Source: Tetrapyrgos nigripes (taxonomy: Eukaryota; Basidiomycota; Agaricomycetes; Agaricales; Campanellaceae). Taken from it: 64,000 bases of DNA. Location of the stretch: contig JAACJM010000018.1 of assembly GCA_013368315.1 (NCBI GenBank), forward strand, positions 496,001 through 560,000, in the 5' to 3' direction. The position numbers were made by a program, and so were the translations under genes. A model generated the notes under the pieces. It worked only from the letters and a program-made list of their open reading frames with translations, searched no databases and had not been told where the DNA came from. Numbering within the stretch: position 1 is the first letter of the stretch; every line of letters starts with the position of its first letter. Of this stretch, positions 1 through 64,000 are shown in pieces.

Positions 1-218
1 TGAAGCAGAAGTTTGGAGGAGAGAGAGGATATTGTCTTTCTGGGTGGATGTGATGGGTCTCATGATTTGATGAGGGCTATAGAACAACTGGATGCCCTTA
101 TATATGGTCCAGCTGGCAGCTATGATATCATTATGATGTAGCCATTGCATCATTGTACAACTCCACTTATGATGTCATCTATGAGACATCACATAGTTAC
201 AATACTGATTTTGAAGTG

Positions 219-433
219 GCAACTCAAAAAATTGTCCAAATGACATACCATTTTAAATCAATCATATCTCCATGAGTTTTGAGCCAAATAGGACAAATAA
301 AACAGATTATTGTAGCTCTTATCAAGGGCGTTCTGCCCATCACTGACCACATTTCAATATCTCTACTCAGTATTGCTTAAATTGGCAATCTTTCCAAAAA
401 TGCGAAACATGTGGACAATTTTTTGACCCACTG
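219..433. repeat. Small inverted-repeat element, Tc1/mariner-like ends (candidate MITE)
   Basis: A 15-bp perfect inverted repeat (TCAAAAAATTGTCCA) lies at 224-238 and, as its complement, at 412-426, enclosing about 170 bp with no coding potential. The right end continues outward as CAGTGGG next to a TA, which resembles termini of Tc1/mariner elements; the left outer end is less well matched. No transposase is seen, so a non-autonomous element is the best reading. The family assignment is an inference from the end sequence only. Confidence 0.4.
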
Positions 434-2516
434 TATAGACAGCAAGGGGGTGGTGAGTGTACCTTTTTTCAAGGCGACATCAATTTGTGTATTCTATAAG
501 GTGTCAGAATTATTACTCCAATCAATCAACATACAACACCTCCACCATCAAATCATGCACCCTATCAACTGACATGCCAAGAGTCATTGAAGCTTGAAGG
601 TTGTGAGACTTGTGTGAGACTGAGAAGGGTTGCATTGTACCAAAGTACTTCAGCTTTGGAAAATTGCCTCAACATGGGTTGAAGGGACCTAGTGGGAGCT
701 TCAAGAGCAGATAAAGATGTCTTGGGGATGTTTGCAAGGTTAGATGACAATGAGTCTGACAAAATGATGAAGGGCAGCATTTCATTGAAAATGTCGAGAT
801 GACATTCTTGGGATGTTGGAACTCAGGTGGAATTGGATCTGAGCCAATACCCCCCTTGGACCCTTGTTACCGTGCTTTTGAAATTGTTGAGAGTCCTTGG
901 TATGAAACCACTCTTGTTGGACAAAAGTAGGGAATAGCACAGGTTGGTGGGTAAGTGACAGGTCACAGGGATGGGGTATGGCAGGGATGTGGATGGGTTG
1001 GCTTATCTCATCCCGCTCCAAACCCACAACCCGCCAGACAGGTAAACTGACCCGCCACCTGATGGATGCTAGAAGGCCACTGGCACAATTTTGGAGTAAT
1101 CTAAATTGTATAGTTATTCCAGGCTCATGGATAGAAGAGCTGGGAAATAGAGAAAGAGCAGCCAAGTGCCGCCTTTAGGGAAAGATTGTTAGAGGCATGA
1201 TGAGAGACGACATGTTGCTGGAAGAGGAGACATCTGCTATAAGACAATGACATGGTTGTTTGCCTACTGCCTAGCTGCAAAGCTGTAGACAAACAAATAT
1301 GATACACAAGTGGGTAAGATAGGAAAGAAGAACGGGAATAACCACTTAGCAAATAGACATAGCCACATGCAGAAAACCAGTGTAAAGAACTCAGCCTCAT
1401 TCTTCGGCCTCGTAATCTAAACAAGGCATACCGGAGATATGTATGATATGACACACAACAAATCCTTCAGTTCTTTCAAGTAACAACAAAGGAACAATGT
1501 GTCCCGATCCACCATTCTCGAAGAACTCCAGACACAAGAGAAGGAACACAAGTCCATTACGACGGCCAGAGCCAATGGTGAAGATCCTATTGAGTCAGCT
1601 ATTCCAATTTCCATCAAAAAAAGGAAAGACTGCCGCCGCCGGTACCAGCGTGTGTCAATACAATTCCTGATTTGACAGCTATATGTACTCACTCACCCAC
1701 TTAAGACACAGGCCAATACAACCACCTCGAAGGCTTCGAAAGCCAAGAAGATCGCCGTCAAGGCTGCAACCAAAAAACTCAGGGACACTTTAAGGTATCT
1801 ATATAGGTATCTATATTCGTTGTACAATCCCTGCATCAGTACCCGTAACCCGCGGGTTTTGCTTCTGACCCGTCTACCCCGCCACTACCCTTGACCCGTG
1901 AAGACAGACGGGTCAGAAATTTTTACCCGTACTGTTCCCTAATAAAATGTCGTTTGGACTATGACTCATCCTTGAAATCTTGGCCAAGGGAGTTTAATGG
2001 CCTTCTCTTTACTTCAGATGGGCGAGAAACATAGAAACATGGTAAAGTGGCTTCTAGCGAGAGATCTGTAGATAGTCCTGTAGTACTAAATAAGTGACCT
2101 ACTGGACAGTGTGCTGGAGAAACCTCAATACGTGACTGTGGTGGGTGCGTGGAATAATAATTGTGCAAATTGACCACCATACCATGGAGCTGCGAAGGTT
2201 CTAAGAAAAGTTGCAAGTTCAATTCCACTGCCCAAATGTCTATTGAAGCCTATCCGTCGACTTTCTGATAAGAATTGTGGTAGTATACCTTTGTAGATAC
2301 AATGTTTAATGAAGTCGAATATTTATACATACGTTACAAGTCCATTATCTGCCCATATTGTCCCAGGTACTAATCAAGGAGGATAAAATCGCAGTCGTCA
2401 AATCATTAGCGCTCGTCATGAAATTTTAATGCTCCTGGTCTAAACGGTGCAGGCTGGTACTAATCAAGGGTGAAATCGCAGTCATCAAATCATAAGAGCT
2501 CGTCACAAAAAAAAAT
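434..2516. other. No gene recognised
   Basis: Open frames here are short, overlapping on both strands, and show no domain I recognise. Two spots are rich in ACCCG/CGGGT words (about 1000-1060 and 1840-1930), which recalls subterminal repeats of hAT-type DNA transposons, but no transposase or terminal repeat pair was found. The stretch 2385-2540 contains a short near-duplicate (a string beginning GCTCGT and ending GTGCAGGC appears twice, around 2410-2455 and 2500-2545); the second copy overlaps the 3' end of the P450 gene. Confidence 0.4.
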
Positions 2517-4901
2517 TCAATGCTCGTGGTCTAAACGGTGCAGGCACTCGGAACGAGGCTTGATTATACACTCGAACGGACCGGGGAAACTAATTACGAA
2601 GGTCCAGAATCAGATCCAAGCATAGCGAGCACAAAAAGTCGGCTTACACTATCGTTCCACTCCCCATTAAGCCAACCTTTTGCTCGTACGGCTTTCCGGA
2701 CAAATCGAGAGGCGACATGATATCGCATGTGGCAAGGAGCGTGGTTACCATTGAGAAGATGCTATTCTCCGCAAAGTATCTCCCGGGGCAGACTAAAAAT
2801 GCATGTGAGTACCACCGTAAGGAACGCGATAATCCAAGAAAGAAGCACCTCTCCTGCCGAAACCAAAGGTGATGTCGGCGACTTTCTGCATTTCGGATTC
2901 CAGCCCACGATAACGATAAGGGTTGAAGACGTCGGGTTTGTCGAATACTTCAGGGTCATGAAGCATATACCTAATCACGACGAGATAAGAATGAAAAGCA
3001 TTGCAGAGAAACAAAGCGTTGCTGTCTTACCAGACATTTGTCAAAATAATTGATTTCTTTGGCAGATACATGTCATTGTAAACGTCGTCTTGTTGCAGGC
3101 AATGCGGGAGACCTGCACCAAATCAGTCAGTCAGCGAAACATGTCTTCTTTTTCCGCTAGATCTGCAATTAGCACTTACCGAGCGGAACAGCTGGATAGA
3201 ACCTCATGACTTCCGTAATGAGACTCCGTACAAAGGGCAGCCTGGCCTTGTCATCCAATCCTGGCAAACGCTCCATTCCGACGACATCGTCGATCTCAGC
3301 CTGGGCCTGCTTCTGAATATTCGGGTGCAGAACCATAGCGAGAACGAAGCTCATGAGGACAGAAATATTCTAAAAAGAAAACGAGAAAAGGAAGACACCG
3401 TAAATACTCCGTCGTTCTAGCTTCCGATTCATCCTAGTCAGATAGATCAGCAACAAGATGTACTTACCGTATCGAGTCCACCGCCAAGCACAGAGAATGC
3501 TGCGAAGCTAAGCTGTTCTTCCAGGATCCTGGTGACATAGGTTCCCTTGGCGGAAAGAGCTGTAGAACATATGGAAGGAGAGGCATTTCCAGAATCCTGA
3601 GTAAATACACGATGCCCACAGTGAGTATTTAGAACGATAGGGCACACGGATGAGATTTTCACACCAGATTTTCTTTCGTCCATTTAAACAGGCTTTTAAT
3701 CACGTCTTCATAGTTACTTCTGACATCGCGTGCGGTTTTGAGAAAACCTGACCCTGGGACCCAAGAGGGAATGTATTTGACTGTAGCAAACGAATCCACA
3801 AGTGAGAAAACAAAGAAAAGTTCCAAAGAAAGAGAGACATACGCTGAGGAATGGTATCGACAATCCATGCGCCAGGCTCCGTCGTCCTACTGAAATCATC
3901 CATCATACGTATGGCCTGCTTCAAGAACGTGTCGTCTGCCGACGTCAACTGATATCCATATGTCACACTGAAAATGGTGGCAGCGATGCCACTGAGAGAG
4001 CAAAGATGAAAAATGGAAAGGGGCAGTGAGCACGATGTACATTGTATCACAAACACGTGGGATGACTCAAGGCAAAAAACAATGGACGTGGACGGGGTGG
4101 ATGACTCGGAACTGAGATGATCTGCAAGGTTAAGTATGTACTTACAGCTCGATCTCTTTCTTCAAAGCTTCGGAAGCCCAGGTCCGATTTCCCTTCCCCT
4201 CGAGGCCTAGAATGCGCAGTACGAATTTCTTGGCTTCGTTTTGTTGAGTTGTGTAGTATCTGGGTATGGCTGATGGGCTGAGGTGCTGAGACACGAGCCT
4301 CCGCTGTGCACGCCACGCCTCGCCGTATTGCTTTAAAGGGAAAGCCTGATCCAGTCCCGCTCTAGAATGCAGGGACAATAATAAGAATGATTAAGTTTAG
4401 AACTTGCAGGGAAACGGAAGCAAAAGCTGTACGAACAGTTCACATGCCATGACCTTTTCAGAATCATAATAATTGTCAAAGGGTTCGTTTATTTGATTAG
4501 TTACCGTACACTCGAGGAGGAAGAGGTCGCTTACGAGGTGAGGTCTATCGGAATAGATAGACGAACGTTTATCCAAAAGGTCTCTCGCGATGGAAGAAGA
4601 GTTGATCACGATGATAGGTGTACCAACTACGTTAAGATAGATTATGTTGCCTGTAACGGGTTATAGTCAATGAGAAAAAAGTCTTTGGACAATTGAACTC
4701 GACAACGTAAGACGTACCATACAGTTCCTTCCATCTTGAGAACGTCGACCAGGCATAGTGTTTCGGCATGTGAAAGACGGAACCGATAACAGGCCATCGT
4801 CCCGGTCCAGGAGGAAGAGAGATCTTGGTCTTGTTGAGGGCGGAAAGTGCTAGCAGAGCAATAACGAGGAAGGAACAAAAAAGAACGATCATAAAGTTCA
4901 T
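2517..4901 (-). CDS. Cytochrome P450 monooxygenase (multi-exon)
   Basis: A membrane-anchored heme-thiolate monooxygenase of the fungal secondary-metabolism or xenobiotic type; substrate unknown. The N-terminus has a hydrophobic helix (MNFMIVLFCSFLVIALLALS) followed by the proline-rich hinge LPPGPGRWPVIG. Further inside lie an I-helix motif GGLDT at an exon end, the K-helix ExxR (EVMR, near 3190), a PERF-like PDVFNPYRY, and the heme loop FGFGRRVCPGRYF. The heme loop is split by an intron (2793-2848). Other introns read from frame include 4651-4717, 4454-4534, 4362-4436 and 2590-2647; about ten introns in all. The last exon ends IIKPRSECLHRLDHEH at a TGA. Length is about 500 residues, normal for the family. 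An in-frame ATG exists at 4958, but a TATAAAAG at 4991-4998 would leave almost no leader for it, so 4901 is preferred. No disabling mutation was seen. The residue after the I-helix Thr is Asn rather than Thr/Ser. Confidence 0.85.
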
Positions 4902-4990
4902 AATGCTGATATCTATTGTGTGCTCTGGTGAGGAAGGGGTATCTTGGTCAGAGGGCAAGTGGAATTGAAACTCATGCGCACCTTCATATC

Positions 4991-4998
4991 CTTTTATA
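4991..4998 (-). promoter_or_regulatory. TATA box of the P450 gene
   Basis: TATAAAAG on the minus strand lies about 90 bp upstream of the preferred P450 start codon (4901) and only about 33 bp upstream of the alternative ATG at 4958. The spacing supports the shorter protein. Confidence 0.5.
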
Positions 4999-7226
4999 CC
5001 TTTCTTTTGGAAGCGGGCTTGAATAAAGTTTGGCGTGCTTGTACACGATACGAACCACAGCCCATGTATGTATGCATGCTGTTTAAATCTTCTTCGTCAA
5101 AATCGAAGATACAGCAGCTCAGGTTTACCACGGGTATTACAGTTTTGTGTTACAGCGACCGATTCGGTGACTCGGTCACTCGGAAGAGCTCGGTGTGACC
5201 CATAAAAGGAAATGAACCTTTCACAAAGGGTCGGTAATCTGTAAACAGCCGTTTAGTATTTAGAGTTCGTTGGATGCATATATGAGTAAGGGAGCGAGTG
5301 AGATAGGAGTCCTACCCAGGAACTACCCAGTCATTTGTTGGAGTTCTTCATGATCTTTCATTTGGACAACCGGCTAACTGCGGTAAGGCACCAATCAGAA
5401 CCTTGTACACTTGTAACCGCAAGTCACCAGTAGCGGCCTAGCAAGCGGAACTTGGAAGTATGTACGTCGCCAAAAAAAGACCTGTAAAGGACGCCACGCC
5501 TCTTCCACTCCTCTTCCCCTAAGTTGTATTTTCAACGTCTGATATGTACCGACCGTTGGTATCATGTACATAGTACAGCCCCTCGCTGCGATAGGGGATA
5601 GCAATTGACGGGCATTGTCAGGAGGTTCTTCTGGAATGACTCAAGCTGTACTATGACTCCCTGAGCTGTTTAGAGAGAGACAAGAGAAGACAGCCTGGAA
5701 GGAAAAAGTAAAGATAGCCAGCACGTCCTGGAAGGAGGCTTGAAAAGGATTCGAATCTACCAGGTACACTGTCGACGTCAGGCTGAGCGCTTGAATGAGT
5801 CACTGCTACGCATTGTCCTTCTCGCAGTCAACAATAATAGCGACGGGCGGCGGCGCAATCGTTGAGAGCTGTGCTTCTGATTTCGAAGATTCCAAGATAT
5901 GCGACCGCGTACTCATGAGAAGATGTACATACTACGTGTTTAATTTTCGCCAAATGACAGTTACTCGAATTGACGGCGACGGACCGTCGGTAGCGCCTGA
6001 CGGGACTTGAGTAACGCTCCACAAAGGGATGACAAGTCACAAAAGGCAGTTCTCCAGAATGGCAGAATTCCAGAGGGCGAATGCATTTGGGAAGTAGGAA
6101 CAACGGAGAGGAAACAGAGAGTGGGCGTTTGGAAGGTATGGAACAATTTTGCAGGATTTTTCGAAAGAAAACAGCCCGCCGAAATTTCGGCACATTGCCA
6201 CGTGCAATAAACATGGCGAAGCGTCATGTCGGGGCTGCGACGTGCGTCCCTGACCGGGCCTTGTCACTGTCACTATTGGGTACAGTAGGGTACCGTCGTT
6301 TGCGTATTATTCTGGAGGGTCGCGAACTCTGGCTTTGCTCCAATACAATTGCCATGCGAATCAACGTCAGTCCATCATTTCGGGGTCTTTGTATGGGGCA
6401 AATATCAATAAATAGGTAGTGCAGGAGTTCGCGACCTCCACAAAGGGCTGTACCCTCTTCCCCTGCGTTAACGCTGGCTTCACACTGGGATCGAGTTCCT
6501 GAGTATTGAATATAGAATAGGTAAAGAGTAAGAGTAAGAGTAAAAACGTAAAACTATGCAGAACGAACACATTATTAAACAACGAGTAGGTACAGTAGGT
6601 AGGTACATTGAATCTGACAATTAATGTCATAGGGATTCTGGAATGAAGTTGAGGTTGACTATGTACGTATGTGGTGTAGTTTGAGTAATTTCCGAGTAAG
6701 CAATAAGTAGCAGGAACAACGTGACAATGAAGAATGAAGAATAGCAGTAATAACTATGGAGAAACAAAATCATAAATGACAATGACATAGGCGGCGAATA
6801 CTAGACAAAGGACGAAAGACGAAAAAGACAAGGAAAAGCGAAGAGGGGAGGGAAGGAAAGCATATAGCATAAAAAGTAGCTAGTTAGTGGGTAGTGGGTA
6901 GTGGTGTGGTGTCGCGAAAAGAAATAGTAATAATACTAATAGTATAGAGTACGCGGTGAATCAATTCGTTGTCGTTATTGGTGGATAATTTGTGTCATAA
7001 AAACTTTAAATTCTGAGGAAGGACAAAAATAAAGAAAGGGGAAAGTGGGAGAGAGCTGGAGAGAGCATAAGCATAGTAGGTCGTGGTAGAGAAGAAATGA
7101 AAAGGACACGACACGAGAATGGGATAAATAAGAAAGAGTAGATGAAGCGCCAAAAAAAGGGAATAAAAGAATAAAAACCGAAAAAAAAAGTAAACCAAAT
7201 TCTCGCCTGAGCCTACACGCCTACAC
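4999..7226. other. Intergenic region and probable 3' UTR, no gene recognised
   Basis: This 2.2-kb stretch lies between the P450 promoter and the stop codon of the next minus-strand gene. Open frames on both strands around 5800-6420 overlap one another and carry no recognisable motif. From about 6500 to 7200 the plus strand is purine-rich (runs of AG and A), as would be expected of the 3' untranslated region of the minus-strand gene ending at 7227. Confidence 0.4.
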
Positions 7227-9271
7227 CTAGGCCTTCCCAAGCAACCCTTCCAACCTCTCCTCCAAACCCCTACCCAGACCCTCTCGTTCCCATTCCCCAC
7301 CTACAAGGTCTTCCAACATGATCAACGAATCTCGATTAGCAGTTCCAGAGCGCATACTAGGCGTCCTCGACCCATTCCCAGGTCCCGTTGCTGACCTTGA
7401 CGGGGACGCACCAGCAGCAGAACCTGATGCAGAAGGTGGTGCTGCAAGCGACACGGGTGATATCAAAGGTGAAGCTGAATACGGTGGACTTGGACTCCCG
7501 CTCGCTGAGCTCGTTCCAAGAGCGAGAGCATCCCCAACTGTGTTGTTCATCGTCAGATGAGGAGGTTCGTCTCCCTTGGTGAAGGATGAAAGTGGTAAAG
7601 TCGACACAGGTGTGGAGGAGAGGAGGTCAGCGTAGGAGAGGAAGGAAAGACGTTTGGCTTGAGTGTGTGCAGAAGAGTGTTGGTGAGAAGGAAGAGTAGA
7701 TGGGTCCCGGAGACGAACTTGCGGCTGCGCCTGTGTCTGTGCCTGTGAGAGATATTGGGATTGAGAGGGAGAAGTAGACGGTGAAAGGCCAGGTGAAGAG
7801 GTCTGAGAAGTTGGTTGAGACGCTTGAGAAGTCGGTTGGGGAACCGTCGTAGTGGTCGCCGTCAAAGTCTCGGCACCCTCATCCTCATTCAAATGTACCT
7901 CACGCCCAGCATCAGCGGGAGGTGTACCCGCCCTACTATTCTCCCTAGAGTTGGATGCAATCGAAAAATACGTAGATGTCGGGGTAGCCGTCACCATTGG
8001 TGAAGGTTGTTCACCTCCAGTTGAGCCAACCGAATCGATGCGTTCTAGAGGAGGAGCAGACGCAAAAGATGTGGAGTAAGGGGATATCGCTGTATTGGGT
8101 GGTTGAGCTGGGGGCAACGCAGTGCTGGGTGATGACGAGGAAGAGGTAGGATCAAGTGCAGAGGTAGATATCTTGGGAGCTGGTCTCATTGTCGCGGTAA
8201 TGGGAGATGGAGACACTGTAGGGGATGTTGAAGGCGACACGCCGCCGCTACCACTTCCATTGAAGAGAAGAGATCCAGACGTCCTATTCATCCCACCAGG
8301 AGAAGGGCTCCGACTACCCCTTCCACCACCACCACCAAACACGGCAAACCCAGTCCCGGATAGACCAGATGTGTAAGGACTTCGTTGTCCACTGTGACTG
8401 GACACCGGAGCTTCCACTTCGATACGATCTCCCTCAGGTCCAGACGTGTCCTGTAAACCGGCTAAAATCTCAGCGGCCGAGTCCAAGACGGACGGAACAG
8501 CCTGTTCGATTGCGGCTGTGGTTTGGGCCCGAGGGATTCGGTGAGGGTTTACTTGATGAGAATGAGATAGAGTATGAAGGGATTGTGGTTGGGTAGATCC
8601 GGTAGATGAAGTGGATGCAGGATTGGAGTGAGGGCTGGCGGTAGACACAGTGGCTGGTTGCTGCTGGTGAGAAGAGGAGGGTGATAGGGATTGAGGACGA
8701 TTAGTCGGGGAGTGAGAATGGGGATGGTGGGTTTGGACGGGGTTATGGTGGATAAGAGGAGAGATGGAGACAAGAGGCTCGATATCTCGTTCGAAAATTG
8801 CAGAAGAAGAGGAGTGCCTGGATATGTGTGCGTCAGCACCGTAGAAGAAGAGAAAAGAACCGATAAGAAAAACGAAAACTTACACCGAAGTGGGACTACT
8901 AGGGATACTTGAAGGACTCTTGCTGCCCACTCTAACTCCAGTTTGTAGATGGGCAGACACTCGTCTACTACCTGGATGGGTGGTATCTCTCCTGACCTCT
9001 GCGATTCCTCCAATCGACGTCATATGTCGCAAATCTTGTTTGGCGTTGGAGTCTGCCGAGTGCTGCACGATGAGCGGCATGGGAAGGGTAGGCGAGGCTG
9101 ATTTGGGCGAAGCTGATTTGGGAGAGCTTGACTTGAGATTGGGAGAACGAGAGGGAGAAGGAGAGCCAGAGGCTGGTAGAGGCGAGGCTGTCAGCCAAAA
9201 ACAGGTCAGAATTGCCAATCTTCGTGAAGGACATGAGAAAACATACGGATTTCAGAAGGAGGAGTAGCCAT
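7227..9271 (-). CDS. Ser/Pro-rich conserved fungal protein of unknown function
   Basis: A long low-complexity protein (about 630 residues) read from three exons. Exon 1 (9271-9247) encodes MATPPSEI; an intron at 9188-9246 joins it to a Ser/Pro/Lys-rich exon ending near 8881; a second intron of about 60 nt leads into the long last exon. Most of the protein is Ser, Pro, Thr, Gly and Gln. Ordered islands stand out: MTSIGGIAEVRRDT, SAHLQTGVRVG, IFERDIEPLVS, AAIEQAVPSVLDSAAEILAG, RLSFLSYADLLSSTPVS, and near the C-terminus LEDLVGGEWEREGLGRGLEE. From memory, the last two resemble islands in uncharacterised proteins of other fungi, which would argue for a real conserved gene rather than a chance frame. 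No catalytic motif, signal peptide or membrane segment is visible. A regulatory or scaffold role is possible but not shown. Confidence 0.7.
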
Positions 9272-9890
9272 TTGGATGTTGTTACAGGAAAGAGACGAAC
9301 AAAAACTTGGAGAAGAAGACTTTTGCGTTGGTTTTGCGCAAAGGTGGGTTGGGGCCACACGTGACAAAAACAACACAATCCACGTGGAGGGGCGTTTCCC
9401 TTTCCGGTAACGAGGGGTAATCTTTACCTTGGGGAACCTTCGTTTCCGAGGCAACAAGGTCAACAACTCTCCGTCAAGAGATGGAGATGGACAGACGGAC
9501 AGACTTGATCAGCTCTGGGGCTGTTCGAAACCTGGAGCAGTGAGAACTCCGCCCTCCGGTGATGATCAGTCCTTGATGCTGATATTTCATCACACTTGCG
9601 CTCTGCATCCTTATTAATGTCTGTCGCAAATCACAGGCACAGTAGTAGACACCAGGATCCGTTCCCAATGGCAGTGCTCCTTAATCCTCGATATGCCCAG
9701 CCCTGGGTCCGTCCGTGTCATTTCCGTGGATGCCGATATGAGTACAACAGCCAGCGGTGATCGTACGCGTACGTGTATCCATTAGCTATCCATCTGACAC
9801 AGAACGTTGCCTACTAATTGCCTATGAAATTAATAAACACTGGTTGTACATTATTATCAGTAGAGTTTACTCGTATGCTAATGACCAAAG
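9272..9890. other. Intergenic, no gene recognised
   Basis: It contains the upstream region of the Ser/Pro-rich gene. Short frames on both strands show no motif. Confidence 0.4.
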
Positions 9891-10435
9891 TAAGTTGAAT
9901 CCAACCAATGAGACATATCAGTCAGCCTGCTGCAGGTAACCAAACCTCGTATACTTCTTGCCTGACAAGCCAAACCGCTACCAAAGTCTACCTCCAAACC
10001 CTTGTAGAGCGCACGGTCTATTTTCCCTTTCAATATATATAACTTCAATGATCATTGAAGTTTTCCACAATGAGGAAAAGTACAATTGGGCGCTACGCCT
10101 GGGGTTCAGATCAGAGATACTTTGTACGTCGAAGGGTACAAGCCGTTCTTCAGAACTACGGAAGACAGGTATGTTTGAGTTAAGGACATGTCGTTGATGA
10201 TGGTTTGCTGCTCGAGAAAGGGATCCAAGTTTTGTGGGAGCAAGTACTTGACCGCTCCAAACATACTGGCTTGAACAAAGTTTTTTGGAATTTGGTAGTC
10301 AGGAGCAGGTAGTGGTCTCGAAACCCTCGATGCATAATTGGAGCCCACCCCAAATTGATCCAGAAACATTCGCAATATACTGGGAAGGTCTTGAACTTGA
10401 AGACGTACTACTTATGCGTAGTGCAGGATAGGGCC
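9891..10435 (-). pseudogene. Broken tandem copy of the 3' end of the RRM-like gene
   Basis: This segment repeats 10472-11038 with roughly 85% identity judged by eye, covering the last exons of the neighbouring minus-strand gene. On the minus strand it still reads ASRVSRPLPAPDYQIPKNF, NFVQASMFGAVKYLLPQNLD and PFLEQQTIINDMSL, matching the main gene. About 60 bp (10124-10182) are inverted relative to the intact copy (10737-10796), which destroys the reading frame after NDMSL and displaces the splice donor. It has no 5' exons, so it is a 3' fragment and presumably non-functional. Confidence 0.65.
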
Positions 10436-10471
10436 AGTCAATCAAAGCTTTGCTAGTCGACAAAGATTAAC

Positions 10472-11038
10472 CGAGTTGAATTCAACTCATGAGACCTATC
10501 AGTCAGCCTACTACCACAGGATCCAAGTAGTTATAATTTTCACTTTTTTTCCTCACCTCCCAAGCGAAAGCGCTACCAAAGTCTATCTCCAAACCCTTGT
10601 AGCGGACACGGTCGATTTTCCCTTTCGATATAGCTTCAATGATCATTGAAGTCTCCCACAATGAGGGAAAGTACAATACGGCACTACGTCTGGGGTTCAA
10701 ATCAGCGATAGTACTTCGGACGGACGAGGGAAACATAACTCAAACATACCTGTCTTTCGCTGATCTGAAGAACGGCTTGTACCCATCGACGTACAAGGAC
10801 ATGTCGTTGATGACGGTTTGCTGCTCGAGAAAGGGATCCAAATTTCGGAGGAGCAAATACTTCTCCGCTCCAAACATACTGGCTTGAGCAAAGTTTTTTG
10901 GAAGCTGGTAGGCGAGAGGAGCCATTGTTCTCGAAACCTTCGATGCATAATTGGGATGCACCTCAAATTGATTCATAAACGATCGCAATGTCGGGGAACT
11001 CTTGAAGAAGAAGTACTGCGTAGCGCAAGTCAGGGATA
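10472..11038. repeat. Tandem duplication, intact unit
   Basis: This is the partner of 9891-10435. Both units begin near GTTGAATYCAAC and GAGACNTATCAGTCAGCC and run in the same orientation, with the exception of one internal inverted block of about 60 bp. Confidence 0.7.
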
Positions 11039-11840
11039 AAACCATACTAAAACGCACGATTAACGGACCCCGGTCATCATTTTTGCTTGAGACTTCAACT
11101 TGTAGCCAGACAAGAGCTCTCCCCATAGACGCTTCTCTTTATCATCTATCCTTCGAAATGCCCCCATAAATATGTCACCAAGACGCAAATCACGCGCCCA
11201 AGTAATGACAACCGTCGGAGAGCCACCTTCCACATTGTAGTGAAAAGAGTCACAGCGGTCATCGACATGCCGCACACTAATTAGAGGATCAATAAGTCGA
11301 CCTTTGAGAATTGACCGCGCAGCCTAGGAAATCAAGCTTTGTATGTATAAGATAGAAGCGCAGAAATGGACCACTCACCTGAATCGCAGTTGACACCGAC
11401 ATATAATGCACCACTGCAATCTTCTTCTCGTTGTCCAATTCGAGCTTCTCCACTTGACCGAATCGAGACAACTCATTCATAAACCAGTCAGATGTTATGT
11501 CTGAACGTCCCCAAGTCGAAAGTTCCAACGCTCTACTCGCATTGCGATAGGCCAGCCCTGCCAATAACTCTACTGGAAGCTTAGAGGGCTCTCCTATCTG
11601 AAATTTGAGGGAGCGGAATTCCGGTGGATACAAATGGTTAGCACGTTCCTGGAACTCCTCTATCCCCAAGGCGTTGAAAACAGTTATGTCTATGGAGCGA
11701 GATTTGTGATTCGGGACGATACTTTGGATTGGGCCCATGATTCGGAGTTTATCGAAGAAAGAAGTCAAAATAGGTCCACGGTTGTTTGGAAGACCAAAAA
11801 CGCGGAGCGTGCGGTGTAGAGGTCTCCTTGCCACTACCAT
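10503..11840 (-). CDS. Hypothetical protein with RRM-like folds
   Basis: A multi-exon gene of unknown function. The first exon starts MVVARRPLHRTLRVFGLP and has two segments with the alternating pattern of RNA-recognition motifs: LRVFGLPNNRGPILTSFFDK and later ALELSTWGRSDITSDWFMNE followed by VEKLELDNEKKIAVVHY. Introns read from frame: about 11331-11377 (GTGAGT...CTAG), about 11037-11088 (GTCCGT...GCAG) and about 10677-10736 (GTATGT...CCAG). Later exons contain SFHYNVEGGSPTVVITWARD, PKNFAQASMFGAEKYLLLRN and a final segment AVLYFPSLWETSMIIEAI ending YLDPVVVG and stop. The RNP1/RNP2 aromatic residues are weak, so RNA binding is only a suggestion. Its 3' end is duplicated just downstream as a broken copy. 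Confidence 0.5.
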
Positions 11841-12548
11841 CCCAGAGGTGTCGTTGGCGTAGATGGAAGTTCGGGATTAAGAGCAGAGCAGACGCGTGGC
11901 AAATTTTGGCCAACGCGGGCATGTGACCACCTTCTCACCCCTTTATCGCGTCGCTTTCCACTGGGGAATAGAACTATGTAAGTCATGATCATATGCATAA
12001 CATTACACTCAGTATTCGGAAGCATATCTTTATCTAATGAGGACTCCATTGTACGTTGGGATCAGTGTTCAAAGTTACGGTGCTGCAATGATTCCATGAT
12101 GATGATGCGTTTTGCTCCCATATCACTTGTACTATCCAGGCATAATTACAGATGTATTGAAACAGTGATGAAAATATCTTTCTTGGCGCATCTTCGATGG
12201 TTGGAATGCGCACTGTAAAAAATTTTTTTAGAACGCCGTGCCTCGTGCATCTGACTCGACATCAACCAACGTATGCTTGGTATGACTCCACGAATCCTAC
12301 GAGAGTGTAGATATCTGGTTTCTAATGCCCATGCATGTCCGCAATTACGCTCGCATCCTCCTGAGCCGCGGAGTATGCAAAGAAGCGCTTACGGAGCCTA
12401 GGAACCACTCTTAGATCACCGAGGTTTGTACGATTCCAAAGATTGTACAGTCTGTACTTGTCATTCTGATAGGAAAACAGGGGTAGTAACAATACCATAG
12501 GAAGAACCCGCAGCCTTTCGACTGTTCTGGACACGCAAGATGGATGCC
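11841..12548. other. Intergenic, no gene recognised
   Basis: Short frames only. Part of it is the upstream region of the RRM-like gene and the 3' flank of the DUF3455 gene. Confidence 0.4.
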
Positions 12549-13409
12549 TCACTTCTTAATGGAACCACCGGTGAGCCCTTTGGCATGGAAAAGTATCGTT
12601 AACGTTCTATTGTCTTTTTGTAGAGGGAAACGCAGAGACTCACAATACAAGGCAGTGTATTTGACTGTGATGGGCTCTGACCCCGGAGCACACTAAAAGA
12701 ACATCGTCAGTCGTTTCTTTTTGGGCTGAGAGAGCGAATACACCGTACCGAAGCTGGAGGTTGACCACTCCTGGTGTCCATGCGATAGACTTCGTCGGCG
12801 AGCAATCCCTCGATATTAGTCAAAAGAAGCCAGTCAATATCCGACGGGCCTGTCGGTGCGGGTATCCCAGCTGCTCTAGCACCAATCACAAAGGCGTCGG
12901 GATTGCCTGCAAAGGCACCAGAGGTGAAGTCCCATTTAGGATTGATGCCTGAGCCAGTGACAGGGTTGATGACGAAGTAGTGTTGTCCGAGAATACTCGA
13001 AGCTGCAGGTCCTGACAAAGGAAGGGACTCGATCGCAGTCACGGCATCCGTATAGACTGGGACCTTTTCCCAAAGCCGAAGAGCAGCGGATGGGAGTTCG
13101 GAGAGAAATTTGGTGCCGTAGAGGCAAGATACATCGAACAGTTCAGCCACTGCACCTGCAGTGCTACAGAATTATTGTAAACCTTGCAGAACATTGCTAA
13201 GAAAAAAGGACATCTTACGTGAAGCTGCCTGCGCTTGTGCAGGTATAGTTCTGCGTTCCGACTCCAAGAGCCAAGAAGGAAACTGGATGGGTCGGTGGAG
13301 TCAAAGCACTGTTTGCAGGAACGTCGACCACAGCGTAAGAAAGATCACAGCTGCGGGTAGGAACTGCAAGGGCCATGGAGGCAAAGAGGAGAGGAACAAA
13401 GAGTTGCAT
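12549..13409 (-). CDS. Secreted DUF3455-family protein
   Basis: A small secreted protein of the DUF3455 family, which is often mislabelled malate dehydrogenase in fungal genomes; its biochemical role is unknown. The start codon at 13409 opens a signal peptide MQLFVPLLFASMALA, with likely cleavage before VPTRS. Typical family segments follow: PVSFLALGVGTQNYTC at the end of exon 1, then AVAELFDVSCLYGTKFLSEL, ILGQHYFVINPVTGSGINPK and VYRMDTRSGQPPAS. After a further intron (GTACGG...TTTTAG) comes CAPGSEPITVKYTALY, and a last small exon gives WLTGGSIKK and a TGA at 12549. The gene is complete. A TATTTAAA at about 13479-13486 is a plausible TATA element 70 bp upstream. Confidence 0.8.
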
Positions 13410-14007
13410 CCTGGTAAAGGAGATGAATTCACGACTTTGGAGAGACGAGACTCTTACTGAACGGTCACAATTGTCTGCTTTAAATATGTGTTGCGTCTGA
13501 AACCTGGTGTGCCTGTTGACGAGGTCAGTACGTACTTTTCCTTCCCTGGAATCTGTTGTCATTCACGGTTATGTAGAATATTGTACCTTGACTTCACATC
13601 CAGAAGGCGGCGTTAGGCAGTTTCTGCTTTGTGTCTGCTACGACAAATATCAAGGCTCTTCGGAATGGAATGTGAAGGCGGAGTTAGCGAAAAAGAAGAG
13701 CCGTGGTGGCCGACGGACTGGGTCGTAGTCGTTCTTTAGATACATTTCTGGTGGGTCTCGAACTAGGTACTGGAAGAGTAATACTCTCAGATGGTGATTC
13801 TCTGGCTTCTCGTAGTCGTTGTTCCACATGGTGCAGCAGGGGAAAACCTTGGCCTTGGCCTTGGTAAACCACCATATGATCGAAAAGCAAACGGTGAAGT
13901 TCAAGAAACCATCTCGCTTTCTGCCGAGCGGGCACTATGGAACCGAAGGGATCGGCACGCGCCACGTCCTGGTCACGCGTCACAGTCACGCACTTAATGC
14001 TTGTTTC
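13410..14007. other. Divergent intergenic region
   Basis: This 0.6-kb gap separates the minus-strand DUF3455 gene from the plus-strand methyltransferase gene. Frames overlapping it on both strands lack motifs. Confidence 0.4.
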
Positions 14008-15126
14008 ATGTCTTCCATCGCATCCTCGATCCTGCGTCTCCCATTTACTATCGGAACAATATGGGCTATAAATTTATCAATGACTCCTCCAAATCCACCT
14101 CCACTGGAAACAGAACTCGAGAAGAACCGATGCGAAGCCTCGGAAAATGGGGATTTTCGGAATGACACCACCGAAACAGTCACAGTGCGACGACCATTAT
14201 CCAAGGGAACGAAGAAAGCACCCGAATCAAAGCTACCCTTGGATAAAGACAAGAATGTGGCAAAATTCCCTTTACGAATTGGTGTGGCCAGCGGGCACTG
14301 GATTATCTTTGCAAGTTCCTGTCGTCATCCATTGTATACATGTGGATGCATACTTACAGTACCTTTCTTCCATGACAGGCTCTATTTCACATGTTTTGCC
14401 TCATTGAATCCTGCATACTTATCACCCTTGCCTTTCCAACCAGGGATCCTATTCAACGCTTCACTGTGGGGTACCTCTCTCCATTTGACCATCCTTTTCC
14501 TGAAGAAGATGCAGCTTATATTCCCGAGACCGATTTCATTGTGGATGTTTTGAGAGTGTCTCCTCAACTCATATTAGGGACTGTTATGGCTATGATGGGT
14601 GGGCTGCTGAGGTGGGCTTGCTATAGAGCGATGAAAGAGCTGTTTACCTTTCAGCTAAGTGTGAGGAAAGGACATAGACTGGTAGCATGGGGTGAGCTGC
14701 ATATAATTTCTCTCCCACCCATCTTATCCAAGTTTCATTCCGCTGAACTCAGGGCCATACGCGTATGTCCGCCATCCTTCATACACGGGAGCGCTTCTTG
14801 CAGGTTCGGGAACCATCCTCTCTCTCGTCGTTGGACGTGGTTCTTGGGCTAGGGAGTGTCTCTGGGAGTTTCTCTTCATGCTCGTAAGGTCATGTTATTG
14901 GCGCTGTGCACCAGGAAACAGTCTAAACCCCTCAATGTCGTGGAGAACCGAATCTTTTGATTTAGTACCGACGCTAGTCGTTCTGGCGTTGGCCCTGGCC
15001 CTAACGATAGTCGTATTTGTGCCAAGGATGAGGAAGGAAGACGAAATGATGGAAAGGGAGTTTGGTGAGGAGTGGAGGAATTGGAGTAGGAAGGTGAGGT
15101 GGAAAATGGTTCCTGGAGTCTACTGA
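14008..15126 (+). CDS. Isoprenylcysteine carboxyl methyltransferase-like (ICMT) membrane protein
   Basis: ICMT enzymes methylate the C-terminal prenylcysteine of CaaX proteins in the ER membrane using S-adenosylmethionine; fungi have many paralogs of unknown substrate. The ATG at 14008 gives MSSIASSILRLPFTIGTIW and MTPPNPPPLETELEK, a usual fungal ICMT N-terminus. Exon 2 begins at 14379 with ALFHMFCLIESCILITLAFP. A spliced intron (about 14690-14751) creates the cofactor-binding core HRLVAWGPYAYVRHPSYTGA. The C-terminus RMRKEDEMMEREFGEEWRNW ending WKMVPGVY is diagnostic. Between FLFMLV and PTLVVLALA there is a GTAAGG...TTTAG stretch (14884-14965) that looks like an intron, but removing it (82 nt) breaks the frame while reading through keeps it open, so the splicing there is uncertain. 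Confidence 0.75.
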
Positions 15127-15225
15127 CTTTTTTGAGTTTCTACTGTTGAAAGCTCGTTTCGTTTTGATTTGTACGTGTTTGGTTTGTGTAGGAGCCGTTA
15201 TCGAAGCTCAGTCGTATGGAATTTG

Positions 15226-15375
15226 TACTGTACCATTTCGACCAAAAGTTCAGTAACGCATAACACCCCCCTCTGAACTAGGCCATATAAATTTTTGTAA
15301 CGCATTATGGTAGTCAAACAAAATCAATGCGTAGCGCGTAACATGGTCTGAACTTTCGGTCGAAATGGTACAGTA
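15226..15375. repeat. Short inverted-repeat element (candidate MITE)
   Basis: A 28-bp inverted repeat matching at 27 positions lies at 15226-15253 (starts TACTGTACCATTTCGACC) and 15348-15375 (ends GGTCGAAATGGTACAGTA). The inside contains further GTAACGC/GCGTAAC words facing each other. There is no coding capacity. It lies in the 3' flank between two genes, where it could also act as a hairpin in a transcript. Confidence 0.5.
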
Positions 15376-15523
15376 TTAATGACAGCTCGAATTATGAGAT
15401 ACCAAATTATGCCCTCGGATGAGTCAAGAATGTAGTAGTACACGATGAGTACAAGGGAAAGGAAAGCGAAGCAAGTACATAGCATGAAAAGATCCAGTTT
15501 GGATTTGATCAACTGGGACACCG

Positions 15524-16623
15524 TCAGACAGTTTGAGTCGCGCGTAATTCTGCCCTCAATCTCTCCAGCGCCTTCCCCAGTTCATTCCGTCCTTGACGAT
15601 CGGCACCTACTCCCCAGAATGCGTCCTTGTCCGAGTCCTTAACAAGATTGAGAATCTGAATGACAGAGTTGGAGAAAACTTGAAACATACCTCAATAAGC
15701 TCCGCATCTCCAGTGTCCAAAAGTTCCTGCTTGAGGTCTGAATGCTGGTTAAACTTATGGCGAAGAGTTACATCCATCTATATCGTCACAGTTAAGTAAA
15801 CAGGATCGGTCGAGTACTAATAGCAAAAACCCACCTTCTCAATATTGACGCTTTTCCAGTCCGGTCGAACTTCCGGCTGGAAGCGACGAGCTTCAGAAAA
15901 AGCAACGCTTGGTCGCTCCGAGCACGTTCGTATGTGTTCAGCTAGACCAGGTCTATGGTCTTGGAACTATTTCGCACATGTCAAGAGCGAAAAAGTTGCG
16001 ATAAAGCAGGAATAACTTGCCTTAAATGACTGGAACAGGTGTTCACTGGTAGGGTAACGTTTCCCTTTGTACATCACGGAATGAGATGAGAAGTTGGTGA
16101 AGCCATAGTGGGGGTCTTGTTTATGGTAGAAATAGACTTTCGGACGTATAGGACTGCCTTGGTGGGAATTGGAAGCAGGAGAGTTGGGAGCGGTGTAGAA
16201 CTGAGTAACCTTCAAGGTATCAGAAGGTTTCATAGTGTGCCGATTAGCCTGGTAGCGAGAGGAGAGAGGCCGAATGGGTGAAGTGTGGATTTCTTGGGCT
16301 GATTTCGACCGAGGAACCCCGCTGGGAGAAATGTGGTTCCCAGGAAGGGATCCGGTGCCGTTTCTGTTGTCATTTTGATTATCCACGAGACGTAGAAGAC
16401 GGTCGAAGTTCTGAGAGCCCCATTGAGAGGGGTGGATGTCGGAAGTGACATAGATGGTATGTTTCCTGCGCTCCTCGAGTTCGACGCGGTATTCCGCAGC
16501 TGGGATAGGATTACCAGGTGGGAGAGGGCTTGCTGGGCTGGGCATGACTGTATGCAAAGATGGAGGTGAGCTATTAGGAGATGGTGCTGGTGCCGTTCGT
16601 ATGAAGATTGAAGTACGAGGCAT
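15524..16623 (-). CDS. NADAR (YbiA-like) domain protein
   Basis: NADAR proteins act on N-glycosidic compounds related to NAD and ADP-ribose: bacterial YbiA cleaves early riboflavin intermediates, and some bacterial NADARs remove ADP-ribose from guanine. Here a disordered Ser/Pro-rich N-terminal half (MPRTSIFIRTAPAPSP...) precedes a complete NADAR domain: KVYFYHKQDPHYGFTNFS, then VMYKGKRYPTSEHLFQSFK, then FQDHRPGLAEHIR, RPDWKSVNIEK, MDVTLRHKFNQHSDLKQELL and finally DKDAFWGVGADRQGRNELGK. Conserved Gly-Phe-xx-Phe-S, the EHLFQ helix and the WGxGxDxxGxNxLG tail are all present, so an active fold is likely. Introns: 15967-16020 (a GC-AG intron), 15778-15834, and one of about 85 nt near 15650-15735. 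The frame is open upstream to 16911, but that part has no conservation I recognise, so the ATG at 16623 is preferred. It is transcribed divergently from a PARP gene. Confidence 0.85.
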
Positions 16624-17114
16624 TGGGGTGTTGGGGAAGATGAGAAAGGCAGACCTTGAGTATAATACACAAGCGCAGACCGGTGCTATATGATTTGCGG
16701 GAACACGCAGGCGTATAACAAGGAGGCTAGCGCTCTTTACCTCGCCATGGGCACGTTGAAGGGCCTCATGCAATGACGGTTGGATCAAAGGTGGAGTGGA
16801 CCAGTCACATGCGCCGTCCACCCACCTTCGGCAATTACCGGTACCTTTCATGGTTGACTTTTCGCGACGACAGCGGTGTATTTCACTCCCCTTCAACTGT
16901 CGGGAGGCCATGCTGGTAGCACCTAGTTTCTCGTACGGAAATACTGCTTATCTATGGTGTCAACCCCCCTGCATTCTACGAAACACCAAGGCCTCGTTTC
17001 CGCCTCCAGGTGCCAGAGTCGCTTAAGCTCTGTGCATGCTCGAATTGCATTGCTTGAAAATGGCTCGTTTTTAACCGGAAGCACAATTTTGGATCTACAA
17101 CACCCTTCCACGCA
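16624..17114. promoter_or_regulatory. Shared divergent promoter region between NADAR and PARP genes
   Basis: This 491-bp gap separates the NADAR start codon (minus) from the first PARP start codon (plus). Both genes must be driven from it, although a longer NADAR N-terminus would shorten it. No clear TATA element or operator was identified. Confidence 0.4.
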
Positions 17115-18225
17115 ATGTCGACTGATAGTTTTGCGACTGGATACGGAAAATCTACTAGCTCACTCACAAAATCCAAGCGGCTGGTTGCGATGGATCATTC
17201 TGACAAGGCCTATTCGGAAGGTATCCGGCTTCCTTACTGTTGAAGCTGTCCTATAGTGACCCAACCATTCTCTCATAGTCGAAAAACTCTTTCAAAAGGG
17301 CTGGAAACATCCAGAGAAGGGAAAACCGGTCATTCGGGCTATCTTCACAGTCCTTTCCCCGCAGAAAAGTCTTGACTCATATGCGGAATACAAGTATTTT
17401 GCTTTTAATTTGTGTTCGATTTCTCCAATCAACGTTTTGGTCAGGTTTCAGGTCCAAGTTGTGAATCAGCTTTCCAACTACCGCAGACGTGCCAACGAAC
17501 AGCTGCTGTTTCACGGAACCAGCCAGTTATGTCCATTAGGAAAAAATCCTTCAGCACCCCCGGACGTGTGCTCGCTACGAAGCTGTTCGCTTTGTTCCAT
17601 CATTAAGAACTCGTTTGAAATTCGCAGATGTGGTAAGTTGAACGGATCTTGTTACCTTTCCTCACTGACAATGGTGCCCTAGGGACCAGACATAATTTTC
17701 GCCGGTAGGTTTTTCTTCACAAGGAATTGCCTTACGAGTGCTGAAGAGTCTTTTGCATAGTTTTGGCAATGGCATATACGTTACTTCATGTTCCTCGAGT
17801 ACGTCTTAACTTTGACCCATCAAACTTTTCATCTGCTCATCAAGCTAACCACTGCAAGTAGAGGCAGACGACTACTTCTCCAGTCCACTTAGATCAAACT
17901 TCAGAGTACTCCTGGTCAATCGTGTCATCGTCGGGAAACCTCTGAAACGAAAATATAACGCTACCTCGTTGAACGAGCTCCCTAGTGGATATAACTCTGT
18001 GAGTTATTTCCATCCACGTACAGCGCATATCATCATTTTATTCCATAGGTGATTGGTGTCCCTGGTGGTGACCTCAACTACGAAGAGACTGTTGTCTACC
18101 ATAACGATGCAATACGCCCCGCTTATGTCGTGGTGTATGACATATCTCCTGCCTCTAATGAGGCTGCTCAGCGTTCGAGACTAGGATTTCTGAAAAGCCT
18201 TTTCAAGACGCCATTAGCTTCATGA
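17115..18225 (+). CDS. PARP-domain ADP-ribosyltransferase, catalytic domain only
   Basis: It should transfer ADP-ribose from NAD+ to a protein, nucleic acid or small-molecule target. The protein starts MSTDSFATGYGKSTSSLTK and goes straight into the catalytic region: EKLFQKGWKHPEKGKPVIRA, then LLFHGTSQLC (catalytic His), CSLRSCSLCSIIKNSFEI (Cys-rich loop), FGNGIYVTSCSSKADDYF (catalytic Tyr) and NYEETVVYHNDAIRPAYVVV (catalytic Glu, codon 18085-18087). The triad H-Y-E is complete. Introns: 17221-17278, 17394-17444, two around 17636-17759, then about 17801-17862 and 18000-18049; each restores frame. It lacks the N-terminal Cys-rich modules of its two neighbours. It is divergent from the NADAR gene and convergent with the next PARP gene (105-bp gap). 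Confidence 0.8.
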
Positions 18226-18330
18226 ACTCGAGTTGAAAGACATTAATCATTATACATATTTATCAACAGGTCGACGAATCATAATTTAATACCAATTTCC
18301 TTCCCTTTCGTAGAGCTCGTTTCCTTCTCA

Positions 18331-19485
18331 TTATTTGCTGTACATGATCACGTATAATGGGTTGATAGCGTCTGCCGTTGGGACAAACAACGATTTGTCC
18401 ATCGGAATCTGCATGGCCATTTCTCAGTCCTCTGGATGCTCTCAAGCTCCGGCAAACATACCTCAACTGCGTTGTCGACAACCACATCACAAGCGATCAT
18501 AACGCGATATGGGGACGATGTGCACGAGGTTGCAAAATGATCGGCTAGTTCTGGGTTCCTGTAGGTGTAGATACCTGCCCCGAACCTGCAGGTATGTCAA
18601 TCGCATGTCCTTGTAGCATTTGCCGCGTTCTCACCTCCCCAGGTTTGCTGTTTCCCCGAACGCAAACGTTCGGAATGCTGATTTCAAGATGCAGCATGTT
18701 CCACACGACTTGAAGTCGCATAGGACAGGCTGCTGAACGCCGAGATTGCAGACACATTGCGAAGCGTGAAAGGTACGTAGTTCCTTTGCCGGACGAAGGG
18801 TTTGACTAAACTAGACATTGGTACTGATTTGGTTATGAACGGAAGAGACTGCAACTTACCTGTAGGTTGCATGTCGATTCTGAGCATCTCGTGGGAGAAT
18901 AACTTCGTAAACCTTCTCTACGGACGGTTTGACTTGTGAGTCCCACTCGCTGATGAACTGGGTCCGAACTGGCATTCATCTTGGTCAGTAGCGAGATTAG
19001 GGGCTTCAGGTGAAAAGACCGTAAGTACCTTGTTTGAAGGTGGATCCATTCATATTTAGTTCCCTCATCTTCGTCTTTCCAGATCCATTCCGGTCGCAAT
19101 TGATGCACAAATCTCCAATGCTACGAGGTTGGATTCCGCAAGCATCACAACCCTGTACTTCCCCTTTTCGGACGGCTTCTTTCGCATGAGTTTCAGAGCA
19201 GAAATCGGCGAAACCGGGTTTCCCGGTAGCTCTGCATCCACGTAGAGTGCATGACTTGGGATTAGGACCAGGACCACTTCGTGCGCACGTTCTGCTGCAG
19301 TATGGGTGCTTGAATCCATTCTCGACATATTTCGGTTTCTTCCCGCAAGTCTGTGGACGATCAGTCCCATCCCGTCACCATGTCGAGATAATCACATCTC
19401 TTCTCACCTCGCAAAGATCGTTGGGCGAAAGCTGAGGACGTTGTTGAGCACCCCAGTGGACGACGTGTTTGACAAAGGCAGCCAT
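18331..19485 (-). CDS. PARP-like protein with three Cys-rich modules and no catalytic Glu
   Basis: A paralog of the two flanking PARP genes. It begins MAAFVKHVVHWGAQQRPQL and carries three zinc-binding-type modules: CGKKPKYVENGFKHPYCSRT with following Cys, CTLRGCRATGKPGFADFCSE with following TH, and CDACGIQPRSIGDLCINC. The catalytic region follows: QFISEWDSQVKPSVEKVYEV, RTFHASQC (His kept, the next Gly is Ala), LCDFKSCGTCCILKSAFRTF, RFGAGIYTYRNPELADHF (Tyr kept, SSK element changed), and the end KSLFVPTADAINPLYVIMY. Where both neighbours have Glu seven residues before the DAI motif this gene has Ser (codon 18391-18393, TCG). The rest of the frame is open through about six introns, so it is not decaying; it is best read as a pseudoenzyme, ADP-ribose reader, or an enzyme with altered chemistry. 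Confidence 0.75.
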
Positions 19486-19707
19486 GGTGGTGGTTTAGGA
19501 GATAGAGGCGAGGGTGGGATACGCCTAAGCTTCCAAATTCAAAGCTTTAAGTACACGCTGAAGCCTCGTTGTACACATCAAGGTTCAAACGTTTTCCACG
19601 CTGATTCCGAGCATGGCCCTCCTGGTATCGATTTAAAGCTATCCTAGAACAGGTCTTTCAACCTCATCAAGTCTCCCTCTTACATCAACGACTCCTGGCG
19701 AGTCATA
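19486..19707. promoter_or_regulatory. Short divergent promoter region between PARP paralogs 2 and 3
   Basis: Only 222 bp separate the two start codons, so both genes probably share regulation. No specific operator was recognised. Confidence 0.4.
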
Positions 19708-21681
19708 ATGAGCGTTGCAGCAGTAGCCTCCGGTTTGCCACTGGCGTTGTCTTTTCTTCAAACCGTGGCTAATCAATACCCCGGTTTGACCAAGTCTCAG
19801 CCTACGACTACTACAACTGTCGTGCCTGCTGTTGCTCTACCTCCACCTCCTGCACCTCCGCCCCTTCCACCTCCACCTCCGGCTGCAGCTCCAGCGGCAC
19901 CAGTTGTACAACCATCTGCCAATCAAACATCTCAGACATCTACCAATACTCCACCAAATAATCAGGCGAATGGAGGCACCCAGTCTGTGCCAGTCAAGAC
20001 GCCTCCAGCGACGTCATCGTCATCCCTTTGCGAGGTATTATGCTCTTTCTGTTTTCCAAGCTTTTTAAAGTTCATTTCCTGTTGATTTAGAATTGTCATC
20101 TGAAGCCCAAATATTTTGATGGCACCAAGACGCACCAATACTGCTCAAAGACCTGCGCACGAGCGAAGACTGCCGCAAAAGCGTCGTCTCGCGGCCTCAA
20201 TCAGAATGGTTCCGCGTCAACTAACCCAGCAAACTGTGATGTAAGTCTTCTCCTTCTTTGTTAGACAAAGAGATGCGAGTGAAATCCGTAGTTCTGTCAT
20301 ATCAGACCCAAGTTTTCCGGCTTTAGTTACTGCAGCAAGACGTGTGCAAGAAACTCAGGATCTTCCAATCATGGTTCATTGACAACCTCTGCATCAGGAG
20401 CTAGTGAGTCGATTTCCAATCTACATCGTATTGTGTGTATCTTACGAACGGCAGAAGGTCTTTGCCATGCTCCTGGATGCCAGAAACCCGCACATATCAA
20501 CACGAATGGAAGCACTGGCGAATACTGCTCTCTAAGCCATAAGGCGTGAGTGCTTCTAAGAATCTTTCAATTTCACACTGACTTATTCACCAAAGCCTCG
20601 CCGAGTCAATATGTCTAATGTGCCTTCAAGCTCCCAAACTCGCCCAATCTCAATTTTGCAGTAGGAACTGCGAAGACGAAGCTGAAAAAAAAGGGCCGAT
20701 CATTCTTGAAGTTCCTGCTGGCCATGTCACCTTCAAGAGTGGTAGGTGTTCTAAGCCTTTTTCACTTTTTGTCGCAGAAGTCTCACATAATTTCATTAGT
20801 GACTGACCAGTTCAAAGCATCTTGGAGACATCCTGGTACCATATGTCCGCCTGTCAAGCGTGTATACAAGATCATAGCCCCGAAGGCGCAGTTGACGGCA
20901 TACGACACTTATCGGTACGGCATCCATTCATTTTTCTTCATGAAACAGTGGTTTTTGACTGACATCCTGCTTACTCACCTAAACAGAGCCTCCGTTGAGG
21001 CCCGAGGTCAATTCGTTGCCGCGGGACGTTCACCCGGTAATGAGAACAGGAGATGGCACGGAACTCGTCGGGAATGTCATTTGGGTGACAAAGGCCAGAC
21101 TCAATTTTGCAGCTCTCTGACATGTTCCTTGTGCTGCATCGTACGTACGTCTTTTGATTTAAGTTTGTTCGGGAAGAAGACGGGTTGGGGAAGGTGAGTA
21201 AGGAAGGAAATGCCGGCGTGAAGTGTTTAAGAATGAATGAAGTCTGATGCCGGTGCGTTTGCGTTTTCCGTTTCTTTAGATTTGGCCGAGGGATATATAC
21301 CTCTTCGACTTCGTCCAAGTGCGTATTAGTTGTTTAAAGCCATGGTGTAACCGAAGTAATCGTTCGTTGCTATTTCCATAGGTCGAATGACTACTCGCAG
21401 AACGACTGCAAGTCCCCTCTCAAAGCTATACTACTGAACAAGGTCGTTGTCGGCAAAGGATGCAAGATGACTCAAGATAACACTTCGCTTGTCGCACCGC
21501 CGACTGGATATGACTCTGTGAGTCTTTCAGATCATCTCTGATACTTGCTTCTCGATGTACTGACGGCGTCATTTAACACTAGGTTCTTGCAGAGAAAGGT
21601 GGCACTTTGAATTATGACGAGCTCGTTGTCTACACCAATGACGCTATCAGGCCATCTTTTCTGGTCATGTATGAAGCATAA
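19708..21681 (+). CDS. PARP-domain ADP-ribosyltransferase with four Cys-rich modules
   Basis: The N-terminus (MSVAAVASGLPLALSFLQTV) leads into a polyproline/alanine linker and then four Cys-rich modules spread over separate exons: LCENCHLKPKYFDGTKTHQY with CSKTC, PKFSGFSYCSKTCARN, LCHAPGCQKPAHINTNGSTG with EYCSLSHK, and ICLMCLQAPKLAQSQFCSRN with C. The catalytic domain has FKASWRHPGTICPPVKRVYK, RRWHGTRRECHLG (His), FCSSLTCSLCCIVRTSFDLS, RFGRGIYTSSTSSKSNDYS (Tyr) and NYDELVVYTNDAIRPSFLV (Glu, codon 21619-21621). The triad is intact, so it should be an active writer. At least seven introns interrupt it. This architecture (zinc-type modules before PARP) is found in Agaricomycetes families. Targets are unknown. 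Confidence 0.8.
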
Positions 21682-22637
21682 GCTAAAGCAGTGCATTATA
21701 CTATGAGTCCAAGACTGTCGTTATCATATTTATGGGGGTTTTTATACGTAGTACTGCATGTACATTGACGTTTTGAATACTATTGTAGAGAACTATCTTA
21801 ACCTGCTATATATCTTCTGGTGCAGCGTTCCAACGGATTGTTATTTTCTCCTCCAGCATAGGTGCCAACTACTGACAGACAGAACTAAGGTTCGAGGCGT
21901 AGATGGGCTCTTGTTGTAGCCCTAGACCTGTGAGCTAGACCCATTTTTTAACGTTAGACTGCGAGAGAAGCTGATCGCCTTCATTTCCGCGTATCTAAAG
22001 TCTCAGCCACGACAAACTTCTACGGTTCTCGGACCTTCGCCAATGCTTGCTTAACTCCGTCTCATCTTCTGATCCGATGTAAGTGTATGCCTTCTTGGAG
22101 CACCTTCAAGCAGGAAAAAATCGAAACGTTAAAGGAAAAATTTGCTGAATTGTACTCTCAGAAACCACCGTCACAAGGCATATTATTCGTTCTGAATCAC
22201 GATACAGGAGCTATCTCTTGAAGCACTGCGGTACTGGGGCCTCCGTATTAAATGACAAGGTCATAAGGATGAAATATCCTCGGTACTCTCGGACTTTTGG
22301 TGCGAGATGGGCTTCTATTGGTATTTATAACAAGTTCTTGATACATAGACTAAAGGCACCGACTCGGAAAGGCTGTTAGTCTGCTCCGAAATAGAACTAG
22401 ATTGATCTGGACATTTATCGAGTCCGTTCTATCTCAGTCTCGTGAAGGCTTCTACTTCATACGAACTCACGGCGGGGATGAGTGCATTTTTGTCAGGCAT
22501 TTTTGAACTGGAGTAAATGGCCGGACTACTCCATATGGGACCGTTTATATGCCGAATTTCTATATGGAGTAGCTCCGGCGCCAAGCAAAAACCCGAGATT
22601 TATTCTCATCCACAAATTTCGTTCAAATATGCACTCA
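21682..22637. other. Intergenic, no gene recognised
   Basis: The sequence after the third PARP gene has only short frames with no motif. It leads into the foldback repeat. Confidence 0.4.
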
Positions 22638-23190
22638 CACGCCGAAAAGACTAAAATATCCGCTCGACGGATAGGTGACCGAATAGACATACCAAAACAA
22701 GACATATTTGTAGCCTAGATATACGTCTAAAGAGATAATGTATCAGGAAGCTAGATATGTGAACAGGAAGTTGATATATCTGGACACTTTATGGTACATT
22801 TGATTGATCAGCAGACACATTTTGTTTTGAATCTATGAAAAGAAATACAAAAAGACCTTATTTTCGTACACATTCCGGATCATCTATCTGTCGAGCGGAT
22901 ATTTTTGACTGAATTGAACAAAAATATCCGCTCGACGGATAGGTGATCTGGAATGTGTACGAAAATAAAGTCTTTTTGCATTTCTTTTCATAGATTCGAA
23001 ATAAAACATGTCTGCTCACCAATCAAATGACCCAAAAGGCATCCAAATATATCGAGTTTCTGTTCACGTATCTAGCTTCCTGATACATTATCTTTTTAGA
23101 TGTATATCTAGGCTACAAATATGTCTCATTTTGGTATATCTATTCGGTCATCTATCCGTCGAGCGGATATTTTGGTCTTTTCGGCGTGTC
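22638..23190. mobile_element. Large foldback (inverted) repeat made of two head-to-head MITE-like units
   Basis: About 275 bp on the left (22638-22911) is repeated in reverse complement on the right (22916-23190), with the axis at about 22914 and only a few bases between. The outer ends are ACGCCGAAAAGA. The word ATATCCGCTCGACGGATAG occurs in four places, near 22656, 22890 (complement, one change), 22924 and 23152 (complement), so each arm is itself bounded by inverted repeats. The structure is therefore two copies of one small element in opposite orientation, or one foldback element. There is no transposase. As RNA it would form a long hairpin. Confidence 0.8.
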
Positions 23191-24521
23191 ATTCCTGCCG
23201 TGACTAGGTCGGACTTCATACATAGATCAGATCTAGTCTCGCGTAGCCAGACTGGCGATATACGCTTGACACTTCTCGTGTGCGTATATGTAGATCAGAT
23301 CCACTTATTTTTTTCAGCCCTTGGGCGTTTCCGGACCGCGGATAGACACCCAACTTAGTTTGATGTCACTAGTGATATTCTTTGGATATTCTTGCGAGTT
23401 ATCGGTGACCGCAATCTGAGCCTTCACTCCGCAATCACGAAAACTTCTACTGAGCATCAGTCACGACTACGCTAGTAGTCACACGATATGCCACGTCGCT
23501 GTTACTGCAATACAGGGCCAACTTATAGTTTACCTGAGTTATACTGTGTTTGTAGCGTAGTCGGCTAATTCACTCTCAATTCTCAATTGCACATCTTTCC
23601 TCTGAGCAGAATTTTCCGTACTTCCTGAGTGTTTATGATACCTCCTTGCAATTGGACTGTTTTTATTCTAGGATCTAGATACCAACTGACTGATATAGAG
23701 TGGTACTACCCACGCACTGACACTGGCAGGCGGGGAAAGATGTCTTATTTTAAAGTTTCTTGACAAAGGTCTAATCATCGCCGTGAGTACTTACTCATAT
23801 TTCTCTTTCTCCCCACTCAACGCTCTGTGCGTAGGACTTCAGTGCTGTCCATCATTTGCCTCCGCGGCTTCAAGCGTTGACGTCTCAGGGCTACACACCT
23901 ATTATGCCTCCGAGGCTTTCTTACACTCTCCGGACTTCAAACACCATTATAATCCGTCTCATTTTCCAGTCTCGTCTATTACATATTTTCTTCTTACTTC
24001 CTCAATCTTGAACAAGTTTCATAGTCTGTTTCACTTCACCTAGTAATACTTAATCTGACCCGAGAGACTCATACCTATCATTCTTCTTTCAAGTCTCGTC
24101 CCGAGTATACCCGGGGAGTCGCTGTTTCAGGACTCCCCACGATTTGCCTATTCTTTTTCTTACGAAAAATTCCCTTGGACGATCAGCAAGATAATTAGAT
24201 CATTATAATCATAAGGTCATGTAAGTTTTTCTACAAAGTCTATCATGATTAATTTTTCGTGTAAGAGGTAATGGTACTAGAACGGCTGGTTTGGTTCAGA
24301 GATTCGATTCATACGGCTAACGCAAATCTGTGATGTACAGAAAGAAGTTCAGGGACCATTGGTTCTAGCAGATGAGTTGAGTTGAGTGATATGATGGATT
24401 TCGGACGCTGTAAAAAGTTTATCCGTAAGTAAAAGCCATTGAAGCAACTGATTGTAACGCCAATCGGAAAGGCTCTCACTCACGAGGTCCGGTCTCCCGT
24501 CAGTCATGCTACCAACATTCT
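23191..24521. other. Intergenic, no gene recognised
   Basis: One open frame of 86 codons on the plus strand (23783-24043) has no recognisable feature. The remainder is the 3' flank of the second methyltransferase gene. Confidence 0.4.
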
Positions 24522-25267
24522 TCACGCCAGACCCGGGAAGAACCACCATTGAACGTTGGCCGCGTATCTTTCCCAATCATCTGGGAAAAGCTTCTTCATT
24601 TGTGCGTCCTCCGCCGCCGCTCTACTCAGTCCAACTGCCAACGTCCACATCCACCATGCAGCGCATACGACGATGGCACTGCTGTTCGCGCTGAGAGGCC
24701 CGCATTCTGTAAACCAGCTTCCTTTTGTGAGGTGGGATAATCCCAGTCCCATGATCATAAGCATTGATCCTGTGTAGGCGGGATGACGAACGTATGCGTA
24801 AAATCGGGAAGTGATGAGGCGGTGGTTGGGGTGGATGGTTAAATCAAAGGTGAAGAGTTCTCCGAGGGTTCTGAAGCAGTCGAGACGTATGTAAGAGCCT
24901 AGAACGACTGCCACGGCTCCTATCACGAAGGTCGGAGACGTGTGGATATTAGGATTGGAGGATTTTGGACAGATGAGAGTCGAGGTCGGGGATAGATATG
25001 ACAGCGAGAAGTGATCGGAGAGAAAATATAGCGACTCGAATAAAGCGCATATCCAAGCAACGGTCATATGTATCTGTCGAAACCTCCATTAATTGACGAA
25101 TTGTAGACGAAACGACGACGTACCTTGAAGATGAAAGGGGCAATCTGAAGAATATACAGTTCATCCTTATGGTAGCGCGTCTTCTCTTGAGTTTTATTTG
25201 GAGGAGTGCAGGCCAGGCTATTCGCCAGAGCTTGCACTAGGACGAGAGATACGCGAGCGAGGGACAT
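24522..25267 (-). CDS. Isoprenylcysteine carboxyl methyltransferase-like (ICMT) membrane protein, second copy
   Basis: A complete two-exon gene. Exon 1 from 25267 encodes MSLARVSLVLVQALANSLAC and CTPPNKTQEKTRYHKDELYI; the intron is 25074-25123 (GTACGT...ACAG). Exon 2 carries several membrane segments and the family core: IRLDCFRTLGELFTFDLTIH, HRLITSRFYAYVRHPAYTGS (SAM and prenylcysteine site), and the C-terminal AEDAQMKKLFPDDWERYAAN ending WWFFPGLA. It should act in an endomembrane; the natural substrate of these fungal paralogs is unknown. It is clearly related to but diverged from the copy at 14008-15126, and the two flank the NADAR/PARP block. A TTTATAAA at about 25335-25343 is a plausible TATA box. 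Confidence 0.8.
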
Positions 25268-25712
25268 GAGGATTTATCTGGGTGATGGGTAGAAGGATGG
25301 AGAGTTTGCAGGATATGTATCCAACCGGTCGCCGTTTATAAAGGGGAGATGTTCTTGACTTTCTGGCAGCCTGCATTTCAGATATCAATCTGGATTAAAT
25401 CTGAATAGAAAGGAATGCCATATACATACCAAAAGAAATCCGCGGTTGCTTGGCGAGGACAGGAAAACCGCGTCATTAGACATTTATAGAATCTCCTTAA
25501 AAAGCAATCTGCATACAGTGACTGGAGAAACGAGGATTACAGCTGTGGTGTGGAGTCAGAGAAGGCATCAAACTTTCCAAACGGCTGATCAGGCTCGGCT
25601 CATGTCCGGCAACAGGCGGAGTATGTCCGAAAATTAAGCGCTGTCAAGTTCACACGCGTCTTTTTCTTCTTGTCCGCCAGGTCATCGCCAGCGTTAGGTC
25701 ACTCCGTGCAAG

Positions 25713-28700
25713 ATGTCCACCACAGAATGGTCTCCTTCCACTTGGAGATCAAAGCCTGTTGCCCAGGTGCGAATTCTTGTCCTTAGTATGCATTACCACC
25801 CTCATCCATGCACCATTTAGGATGTCGAATACACAAATCAAGATCAGTTGGATAAGTCAGTTTACATGGATGTAGCTATCCCGAGTCGCTGAGGATGTTA
25901 ATACGAGCAGAGTACTTCACAAACTGGGGACACTTCCGCCCCTGGTCACTCCGTCGGAGGTCTGTCGCATAAAGCTCCGTATCATGGTCAAAACGCCAAC
26001 AGACCCATCTAGATCGAACGCCTTCGGTACCAACTCGGTCTTGTTCAGCATAACGAGGCGTTTCTCCTTCACGCGGGCGACTGTGCCGAGAGTTTTGATG
26101 CATGTACACATGTACGTTATCCGCAAATCTATGCAGCACGGATCTTTGCTTATTTTCGACAGGAAAACATTTCGACCAAGATCGGATTAATTCTATCTTT
26201 TTCACTCATCCTTGTTTGGGGTGGTCGTTTACCTATTGTAATCCCTTCGCCTTACAACAATTCTTGTTCTGAGCATTTGCCGTCCAGGTCCGTATCGGTC
26301 GAATTGCAGGGCAATATGCAAAACCACGAAGCAGTAAAACGGAAAAGGTTCGAGACAAAGAGGTGCTAAGCTTTAGGTGAGTGCGATCATTGCCCAGACT
26401 TGGTCACTTTCTGAATCTTACGACATAGGGGAGATAATATCAACGGGTAAGCCTTATCCCTGGCAGGACCTCCTCGATTTTGAACGGAGAATTTTTGTTC
26501 CATAGACTCGACCCTGATGACCGCACTCCGGATCCTGAGCGACTCTTACGGTGTGCCTCAGCCCTGATACCAACTCTGCTATCGCTCAATCCCCTTTCCT
26601 AGTGCATACTTTCACTCCACAACCACGCTCAACTACATTCGCGGTCTGCTCACGTCAGGTTTCGCCTCCCTTCACCATCCAAGAGACTGGTCATTGAACC
26701 ACGTTCGGTCACCTTCTCTCCGGCGTGAATTCGAAAACATCGTCGATTCGCTATCGGATGCACTGGATTTTAGTCGTACTATTGGAGCTGATACAAGTGG
26801 TTTATCGTATGAGCGCGGAGGAGGGCGGGGAACGCTGGCCGAGGTTGACTTCTATACGAGGTGAGTGAGCGCTTGAGCCCTCTAGCTTTTGGTTTTGGCT
26901 TTTCTTCTCCCACCATTCTCCCATCTATTCTTCAATCTAATGTTGTATTGTATCGTCGTCCTTCGATAGGATAGATACACAGATTACATTTTGCATTTCA
27001 AATTATCTTATCTTACCCTCAATCACTTGGTACTAACGCCACCTCATGTTAGCCACGAAGGCCTCAGTCTTCCCTACGAAGAAGCTCTCACTCGAAAAAT
27101 TTCCATTCCTTCGGGGATTAAATCTCGTGAACACACTAAGACTTTCGAGTCACAGGAAAGCAAAGACAGCGACACAACTACGTATTACAACACTTCAGCC
27201 CATTTCCTCTGGATTGGTGATCGTACGAGACAGTTGACTGGAGCACATGTTGAGTATTTCCGTGGTATACGGAATCCAATCGGCATCAAAGTAGGACCTA
27301 GTATGAGTGAGGAGGAGTTGGTCAGGTTGTTAGATAGTAAGTGTTACGTATGGATTTTTCGTGATCTATCTCTGTTTTTCCTCTCAACTTCGGAGGAGAT
27401 AGAGTCAAGGATTGCTGACAGCTCTTTCTGTCTACCCGTGCAGTCGTGAACCCAAACAGAGACTCGGGCAGAATCACCCTGATCACTCGTTACGGCGCCT
27501 CAAAGGTAAAGTCCTCAGGGGTCGTCTCGATTTTCATTTTATTTCATTTTCCATTCCATTTTCTTCATTGTTCCTGTCATCGACACTTCACATCGCGCGT
27601 GTCAGTGGTTACTCCCCTGTTTTCGCATACATTCCTAAATACGTTTCATTGCCACCGTCGTGCTACCTTTGCTCATTGTATCATTGTATTCCTACTTATG
27701 CGTCTCGCACCTCGCTGGCGATCGATGGTGGCGCACATCGTGCTTTCGATGTGCCCCAACCACACGCATTAGTTACACATTTCAAAATATTTCAAAGGAG
27801 CCAACGTTTTCCCCTTGCATTCCTTCCCTTTTTTCTCAATTCCTCGTCGGCTTTAGGAACATTTACTTCACATTTATTCCTTGCAATTGGCTTGAGACCA
27901 CTTGCGTCGTGTTTTCACAAACTGACGTGATACTGACCTCGTTCATCCTTATCCTTCTTTCTGCAGATCGAAGAGTATCTCGCCTCTCATATCACTGCTG
28001 TAAGAAAGTCTGGGCACCCAGTGATCTGGGTATGCGATCCTATGCACGGAAAGTGAGTCGGAGTCGCCCCTTCTTTTCCTTCCCGTCCTCTGTCTTCACT
28101 ACAACGTCATCTATTCTATTCATCCATTTGTCCCTGCTAAACCATTTTTCCTGCCTCCTATTGGCTAACCAACGCATCTACGTACAGCACCCTAACCTCT
28201 TCCGGCGGCCTAAAAACCCGCAACTTCGGTACTATAATTAGCGAACTTACCGCTTGTCTCCGTATTCACGCCGAGAATGGATCACGTTTGGGTGGAGTCA
28301 GTTTAGAGTTTACAGGTGAATTGAACGATGAGGGATTTAGTGTGACGGAGTGTTTGGGTGGGAGTATGGAGTTGAGTGAGGAACAGCTTGGGTTGAGGTA
28401 TCAGGTGAGCATGGATATGAATAAGTTGGTTGAGTCGGGATCAGAGAATGTCGAGGACCGGATGGATGGGGGATGTCTGCGAGAGGCAGATGATCATGAC
28501 GAGCAAATGGTCAGGATAATTGATATCCACCAAGATGTCATGAGGTTGCCAAGGCGCTTATTCGAGAATCAAGGCGGACAACCGGATGGACGATGTCTAC
28601 GAGCGGACTGATGATTGTGACTAGTACTCAATGGTCTCCTCCAAGATGCCATGGGGTTACCGATATCTACGGAATATGTTTACTAATATGCCTTCTTTCT

Positions 28701-28947
28701 TTCTAGTCGTTCTGTGACCCTCGACTCAATTTCGAGCAAAGTCTAGGTAGGTCTTGACCCTTCCTTGCTTTCTTGACGGACCGGATGGCTTGTATTCATA
28801 TTCATCATTCTCTTCTTCACAGATGTAGCCTTCCTCATTTCAAACCACTTCAAGAAAGAATTAAAAAGCTCGCGCAAGTTGAAAGAGGGCGAGGTGGATT
28901 CCTCGGAGGTTTTGTACTCTGAGCTGGGTGGTAAAAAACGGGTATGA
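25713..28947 (+). CDS. Class II 3-deoxy-7-phosphoheptulonate (DAHP) synthase
   Basis: Condenses phosphoenolpyruvate with erythrose 4-phosphate, the first step of the shikimate pathway to aromatic amino acids. The start is [18 protein letters not shown]. Segments in order: [39 protein letters not shown] (metal-binding Cys), [187 protein letters not shown] and [18 protein letters not shown], ending at 28947. The whole class II core is present and uninterrupted by stops once about twelve introns are removed. Two introns are unusually long for this locus: about 27506-27966 and 28406-28708. The usual LQGGDCAE reads LHAGDCAE here. Confidence 0.85.
28406..28708 (+). repeat. Tandem imperfect repeat inside a long intron of the DAHP synthase gene
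   Basis: Two stretches (about 28450-28555 and 28570-28670) share words such as CGGATGGA, GATGTCT, GATGAT, CCAAGATG and GGTTRCC in the same order. This looks like a local duplication that lengthened the intron to about 300 nt, whereas neighbouring introns are near 50-60 nt. Confidence 0.45.
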
Positions 28948-29768
28948 AACTATCAATTTGGAGAATTCTGGGAATCTTGGAATAATTACGATGGAATACG
29001 ATGGCGTACAGATTGGAAAAACCGTAATACGAAATGCTTCGATGGATTCATATGTCGTTGAATCATGCTGCAAGAAGCGTCGGCGGTGAAAGGGTGAAAG
29101 GAGAGTTCGAATTCTCTTCATATTCATTGAAGGCATCATGATTAATGCTTCGCAATTGCTGTGAAAGTGCTGCGGCCTCATCTCATTTTTATCCAGATCG
29201 TTGCTACTTACTGCCCGAACGAGTATTCTCTCAGTGGCGTGTCCCACTCATTCTCAACTTCTTTGGAATACAATTCCCCTGCAACTTTAAAGTTGTATCT
29301 TTCCGACTCAGCATTCGTTGGAACAAATGACTCAAGCGAACGTCAATTCTGAGAAAATTTAGTAAAGGTCATAAGATAAGTGACCATGCGTGTGCTCAAA
29401 ATTGGCCTCAAAAATGGGCTAATCGTTAAGTCCACAACGAGATCAGAAAGCCAGACCACGGACGCGTAGCAAGTAAGTTACGCGGTAAGTTTCATTTAGA
29501 GCTTGTCCCCTTCTCGTTTGTCCTCTCACATCGTTGATAATCTTACTAAGGCTAATCCTGGTTACTACAGCCGTCCCATAGCCTGGAGACGCTCCCGTAG
29601 GGAGCACGGGAGCGGCTGGTTTCCAGTCCACCTATGACGTCGCAGAACTTGGACCCAGGTAAGGACCAGCGCACCATAAGAGAGAAAGAACACCAAGGTA
29701 AGCTAAGTACTAGTGGAGCTCCCGCTCGCTTTTCCCCAATTCGTTAAGCCAAAGACTTAGATTGAACA
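28948..29768. other. Intergenic, one stem-loop, no gene recognised
   Basis: No coding feature is recognised. An 8-bp perfect hairpin (GCTCCCGT, 7-nt loop, ACGGGAGC) lies at about 29590-29612. Confidence 0.4.
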
Positions 29769-30208
29769 ATGAAATCCACACCAAACGCCCCGACAACCAT
29801 ACCTATACAAACTGGTGCGTTGTTATCCTCTACTAGAGTTTATGCCAAGTACTTGGCCAAACCTGACTCCTGACTCACGTTTGACCGTGATAAACTTGTC
29901 ACTTATACGCAGCATTACCAGACGAGGAATACGACATCGATCTCGGTGCCGAGTCTCACAAATCTCTCTTGCACGAAGATATAGCAGTAGATCCTGGATC
30001 TCAGAGTCCAACGTCCCTACCTTCCGCTTCCTCTGACCACTCGCACTCGGACGGATGGAAAGCTGCCGGTATCGCCGTGCACACCGCCGTCCCCTCTCGC
30101 TCACGAAACTGGCATTCCCATTTGTTCTCGCAGAAATTGAAAGAGGACCAAGAAAAGCAGAAAAAGGTGCAGATGCAGAAAGTGAAAGGGATCGGGGGGG
30201 GGGGATGA
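29769..30208 (+). CDS. Hypothetical protein, possibly with further exons downstream
   Basis: A two-exon reading: MKSTPNAPTTIPIQT (29769-29814), an intron 29815-29912 (GTGCGT...GCAG), then ALPDEEYDIDLGAESHKSLL, SDGWKAAGIAVHTAVPSRSR and a Lys/Glu/Gln-rich tail. The frame ends just after a run of ten or more G (near 30192-30202). If that run is one base different in reality, the frame continues into DERVWDLM and, after a GTGTCA...TCTCAG intron, into FDPAFNACRTPCCKTTYYLE in 30302-30823. I do not recognise the family. The gene may be real but its 3' half is uncertain. Confidence 0.35.
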
Positions 30209-32330
30209 GAGGGTGTGGGATTTGATGAGTGTCAAATGTTTTTGGTGGCTGTGGCTTTGACTGACGTATCTATTCTTGGACCTGGACCTCTTCTTCTCAG
30301 TTTCGACCCCGCCTTCAACGCATGTCGGACGCCATGCTGTAAGACGACTTATTATCTAGAACATATAACCGACATGAGTGCTCCGTGTTCCATATCTTCT
30401 TCCTTCAATCGTCGCTCGCCTTCGTCCGTAACACTGACTCTCCTTCTCTTACATGCAACTCAATCTCACTCTTCGACCTTCTGGTTGTTGATCTCCATCT
30501 TTCATCCTCTTAAACCTTCAAAGTGGCTCACTGGTGCATCCTCCCCGGGTCTCTGTCCCTCATGCGAAACGCCCTGTGAGATGCGTGGCAAGGACGTTTT
30601 AACTACCTCTGCCTCGGTTTCTGCCTCCTCTAAGGACTATTCCTCCTCCTTGGTGTCTGTACCATTCCAGTCCTCTATCAACACTAACGCGAAGCCAATT
30701 ACCTCGAGCCTCGGCCCCTCTCCGCTGTCTGCGTCTGTCATTACAGCTAATTTGAGTCGGATTGCGGAGCCCGTTTATCATCCTCTGATGGAAAGTATGG
30801 TTGATACTGGGGGATTAGGCTGAGAGAATAGAATGTGGATTGAGTATGTGCAAATTAACTATTTCATGATCATGATGTTGCGATGTTGACGCCAAGTTAG
30901 ACGAGGCAGGGAGTGAATCGAAAATGGACAACGAATATCATGATTCGTAGATGGGGATGGGGTTGGGGACGATGACGGTGATGGTGATGGTGCTGCCCAA
31001 TGCGACTCGGGCTCGGGGGGAGAAAGTTGAAGATGAAGATGAATGGTGAAAGGGAAAGGGAAAGGGGATGATGGGAAGATTTAGAATACTGTAACTTAGT
31101 CGAAGAGACACATTGATATGTAGTATACTAGCAAGGTTATTGAGGCACCGAGCATCTGATATCCTGTTAAAATGGACGTGCTCGCAAGAAGTAAAGCTTC
31201 CTTAGCTCAGTTGGTAGAGCGCGAGTCTCATAGGTCATGTCAGGATCATTCATTCATTCATTCATCCCTGCTGCTGTCGACCTCCAGCTCAACCTTCCCG
31301 TCCTCTACCTCATATCTTATGGTGCGTAGTCATTGCCGTCTTGATGCTGACATCTTTGGTGTACAGATTGTGAAGTTTTTATGAGGTCTCACCATCTCAC
31401 ATCTGAGACCTCTCCGACAAACACTCTCTCCTGTACTTTCAGTGCGCCTCTAGTCTGAGAGGTCCTCACACCCCTTCAACACTTCCCTGCTCTCCCTTTG
31501 ACATCTTCCAGTGTCCTTGTTACAAAATCTATTGTTGCCAAGCTGCTCAACAATACCTCTACTAGACTCCCAATCTTCCTTCTTCACTCCTGTGTGTTGA
31601 CAGTACCTCAAGACTTCTCCCCACTTCCTGGTCCCTTTCACCCCTCCAATCTCCCATCCTCACTCCCTCCACTGCGTACACTGCGTCATCTCTCTTCATC
31701 GCAGCTGGTGTCTCAGTATCTATGACTTCTGCCAGTGACGTCAGCAGTCCAAATACCTGAGGCTTTCCACCATCCGCCCATCTTTCTGGATCCCATGAGG
31801 CCTAGGCCATCAAAAACAGTCTCGGACGACTGGACTGCAGGGGGGCATATGCTCGTCTGCAGGGCTTTTGGATAGGGCTTTCAGATTGCCTCACTTTCTT
31901 TCCCTGCTGCTTATCTTTCCAGTGCAGCACCCATTCCTACAGTCTCCACCACCATCTCCTCCACTGCTGTTGATATTCAGCCTTACGTCTACAGCATTTC
32001 TCTCCCATCCATCTCTTTTGTATCTTTTTCTCTCTACATTGTTTTGTAGGTTGCATGTACTTGTACAGTAGTAGTAGTACTTACTGTAATAACTCAAATC
32101 CTGCTTACTAACCTTTCTTTCAGCATATCCTTACTTCCTCCAATGGTCCTATCCCATTTTGGGTCAAGACAATGCCACACTGTCTCTGCACCTTCACATT
32201 GAGACATTGTCATACTGTCTCTGTGTTGTACCAGTGCTTCAGTGTTGTAGATGCCCTACACTGCCTGCAAGGACAATTGGCCCTATGACACTGTTGCTTG
32301 CCCTGCAGTATCCAGTAATTGGGTCTACAT
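30209..32330. other. No certain gene; possible 3' exons of the preceding hypothetical gene, then anonymous sequence
   Basis: A 202-codon open frame (30215-30823) is Ser-rich and might contain exons of the upstream gene. From 30830 on only low-complexity GATGATGG/GGTGATGG and (CATT)n stretches and short frames are present. A tRNA-Met-like 5' half lies at 31196-31232. Confidence 0.35.
31196..31232 (+). tRNA. 5' half of an elongator tRNA-Met (CAT), truncated
   Basis: GCTTCCTTAGCTCAGTTGGT followed by AGAGCGCGAGTCTCATA matches a tRNA-Met from the acceptor stem through the D-arm to the anticodon CAT, with an intact A box. The 3' half (variable loop, T arm, acceptor 3' strand) does not follow: after base 37 the sequence becomes a (CATT)n tract. 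It cannot make a tRNA by itself. A degenerate 3' half lies beyond the nested retroelements (47421-47461). Confidence 0.6.
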
Positions 32331-32335
32331 AGAGC
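32331..32335. repeat. Target-site duplication of the copia element (left)
   Basis: AGAGC here matches AGAGC at 47346-47350, directly outside the two LTRs. Confidence 0.8.
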
Positions 32336-32734
32336 TAATGAAGCAGCAACTAATCAGTGTAGGGTGACCAGTCAATGGAGCTCACCAAGTAGAATGCTGA
32401 GGAGAAAGCTTGTAGAGCTTAGATGCGAAGTGCTTGAAGAGCAGATAGAACTAGATATTGTTCTGTAGTAAATATGACTTTACATAGAGCTTTTATACTA
32501 GATAAAGAGCATGTAATTACTAATATCTAAATTGTCCATGGACATACTTGGAGACTAAGAGAATACTGCCATTGGCCATATTGCTATCTACAGAGATATC
32601 ACTATATACTAAGAGATAAGAGTAATGTCTGGAGAGTGTCCTGGAGGACTAGCATACTTATAGCTATGTAGAAGTTTCATAATAACTCCATATAGAATCA
32701 TAGTTACTATACATGGAAGGTATATATTTCAACA
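32336..32734 (-). repeat. Copia 3' LTR
   Basis: On the coding strand it begins TGTTGAA and ends CATTA. It is paired with 46947-47345. The inner neighbour 32735-32746 is CTCCCCCTTGCT, whose complement AGCAAGGGGGAG is a polypurine tract for plus-strand priming. Confidence 0.85.
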
Positions 32735-32902
32735 CTCCCCCTTGCTTTAGATGTGGACTTAAGTGCAGCATTGTAAGTGCACATCAAGGATTAATTGATT
32801 CTTGAATGAACATATAAATCATGGAGTGCGAGTAGTATCCACTCTAAAATTTAATGTGAAAATCTTGAGTTGTTTCCAACCCATAAGTAGTTCATATTGT
32901 AT

Positions 32903-34533
32903 TTAAGAATCAAAGAACAGTCCTAACTCATTTTGGAAATTGAGAAACTTAATGTGACCAAGATTCTTTGTAAGAAGATCTGCACGATTTTCGTTTCCAG
33001 GAGTAAAGTAGAGTTTGATCTCTTTAGAGTCCTGAATCAGTTCTTGTATATAGTGGTAATGTATATCAATATGTTTCGATCTTGATTCAGTAATAGGATT
33101 TTGACTCATAAAGATCAAGCCTTGATTGTCACCAACAATAGGAACATGATCTAATTTGAAACCAATTTCCTTCAGCAAAGTTTAATCCATAGAGCCTGTT
33201 TCACACATTCACAAAGTGCCATGTACTTGGCTTCAGTGGAGGACAATGCAACAGTTTTTGTTTTCGACTTGACCAGCAAATTGAGCCCTGTGCAAGCTCA
33301 AATATAAAGCCAGTTTGTGAATGATGATTATCTCAATCTTGTGCCCAGTCACTATCACAAAAACCTATAAGACCACTTTGTTTAGATCCATCATAGATGA
33401 GTCTATAATGTTTCATAGAAAGTAAGTATCTAATGATGTACATAGCTTTCTTTAGATGGTCTGGGGAGGGATTTGCTGAATATGACAATCATTTGATAAC
33501 AGCAAAAGCTATATCAGGTCAAGTACCAAGCATAGATAAAGAATTGAGCCAATCACTTGTTGGAACAAAGTTCTAACTTTGGTATCAACATTACCATCAT
33601 GTGCTAAAGGAATATATGATTGTGTGTTTCATATTTTCAGTGCCAAAATGTTTGATGACTTTATCTAAATAGTCTTCTTGATCGAGAGTAAGAATTCTTT
33701 TCTTTCGATCACGTTCTATGCGCATGCCTAAAAATTCCTTTGCATCTCTGAGATCATGAGATTCCCATTTAGCCATGAATTGATTCATCAATCTGCTTAA
33801 CAACTGCAAATCTGAACCCATCCATAATGCATCATCTACGTATATAATGGCTGGCATCTGAATGTAAGTGCTTAAAGCCTAAAGATTGCATATATTTTGT
33901 GCATTCAGTCCACCAGGCTAAGCTTGCTTGTTTCAGACCATAAAGTGCCTTGCGTAACCTCCAAACCTTGCTTCTGTCCTGATCAACAAAACCATCAGGC
34001 TGTGTCATATAGATTTCTTCATCAAGAAGTCCATAGAGAAAAGCACTTTTGACATCTAGTGCCTTAATCTCCATGGCAAGTAACAGTCTAACTGTCTCAA
34101 AGCAGACTACTGGACTGAATACATTGTTATAATCAGTTCCTTCTGTCTGGGAAAAACCCTTTGCAACAAGTCATGCACGTTTTGTTTTGTTTTATTTTAT
34201 ATTGAATACCCAATGACATTTGACTGGTTTACGACCTTTGGGAAGATCTACCAATTTAAAGACAACTCATTTTTTCAATTGATTAATCTCATACTGACAA
34301 CCTTTGTTCCATTGCTTCTTAAGATCCTTTGGAGCATTCCTGAAATCATCTGTTGATGTCCAGTGCTGCACAAAAGTCTTATTATCCCAATAGTCCATCA
34401 GATCTTTCTTTATTCTATTTGTATCTTTATGTTTTGTATGTTTTGGATATAAAAAATGTTCTGGATATTTTAAAAGAGCTTTTGGATCTGGATCTCTATT
34501 GGTATCATGTGTCAAGTCCATGTGGATACCCAA
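32903..34533 (-). pseudogene. Copia reverse transcriptase and RNase H remnant
   Basis: On the minus strand the RT region reads MEIKALDVKSAFLYGLLDEE, ALYGLKQASLAWW and IIYVDDALWMGS (catalytic YVDD), followed by an RNase H part with MLKEIGFKLDHVPIVGDNQG and SKHIDIHYHYIQELI ending LGLFFDS. The domain is cut by stops and frame changes around 33180, 33600, 33860, 34080 and 34200, so no full-length protein can be made. Confidence 0.8.
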
Positions 34534-35094
34534 TGCTAGGAAACATCAAGGACCCGGATGGAAGTCTTGAGTGGATTGGATGGAGATTCTGAGTGGATCC
34601 AGATAGGAAAGAGCTTATAAAGATAAATAGGGATTTCAGTCGGAAAGACTGGGAAGCTCTAGGGAACCATTGAGGAAGGATAGGAGACCAGCTTTGTCGA
34701 TTTTGCACTTAAGCTATCTACTACAAACTTGCTAGCTTAAGTACTACTTCGGAAAATATCGGAATGAAGAGGAGTAAGATAGGGATGGTTCGGAAATGAA
34801 GGAAAAGCACATGGTGCTATTGGAGATGGATGGAGTACTGCGGAATGAAGTGGAAACAAAGTGGAACGATGTGGAAACAAAGTGGAGTAGGTTTGGAGAT
34901 TAGATACGAGTTGTCTGGTAGTTATCTGAAATGAATCACGGGTTCCCGTTGTGGAGATTAATAGTGGAGCTCGGATATGAAATCGGAAATGAATGTGTGA
35001 ATAAGGAAAAGGGAAAAGATCGGAAAGCGATAGACTGTACCGGAAAGCCATAGGAAAGTACAGGAAAGTGCATAGATCTTACATCATGGTGATA
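34529..35094. mobile_element. Secondary insertion inside the copia element (candidate solo LTR)
   Basis: The 6-mer TGGATA occurs directly at 34523-34528 and again at 35095-35100, and the copia frame resumes on both sides. The 566 bp between have no resemblance to a copia protein and contain no long frame. The length and the short direct repeat fit a solo LTR, but the ends are not a clean TG...CA. Confidence 0.35.
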
Positions 35095-35199
35095 TGGATA
35101 TTCATCCAAAAAGGCAATAGGAGTATTGTGAATAAAAAGAGGTGTTGCAGAGGAACTTCCTTGCTTTTTATTTACAAATGCCTGTGATAAGAGATAATT

Positions 35200-37114
35200 T
35201 CATAACCATACTCCCCCTTCTTGTACATGTTGTTTTAAAACATCTTGTTCAAGAAACTCCACAATTTCTCCACTAGGTCCTGCTTCTGTTTCAGATTGAT
35301 CTTCATTGTCACTCTCTTCTCTGACTTGAGAAGTAGATGGAGCTGGATCTGTTACAGTTTGTGAACGAGTAGCACGAGATTGAGAATGAGTCACTCTAGT
35401 CCATCCACCATGTGGTATATCTCTACTATGTTGCATGTTCGGATCTGTAATTCTCCAATTTGGTCTAGATTGACAATCTGAAGATCTAGTTTGATCTGAA
35501 TTAGGTTCTCTATTTTTAAATCTACCAGTAGTTAAGTCAACGTTACGTGGATTAACTGGTTGAGGACCTTGTACAGGTACAGGATCAGCAGGTACTTGAG
35601 CAGGTGGTTCTGGTGCAGGTGGTGGAGTTGGTTCACAAGATTGTATAGATTCTGTTTCAGAGTCATTTGGATCAGAAGGTTGGTGTGCACCAGAATTATG
35701 GTCATTGGAACTATCATCCGAACCATTTCCATCATCAATATTTTGATGATCACCATTACCTCCATCAGGTGGTGGACCTTGATCATCAAAAAGATCTTGG
35801 AACAGGTCATCTAAATCGAGGGGTACTACAGGTTCAGGCAGGAGATTATTTGTACCCTGTTTGTGCAAACTGTGCATAAGTTCAGAAGGTTGGGCAGGTT
35901 TGGTGGATTTGTCGCTTTCTTCTGTTTCAGATGATAAGACTTGTGGAAACCATTTCTCTATGAAGAGTGCTTGTGGACTAACAAAGAGTGAATTGTCACG
36001 TTGCATGAACAACCAGGCTTTAGAACCTTTTTCGTAACCAACAAAGATCATCAACTCTGATTTGGGGGAGAGTTTATTTACTCTTTTCTTTTCTGGAATG
36101 AATACATATGCAGCGCATCCACAAGAATGGAAATATGATACATCTGGTTTCTTTGAGTACCACAATTCAAAAGAAGTCTTCCATTTGAGTTGTTTTAATG
36201 GTGTGCGACATGCTACAAAAGTAGCAGTAGCAAGAGAAAATTCCCACCAAGAAGGAGGTTCATTTGCATGGTGTTGCATGGATTCTGACTTCTCATTGAG
36301 TGTTCTAATTATTCTCTCAGCACAACCATTCTGTTGATGTATGTATGGAGCTGATTTTGTCGTCTAATACCTTTTTCAGCAAGAAAGTTGTCAAAATCTT
36401 CATTCATGAATTCTGTCCCTAAATCTTATCATAACGTCTTCAGTTTTTTGCCAGTAGACTGTTCTGCCCAGGCAAGATACATCTTAAAAGACTTAAAGAC
36501 ACCAGACTTCCTAACTAATAGGAAGGTAACAGGGAAAGAACTAAAATCATCTAGAAAGACGACAAAATACTCGTACTTGTGATATAATATAGATGGTTGT
36601 TGTTTCACATCTGTATGCACAAGTTCTAATACTTCAGTAGCTTGTTTTTCTGATAAGGGATAAGATTTTGATGGAGTCTTGCCTAAGGCACAGCCTTGAC
36701 ATACACTACGTGGTTTTGGTACTTTAAATGGTTTTAAGCCTTTAGTATTTTCAATGATATGACTTTCCACTTCCTTTCCAGAATGTTCATAGCAGTTATG
36801 CACAATGTCATAATCTGATGACTCAGTAGAAGACGAACCTGAAACAGCTTTCCATTTCTTAGAAGAAGACGATGCTTTGGTATGATGAACAATAGATGTA
36901 GGTAAAGGTAAAGTGCGAATAAAGTTGGGATTTAACTATATATCATGAAGTTGAGTGTTTAGGGTAACACCATCAGTGCGCATAATAAATTGAGCAGGAG
37001 TAGGCCAGTAACCTCTTTCATTCAAGGAAGGAGGCTTTGAAGGGACGGCTGTGGAATCCATTTATGATTGTGCATATCAGAGAAAGCTTTATTCATGATA
37101 TAACAGCAATAATA
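35200..37114 (-). pseudogene. Copia integrase remnant
   Basis: The zinc-type GAG-pre-integrase part (HNCYEHSGKE, then SVCQGCALGKTPS) and the start of the DDE core (LELVHTDVKQQPS) lie at 36429-36803. After a stop and a frame change the core goes on toward NEDFDNFLAEKGIRR. A long open frame (35200-36279) holds the integrase end ANEPPSWWEFSLATATFVAC, HSCGCAAYVFIPEK and an acidic, low-complexity linker toward RT. No protease with an intact DSG was found upstream. Confidence 0.75.
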
Positions 37115-37119
37115 CTCAA

Positions 37120-37530
37120 TGTCAAGAACGCTGTCACTTAGCAATTAACCACCCAAGCCACACAATGAACAAGATAGATTGACAAGATATAAGAGGTGAG
37201 AGAGATATAAAGAGATAATGAAGACGAGAGAGAAACGAGTAGCTGACTATGCTCGACACTGCACTGTACTAGGAGCGGAGTGGAGACGAAGTGAACAGAC
37301 TAAAGAACTAACTACAAGCCCGTTGGTATATATGTGAAAGAAGTGAATAGAGAGTAAGTGAATAAGTGAGAATGTCCATGGAGATAGGAATCGGAGGAGA
37401 TAAATGATGTACATGTCAGATCAAGAGATGGTAACTGTAGACAAGGAAAATGATGATGAGAGTATGAAAGAAATGAATAGTAGTCCATGGAGTTAAGAAA
37501 ATAAATAGGGAAGAGCGGTGATTCGTGACA
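37120..37530 (-). repeat. Gypsy 3' LTR
   Basis: Paired with 44084-44494. The inner side carries CTACCCCCTTCTTAT, complement of a polypurine tract. Confidence 0.9.
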
Positions 37531-38244
37531 CTACCCCCTTCTTATGACGAGCTTACCCCAGAGCTCGTTCGCCAATTAACGTAATACCTCCTCCAACTGT
37601 TGCAGAGTTTTCGTGTTAACTCTGATTCTTCTGGCCATGTTTCGGGCCCCTGCTCTGTGACCTCTCCCCATCCGGTCGGGTTGGTCACTGACCCCCAGAC
37701 CGATGGATCAGACTGCCAGTCTGGTTGGGTCCATCCATCATCGTCATCCTGTTGAACAACGTGTGCCCCCCATATAGTTGTGTCCCCCCATCCGATGTTT
37801 CCCCTGTGTTCCGCTCGGAGAGACGTCCGTTGAGCTACACATCTAGCCCTATGTCCCTGTCCTAATCTGCATCGGGTTCCTCCATCTTCCCCTCCCCATG
37901 TACACTGTTTGACCCCATTATGTTCTCCTGGGTGTCCTATCTGGAGTCAACATCGTCGTCCGGAGCGTTGTCCGTACATGCAACGGCGTCCGTTGGATCG
38001 TTGCCACCACTCAGGTTGCCATGATTCTGCAGTGGTCATTGTCTGGGTGTTGGTTGTGAGGGCGGTGGTGGTAGTGGTGGACATGTGGTCTATGATATCA
38101 GAGGTTTTTAGGAAGTGGTAGGGCCGTTGGATGTAATGTGGAGTGTGGTTGTGCTTTTTGATTCTCTGCTCGAAGGTGGCTTTTTAAAGTGTTTTCTGAA
38201 TGGGTGGGGGCCTGACCCCATTAACATTTGACAGTAAACGCCGT

Positions 38245-39432
38245 CTACTTGTGTCGGTACGCCTGTGGGTGTTCCTGATGAAATTTCTCAACCATGTCTA
38301 TTACGTTTGACAGGTTGGATGTGGGAACCCAAGAATTCTCAGAGTCAGGGTAATCTAACCATTTGATCAGGTATTGAGTCCCCTTTCTATTCCTGGTGGG
38401 TTTTGAGTCGAGTATCTTTTCCACATCATAGTCTTCATCTGCATCCAGTAATTCCGCAGGTGGTTCAGGGTAATTAGGTCCATGTGCGTCAGTCTCAACG
38501 TATGGTGACAGTAGCGATGCATGAAAGACGGGGTGTATTCGCCAGGTCTTTGGTAATTTTAACTTGTAGTTGACCTGGCTGATTACTTCAATGACTTCGA
38601 ATGGCCCATGATGACAATCAGACAACTTAGCTTTTGGTTTTGTCATTTTTAGATTTTTCCTGTCAAGTAGTACTCTATCCCCAACTTTGTACCCTTTCCA
38701 TGGTATAGAGTGGTTTCCGTGCTGATTCTTCATGGTCTCTGCCGCTGAAGATAGACTGGCTTTAAGCTCTTCTCTGAGTTGGTTGAGGTTTTCGAGTCGT
38801 TGTTCGACTGTTGGTAAGTGGGATGTCGGGTTGAACGCTGGGAAGAACCACGGTTGATATCCATGTAAGAGTTTGAACGGCAATTTTCCGGTTGCTGAGT
38901 GAATTCTAGTGTTATGGCTAAACTCTGCATATGGTATGTAATCCACCCAGTCTTCCTGTCGGTAATTGCAGAAGATCCGTAAGAACTGCTCTAGTGCTTG
39001 ATTGTATCGTTCCGATTCTCCATCGGTCTGTGGGTGATAAGCTGTGCTCAGGGCTGATTTTACTCCGAGTTTTTTGTGGACTGCGGCCATCACTTTGCTA
39101 GTGAACTGTGGTCCTTGGTCGGAAATCATTTTATCCCACAGTCCATATCGCCGCCATGTGTGATCAAGCAGGAGATTGACCATACTGTCACTATCAATTG
39201 TCTTTGTGCACGGTGATATAATGACAGTTTTTGTTGACCTGTCAACGACAACATGTACTGCATTGAATCCTTTGCATTCGGGGAGATCCGTAAGAAAGTC
39301 CGTTGTGATAGTGCCGAAGGGTCGTTCTGGACTTTCAGTGGGTACCAAGGGAACTTGGGTCAGGTTATTATTTGGTTTCATCAGTTGACATTTGGCGCAG
39401 CCGTTTACGTAGTCTCTGACAAATACTGACAT
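38245..39432 (-). CDS. Chromovirus integrase with C-terminal chromodomain
   Basis: The open frame of 395 codons begins inside the integrase after the zinc-finger portion (VNGCAKCQLMK). The DDE core is visible: TITTDFLTDLP (first Asp), MISDQGPQFTS (second Asp) and the HPQTDGESERYNQALEQFL segment with the Glu. The C-terminal GPFEVIEVISQVNYKLKLP and HPVFHASLL motifs follow, and the protein ends in a chromodomain: YDVEKILDSKPTRNRKGTQY then LIKWLDYPDSENSWVPTSNL. Chromodomains steer integration to modified histones. This is the best-preserved part of the element; in life it would be processed from a Pol polyprotein. Confidence 0.85.
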   Translation of the reverse strand: MSVFVRDYVNGCAKCQLMKPNNNLTQVPLVPTESPERPFGTITTDFLTDLPECKGFNAVHVVVDRSTKTVIISPCTKTIDSDSMVNLLLDHTWRRYGLWDKMISDQGPQFTSKVMAAVHKKLGVKSALSTAYHPQTDGESERYNQALEQFLRIFCNYRQEDWVDYIPYAEFSHNTRIHSATGKLPFKLLHGYQPWFFPAFNPTSHLPTVEQRLENLNQLREELKASLSSAAETMKNQHGNHSIPWKGYKVGDRVLLDRKNLKMTKPKAKLSDCHHGPFEVIEVISQVNYKLKLPKTWRIHPVFHASLLSPYVETDAHGPNYPEPPAELLDADEDYDVEKILDSKPTRNRKGTQYLIKWLDYPDSENSWVPTSNLSNVIDMVEKFHQEHPQAYRHK

Positions 39433-39436
39433 ACCT

Positions 39437-41332
39437 GGCCACCAGAATTCTCTGCTGACTAGTTCATAGGTCTTGTATCTCCCAGGGTGTCCCGCTGCCA
39501 GAGAGTCGTGGTGTAACTTTATGATGTCTCGTCGGAGATTGTTGTCGGCTGGGACATAGATTTTTCCACGGAATAGTATAATCCTGTCCTCGTAGTTCCA
39601 TTCCTGTAGATTTTTTACCAGAGACCATGGTCCGTTTCATAGGATGACGTCGAGGGCACTCACTACTTCAAGGTCCCTTTTGGGGGACTCTTTGATTCTT
39701 CGTTGTAGTTTTGTGTCTCCTATGGCAGTTACAGCCCCCTGTCTGGTTGCTCGGATATGGAAGAACTTAGGGTCAAGCAAAACCCTGTTTGCATTGTCGT
39801 TTTCTATCCCAATTCGGTGGTCTGGTTGTCTGGACAATGGATCAGCTTTGTTAAGGCTTCCCGGTTTATGGAGCAGGGAGAACTCAAATCTAGTAAGGAA
39901 CAGCGCCCATCATGCTTGTCGTCGGCTAAGTTCTGAGCCGTCTGGAAGTATGTCAGGTTGTGATGATCAGTCAAGATCTTGATGGAGTGTGGGGCTCCTT
40001 CTAGGTAATGTCGCCACGCTTCCAGTGCCCATATAATCGCAAGTAACTCTTTGTCATGGATGTCGTAGTTTCGTTCCGTCTCGGAGATATAGGCTACTGG
40101 ATGCCATCAATTGTCGTCTCCGGTTTGCATGAGTATTCCCCCTGTTGCATATTCCAATGCGTCAACTTCTACTCGATATGGTTTGGTATAATCGTGGAAG
40201 TGAAAGCCGCTTTGAGGGTTCGGAAGGCTTTCTCTGCTGGTTATCCTTCTTGGTTAGGTTGAACAGTGGTTGTGCGATTTTTGAAAAGTCTTTGATGAAT
40301 CGTCTGTAAAAGTTTCTGAATCCCAGGAATGCTTGTACTTCCTTCACTGTTTTTGGTGTTGGCCAATCGATTACTCCTGCTACCTTGGCAGGGTCCATTG
40401 CTAAGGTGTCATGGGAGACGATAAGACCTAAGAAGTCGACCTTATCAGTTTCGAAAGTGCATTTTTCCGGCTTCGCATATAAATCATTGTCCTGTAAGCG
40501 TTGTAACACCCTTCGTACGAGTTTACGGTGTTCTGATAAATCATGGGTGAATATGAGGATGTCATCCATATAAATAATGACCTTCCCTTGATCAATGAGA
40601 TCCTTAAAGATTGTATTCATCATTGCTTGGAAGGTTGCGGGTGAGTTCATAAGTCCAAAGAACATGACTGTTGGTTCAAAAAGTCCTCAATTGGTCTTGA
40701 AGGCGGCTTTCCATTCGTCCCCTTCCTTGATCCGGACGTTGTTATATCCCCATCGGAGGTCGATTTTGGAGAATACATGCGCGTTTTTGAGTTTGTCAAT
40801 CAATTCTGGGATAAGTGGTAAGGGATACGCGTTCTTTATGGTGCCCTTGTTCAGCTCTCTGTAGTCCTGTACAGGTCGTAGTTTTCCATCCTTTTTCTTG
40901 ACGAAGAAGAAAGGACTTGCCATGGGTGACTTCGATGGTTTAATGTATCCTTTTTTAAGATTTTCATCTAGGAAAGAGTCTAACTCGGTTTGTTCGTTGG
41001 GTGATAGAGGGTATGTTTTTGCATGTTTGCGGTTGAAAGTCTTCTTGCAGTTCGATTGCGTGGTCCCAACTGCTTTGTTGGGGTAGACGTTCTGAGGTTT
41101 CTTTATCGAATATCGACAAGTAATTGTGATATTGTTTGGGGATTCGTTCTTCCAGTGATGTCGGTTGGTCTGTTGTTGGTTTGTTTTCAGCGATTTGTTG
41201 TGCTTTTGTAAAAGCTGCTCAAATACTCAGCTTGGTTCCTAGAATGATATCGTGTTTACCGATGTCCGTAATATAAAATTCGGAAGTTTCCTCGTGATAC
41301 GATTTTCGATCCTGTGTATAGATCCGTAACTT
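39437..41332 (-). pseudogene. Chromovirus reverse transcriptase and RNase H, broken
   Basis: RT motifs occur in one frame: [37 protein letters not shown], then after a TGA at 40687-40689 MFFGLMNSPATFQAMM, VIIYMDDILIFT (catalytic YMDD), FLGLIVSHDTLAMDP and EVQAFLGFRNFYRRFI. The RNase H portion ([11 protein letters not shown] region near 39960) and the linker into integrase have further frame changes near 40160, 39900 and 39640. The upstream link from protease ([14 protein letters not shown] segment near 41100) is also shifted. It cannot yield an intact Pol. Confidence 0.8.
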
Positions 41333-41698
41333 TTAGATGGTGTAGTGTGTCACCCATCCCATAACGTTTTCGGATCCATCAACATTTTGTACTGGGAAGG
41401 GTTCTTCTATGGGGATTTGATTCAGATGATGTTTTTGAGCGAAAGTGTTGTTGATAATAACTCCTTCTGCTCCGCTGTCCAGTAAAGCGATTGCGTCGAT
41501 TTTTTGTCCAGTTATTTTACCGATTAATTCTGTTTCTAGTTCTATCGAGGAAATCTGTCGATTCCGAGTGATTGCTGTGATTCTTAGCTTAGATGGGAAT
41601 TGTGGCTTACAAAAGGGTATAAGGCTCGTGTATTGCCTATTTTTTACTGGTATATATGTCCACATTCCTCCTGACGACGTGACAGGGGAGGTATTCAA
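41333..41698 (-). CDS. Chromovirus aspartic protease
   Basis: A frame of 121 codons with the retroviral-type protease core IDAIALLDSGAEGVIINN (catalytic Asp-Ser-Gly) followed by MGWVTHYTI. It overlaps the end of Gag by a few bases in another frame, a usual arrangement for frameshifted Gag-Pol expression. Confidence 0.75.
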   Translation of the reverse strand: MNTSPVTSSGGMWTYIPVKNRQYTSLIPFCKPQFPSKLRITAITRNRQISSIELETELIGKITGQKIDAIALLDSGAEGVIINNTFAQKHHLNQIPIEEPFPVQNVDGSENVMGWVTHYTI

Positions 41699-42861
41699 AA
41701 ATCCGATTCTGTTATGAGGTCCTTCAAGTAGCCTGTTGCCTTCTCCCTTTCTTCCCCAGATAACGCCCTGACTTTGGCAGTGAATTCTTTGGCAATCTCC
41801 TTCATGGTGGTATTGGTTCCCAAGGGTGAAGGTTCGGTAGTAGTTGCCCTGATTGAAGGTTTCCCGGTCGTGTTGTCTGAATTACTCGTGTTGGATCTAG
41901 GGAACATAGGGCAGTTGAATGTAGTATGTCCTAGACCGCGACAGCCGAAGCATTGTCCCTCTTTCTTCATCTTTTCCCTTTCCTCGTTTGTCAGTTTAGG
42001 TGGGTATTTAACTTTTGGGGATGCACCTGGGTTATTGTTCTGAAAGGCATTTACTTCCATGCTTCTCGTTCGACTACCTCCTGTCTTCTGTGACCCTTTG
42101 GTCTGTCGTTCTCCGTCCCCTCGTTGTTTACTCCATAGAGCCTTCTCGGCCTGCCTTTCTACCCAAATCATATGTTGTTTAACTGCAGCCCTTTGTAGAG
42201 TTTCGAGGTTTCTGGGTTGGGGTTGCAGGTAGGAAATTCGGTCTGCCAATCCTTTCGGGAGTCCTTTTCGATAGTACTTCATTAAACCTTTGTTGTTATA
42301 GCCATTATCTTTCGCGTATAACTCGAATTCGGAATTGTACTTATCAATATTCGCCAATGCTCCTTCCATCCTTATGACCTCTATCTTTGCTTGTGCTTGT
42401 GTCTTTCGGGATGTTGGCTTGAAGTCATGTAGGAATTGTTGTTTTACTTCTTGCAACATCCACTTCTTCTTCTTCTTTGACTCTGGTGACGAGTCTTCGT
42501 CGGTGCTCCAATACTCCTCGTTGCTATCACTGAAATCATCGTCTTCTTCATAGATTTTCGCCATCATATTGTGAGCCCATCGCCCCGCTCTTTCTCCCAT
42601 GAAGAGTGTGAGAAATAGTGCTATTTTCTTGTTTTCTGTGGGGTACACTCCTTCGTTAAGTCGGACGTAGTTGTTGAACTCGGCTAACCAATCCTTCACC
42701 AAGTTTCGTTCTCCTGTAAATTTTTCCGGTTTCAATCCCCTTTCCTTCGCAGTTTTATTTGGGAGCTGGTCATCGTCAGAGAGGGTATCGGCATCAGCAG
42801 GGGGTCTGTTTGTTCCTCCTGCAGCGGCGGTGGCTGAGGCAGGTTCGTTATGTTCAGACAT
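41695..42861 (-). CDS. Chromovirus Gag with CCHC zinc knuckle
   Basis: A 388-residue capsid/nucleocapsid protein. It has an acidic N-terminus (MSEHNEPASATAAAGG), a capsid region with GERNLVKDWLAEFNNYVR and LFLTLFMGERAGRWAHNMM, a basic stretch, and one nucleic-acid-binding knuckle CFGCRGLGHTTFNC (C-x2-C-x4-H-x4-C). The frame is open upstream of 42861 to about 43140, so a longer N-terminus is possible. Confidence 0.85.
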   Translation of the reverse strand: MSEHNEPASATAAAGGTNRPPADADTLSDDDQLPNKTAKERGLKPEKFTGERNLVKDWLAEFNNYVRLNEGVYPTENKKIALFLTLFMGERAGRWAHNMMAKIYEEDDDFSDSNEEYWSTDEDSSPESKKKKKWMLQEVKQQFLHDFKPTSRKTQAQAKIEVIRMEGALANIDKYNSEFELYAKDNGYNNKGLMKYYRKGLPKGLADRISYLQPQPRNLETLQRAAVKQHMIWVERQAEKALWSKQRGDGERQTKGSQKTGGSRTRSMEVNAFQNNNPGASPKVKYPPKLTNEEREKMKKEGQCFGCRGLGHTTFNCPMFPRSNTSNSDNTTGKPSIRATTTEPSPLGTNTTMKEIAKEFTAKVRALSGEEREKATGYLKDLITESDF

Positions 42862-43305
42862 TCCAAGGTTAGAGAGGATGTTCTGAAGATTGATTATTTG
42901 GTGGGGAGGAACGGATATGGGTTCTTGAATTGCACTGGGTGTACTATCGGATGGAGATCTCCTAAGGGGACTTTGTGGTTCGACAGGGGAGAGTGGATGT
43001 TCTGGTTCGGGAGTAGGTTCTGGTACCTCGTGTTGTCCAGATGATTGTATAGGTTCTAGACCGTATCCTAATTCTGTTTGAGTGAGGACTCGATTGTGTA
43101 TAGAGAGTCGGTATGGACACAGATTGTTTTGACAGTTGCCCCACTGGTGGTTAATCGAAACATGGTAGTCTTTCTGTCATTGGGGGTGGTATGCGTGGGG
43201 TCGACAGATACAGGCGAGGGCGATAGGTGAGGAGATACGACTAGGGATTCGGGATGCAGTGTGTGATTGTGATTGGGTTCTAGGATTTCCGCTTCTGGAC
43301 ATACA

Positions 43306-44082
43306 CTAGTGCCACTCTTCAGATTCCGAGAATAGGTGTTTCCACTGGTCGATGGGTAGGTCTTCCCAATGGAATCCTTGTCGATAGTAGTCGTTTATTC
43401 TGGGAAGTTGAGTTTGGTAATACCTCTTGCGCTCTTCTTGACAGTGTTCTAGGATGTTGCTGTCTTTGTAGTTGTCGTGACTGAACCAACAAGGAATAGA
43501 AGCGTTTCCGAGTCGAAAGAAGTAGCAAGTGTCTATGACTGCCACATAACATGGGGATGTGTTTTCAGGGGATATCTTTATTCAGAGGTATTCGAAGATG
43601 GTTACTTCACCTTTGGCCCACGTTCTCTTGTTCAGTCTGACCCAGTGGTTATCGAGTGCGATGGTGTGTTTTTGTACTGTGCTTTTAACTTGTTGTGAGT
43701 AGTCTTTGAAGCTGTCTGAAGCCTCAATCTTATAGCAGTATTCGGGTGGGGGTTGAACTTGTAGGTTGTCGAGAAATGGTTCAAAGTTGAGAGCCAGTGT
43801 GTATGATTGGGATTTCAATTACAGAGTCGGTCGACCACCCTACTTGAATCAGCGAGTCTGGTTTTATGTCTCGAAACTGTGTAGACGAAAGATGACCTCG
43901 TGCAACAACTCCTTGAGATTGTTCACACCTGCCAACCTGTGAGGCTCCTCACACAGGGTAGTGTTGATGGGCTTGGGGGCACTGTAGGGGAAGGATAGGG
44001 AATAGGAAAGTCCGGTAATACGGAAGAGTTTGTAGTGGTTGCGGGTTCTGTTTGTGAGGTGGGTGTAAGAGAGTCTGTTCAA
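43306..44082 (-). pseudogene. Upstream ORF of the chromovirus, interrupted by a TGA
   Basis: Between the 5' LTR and Gag the minus strand reads an additional coding frame: QSYTLALNFEPFLDNLQ and KHTIALDNHWVRLNKRTW up to a TGA at 43582-43584, then in the same frame VAVIDTCYFFRLGNASIPCW and YYRQGFHWEDLPIDQWKHLF. There are more stops near 43820 and 43860. The continuous similarity of composition across the TGA argues for one former ORF. Function unknown. Confidence 0.55.
44072..44081 (-). promoter_or_regulatory. Chromovirus primer-binding site, self-priming type
   Basis: On the coding strand TGAACAGACT begins two bases after the 5' LTR. It is complementary to AGTCTGTTCA in the LTR (44256-44265 region), which lies 31 nt after the start of a TATATA motif and is therefore the predicted transcript 5' end. 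This is the arrangement known for Tf1. Confidence 0.6.
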
Positions 44083-44083
44083 G

Positions 44084-44494
44084 TGTCAAGAATGCTGTCA
44101 CTTAGCAATTAACCACTCAAGCCACACAATGAACAAGATAGATTGACAAGATATAAGAGGCGAGAGAGATATAAAGAGATAATGAAGACGAGAGAGGAAC
44201 GAGTAGCTGACTATGCTCGACACTGCACTGTACTAGGAGTGGAGTGGAGACGAAGTGAACAGACTAAAGAACTAACTACAAGCCTGTTGGTATATATGTG
44301 AAAGAAGTGAATAGAGAGTAAGTGAATAAGTGAGAATGTCCATGGAGATAGGAATCGGAGGAGATAAATGATGTACATGTCAGATCAAGAGATGGTAACT
44401 GTAGACAAGGAAAACGATGATGAGAGTATGAAAGAAATGAATAGTAGTCCATGGAGTTAAGAAAATAAATAGGGAAGAGCAGTGATTCGTGACA
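44084..44494 (-). repeat. Gypsy 5' LTR
   Basis: It is the promoter-bearing LTR for the minus-strand element. It has CATATATACC about 31 nt before the predicted start at 44265. Confidence 0.9.
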
Positions 44495-44499
44495 CTCAA

Positions 44500-46144
44500 C
44501 CTCTTCCTCAATTTGTTTCTGAATGGGACAAATTGTTCCTTCATGAGCAAACCATTGGTTTGTCATATTTCCGTCACCATTGAGATCCTCTTTTGCTTGA
44601 AGATAAGGTTCTGTATGAGTGCCATCAGAATTGTATGTATAATCCCAAATTTCAGCTAGCTTACTGGTCATATGATGACGAGCTTCTACTTGGAGAAAAC
44701 TCTGAAAATCAACTGTCTCCTGTGCAAGTTCATTGATCATGAGTCTCTCATAATGAGTAAGAATGAAGTAACCCGAAATCGTTTGTGGTCTGACCTGTTT
44801 AGCTAAGTTCCGCTTTACTCTTTCCTTCAAAGAAGAGTCATTGTTCTTGTCAATAAAGAGATCTGATTGAACAATCAGGAAATGATGATAAGGAAGAAGT
44901 TCATAAATAGACTGCTCACATTTCTCCGGTTGATAATCAGTGTCACTGATTTCGATTGGATCTAATGTAGCATTTATAAAAGGATTTGCCATAAAAGCCG
45001 GTACCATCAAAGGAGCATCATCATTGGAATCTGAATCAGCTTCTACTTCTGGATTAGCTAAATTTGCAGCACCTTTTTTGGAGCCCTTCTTCTGACTGTG
45101 ATGAGTTTTCTTCTTCTTATCTCCCCCTTGATTCACATCACCTGTTGAAACATTATTAGAAGGTTCCTTAGGTTTGGGTTGCTTACCCTTACCCTTGTTT
45201 TGGTTCTTCTGTTTAGAAGATCCAGCCTTCTGGGTGTTCCAATTGGGTGCAGAATCAAAATTTTGTCTATCTCCAGTGATGCGTGTAAGAAGAGAGGATT
45301 CTGATGATTGACCAGTGCATCATTTATATTCAACAAGAATAAGTCATTCCACATGTGCCATAGTCAGGTCCTTTGGTACAATAGTGGCAAGTGTAAATTG
45401 GGCATAGTTTCTCCCAGATTGTGGAATGCGATCCATCAGGAAAAGAGTCCTAAACTTGTCATCAACTGTAAATCCATAAGTTTTGAGACATGTGAGAACT
45501 GCTCCCAGAGTAGCGATCTGGTTTGCAGGGTCTTTCTTCTCAGCAAGCATCCAAGACATGAATTCTTTAAAGTCTAAGAACCAAGATGTTGGACCAGGAG
45601 TACTGTACTTCTTGTCTATCTTTTCCCAAAGCATAAACGAGGTCCAATCACCTTTAGCTTTAGCACAAGTGTCCTCTTCTACTTCATCTTTCATGAACTC
45701 TCTCATCTCCATTCCAACATCATTAGGGAGGAAGGAAGAAATATAACTGATAGCCTGTTCATCTTTTTCATCCCAAGAGCTTTGAAGCTTGTAGGTTTCA
45801 ACTAGTTCCTGATCGCATTTTTTAACCAATATTTCATATTGAGTCCATTGATTATTAAATATTTGAATGGTTTGGTTATAAGATGATTGTCGGGGTACAG
45901 TTAAAGCATTAAAAGCTTCATCAGAAAGCTGTTCAAATCCTTCAAGATAAGAAGGTGCATTGCCTGTTTCAGTGGCACTAGTGTTTACATAATGCTTGTT
46001 GGTACCAGAGGTGATTCTGCTGATTCCTTTAGCCTCAAGGAGGCGAGAGATAGCATAGTTCCATTGCTCATAATTGGTAGTATTGAGAATGGGAACGTTG
46101 AAAAGGCTATCAGCAGAGTTGTTGTTAGTGTTGTTGTAAGACAT
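44500..46144 (-). pseudogene. Copia Gag, broken and cut by the gypsy insertion
   Basis: The start MSYNNTNNNSADSLFNVPIL leads through a UBN2/retrotran_gag-type capsid: NYEQWNYAISRLLEAKGI, NNQWTQYEILVKKCDQELVE, DWTSFMLWEKIDKKYSTPGP, FMDRIPQSGRNYAQF-like end at 45344. The same frame then has two nearby stops (45344 and about 45315) and resumes as a Lys-rich segment (GDKKKKTHHSQKKGSKKG) and a Gag C-terminal part as far as KQIEEEV, where the chromovirus is inserted. Past the insertion the frame goes on for a few codons only. Confidence 0.8.
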
Positions 46145-46930
46145 GTCAATCTATGAAGCATCAATCAGTAAAGATGTGCATTCAATAGGTCACAAGTACC
46201 AAGGAACATTGAAGGGTCTAATACAACCACAGTGCATAGGATGATTGCAATAATTCCTTCTCCTTTCTGAGCAAATGCCCCAGACAAGGAATGTACATAA
46301 TACATTTGCATTAATCAACTATATGCCAGTAGAAAACCGTTTGTAAGTACGTGCACATAATGGAATCCTATATTAACTTCTTCATCGGTGCTTCTCAGTC
46401 AATTTCACACTGTCAGAGACCATACTCTTGACAGAGAAGTTGCAATATTGACCATAATGGCACAGTACTTCATAATGGGTGTAGAGATGCCTTAAAGCAT
46501 ATAGGGGAACACTATCTAACTACTGTTTTTCTATAAATCTAGATTGGTGACTTTTATAAATGCCCCTGGCTTATTTTGCCTGAGTGCGAAAAACAGTCCC
46601 ACACTAAAGTGGAGGCTGCAAAGTGTGCCAGTCACTCTGCATACTATAGATCCATAAGGGGTCCACAAATAATTGTTACAGGTATAAAGTGACTTATCTA
46701 GATCTATAACTAAACCAGCAAAGAGTGCCTAATGCGACTCTAAACTGAACCCTGGTTATATATTTTACCAGGCAATATAGATGAAGAAGGAGATAAGGTG
46801 AAACATCAATCCACCAACTGCACAACATCGAGTCCAACAGCTTACTTGGTGATGAGCTTGCTGTTGACCTCAACAATGTGATTCATCTTGACAACAGCAG
46901 TTGTGTGGGACAAGACCAACGTCAATGGCC

Positions 46931-46946
46931 CTCGGGGCCCATAACC
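46931..46946 (-). promoter_or_regulatory. Copia primer-binding site matching initiator tRNA-Met anticodon arm
   Basis: Directly beside the 5' LTR the coding strand reads GGTTATGGGCCCCGAG; its complement CTCGGGGCCCATAACC is the anticodon stem-loop of an initiator tRNA-Met. Copia elements of animals and plants prime from an internal fragment of that tRNA. Confidence 0.65.
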
Positions 46947-47345
46947 TAATGAATCAGCAACTAATCAGCGTAGGGTGACCAGTCAATGGAGCTCACCAAG
47001 TAGAATGCTGAGGAGAAAGCTTGTAGAGCTTAGATGCGAAGTGCTTGAAGAGCAGATAGAACTAGATATTGTTCTGTAGTGAATATGACTTTACATAGAG
47101 CTTTTATACTAGATAAAGAGCATGTAATTATTAATATCTGAATTGTCCATGGACATACTTGGAGACTAAGAGAATACTGCCATTGGCCATATTGCTATCT
47201 ACAGAGATATCACTATATACTAAGAGATAAGAGTAATGTCTGGAGAATGTCCTGGAGGACTAGCATACTTATAGCTATGTAGAAGTTTCATAATAACTCC
47301 ATATAGAATCATAGTTACTATACATGGAAGGTATATAGTTCAACA
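46947..47345 (-). repeat. Copia 5' LTR
   Basis: Paired with 32336-32734 and followed outside by the target duplication AGAGC (47346-47350). Confidence 0.85.
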
Positions 47346-47420
47346 AGAGCTACTACTCATTACACTTATGTAGCTTTTGCAGTGTGGCATAAATCATTCA
47401 TTCAGGATGCTGTGTATCTA

Positions 47421-47461
47421 TTATTTTGAGGTCGCAAATTCAAGCCTTGCAGGGAGCAGGG
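47421..47461 (+). tRNA. Degenerate tRNA-Met 3' half
   Basis: TTATTTTGAGGTCGCAAATT followed by CAAGCCTTGCAGGGAGCA resembles the 3' half of tRNA-Met (anticodon stem, variable loop, T arm, acceptor strand). AGGGAGC can pair with the GCTTCCT of the 5' half at 31196 with one G-U pair. Most differences from a normal tRNA-Met are C-to-T or G-to-A. It is not functional as it stands. Confidence 0.4.
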
Positions 47462-50346
47462 GCATTTGGGTGTTTGGGCAATACACTGTCCGTGCGTATG
47501 CTCCAAGCTGATATCTCATAGCAGATTGAAAAGAATGTATGCAGCACAGAAAGTATGGAAAGATGATAAAATGGATCTGACACTTGGAGCTTGGACAGCA
47601 ACTCTTATGGTTTCTGAATTCCCTTGTATTGACAAGCAGCTTTTAACCTAGTAAATTATTGGAGAAAAGAAAAACGGACGAAGAATACTATTCAATACCA
47701 GGAAGCTGGCCATGTTAGTGCTTTTAAATCATATAAAATTACTGAGGGAAATTTAGATTACAAAAACTTTAGCATAGCGTAGTGGGGCTTCTTAGGAATC
47801 TGCTGATATATGAATCAGCACGGTGCAAGCTGTGGTCAAGGAGTAGCGAGGACTTTCGCGACGCGAGTTTGTTTTTGGCCAAAACTGGCTACCTGGCCGC
47901 CTGCTCTGTCCCAGAACCGTGCACATGTACATGAGCTATAAAACCTGGAGGATTATATATCCTTAGCATATAGAACTATGCTGAATACCTTCGGCAGTGT
48001 AACGGTACACTTGCTGTCAAGCAGTGGTCACTCTGAGGGCAGCTTTGGGCGTGGGAACGGTATTTTAGGAAAACGCGTCATTTCGGGTTTTCGGGCCACT
48101 CTTTTACTGGTATCTCACGAAGCAATGTACCGATCACCTTCAAAGTTTGACATCCCAGTGCGCCCCACCCAGACATATTTTTAAGGCACCCTAGACCCAC
48201 CCCAATGTAGACATAAAGTCAGATAATTGCCAAATGGCCAGCTTCCTGGTACGAGATAGTAATAGTAAGGAACACACAAACACTAACCCCAACGACATCA
48301 ATCCGCATCACCACAATGACAACGCCTCTTCCCCTTCCGCCTCTGTGATGGAACGGCCCTTACCAGCTGTAAGAATCTTGTATTTTGTTAGCTATTGAGT
48401 AATATTAAGTCTCGATCTACTGTACATGTGATGTTACTGATGTAGTACTCTGTAATTGATACTTCGGTCGTGCTTCGGGCATTCATTTTCTCGTTCTTTC
48501 TTACCTTTCTATAACATTCCTTCATATTCCAGCTACTTCTAATCATCTGTTGGCTAAGTATATAAGTACCCTAGTATGTACTTTTGTAAGAAGGCCTATC
48601 TACTCAATACACACCTGTGTACAACCTTACATCTGTAAGTTGGCATTCTTAGCAATGTGTAAGCTTGTTTAGAGTGCTGCTGCTTGACCTTGACTGATGC
48701 TTCACGCTCACCAAGTGCTCGGGAACCTGGTACTTCTCGGTAATGCTCAGCGCTTGCCTGGATTTAAGTACTTTCATTCTCACTACTGATCATCTTAGAG
48801 TTCCTGAACCCGAACTGAACCCGCGGTTCATTACAGCCTCATTATACCCTCCACCACAGCAGCAGAGACTGTAGAGACTAGAAACCGAAAATGTTGTGCC
48901 AAAAAACCCGTCATCTGGTGCTTCAAAACACTAGAGGAATGGGGAGGTCGGCTCACAGGCGCTGCAGGGCTTTTTTCATCACATTTGCGGTGCCAGTGCC
49001 ATGAGGCTTTCATTTGTGTGTACTACATTTCTACTATCTTATTGGCTTTGTAGCATCAGAGGTGCTGACCCTACTATGTCTTTCATCATCTACCCCGCCC
49101 TAGCCCATACAAATTACTCTATGTCTTTACGTGTAGAGTTTGGGCCTGACGACAATGTTCCTTCCCTTTTCCCAACAGAGAGAGCACACCATAAGTATGA
49201 CCATCATTGTCCCGTGAGTGTCTGCTTCCTCTCTTCTTTCCTTGCTTGCTTTCCCCTTTCCCGTTTCTTTGTTCCTTTTTTTCTTTCTAACATTTTTTCT
49301 TTTCTCTCTTCTAGTTAAAGTCACCCTCTCCTGAGTCCTGTATTATCGTAATTGGCTACTCAACAGTGAACACGCTGTCTTCGGGGATGATATACAGCGA
49401 GTTTACCTTCCATTCTACTTTCTCTTCCTGCCCTCTTGTTTTCTTGTTCGTATTCTGCTTTGTTTTACTACGAGCCTTCCTCGACTTCTTTTGGTCATTT
49501 TGTTGTTCGTGGATGTTCCTGGTGTGGGGATTGAAGTTGATGACACGTATGTAGGAAAATTCAAAACCTGATATTAGTACTTACTACTCACTGCTCGTTG
49601 GTCATGGGTCGTGGGTCATCGCTTATGTTTCGCTGACCTTGTCAAGCCTAGCAGCTGGCCGGCTTGACTAGCGTTTTTAAGGCGAGTGTACTCTAGTGTA
49701 CGGAAAGAACGGAAAGGACTGTCATGTTCCCGTTCATCCATCCGCTACCACTGGTCAAGGAGTACTTACTAGTAGGCGGTGCTCACCACCACTGACCGGT
49801 GATACAGCAAAAACATCAATGAGGACACATTTACAAATGAAAAGGACAACGGAATCCACCGCAAGGAACACTCAGTCATCTCCTAGAAATTTCAGATCGT
49901 AGAAATTGCGGTTGGCTTATGCTCAATTGTTCTTTTATTCTTCCTGACTATCAACTAGTCTTTCTTGCTGCGGGTATGACTCAGTCTGTGTACAAGATGT
50001 CGATGAACCCGCATACTTGCGATGCACAATAAGTGCACCCAGAGTGGTTCCGCGCAGACCTTACCCTTTGCCTTGTGGGAGACTACGGAATGTGGAGTTT
50101 GGAATACTGAAGCTGGAAACGGGCTGATTTCTAGTGTATGAATGATGCACAATGGGTACGTGTACCTCCCTCATCTCTCAATCTCCGTTTCTCTTGACGG
50201 ACCATGACTGCCATTCCTTGAAATTTTATCTCTAATCTTAGTATGCTTTGGGCACCCCCAGTCTCTTTCTCCACTTTTCCCCGTGAAACATTAGAGCAAC
50301 GATTGGAAGAAAGGATACAATACTGTGTATGGAATAAATATTGACA
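47462..50346. other. No gene recognised
   Basis: Only short frames. A candidate solo LTR sits at 48368-48631. A short frame from 48235 (MASFLVRDSNSKEHTNTNPN) runs up to it and could be a fragment of a coding sequence that it interrupts. The stretch 49220-49315 is C/T-rich. Confidence 0.4.
48368..48631 (+). repeat. Candidate solo LTR
   Basis: A 264-bp unit beginning TGTAAG and ending CTTACA, the short perfect inverted ends of an LTR, with a TATATAAG at about 48559-48566. No 5-bp target duplication is visible, so the assignment is tentative. Confidence 0.4.
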
Positions 50347-52339
50347 TCAGCCCTGCAAGTTGCTATCAAGGGTAATTTCAACTTGCCATAGCAGAGCAAA
50401 AAATGTGAATGACCATTGAAAACCTATTTTCTCTCCGAGTGGGATCCTGGATCAACAGGATAAGATCAAAGCCTCAGTTCGGTGGCATTACTTACGAGTA
50501 AAATCCTAAGGACATTCCAAAAATCTGGCGGAAAAAGCTTCAAGTTTGGATAGGTCAAGGATTGATGTTCCAAAATAACTGATGGATGATTATGCACTTA
50601 CTTAAAACACAAACTGACATCATTAGCTCTCTCCCTATAGCAATCACCACAACTGTAACTGAATAGGACTGAGGTCACAATTTGGGATCCAAAGCCTGTA
50701 AGTGCTTGAAGAGGCTGTGAATTCAGGAACAAGTTTCTGAAGACAATAAACTCACCCATTCCCATGCATGGCAGAATAAAGCTTGCATGGTAATGTATTC
50801 CCAGTCCAAACCTGGGAGCCACACTGAGCCTTAGGAGAAATATAGCAATACCAAATTATCACTCACATCAGTAACCCTGCAGGTACAGCAACTGCGCCAG
50901 TCCAGATAGCATGTAACCTTACTTCTGCAGGTAAGGTCAGATCCAATTCTTGATTTTCAGATTGTTGATCATTGCCCTTTTCTAAAGCCTGCATTTGTTT
51001 CTGTAGAGATATTCTCCGTGCTCTTTGCATCATCGCATCTGTAACTGGTCCTGAAAACAATTCTCCTAATAATGCACCACCTGTCAAGCTTATCCCAGTT
51101 GAAAGTCCATTCTGAACAGGACCAAATGCATAGAGCTCAGAGAATATCGTAGCAACAATCAGAGCAGGTCCAATAGATCCCAAACTGAAAGCAATTCCAC
51201 TGAAAAGGAAAGAAAGAAAAGAAAAGCATTATTGATTTAACAACAAGGTTCAGCAAAATAACTCACTTATATAGGACAGGAAATATCACTGAGGGGTACC
51301 TTAGCATACTAAGTGGCCTTAGAATGAAATACGATGGCTTGAAAGCTTTTGCATACGGCGCCTGCGTGTTCCCAAACCGGAGACCATGAAGATAGACTTG
51401 TTGTGTGAACGGGGGGGGAATATGTATCTTGCTGCCAGTGACTGTTCGTTTATTGGAAGTTCGGCCTCCTTGATGCAATGTTTCGACCAAATCACAATTC
51501 TTATCACCATTCTTTGAGTGTCCCTTCTCTTCCGGCTCCGATGACACATGAATGGTATCATGAGATGGACGGCCGAATAGTGTCTCCGGTAAGAGGAAAA
51601 GACAAACCATGAAAAATGCACCTATTTAGTGATGGTCAGAAAAGACGTTAGCATCTGAAGATCATTCCATAATACGCACCATTCAAAATGGCACCTAGAA
51701 GGAAACACCACCTCCATCCTTTACTCCTCGCCACATACCCTCCAATCATCGGGGCCAAATGCGCTCCATTCGTCAACACTACCTGAAAAAATCCCATAGC
51801 CTTTCCTCTCTGATTCACATAAAACAAATCAACAACGGTTCCTGAGCCAATCACCACCGCCGCGGTCGGTCCAAACCCATTAAAGGTTCTCGCAAGAATC
51901 AGTGTCCCGTATGATTTAGCATAGGCTGACCCAAGGGCACTAGCGAATCCGGTAAAAATGGCAAAGAGATAAACACCTCGTCGGCCGTATATATCAGCGA
52001 AAGGTGTTAGAATAAGTGGTCCTAGAGATGATGCACCGAGAGCGACGGCAGATTGGTATGTACCGGCATGAGGGCTGATGTGGAATTCGTTAGAGAGAGG
52101 GACAACTGCGGAATTGATGATGGCCAGGTTTCCGAGAACGAGGAAAGCTACGACAGAGACGAGAAGAAGAGTAATACATTTGAGCCACTGTTGAAATTTA
52201 TTGAGCATTTTGAACCCCAAGGAAGGGTTACACGTACCTTTGGATAGTTGAGAGGATCATATGGGCTATCTGTGGGCTGGGGAATGAGAGGAAGACCCGC
52301 TTTATCGAGCTTTATGGTAATGATTGGGGCCAGAAGCAT
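50347..52339 (-). CDS. Major facilitator superfamily transporter
   Basis: A polytopic membrane transporter of the DHA1 drug:H+ antiporter type, judged by sequence style; substrate unknown. The N-terminal cytosolic part contains LIPQPTDSPYDPLNYPK, split by an intron from WLKCITLLLVSVVAFLVLG (TM1). Then come PHAGTYQSAVALGASSLGPL, LTPFADIYGRRGVYLFAIFT (the loop 2-3 motif), SYGTLILARTFNGFGPTAAV, FYVNQRGKAMGFFQVVLTNG and RWCFLLGAILNG. After the central loop there are TM segments in LGSIGPALIVATIFSELYAF and LHAIWTGAVAVPAGLLM. The last exons read IFGMSLGFYS and IPLGEKIGFQWSFTFFALLW, then VEITLDSNLQG and TGA at 50347; the tail is shorter than usual, so the final exon may be truncated or mis-spliced here. 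Introns are about 50-70 nt. Confidence 0.8.
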
Positions 52340-53362
52340 GAGTTCGACAGTGACCGGCTAGGTCTAGCGTCGTAACGCCAGACGGTCCTTACTTATACAA
52401 CAACGCTCTGCCCATGTCACCTGCTCATGAGTCGTATACTTTGCGTATACTTGGGCTTCCACAAGTTCTGTCCGAAGTGATCGAAACATGACAGTAAGAA
52501 GTATATAGATATGTTGAAACTTTACCTATCTTTAGACTGAGTTACGAGGCCTCTTAAAGGCCGAGTTAATTTATGTCGTTTCGTTCTCAGAGCGACCTCC
52601 CAAACACGGGTTCAATCTCCCACCCCTTTTTCATCTCGACGAAAGCCGACCATTCCCAACTGTAACCGAATATCTGACACCAAGAGGTACCAGATCTGAC
52701 AAGCCGAAAATACAAAAATATCTACTCGGCAGAAAGGCGTACAGAAGCATCTTATTACGAGGCCTCTTAAAGGGTGAGTTAACTTATGTAGACCTCGAAA
52801 ATATTACCACGACCTCAAACTCCACCCTTTTCATTGCCACAGCCGGTCTTTGCCCTTCCCGACAACCGGAATGTCCAGACTCGGTCTGGACCAGATCCAA
52901 GGACCGTTGACGTCAATTACGAGGCCGAAATGAAATGAAGGACGAGTTCATTACACTCCATTTCCGCGTGTGGCTATGTCTATTCGGTGTATTTACCGTC
53001 TTCCGCGGAAAGATTGCCGTTACCGTACATTACGTCACCTAATTTTGTCATCTTCCGGAGACGTTAAGGGTGAGTATCATTGTCAGTAATGGTGGTGTTT
53101 TATTTTCGGAAGAGGTAATAAGTGAAAAGGGCATATAATCTATTTTAAATCCAGAAAAACAGAAACTGGAAGACAGCGTTAGCACTAAAGCTAAAGACAT
53201 GCACCCGACTGCCTACGAAAACTCTAACAGATTCTATTTTGCACTAATTGGCCATGGAACGCCAAGCTAAAACCATGTCTTGCCGTTACGTTCCTATGCA
53301 CTGGAGGAAATATTGAAGGGAGAAAGGCAAAATAAATAAATAAAAAAAAAAACACGAAATAC
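52340..53362. other. Intergenic with a diverged tandem repeat, no gene recognised
   Basis: ACGAGGCCTCTTAAAGG with following GAGTTAAYTTATGT occurs at about 52544 and again at about 52756, each followed by similar C-rich text, giving a tandem unit of about 210 bp. No coding feature is seen. Confidence 0.45.
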
Positions 53363-53832
53363 TCACTGATCCTCGTTTGTACTGCCCGACACTACTGCTG
53401 CCACTAAAGTCAATACAGTCTGTCCCTTTCTTTCTTGATCTTCAAACTTTGTGACTTCCAAATCATACTTAGTCTGGCCCCATAGGCTCTGGAGCCAATA
53501 AACCAATAGCAGCAGTGGTGAATGCAAGAGGAAGAGTGATACTAGAGTTTCGGCATATAACATTGATTGGGGAATCTAGAAACGAGCGAGAACGTTGAAT
53601 TAAATTGATATAATAATGACAAATCTGAACGAACACTTACTCTTTTTTTCTTTCTTTCTTTCTTTTTCTTTCTTCCTTTCTTCCTTTCTTTTTCTGAAAC
53701 AGTACCTTCACTGTCTGCGTTCCGAGATTCTCTCTTATTGGTAATATCATTAAACCTTGTAAACGTACCAGTAAACACAGGGAGCGTCGGAGCAATTGTC
53801 AGGTCGATGAGGAATATTAGGATGACGTCCAT
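53363..53832 (-). CDS. Small hypothetical protein with one membrane segment (uncertain)
   Basis: A possible two-exon gene: MDVILIFLIDLTIAPTLPVF with a Lys/Glu/Arg tract, then an intron (GTAAGT near 53640 to CTAG near 53580), then MLYAETLVSLFLLHSPLLLL and a hydrophilic tail ending GSTNEDQ. The Lys tract is made by a (TTTC)n microsatellite on the plus strand. It resembles no family known to me. It could be a chance frame. Confidence 0.25.
53641..53693. repeat. (TTTC)n microsatellite
   Basis: An imperfect run of CTTT/CCTT units on the plus strand. Confidence 0.8.
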
Positions 53833-54727
53833 AGTGGTGTATTAGGGAATATTTGCATTGTGAGTCTTTTTTTTCTGTCTTGGGCCTGGATTGTGATTTC
53901 TGATATAACAATTCTGAGATGCCCTTTCTTCCCGGCATAACCAATGAACGGATATGTTGAACCATTGTTTGGATGTGGAAAAAGTGTCTCAGTCACTCAC
54001 AAAAGGTAAACATGTGTTGGTATGGTTCTATGTTATCCTTCCCGTATATTAACCTGTAGATCAATCCAAAATCTCATGATCACTGGCAGGAGAGCTCAAG
54101 CACGAGTTGATCAAAGATCAGTGATTGACGCTGGTATCGGCAGTGGTGTATACCCAGCTGCGTAGATAAAGGTAATTAGCCCTTGTGGAAATTGCATCGA
54201 ATCTGCCTAGGTCATTGAATTATTTATATTTATTGAGACAGAATGGTCTGCACCCCACAATGAAGATACACATTTGACGTGTGTTTGCCATGCTCATGGT
54301 GGACCTTGTGGCTGTGGCCACTTGTCAGACACCACGCAAACAGTGTATTCTCCTGAACCTATACTATCTGGCCATGGGTGTCAAAACACTTGTAATACTT
54401 TCGGTTATCCATGCATCATATCTCTCTCAGCAAAAAGTCAACACTGAACACTCTGCAATCGACGACTCTGTATGTCCTATAGCAAGGGTATCTAACATGA
54501 GGATCGGTCACTACAAATACCCACGTCCTCATAATCTGAACACTCTTCGATTGACGGGTCTAGGGTACTGTAGCAACAATCAGTAAGGTAATAGACGCAG
54601 ACAAGTTGGAAAGCCAGTCTTACACATACGCCAGACGTCTAATATCGTGGAGATCCCTTGAAGAACAGTCAATGCCATTGCCATCAATGACTTTGAGTGC
54701 CAACACTGCTGAGGACAAAGACCATAT
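53833..54727. other. Intergenic or transposon flank, no gene recognised
   Basis: Short frames only. A minus-strand frame (54620-54997) overlaps the beginning of the helicase region; its product is not recognised. Confidence 0.35.
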
Positions 54728-57108
54728 GTGACGATTGAAATCCGTTTTCGTTGTGGATGTTGCGACAAACAGAAAGCCGTTAGAAATACCCCGTTCAACA
54801 ATGTTGGCCAATGGGTCCCAAACCACCCAGGAAGAAGGCAACACCAAATCTTCAATCGACCAACGAACCAACGAACATGGATGATCCAAAGAACAATGTC
54901 GGGAATCTGCAACCTGCAACCGTGTGCCGATAGGAACAATAACTGGTTCCCCACACATTGGAATCAAAATACCCTTCAAGCAATCCATTTTGATCAATTT
55001 AAATGTTCAGATGACCATATAGGTGTACGTGAACAGCGCAGGCAATTAGACATGCAAGAGATGACAGATTTACTGGTCAATATGGGATGGACAAATGCAA
55101 AATGTGACTTGAAAAGCCGTATACCAGCCTCTTTTGACTATCCCTTCAAAAGTTCAAATGCATGGAGATTGGAAATTGCAAAAATGAAAAGAAATGTGAT
55201 AACAGATAGATTAAAACAGAACAAAAACAAGCCAAATACCTTTCCTAATAAATTTCCTGATCAAGTAGAAATCCTCGATCAACATATATTTGAGGAGAAA
55301 TTCAAGAGCAATCAGACAAAAAAACTCATAGACGATTTATGTATCAAATTTAACTTGAATCTAGAGCAAGAACGGGCTTTTTGTATTATTGCAAACCATG
55401 CAGTCAGTTCAATTTTAGACCAGTTGAAGATGTATATTGGTGGTATGGCAGGTACAGGTAAAACTCAAGTGCTGAAAACTCTCAGAGAGTTCTTTAAACA
55501 AAGAGATCAAAGTCATCGCATGATAGTAGTTGCACCAACTGGAACTGCAGCAGCTTTACTTCAAGGCTCCACTTATCACTCAGTGTTTGGGATCAATTCA
55601 TCAGAGGAGGGTGAGATTTGGAAAATGTCTATATCACAAATTTGTTCCAGACTAAGTGGTGTAGATTATGTTTTTTTAGATGAAGTTTCAATGCTTTCAT
55701 GTAAAGACCTGTATAAAATCAGTGCTAAGATGGCCACTGCTTTGAATCAGCCTCTCCTTCCATTTGGTGGGGTTAGTATGATATTTGCTGGTGATTTTAC
55801 ACAATTGCCACCAGCAATGGGTGGTGAAAGTGTCTCATTATATAGCCATACCATAGGTTCCAGTTCTTCAGACCAACAAGCTAGTATTGGAAAATATTTA
55901 TGGCATCAGGTCAACACTGTAGTACTCTTGAGGAAAAACTGTTGGCAAACTGGGGATTCAGATAGAGATATAAAATTTCGTCAAGCATTGGAGCACATGA
56001 GATATAAGAAATGCACTACAGAGGATATTACTTTCTTACGGTCATTGATATCAGACCCTTCAAATGAATCTCGTTCTATTGATAACCCTCATTTCCGCAA
56101 TACTTCAATAATTTTAACTTACAACAAACACAAGGACGTGGTTAATGAACTGGGCAGTAAACGATTTGCTGCAGAGACAGGACAAGTGCTCACGCACTTT
56201 TTCTCTGATGATGAGCAGGTTGTTTTTGATGAACCTCCTTCTAAAACTCATGATCGCAAACGCAAACGGAGAAAGGCTACAAAACACCAAATTGATGATC
56301 AAGTACAGCAGCAACTTTGGAAGCAATCCCCTTCAACTAACACTATGCAAATTCCTGCAACTCTGTCCCTGTGTAAAGGTCTGCCTGTGATGATTCGCTT
56401 CAATGGTGCAACTGAGCTTTGTATAACAAAAGGTCAAGAAGGCACAGTACATGGATGGCAAGCTAGGAAAGGAAAGCATGGTCAACTAGTGCTGGATGTG
56501 CTGTATGTCAAACTGGAAAAGCCTCCTACAGATGTCCATTTCAAAGACCTCCCCCTCAATGTTGTTCCTATTATCCCTGTAAACTGCCTGACGACAGGAT
56601 CATTCAGATCTCTAGAACTCAAGTAGAGGTCCTGCCTAATTTTGCAATGACTGACTTTGCTTCACAAGGAAAAACACGCGACCCCAATGTTGCAGATATA
56701 TACAATAGTCGTGATTTTCGGGCCATTTATACTGCTTTGTCAAGGAGCTCCAGTGCAGATGGGACTATGATCTTACAGGGTTTTAATGTTAATCATATTA
56801 CAGGTGGAATAGGCAATAAAGGTGGATATCGTCAAGAACTAAGGGAGATGGAAATTTTAAATGACATCACTAAGTTACGTGCAGATCATAAATTGCCTCA
56901 TTCAATTATTGGGGACTTGAGGGGATCACTCATACAACAATATAGATCACATTTTGGAAATAGACATACACCTGAAGAGCTTCATGACAGTTTAGTATGG
57001 GATGCAGATGAGAAATTTGAGTCTACATTGGACAAAGAGATTTCTTGGAAAATTCTAGGAGAAGAAGAAAAAACAAAACCTCCAGCAAAAAAAAAAGCAA
57101 TCAGGTAA
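54728..57108 (+). pseudogene. Helitron-type PIF1 DNA helicase, frameshifted
   Basis: An SF1B helicase of the kind carried by Helitron rolling-circle transposons. The reliable part starts around 55052 (MQEMTDLLVNMGWTN). Motifs in order: LNLEQERAFCIIANH, Walker A GGMAGTGKTQ, APTGTAAALLQGSTYHSVFG, Walker B YVFLDEVSMLS, FAGDFTQLPPAMGG, VVLLRKNCWQTGD and LPVMIRFNGATELCITKGQE. Near 56590 the frame shifts: one frame ends SFRSLELK at 56626 while the next continues QISRTQVEVLPNFAMTDFAS, QGKTRDPNVADIYNSRDFRA, YTALSRSSSADGTMILQGF and ITGGIGNKGGYRQELREMEI, ending KKKAIR at 57108. No Rep/HUH domain is found upstream, so the element is truncated or is an offshoot. The first 100 codons of the open frame (54728-55040) show no helicase similarity. 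Confidence 0.8.
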
Positions 57109-57112
57109 TTTT

Positions 57113-57994
57113 ATGCCTATTCAGATAATCAATCAAGATTACAATGAAATGAAGGGTGACTCAACTTCTAGTATTCAAGATGTGACACATAACTCTAGTT
57201 ACCCCACACTTAAGTGGTCTGCAAATAGCTGCGCATATGATTCTGCTATTATGCTTCTTTATCACCTGTTTCAATCTCAACATGCAGCATTTAGTGATGA
57301 AAGAATGAATTTCTCCTCTGTCTTGATGAATGAGCTCTCAGACAGTTTTCAAGGAAATTTGACAAACTTCACTGATATCAGAGAAAAAATACGTGAGCAA
57401 CTGTTTAATATCGACTCTGATACGTTTCCTTACAGGGGACATGCAGATACTTCAGACATATTGCATGAGCTATTGCATTCAGTGAACCCAACAACTAAAA
57501 GAACTGTTTTTTGTGTCAATAATCACTCCAACTTTCAAGACAGGACTCAGCATAATTTCATGCTAACTCGGACAACTGGTATGTATGAATCCACTCAGCA
57601 TTGGGTGTCCCACTTTGTGGAGCCTTGGGGTGATAAATGTCACTCTTGTCATTCAGACATGTTCCGAAAATACATATTTCAAAGACTTCCCAGATTTCTA
57701 TTGATGTCAATACCTTACGAAAGTAATATGGCAATTAATAATATTATACATGTAACTCAACGACCTGAGTCTCAACAGTATCACATAAATGGTATCATTT
57801 ATTTTGGAGGTAATCACTTCGTCACCAGAATGTTTGATGGGGGACATGAATGGTTATATGATGGGATTGGGACTGGTGTACCAACAAAATTATCACCAGA
57901 ATTTCAAGCAGAAGTTACTGGGCTAGAGAGTTTCAATCATAAAAAAGCAGTGGTTGTTCTATATGTCTGTACAGAAAATGATAATACAGTGTAA
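57113..57994 (+). CDS. USP-like cysteine peptidase module, C-terminal to the helicase
   Basis: A 293-codon frame immediately after the helicase. LKWSANSCAYDSAIMLLYHL has the Cys-box look of ubiquitin-specific peptidases (N-S-C-A-Y-D-S), and YHINGIIYFGGNHFVTRMFD with HEWLYDGIG fits the His box. A CHSCHSDMF motif between them may bind zinc. In other basidiomycete Helitron helicases a similar Cys-box module is fused C-terminally, so the present separation, by a frame change next to an A-rich run (57080-57097), is probably secondary. Role unknown; a deubiquitinase or polyprotein protease is possible. Confidence 0.55.
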   Translation: MPIQIINQDYNEMKGDSTSSIQDVTHNSSYPTLKWSANSCAYDSAIMLLYHLFQSQHAAFSDERMNFSSVLMNELSDSFQGNLTNFTDIREKIREQLFNIDSDTFPYRGHADTSDILHELLHSVNPTTKRTVFCVNNHSNFQDRTQHNFMLTRTTGMYESTQHWVSHFVEPWGDKCHSCHSDMFRKYIFQRLPRFLLMSIPYESNMAINNIIHVTQRPESQQYHINGIIYFGGNHFVTRMFDGGHEWLYDGIGTGVPTKLSPEFQAEVTGLESFNHKKAVVVLYVCTENDNTV

Positions 57995-58062
57995 TGACCA
58001 TTGATCAGAGGTGATGCAGACGCCTCGTTCTCGCCACGCGTTAGCGTTGGCCCACAGCCCCT

Positions 58063-59709
58063 TCATGACCTGTTGACGGACCTCAAAGTTATGAACTTCA
58101 GAGTCATTGCGAAAGGACCTGGTGTGTTTGGTTGGAATGGGACAGCTTGGAATGATCCATGGGTAGTGTTCACGACACCCCAATTGATGATCGCTTGGAT
58201 TGTGGCTGGGTCAGGACCAGTCATGAAGTGGCTATAAATTACCCGTCCTAAAAACATAGGGTCAATCTCGGGAGGGGCGGCCGTTGGAGGGATTAGATTT
58301 GGGTATAAATCCAGAATGGTGTTGATGATCATAGTGACCATAGCCACATAGTCAGAAGTCCGGTCAAATGGGATCACTATGAAGCCTCTCTTTCCAAAGA
58401 CAACTGTCCAGGCGTTAATCTGACGTTCGGTATGGCCAGTGAGTATGTTTCCCCTGTGTAAGCTGGCATAAGGTGGGTATCCCCCAACTGGAGGTTGAGC
58501 TACTACTCTAGGGTTATGTCCATTCTGGGGGTTCAGGGGTTTTGGAGATTGTTCTGCACAAAATTGAAGTGGAATTGGGGGGGATTCTGGGCAGGAACAG
58601 CAGGGGTGGGAGCAGCAGGAGCAGGGCAGCAGGGGCCAGGACTGCATGAGCAGGAGCAGGCACTGCAGGAGTAGGGTTCTGTGGATCCATCTGAGGTGGT
58701 GGAGCTGGCTGAGGTGTAGCCTGAGGGGCAGGGAGTGCCTGGGGAACAAGAGTGGGCTGAGGGGTAGAGGCAGAACCTGAGGTTTGGGACAATGTGTTTT
58801 GTTGGGGAATGCGAGTGAAATTTGGGAGTAGAACATTGCGTGATTGAGTACTTGAAGACCCAGGTGCAGTGATGTTTGGTCTACTTGACTCATCATCGAC
58901 TCTAGCCCATTTGGTGCCTCTTGGTCCTGTTCCTGAATTGGACCTGGGGGCAGCGTTCCTAATATCAGCATCAACATCCATGCCAGTGAAAGGACACCTC
59001 GTGGATTGGGACGACTGCTGTGGGGCTGAGGTGTTGGCTCCTTGCCCAGATGGGACAGAAGGCGTGGTTGGCTGGTTGTCCATTGGCATTGGGGCCTCCT
59101 CCATGGTTGCATTGTCATCTGCCTGGACTCAGGTAGGATCAGAGGAAGAGGGGGGTTCCAGTTGAGGGTTTTGTTCTTGGCCTTTCCCTTTTTTCAAAGA
59201 GATTTCGTGTAAGCTCATTGTACCTTTCTAGTAGATAGATAGAGAGCACACACCTTTTTCCCTTCCAACTGTGGTGAAACCGTCATCATCGGTACTGTTC
59301 TCATTTGGTGTGGTCACTGTGGTGTTTGGCACATGCATGGATACATGAACACCTTCGATGGGTTCAGTGGTCCTCGGAGGGGAAGACAGGTTGGTTCTCA
59401 GAGGGGAGGAGGCACAAGACCCAGCGATGTCTGCGTAGGATAGACAATGTGGGATGCCATGGGCAGAAGCAGGAGTCGAAGCCCCAGTAGTGGGGGCAGC
59501 AGGGTTGGAAGAAGTCGGCTGTACTGGTTGGGCACTTTGTGTGGCTGCTGGTGGAGCAGGGGGTTTGAAGCTGTCCCTGTCACAGCAGGCATCGCATTAG
59601 CCGGTGGGATTGTGATTGTGATCAGGGTATTGGACGCTCTCGTACCAGCCTGACTACCTGAGCCAGTGTTGGTGGAGGCACGAGTTTTGTTGGACTTGTT
59701 GGAGGGCAT
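58063..59709 (-). CDS. Low-complexity repeat-family protein of unknown function
   Basis: From MPSNKSNKTRASTNTGSGSQ (59709) the minus strand carries a Ser/Thr/Pro-rich N-terminus with SYADIAGSCASSPLR and DDDGFTTVGRE (across a frame change near 59530), an intron near 59110-59260, and a second exon (MEEAPMPMDNQPTTPSVPSG, KWARVDDESSRPNITA) with Pro/Ala-rich text. A further frame change near 58640 leads into an ordered C-terminal domain: YASLHRGNILTGHTERQINA, WTVVFGKRGFIVIPFDRTSD, IIDTILD-like helices and MFLGRVIYSHFMTGPDPATI. From memory such proteins occur in families near mobile elements in mushrooms. It may be a decayed copy because of the frame changes. Confidence 0.4.
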
Positions 59710-59839
59710 GGTATGACAATAAGACGGTGTGGTATTAAGATTGTAAGAAGTTGTGCAGAGAGGAGGGCTTGATGCAGTGGGTGTGAGGAGTGTGTGTGCT
59801 TTGTGGGCTAGAGACTCGCATCCTGTACACCCAAGCATA

Positions 59840-60125
59840 TAATGATGTCAGGACAAAGGAAAGTTTCATCGGAAGGCTTTAGAGGCCGGATGTAGATGAT
59901 AAAGGAAGGTGCATACTTGGCAGAGGGTGATTATAGGGCAAGGACAAAGAGTTGGGTGATATATCATCATGTAGGTGGTTGAAGGGTCACCTTTTGAGGA
60001 CGGCTGGAGACACATATAAGCGAGATGAAGCCATGAGGGATTTCGCCAGACTGCAGGCAATTCAGTCCTACTATACAACATCTTTGATGGTTAATGGCTG
60101 CATACAATGATGCACTGTTTCAACA
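59840..60125 (-). repeat. 3' LTR of the second copia element
   Basis: Its inner edge is fixed by TTCAACA next to the polypurine tract. The outer edge cannot be set without the 5' LTR, which lies beyond the window. Confidence 0.5.
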
Positions 60126-60289
60126 CTCCCCCTTGCTAAGCTGCATGGTAGTGCATGTAAGCATAGGATGGTGCTATAAGCAGCCAAAGAGATATGCAAC
60201 TTGAATTAGGCCAGAGAATGACTAAGAGCTTTACTGGCTAATTTCATCATAGATAAAAGGTAAACTCAAATCTGCTTCTCCTTTTCAGT

Positions 60290-61015
60290 ATAGACTGAGA
60301 GGACAAATTTTCAACTTGAATAGAATTGAAGTCCAAGTTGATCTCTGAACTTCTTGAACTTCTGTCATCCAAGGTTTTTAGTAAACAAATCTGTGGGATT
60401 ATCATTTCCATCAATGAATTCAACCTCAATGATCTTCTTTTCAATGACTTCACGAATATAATGATATTGGATGTCAATATGTTTAGAGTGTCTTTCAGTA
60501 ACAGGAGTTGACACAATAAAGATAGATCCTTGATTATCTCTGTAGATTGGTATAGTTCCTAGATGATATCCAATCTCGCTAAGAAGCATTCAGATCCAGA
60601 CAACTTGGCAGCTACAATCACTGAGCACTATATATTCAGCTTCAGTAGAGGATAGTGCAATAATGTGTTGTGCTCTAGATGTCCAGCTGAATATTCCCTT
60701 GGCTAGTTTCAAGAAGAAACCTGTCTGAGAACAATAAGTGTTTGAGTCTGATGCCCAATCAGAGTCTGTGCAGGCATAGAAACCTTCACCACTTGAACCA
60801 TCATACACAAGAGCATAGTTTTTTGTGCCAAGAATGCTTGCAAGTTTTGTAACAGCGAATGAAATGTCAGGACATGTTCCCAACATTATGTAGAGTAGAG
60901 ATCTGATTACAATCTGGTATCTCTGACAAAGAATAGGATCAATAACTTTAGAGTTGTTTGGTTCTGGCTGATAGCCTGCAGGCAATGGAGTAGCAGAAGC
61001 TTTCGCGTTTTGCAT
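60290..61015 (-). pseudogene. Copia RNase H
   Basis: SLLYIMLGTCPDISFAVTKL, GFYACTDSDWASDSNTYCSQ, WTSRAQHIIALSSTEAEYIV and, after one stop near 60590, IPIYRDNQGSIFIVSTPVTE, SKHIDIQYHYIREVI and NDNPTDLFTKNLG. The RNase H acidic residues (CTDSDWA, SSTEAEY, DNQG) are kept. Confidence 0.8.
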
Positions 61016-61800
61016 ACTGCATTGTTGTAAAACTTTGTTAAGATAAGCATATTGATCTAGATCTTGCTGCCTTTCTTGATTATGTTCATTCTAAGGAATT
61101 CTTTAGCATCACCAAGATCCCTGCATTCCTATTTCTTCATGAATTTTGCCTTTAGTTGCAAAACTAGATCTTTATCTTCTCCACAGAAGAGAGCATCATC
61201 TACATAGACAATGGCGATAACAATTATGTCTTTCAAGCCTTTTTTAGTCTTATAGACAAAGATTCTGGTGTCAGAACTGATTCACTTGAAACCAAGTTCC
61301 TTCATGGACTTATCGAGTCCTTGCCACCATGTGAGTCCTCCTTGTTTGAGTCCATAAAGAGCACGAAGTAGCTGAATGACTTTTCCTCCTATTCTTTGAC
61401 CTTAAAGGCCTCTGGTTGTTCCATATAAATTTCTTCATTGAGTAAGCCATATAAATAGGCTGGACATGTGCCAGTTCTTAAGTGCAGCTAAAGTGAAGAC
61501 TAAGCACACAGTCTCGAATTGAAAAACAGGTGAAAAGACTTGATTGAAGTCTAATCCTTTGACCTGGGAAAATCCCTTAGTGACAAGTCTTGCCTTTTTA
61601 CGACCATCAGTTTTGATGTCAAAGACCCATCGACATTTAATGACCTTCCTATGACTAGGTTGATCACAGAGTTGAAAGATTCTGTGCTTATGAAGTGCCT
61701 CAAGTTCTTCATGGCAAGCAGACCTCCATTCCTCCTGCTCTGCTTTGGGTAAGTGAGCTAAATCTTGGAATGTCCATTCGCAAATATTTCAGACATCTGG
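61016..61800 (-). pseudogene. Copia reverse transcriptase remnant
   Basis: The region contains pieces in shifting frames on the minus strand, such as the LYGLKQGGLTWWQGLDK-type segment near 61320-61360 and a DDALFCGED segment near 61190-61215, but no frame is open for long. Confidence 0.65.
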
Positions 61801-62255
61801 TTGATTCTCATCATCTCTGGGAGCAACTGCCTGCAAAAGCAAGAAGTTTATAAAATCTACTCCCCCTTCCCAGCATAGTTTTGCTATATGTGAAGATTCT
61901 TCTTCATTGTTTTCAGATTCCTCTGATGCAGATTCTGGATTGCTTTCATGAGAAGTTTCTGGTTCATCATTATGACCAGGCACAGAACTAGGTCCAGGAA
62001 CCAGTTATGTTGTGACAGCTGTTGATTTTCCCAACGTTGTTTATCCCTTGCAGTTATCTTATCTCTGGCAAGTCTTTTTTCTAGGCACCGATTGGCAGCC
62101 ACTTGCCTATCTGTATCATGCTGTTGTTCAGTAGGGTGCTGATTATCACTGTAAACATTACTGTGTTAGTGTGAGGGTTGCTTTTCAGCACATGTTTTTT
62201 GCCAATCTGCTGGTACATAGCAATTGGGTGGATTCTGCGTTCAAGTTGGATGTCT

Positions 62256-63197
62256 CTATTCCTGTCTAGGAGGAGTTACTGGTGGTGCAGGTCCTTCTAC
62301 AGGTTCAGGATGTTCTTCTGGAGTCGAAAGTGGCAGACTAGAATTTCCAGCATCATCATGCTGTTGATCTTGTCTCCTTTGGGAAGGTATGTGAGGAGGA
62401 CAAGATGTAAAGTCTTTGTCATCATCATCAGGAATCGTTAATTCTGGAGGGATGTCATTGTTTGAATCACTAGGATCCATTGGTGTTTGAATAGGTAGTT
62501 TTCTAGAACCATGTTTTTGTGTTACATCTAGGTAATAGAGCTTCCTCAAAGAGTGCTTGCAACGAAGTAAACATCGCATTATTAGAATGCATGAAATTAT
62601 TGCCATGACCTCCTGGCACTGTGCCTAGGTAAGTCATTAGTTCTGAATTTTGTCTGAGTTTATTCTTTTGAATATCCTCTGGTATGTGAGCATAAGCTCC
62701 ACAGCCAAAAACTTGTAAGTGATCAATGTATGACTTCTTTTTCTCAAGAAATTTGCACAGTGTTACCCAATTATGGCAACATAGCAGTGTGCAACAGAAA
62801 ATTCCCACCAGGATTCTGGTAGGCATGCTAAATGACGCATCGCTTCAGCTTTATCCATCATAGTGTGCATAAAATGCTCAGTATGACCATTTTGTTGTGG
62901 TGTGTATGGTGCACTTTGAAGGATTTTAATTCCCTTATCAAGTAACATTTGATGGAAAATGCCCTTGACAAATTCTCCCCCTGCATCAGGCATCCATTGT
63001 TTGACTTCCACATTATACTGTAGTTTAACCATAGCAAAGAATTGCTTGGTAGTGGCAACAATGTTTTTCTGTTTTAGAAATGTTATCCAAGCATTGGAAG
63101 TATAATCATTGAAGTAGATGACTACATATTTGTACTTGTGGTATGACTCTATGGGGAATTCCTTCAAGTCTGAATGTATAAGCTGAAACAGACACAT
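62256..63197 (-). pseudogene. Copia integrase
   Basis: The DDE core is nearly whole: LIHSDLKEFPIESYHKYKYV (first Asp), VKQWMPDAGGEFVKGIFHQM (second Asp), APYTPQQNGHTEHFMHTMM (Glu). After a stop near 62763 the tail YIDHLQVFGCGAYAHIPED continues in another frame to an acidic linker. Confidence 0.8.
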
Positions 63198-63254
63198 TGC
63201 GCATCATTTTCATGGAGGAAACACATGTAAAGGCATCTTCCCTTCAGCACATCC

Positions 63255-63959
63255 TCAGCATATTGGGATTTTATCTGGATTAGGGATTGTAATATCTGGA
63301 AAGCCTGTGGTATGTTCTGGTGTGTGTTTTAACACATCATGAGAAGGGTGCCCAATGTGACAATGTAATGTCTCATAATCTAGTAGGTAAACTAGAGTGT
63401 CAGCTATAAAAGCAACATCTTGATTTTTGTTAGGAAGATAGTATAATGTATCATCCAGGTTTCTTTTTGTAAAGTCTAAAAATCTAAGTAGACCTTCTTC
63501 ATTGGTTTTACCTAAAAGGGACAATCACTGCGAGTCACCACGCACATATAATCCCTCTTTTAGGAATTGACCAAGTGATAACAGACGCTGGTTTAGTTCA
63601 GGTATATAATAGACCTGATCTAATTTAAAGACTCTTTTTTGTTGTTTTAATAGAACTGTTCCAGATGTGGTAGTGCATGCAATGCCATTGGCAGTTTGAA
63701 CAGTAATAGGCTTTATTTTCTTTATTTCAACAAAGTCTTTTGCATTAAATGTAAAATGTGCAGATGCACCAGAGTTGAGTAACCATCCATCATTGTGATG
63801 ATCTTGGCTAGATCTTCTTTTTCCCTTACACTTAGCACACGATGCATAAGAGGTGCCACAGGCACATAAATATATATTATTGTACATGAAGGGGGTGATA
63901 GAGCCCAAAGGTGTGACATGAATGTTATATAGATATGTATGAATGTCCACATCAGTCAC
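63255..63959 (-). pseudogene. Copia protease and GAG-pre-integrase domain
   Basis: The protease core reads GWLLNSGASAHFTFNAKDF where the family has LDSGAS: the catalytic Asp is Asn. It is followed by VYYIPELNQRLLSLGQFLKE and, after a stop at 63525, by the His-rich ETLHCHIGHPSHDVLKH pre-integrase finger. Upstream is a CAKCKGKRR element. Confidence 0.75.
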
Positions 63960-64000
63960 TTGTGCTGCAGATAAATGTGTGTTAGTGCCTTTATTAACAA

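Follow-up and report, generated by a model that had tools for sequence, protein, structure and literature searches.

Our analysis of a 64,000-nt window of the Tetrapyrgos nigripes genome (contig JAACJM010000018.1) showed that one NADAR gene and three PARP-type genes lie together, and that NADAR, PARP1, and PARP3 form a conserved gene cluster, linked in related species more often than by chance. The gene neighbourhood probably acts as one working unit, and on balance we favor the interpretation that Agaricomycetes have here a conserved cluster of genes for reversible ADP-ribosylation, with PARPs as writers, NADAR as eraser, and PARP2 as a regulator or binding subunit.

All four genes gave clean spliced frames in alternating orientation (-,+,-,+) with gaps of 491, 105, and 222 bp, matching the arrangement of adjacent genes described in the first-pass annotation. 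Their introns are 49–86 bp long and of the GT-AG type, with a GC-AG donor in the NADAR gene as the sole exception. Among the NCBI models of the T. nigripes assembly, D9758_009881 corresponds to the NADAR gene (97% identical to our spliced model, with 92% of the query covered), D9758_009882 to PARP1, and D9758_009884 to PARP3, where it is identical to our model; D9758_009883 presumably represents PARP2. The intergenic region between the divergent NADAR and PARP1 genes is a possible shared promoter. The NADAR start codon is a choice, since the frame stays open further upstream and the NCBI model begins further in, so that the length of this gap could differ. Rfam searches of the whole window gave no matches at the gathering threshold, and a tRNA scan found no tRNA genes.

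Features of the NADAR–PARP block, with positions given in the 64,000-nt window.
Feature	Position	Strand	Details
NADAR gene (YbiA-type)	15524..16623	-	311 aa; 4 exons: 16623-16021, 15966-15835, 15777-15691, 15637-15524
NADAR domain	15542..16134	-	aa 164-306; DNA span derived by hand from aa range
NADAR N-terminal extension	16135..16623	-	~163 aa
NADAR/PARP1 divergent intergenic region	16624..17114	.	491 bp
PARP1	17115..18225	+	260 aa, 7 exons, one of them 22 nt
PARP2	18331..19485	-	293 aa, 6 exons
PARP3	19708..21681	+	473 aa, 10 exons

The NADAR domain had been reported as complete, and it indeed matches Pfam PF08719 over the full profile length (E = 7.6e-37; 127.5 bits versus a cut-off of 35.1). 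Residues E194, K201, and E274 are the counterparts of E43, K50, and E125 in the Phytophthora nicotianae NADAR (PDB 8BAU), and by this predicted catalytic Glu/Lys/Glu set the protein belongs to the YbiA class. PARP1 (E = 1.7e-15, 57.5 bits) and PARP3 (E = 4.1e-11, 43.2 bits) both exceed the PF00644 cut-off of 26.7 bits and retain intact triads (H97-Y150-E215 and H338-Y389-E454, respectively), which identifies them, at the sequence level, as PARP/ARTD members. PARP1 carries cysteines at positions 103, 116, 121, 124, and 136 between the H and Y motifs. In a predicted model of its Coprinopsis cinerea homologue, tankyrase is the closest solved structure, so that the PARP1-type catalytic domain is modelled as a tankyrase fold. 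PARP3 has four conserved Cys/His modules (aa 108–252), and 29 aligned homologues are 53–71% identical to the window protein; its structure prediction was poor (mean pLDDT 53.9) and was set aside.

The description of the block as containing three PARP-domain genes holds by resemblance, with PARP1 and PARP3 over the cut-off, whereas PARP2 is degenerate (PF00644 E = 0.052; 13.5 bits, below the curated 26.7). Its H183 lies within HAS instead of HGT, Y233 is present, and the catalytic Glu is replaced by Ser, a position that was placed by counting back from a shared DAI motif. Judging from these residues PARP2, which carries N-terminal cysteine modules, is a degenerate PARP rather than an active PARP/ARTD enzyme. 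Its single other match in its own genome is a weak one to PARP3. PARP2 alone looks fast evolving, as it sits on a very long branch of the PARP tree, although the placement of this one sequence is unreliable. Moreover, PARP2 may not be universal, since on one metagenome contig PARP1 and PARP3 seemingly lie within 3.5 kb, leaving scant room for it. A recent tandem duplication as the origin of the three PARPs was ruled out, as PARP1-type and PARP3-type proteins form separate groups, each spread over several orders, and PARP2 has diverged strongly.

Linkage in other Agaricomycetes was analyzed among the best 120 of 597 NADAR, of 284 PARP3-type, and of 159 PARP1-type matches. Counting was restricted to rows that had both a species name and a contig, leaving out 34 NADAR, 24 PARP1, and 18 PARP3 rows that were metagenomic or lacked a contig, and a common contig was inferred from the same species and identical contig size; equal sizes never occurred between different species. 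Among the matches listed, the NADAR gene is found on one contig with the PARP1 orthologue for 35 of 45 species, and with that of PARP3 for 42 of 47; for the pair of PARP1 and PARP3 the count is 49 of 53. All of these are counts from related, non-independent species for which tail probabilities (assuming a 30-Mb genome) are not literal. Linkage of NADAR to the PARPs covers four orders. Sharing on those contigs that span several Mb is of little weight; on contigs of ≤200 kb, NADAR is linked to PARP1 in six species and to PARP3 in seven. In five of the seven species with sequential gene tags, NADAR is one to three tags away from a PARP, where JGI-style gene numbers (e.g., in Jaapia and Mycena) are not necessarily positional. 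Looser linkage was seen in Amanita inopinata (18 tags), Psilocybe cyanescens (20 tags), and Amanita polypyramis (10 tags, PARP1–PARP3), and no common contig was listed for NADAR–PARP1 in 10/45, NADAR–PARP3 in 5/47, and PARP1–PARP3 in 4/53 species. False misses can arise from mixed assemblies, as in Moniliophthora roreri, whose tags 15210 and 15211 are adjacent despite being scored as a miss. In C. cinerea the PARP1-type gene is CC1G_11640 and the PARP3-type gene CC1G_11638, with NADAR not among the matches listed. Several species show such a gap of one tag separating PARP1 from PARP3, which may be occupied by PARP2. The contig-sharing counts across species rule out accidental adjacency, the reading that the first-pass annotation had tied to an absence of the arrangement from relatives; linkage is instead widespread among comparable species.

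Within T. nigripes, no PARP of the block's family was found within 9.0–9.5 kb around each of the three other NADAR loci detected, and no NADAR occurs in the 9.9 kb surrounding the one additional locus detected for this PARP family. Other kinds of PF00644 match occur on four contigs (C39, C156, C245, and C577), none of which has a NADAR match. As the PF00644 profile search of the genome missed the window's PARPs, probably owing to short exons, the spliced proteins were used instead.

Linkage also coincides with the NADAR N-terminal extension. Among the matches listed, similarity to part of it is seen in 50 of 54 PARP-linked versus 7 of 16 unlinked NADAR rows; conversely, 9 of the 13 rows without extension are unlinked, compared to 7 of 57 with it. 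Mycena pura has a NADAR with the extension, yet unlinked to a PARP. In the NADAR tree, a single group of 73 rows holds 52 of the 54 linked rows together with 8 of the 14 unlinked ones; this tree is based on few columns, with 42 of 81 inner branches open and 2 of 86 rows omitted for lack of the motif.

In the mechanism we propose, the PARP1-type protein, with little beyond its catalytic domain, and the PARP3-type protein, with a catalytic domain behind four cysteine modules, would attach ADP-ribose using NAD+. NADAR with its extension would cleave the N-glycosidic bond, removing the mark itself or one of its by-products, and PARP2, without catalysis of its own, could act in regulation or as a binding subunit. 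We infer that PARP1, PARP3, and NADAR are enzymatically active and that NADAR reverses the marks made by the block's PARPs. The earlier suggestion that writer and eraser are encoded together is partly borne out by the non-random block and the catalytic residues kept in NADAR, PARP1, and PARP3; PARP2 is a candidate for the "reader" of that scheme solely through the loss of its own. Instead of protein, the enzymes may target a nucleobase, which would be guanine in RNA or DNA, or else a small nucleotide. Tested NADARs are reported to act on guanine-linked ADP-ribose (PMC11543638, PMC11125620, PMC11833690). Against the favored reading, bacterial NADARs are described as inactive on uracil marks made by PARP10 (PMC13036486) and on phosphate-end marks (PMC11833690). 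The role may be regulatory or housekeeping, which fits the wide conservation better than defence. A more specific version, namely a dedicated, ancient system of Agaricomycetes for reversible ADP-ribosylation of nucleobases (guanine, in RNA or DNA) with PARP writers, a pseudo-PARP binding subunit bearing cysteine modules, and a NADAR eraser in one cluster, is put forward tentatively, as less likely than not.

PARPs of tankyrase-like fold usually modify proteins, which speaks against the favored reading. It is conceivable, albeit rather unlikely, that the block's tankyrase-like PARPs do the same and that NADAR clears released small-molecule ADP-ribose derivatives; the tankyrase fold and a small-molecule role proposed for viral NADARs (PMC9503650) point this way, whereas Pfam matched neither an ankyrin repeat nor a SAM domain in the four proteins at E ≤ 1, setting them apart from tankyrase itself. 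We consider it unlikely that the linkage is passive, with a YbiA-like NADAR for riboflavin damage residing in a slowly rearranging stretch beside old PARP duplicates without joint function. PMC11543638 reports that bacterial and plant NADARs cleave riboflavin intermediates and that YbiA-class NADARs are close to flavin-biosynthetic ones of plants and fungi, and the linkage widths of 10–20 gene tags in three species are in line with this reading. The contig-sharing counts for NADAR, which extend over four orders and hold on some contigs of ≤200 kb, and the excess of unlinked rows among NADARs without extension argue against it.

Defence against mobile elements, viruses, or rivals, as suggested in the first-pass annotation, is weakened by our data. 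A defence or self/non-self module, in which PARP toxins are restrained by NADAR as in bacterial DarT1–NADAR or YarT–YbiA, would agree with the compact layout including a divergent pair, with the very long PARP2 branch, and with bacterial ART–NADAR pairs being toxin–antitoxin systems (PMC11543638 and PMC11125620). However, PARP3 is well conserved and the cluster widely kept across orders, while arms-race systems are more often patchy and quick-changing. In addition, one scan of genome contigs for a bacterial relative of the PARP1-type gave 26 pattern matches, none confirmed (distant ones are possible), and according to PMC11833690 DarT has diverged strongly from PARPs. We consider such a module improbable.

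The reversible ADP-ribosylation cluster that we favor resembles several known systems, each in part. Bacterial DarT1–NADAR (DarTG1) likewise has an ADP-ribosyltransferase gene adjoining a NADAR gene, but it is a prokaryotic operon with a much diverged ART and a BC4488-class NADAR in which Asp replaces the catalytic Glu, whereas the block is eukaryotic, with several PARP-type genes in alternating orientations and a YbiA-type NADAR that retains the Glu. In myxobacterial YarT–YbiA, a YbiA-type NADAR lies beside an H-Y-[E/D/Q] ART, forming a two-gene toxin–antitoxin pair (PMC11125620); the block differs in its intron-bearing fungal genes, its tankyrase-like domains, a third PARP that is degenerate, and conservation of linkage across orders. 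The P. nicotianae NADAR (8BAU) shares the conserved E/K/E and is a eukaryotic YbiA-class enzyme active on guanine-ADP-ribose, but it differs in its N-terminal part and, in the text seen, is stand-alone with no PARP linkage described. Titles and abstract openings in the literature searched mention no fungal NADAR–PARP cluster, and an earlier mention is possible; if the nucleobase version is true, the cluster would be, as far as searches show, the first eukaryotic NADAR-based writer–eraser pair for base ADP-ribosylation. The PARP1-type catalytic domain has the modelled fold of tankyrase (PARP5a/b) and likewise an H-Y-E triad; the tankyrase zinc site lies after the Y motif, while the invariant PARP1-type cysteines lie between H and Y. 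According to PMC11125620, what eukaryotic NADARs do physiologically is unclear; the cluster names likely partner enzymes, so that the role of NADAR can be put to the test in C. cinerea, a tractable mushroom. Lastly, the block's PARPs belong to the same superfamily as the fungal PARPs of clades 1 and 6, the only ones reported in the accessible part of a 2010 survey (PMC2964712), but Pfam detected no WGR, BRCT, or UBCc domain in the four proteins, unlike in those clades, and the block suggests that fungi have a tankyrase-like PARP family.

Conservation analysis of the NADAR gene and its PARP-like neighbours (PARP1 to PARP3, labelled by position in the block and not after the human PARPs) was based on the matches listed in three protein searches (NADAR, PARP1-type and PARP3-type; the best 120 of 597, 159 and 284 hits, respectively), and a common contig was inferred by pairing rows by species and equal listed contig size. 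Among these matches, a contig is common to NADAR and PARP1 in 35 of 45 species, to NADAR and PARP3 in 42 of 47, to PARP1 and PARP3 in 49 of 53, and to all three in 27 of 32, compared to about 2.5, 3.4 and 3.1 species expected for the three pairs under random placement in an assumed 30-Mb genome. Thus, linkage of the NADAR and PARP genes that the first-pass annotation saw side by side recurs above chance in the relatives compared. Six, seven and nine of the listed linked species, respectively, are linked on contigs no longer than 200 kb, and as a control for the pairing, equal-size contigs between different species were found in 0/8,194, 0/8,705 and 0/9,716 row pairs. NADAR-linked species span Agaricales, Jaapiales (Jaapia), Polyporales (Panus, Irpex, Abortiporus) and Hymenochaetales (Rickenella), and PARP1-PARP3 linkage extends to Thelephora (Thelephorales). 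We presume that the cluster is vertically inherited. Linkage was missed for NADAR-PARP1 in Abortiporus biennis, Athelia psychrophila, Ephemerocybe angulata, Lentinula edodes, L. raphanica, Moniliophthora roreri, Mycena capillaripes, M. epipterygia, M. filopes and M. pura, for NADAR-PARP3 in E. angulata, L. raphanica, Lyophyllum shimeji, M. capillaripes and M. epipterygia, and for PARP1-PARP3 in A. biennis, L. raphanica, M. citricolor and Plicaturopsis crispa. Some of the rows behind these misses belong to separate assemblies of a single species.

Among the matches listed, NADAR lies within three gene tags of a PARP in five of the seven species with sequential tags: Tetrapyrgos nigripes (NADAR/PARP1/PARP3 9881/9882/9884), Marasmius oreades (10991/10992/10994), Amanita phalloides (7648/7647/7645), Stygiomarasmius scandens (NADAR/PARP3 10019/10021) and Moniliophthora roreri, whose miss is a false one since its NADAR and PARP1 tags are adjacent (15210/15211). 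Spacing is looser in Amanita inopinata (6614/6610/6596) and Psilocybe cyanescens (NADAR/PARP3 7271/7291). PARP1 and PARP3 are close in Coprinopsis cinerea (11640/11638), Cerrena zonata (14317/14319) and Taiwanofungus camphoratus (8363/8361), and more loosely spaced in Amanita polypyramis (3068/3058); the one-tag gap seen repeatedly between them may hold a candidate PARP2. JGI-style numbers, which may not be positional, look adjacent in Jaapia (40058/40057/40054), Mycena sp. (2163666/2163667) and M. amicta (1247735/1247736). Two metagenome contigs point to a compact arrangement. On the first, 2,460 bp long, NADAR and PARP1 both resemble Athelia psychrophila (Atheliales) most among the rows with a species name; on the second, 3,547 bp long, PARP1 and PARP3 are both closest to Amanita. 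Here co-location is inferred from equal listed size, and contigs so short could match by chance, which is unlikely because the kinship of the paired rows agrees.

One particular kind of NADAR tends to accompany the cluster, as judged from sequence comparison. Similarity to the N-terminal extension of the window NADAR was detected in 50/54 linked versus 7/16 unlinked rows (matches listed; Fisher p 8e-5). Since the extension tracks linkage among copies, linkage is not the product of long contigs alone. Of the NADAR copies listed for Mycena galericulata, M. latifolia and M. crocata, the linked one carries the extension and the rest have neither linkage nor extension; Cyathus and Crucibulum have two NADARs on the contig of the PARPs, of which a single one carries the extension. 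M. pura has an unlinked copy with the extension, and in Hypsizygus and Irpex the extension is missing from linked copies. The NADAR domain tree, which is poorly resolved, places 52/54 linked and 8/14 unlinked rows in one group.

In the T. nigripes genome (98.5 Mb), which harbors at least four NADAR loci and at least two loci of the block's PARP family, the window is the sole locus found with both. Block-type PARPs are absent from the 9.0-9.5 kb examined around each of the three other NADAR loci, including L013 (C238:6000-15500), a closer paralogue with 75% identity over one 112-column stretch, and L016 (C142:107000-116000, match 4122-4586), a NADAR domain in a single uninterrupted 434-aa frame 34-36% identical to the cluster NADAR. 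Likewise, NADAR is absent from the 9.9 kb examined around the other PARP locus (L014, C186:59000-68900), apparently two tandem genes with matches near 3.8-4.4 and 6.7-7.5 kb. PF00644 domains of other kinds occur on contigs C39, C156, C245 and C577, on which no NADAR match was found.

Block genes and neighbouring features in the window
Feature	Position	Strand	Remark
NADAR	16623..15524	-	spliced frame
PARP1	17115..18225	+	spliced frame
PARP2	19485..18331	-	spliced frame
PARP3	19708..21681	+	spliced frame
DUF3455 protein	12710-13171	-	
Left-flank gene	about 14376-15123	+	resembles right-flank ICMT-like gene by eye; one stretch tried, no Pfam match
ICMT/phospholipid-methyltransferase-like gene	24525-25088	-	right flank
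Class-II DAHP synthase (PF01474)	26970-28608	+	exons
Retroviral SH3 (PF25597)	35203-36363	-	open stretch
Integrase H2C2, integrase core, Tf2-1 SH3, chromodomain	38248-39636	-	open stretch
PIF1-like helicase	54713-56623	+	long frame; could be Helitron or ordinary PIF1 gene

The spliced frames, with introns of 49-86 bp and GT-AG borders except for one GC-AG donor, reproduce the gene order, alternating strands and intergenic gaps (491, 105 and 222 bp) of the first-pass annotation. The best NCBI matches for NADAR, PARP1 and PARP3 (D9758_009881, _009882 and _009884) all lie on one 889,197-base contig. Start codons were chosen, and the NADAR frame stays open further upstream; the NCBI NADAR and PARP1 models (P0001 and P0241) disagree with ours at the start or introns. 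P0241 apparently retains an intron, and the PARP3 model of S. scandens (P0123) diverges at its C-terminus. The retroelement stretches are at least about 13.5 kb away from the cluster.

The NADAR protein matches PF08719 over the whole profile (E 7.6e-37), and E194, K201 and E274 align with E43, K50 and E125 in 8BAU, an oomycete NADAR whose structure contains ADP-ribose; the window protein is therefore of the YbiA type. Of the further residues of 8BAU in contact with ADP-ribose, R79 is matched as we read the alignment, but K75, Y84 and D86 are not. Among the PARP-linked rows listed, the SEHLF motif is present in 54/54 and the third-Glu motif in 51/54.

Three PARP-domain genes had been proposed, which holds by resemblance, with one of them degenerate. 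PARP1 and PARP3 match PF00644 and carry complete H-Y-E triads (H97-Y150-E215 and H338-Y389-E454), conserved in 48/48 aligned PARP1-type homologues and, among PARP3-type homologues, in 30/30 for H and Y and 29/30 for E. PARP2, in contrast, reaches 13.5 bits where the cut-off is 26.7, has HAS instead of HGT and Ser instead of Glu, and forms a very long branch in the tree (6.6 changes per column); we read it as a pseudo-enzyme, although its overall plan and N-terminal cysteines resemble those of PARP3. Between H and Y, all 48 PARP1-type rows keep five cysteines and all 30 PARP3-type rows keep four, which suggests a metal site within the catalytic domain. PARP3 has four further Cys/His modules N-terminal of this domain, with every ligand-like residue kept in at least 28/30 rows.

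In our model, PARP1 and PARP3, the latter perhaps guided by its cysteine modules, would use NAD+ to put ADP-ribose on a target, NADAR would take it off again, and PARP2 would act as a binding or regulatory component. We lean towards a nucleobase or small nucleotide as target, because NADARs reverse guanine-linked ADP-ribose on DNA and RNA and bacterial NADARs are inactive on phosphate-end and PARP10-made uracil marks, according to excerpts of four reports (PMC11543638, PMC11125620, PMC11833690, PMC13036486). It is doubtful, though conceivable, that the PARPs modify protein and NADAR scavenges by-products; slightly less probable is a passive linkage in which NADAR is a riboflavin-damage enzyme. 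The defence role envisaged in the first-pass annotation appears improbable: bacterial ART-NADAR pairs are toxin-antitoxin systems, but the wide conservation of both cluster and PARP3 speaks against such a role here.

No fungal PARP-NADAR cluster came up among the papers that our literature searches listed, as judged from titles and abstract openings. The portion consulted of a 2010 PARP survey gives fungi clades 1 and 6 only (PMC2964712), and the words NADAR and cluster are absent from the main text of a 2014 survey (PMC4245714). The nearest known systems are bacterial DarT1-NADAR and myxobacterial YarT-YbiA. In contrast to the DarT1-linked NADAR, which has an Asp in place of the catalytic Glu, the block NADAR has retained the Glu.
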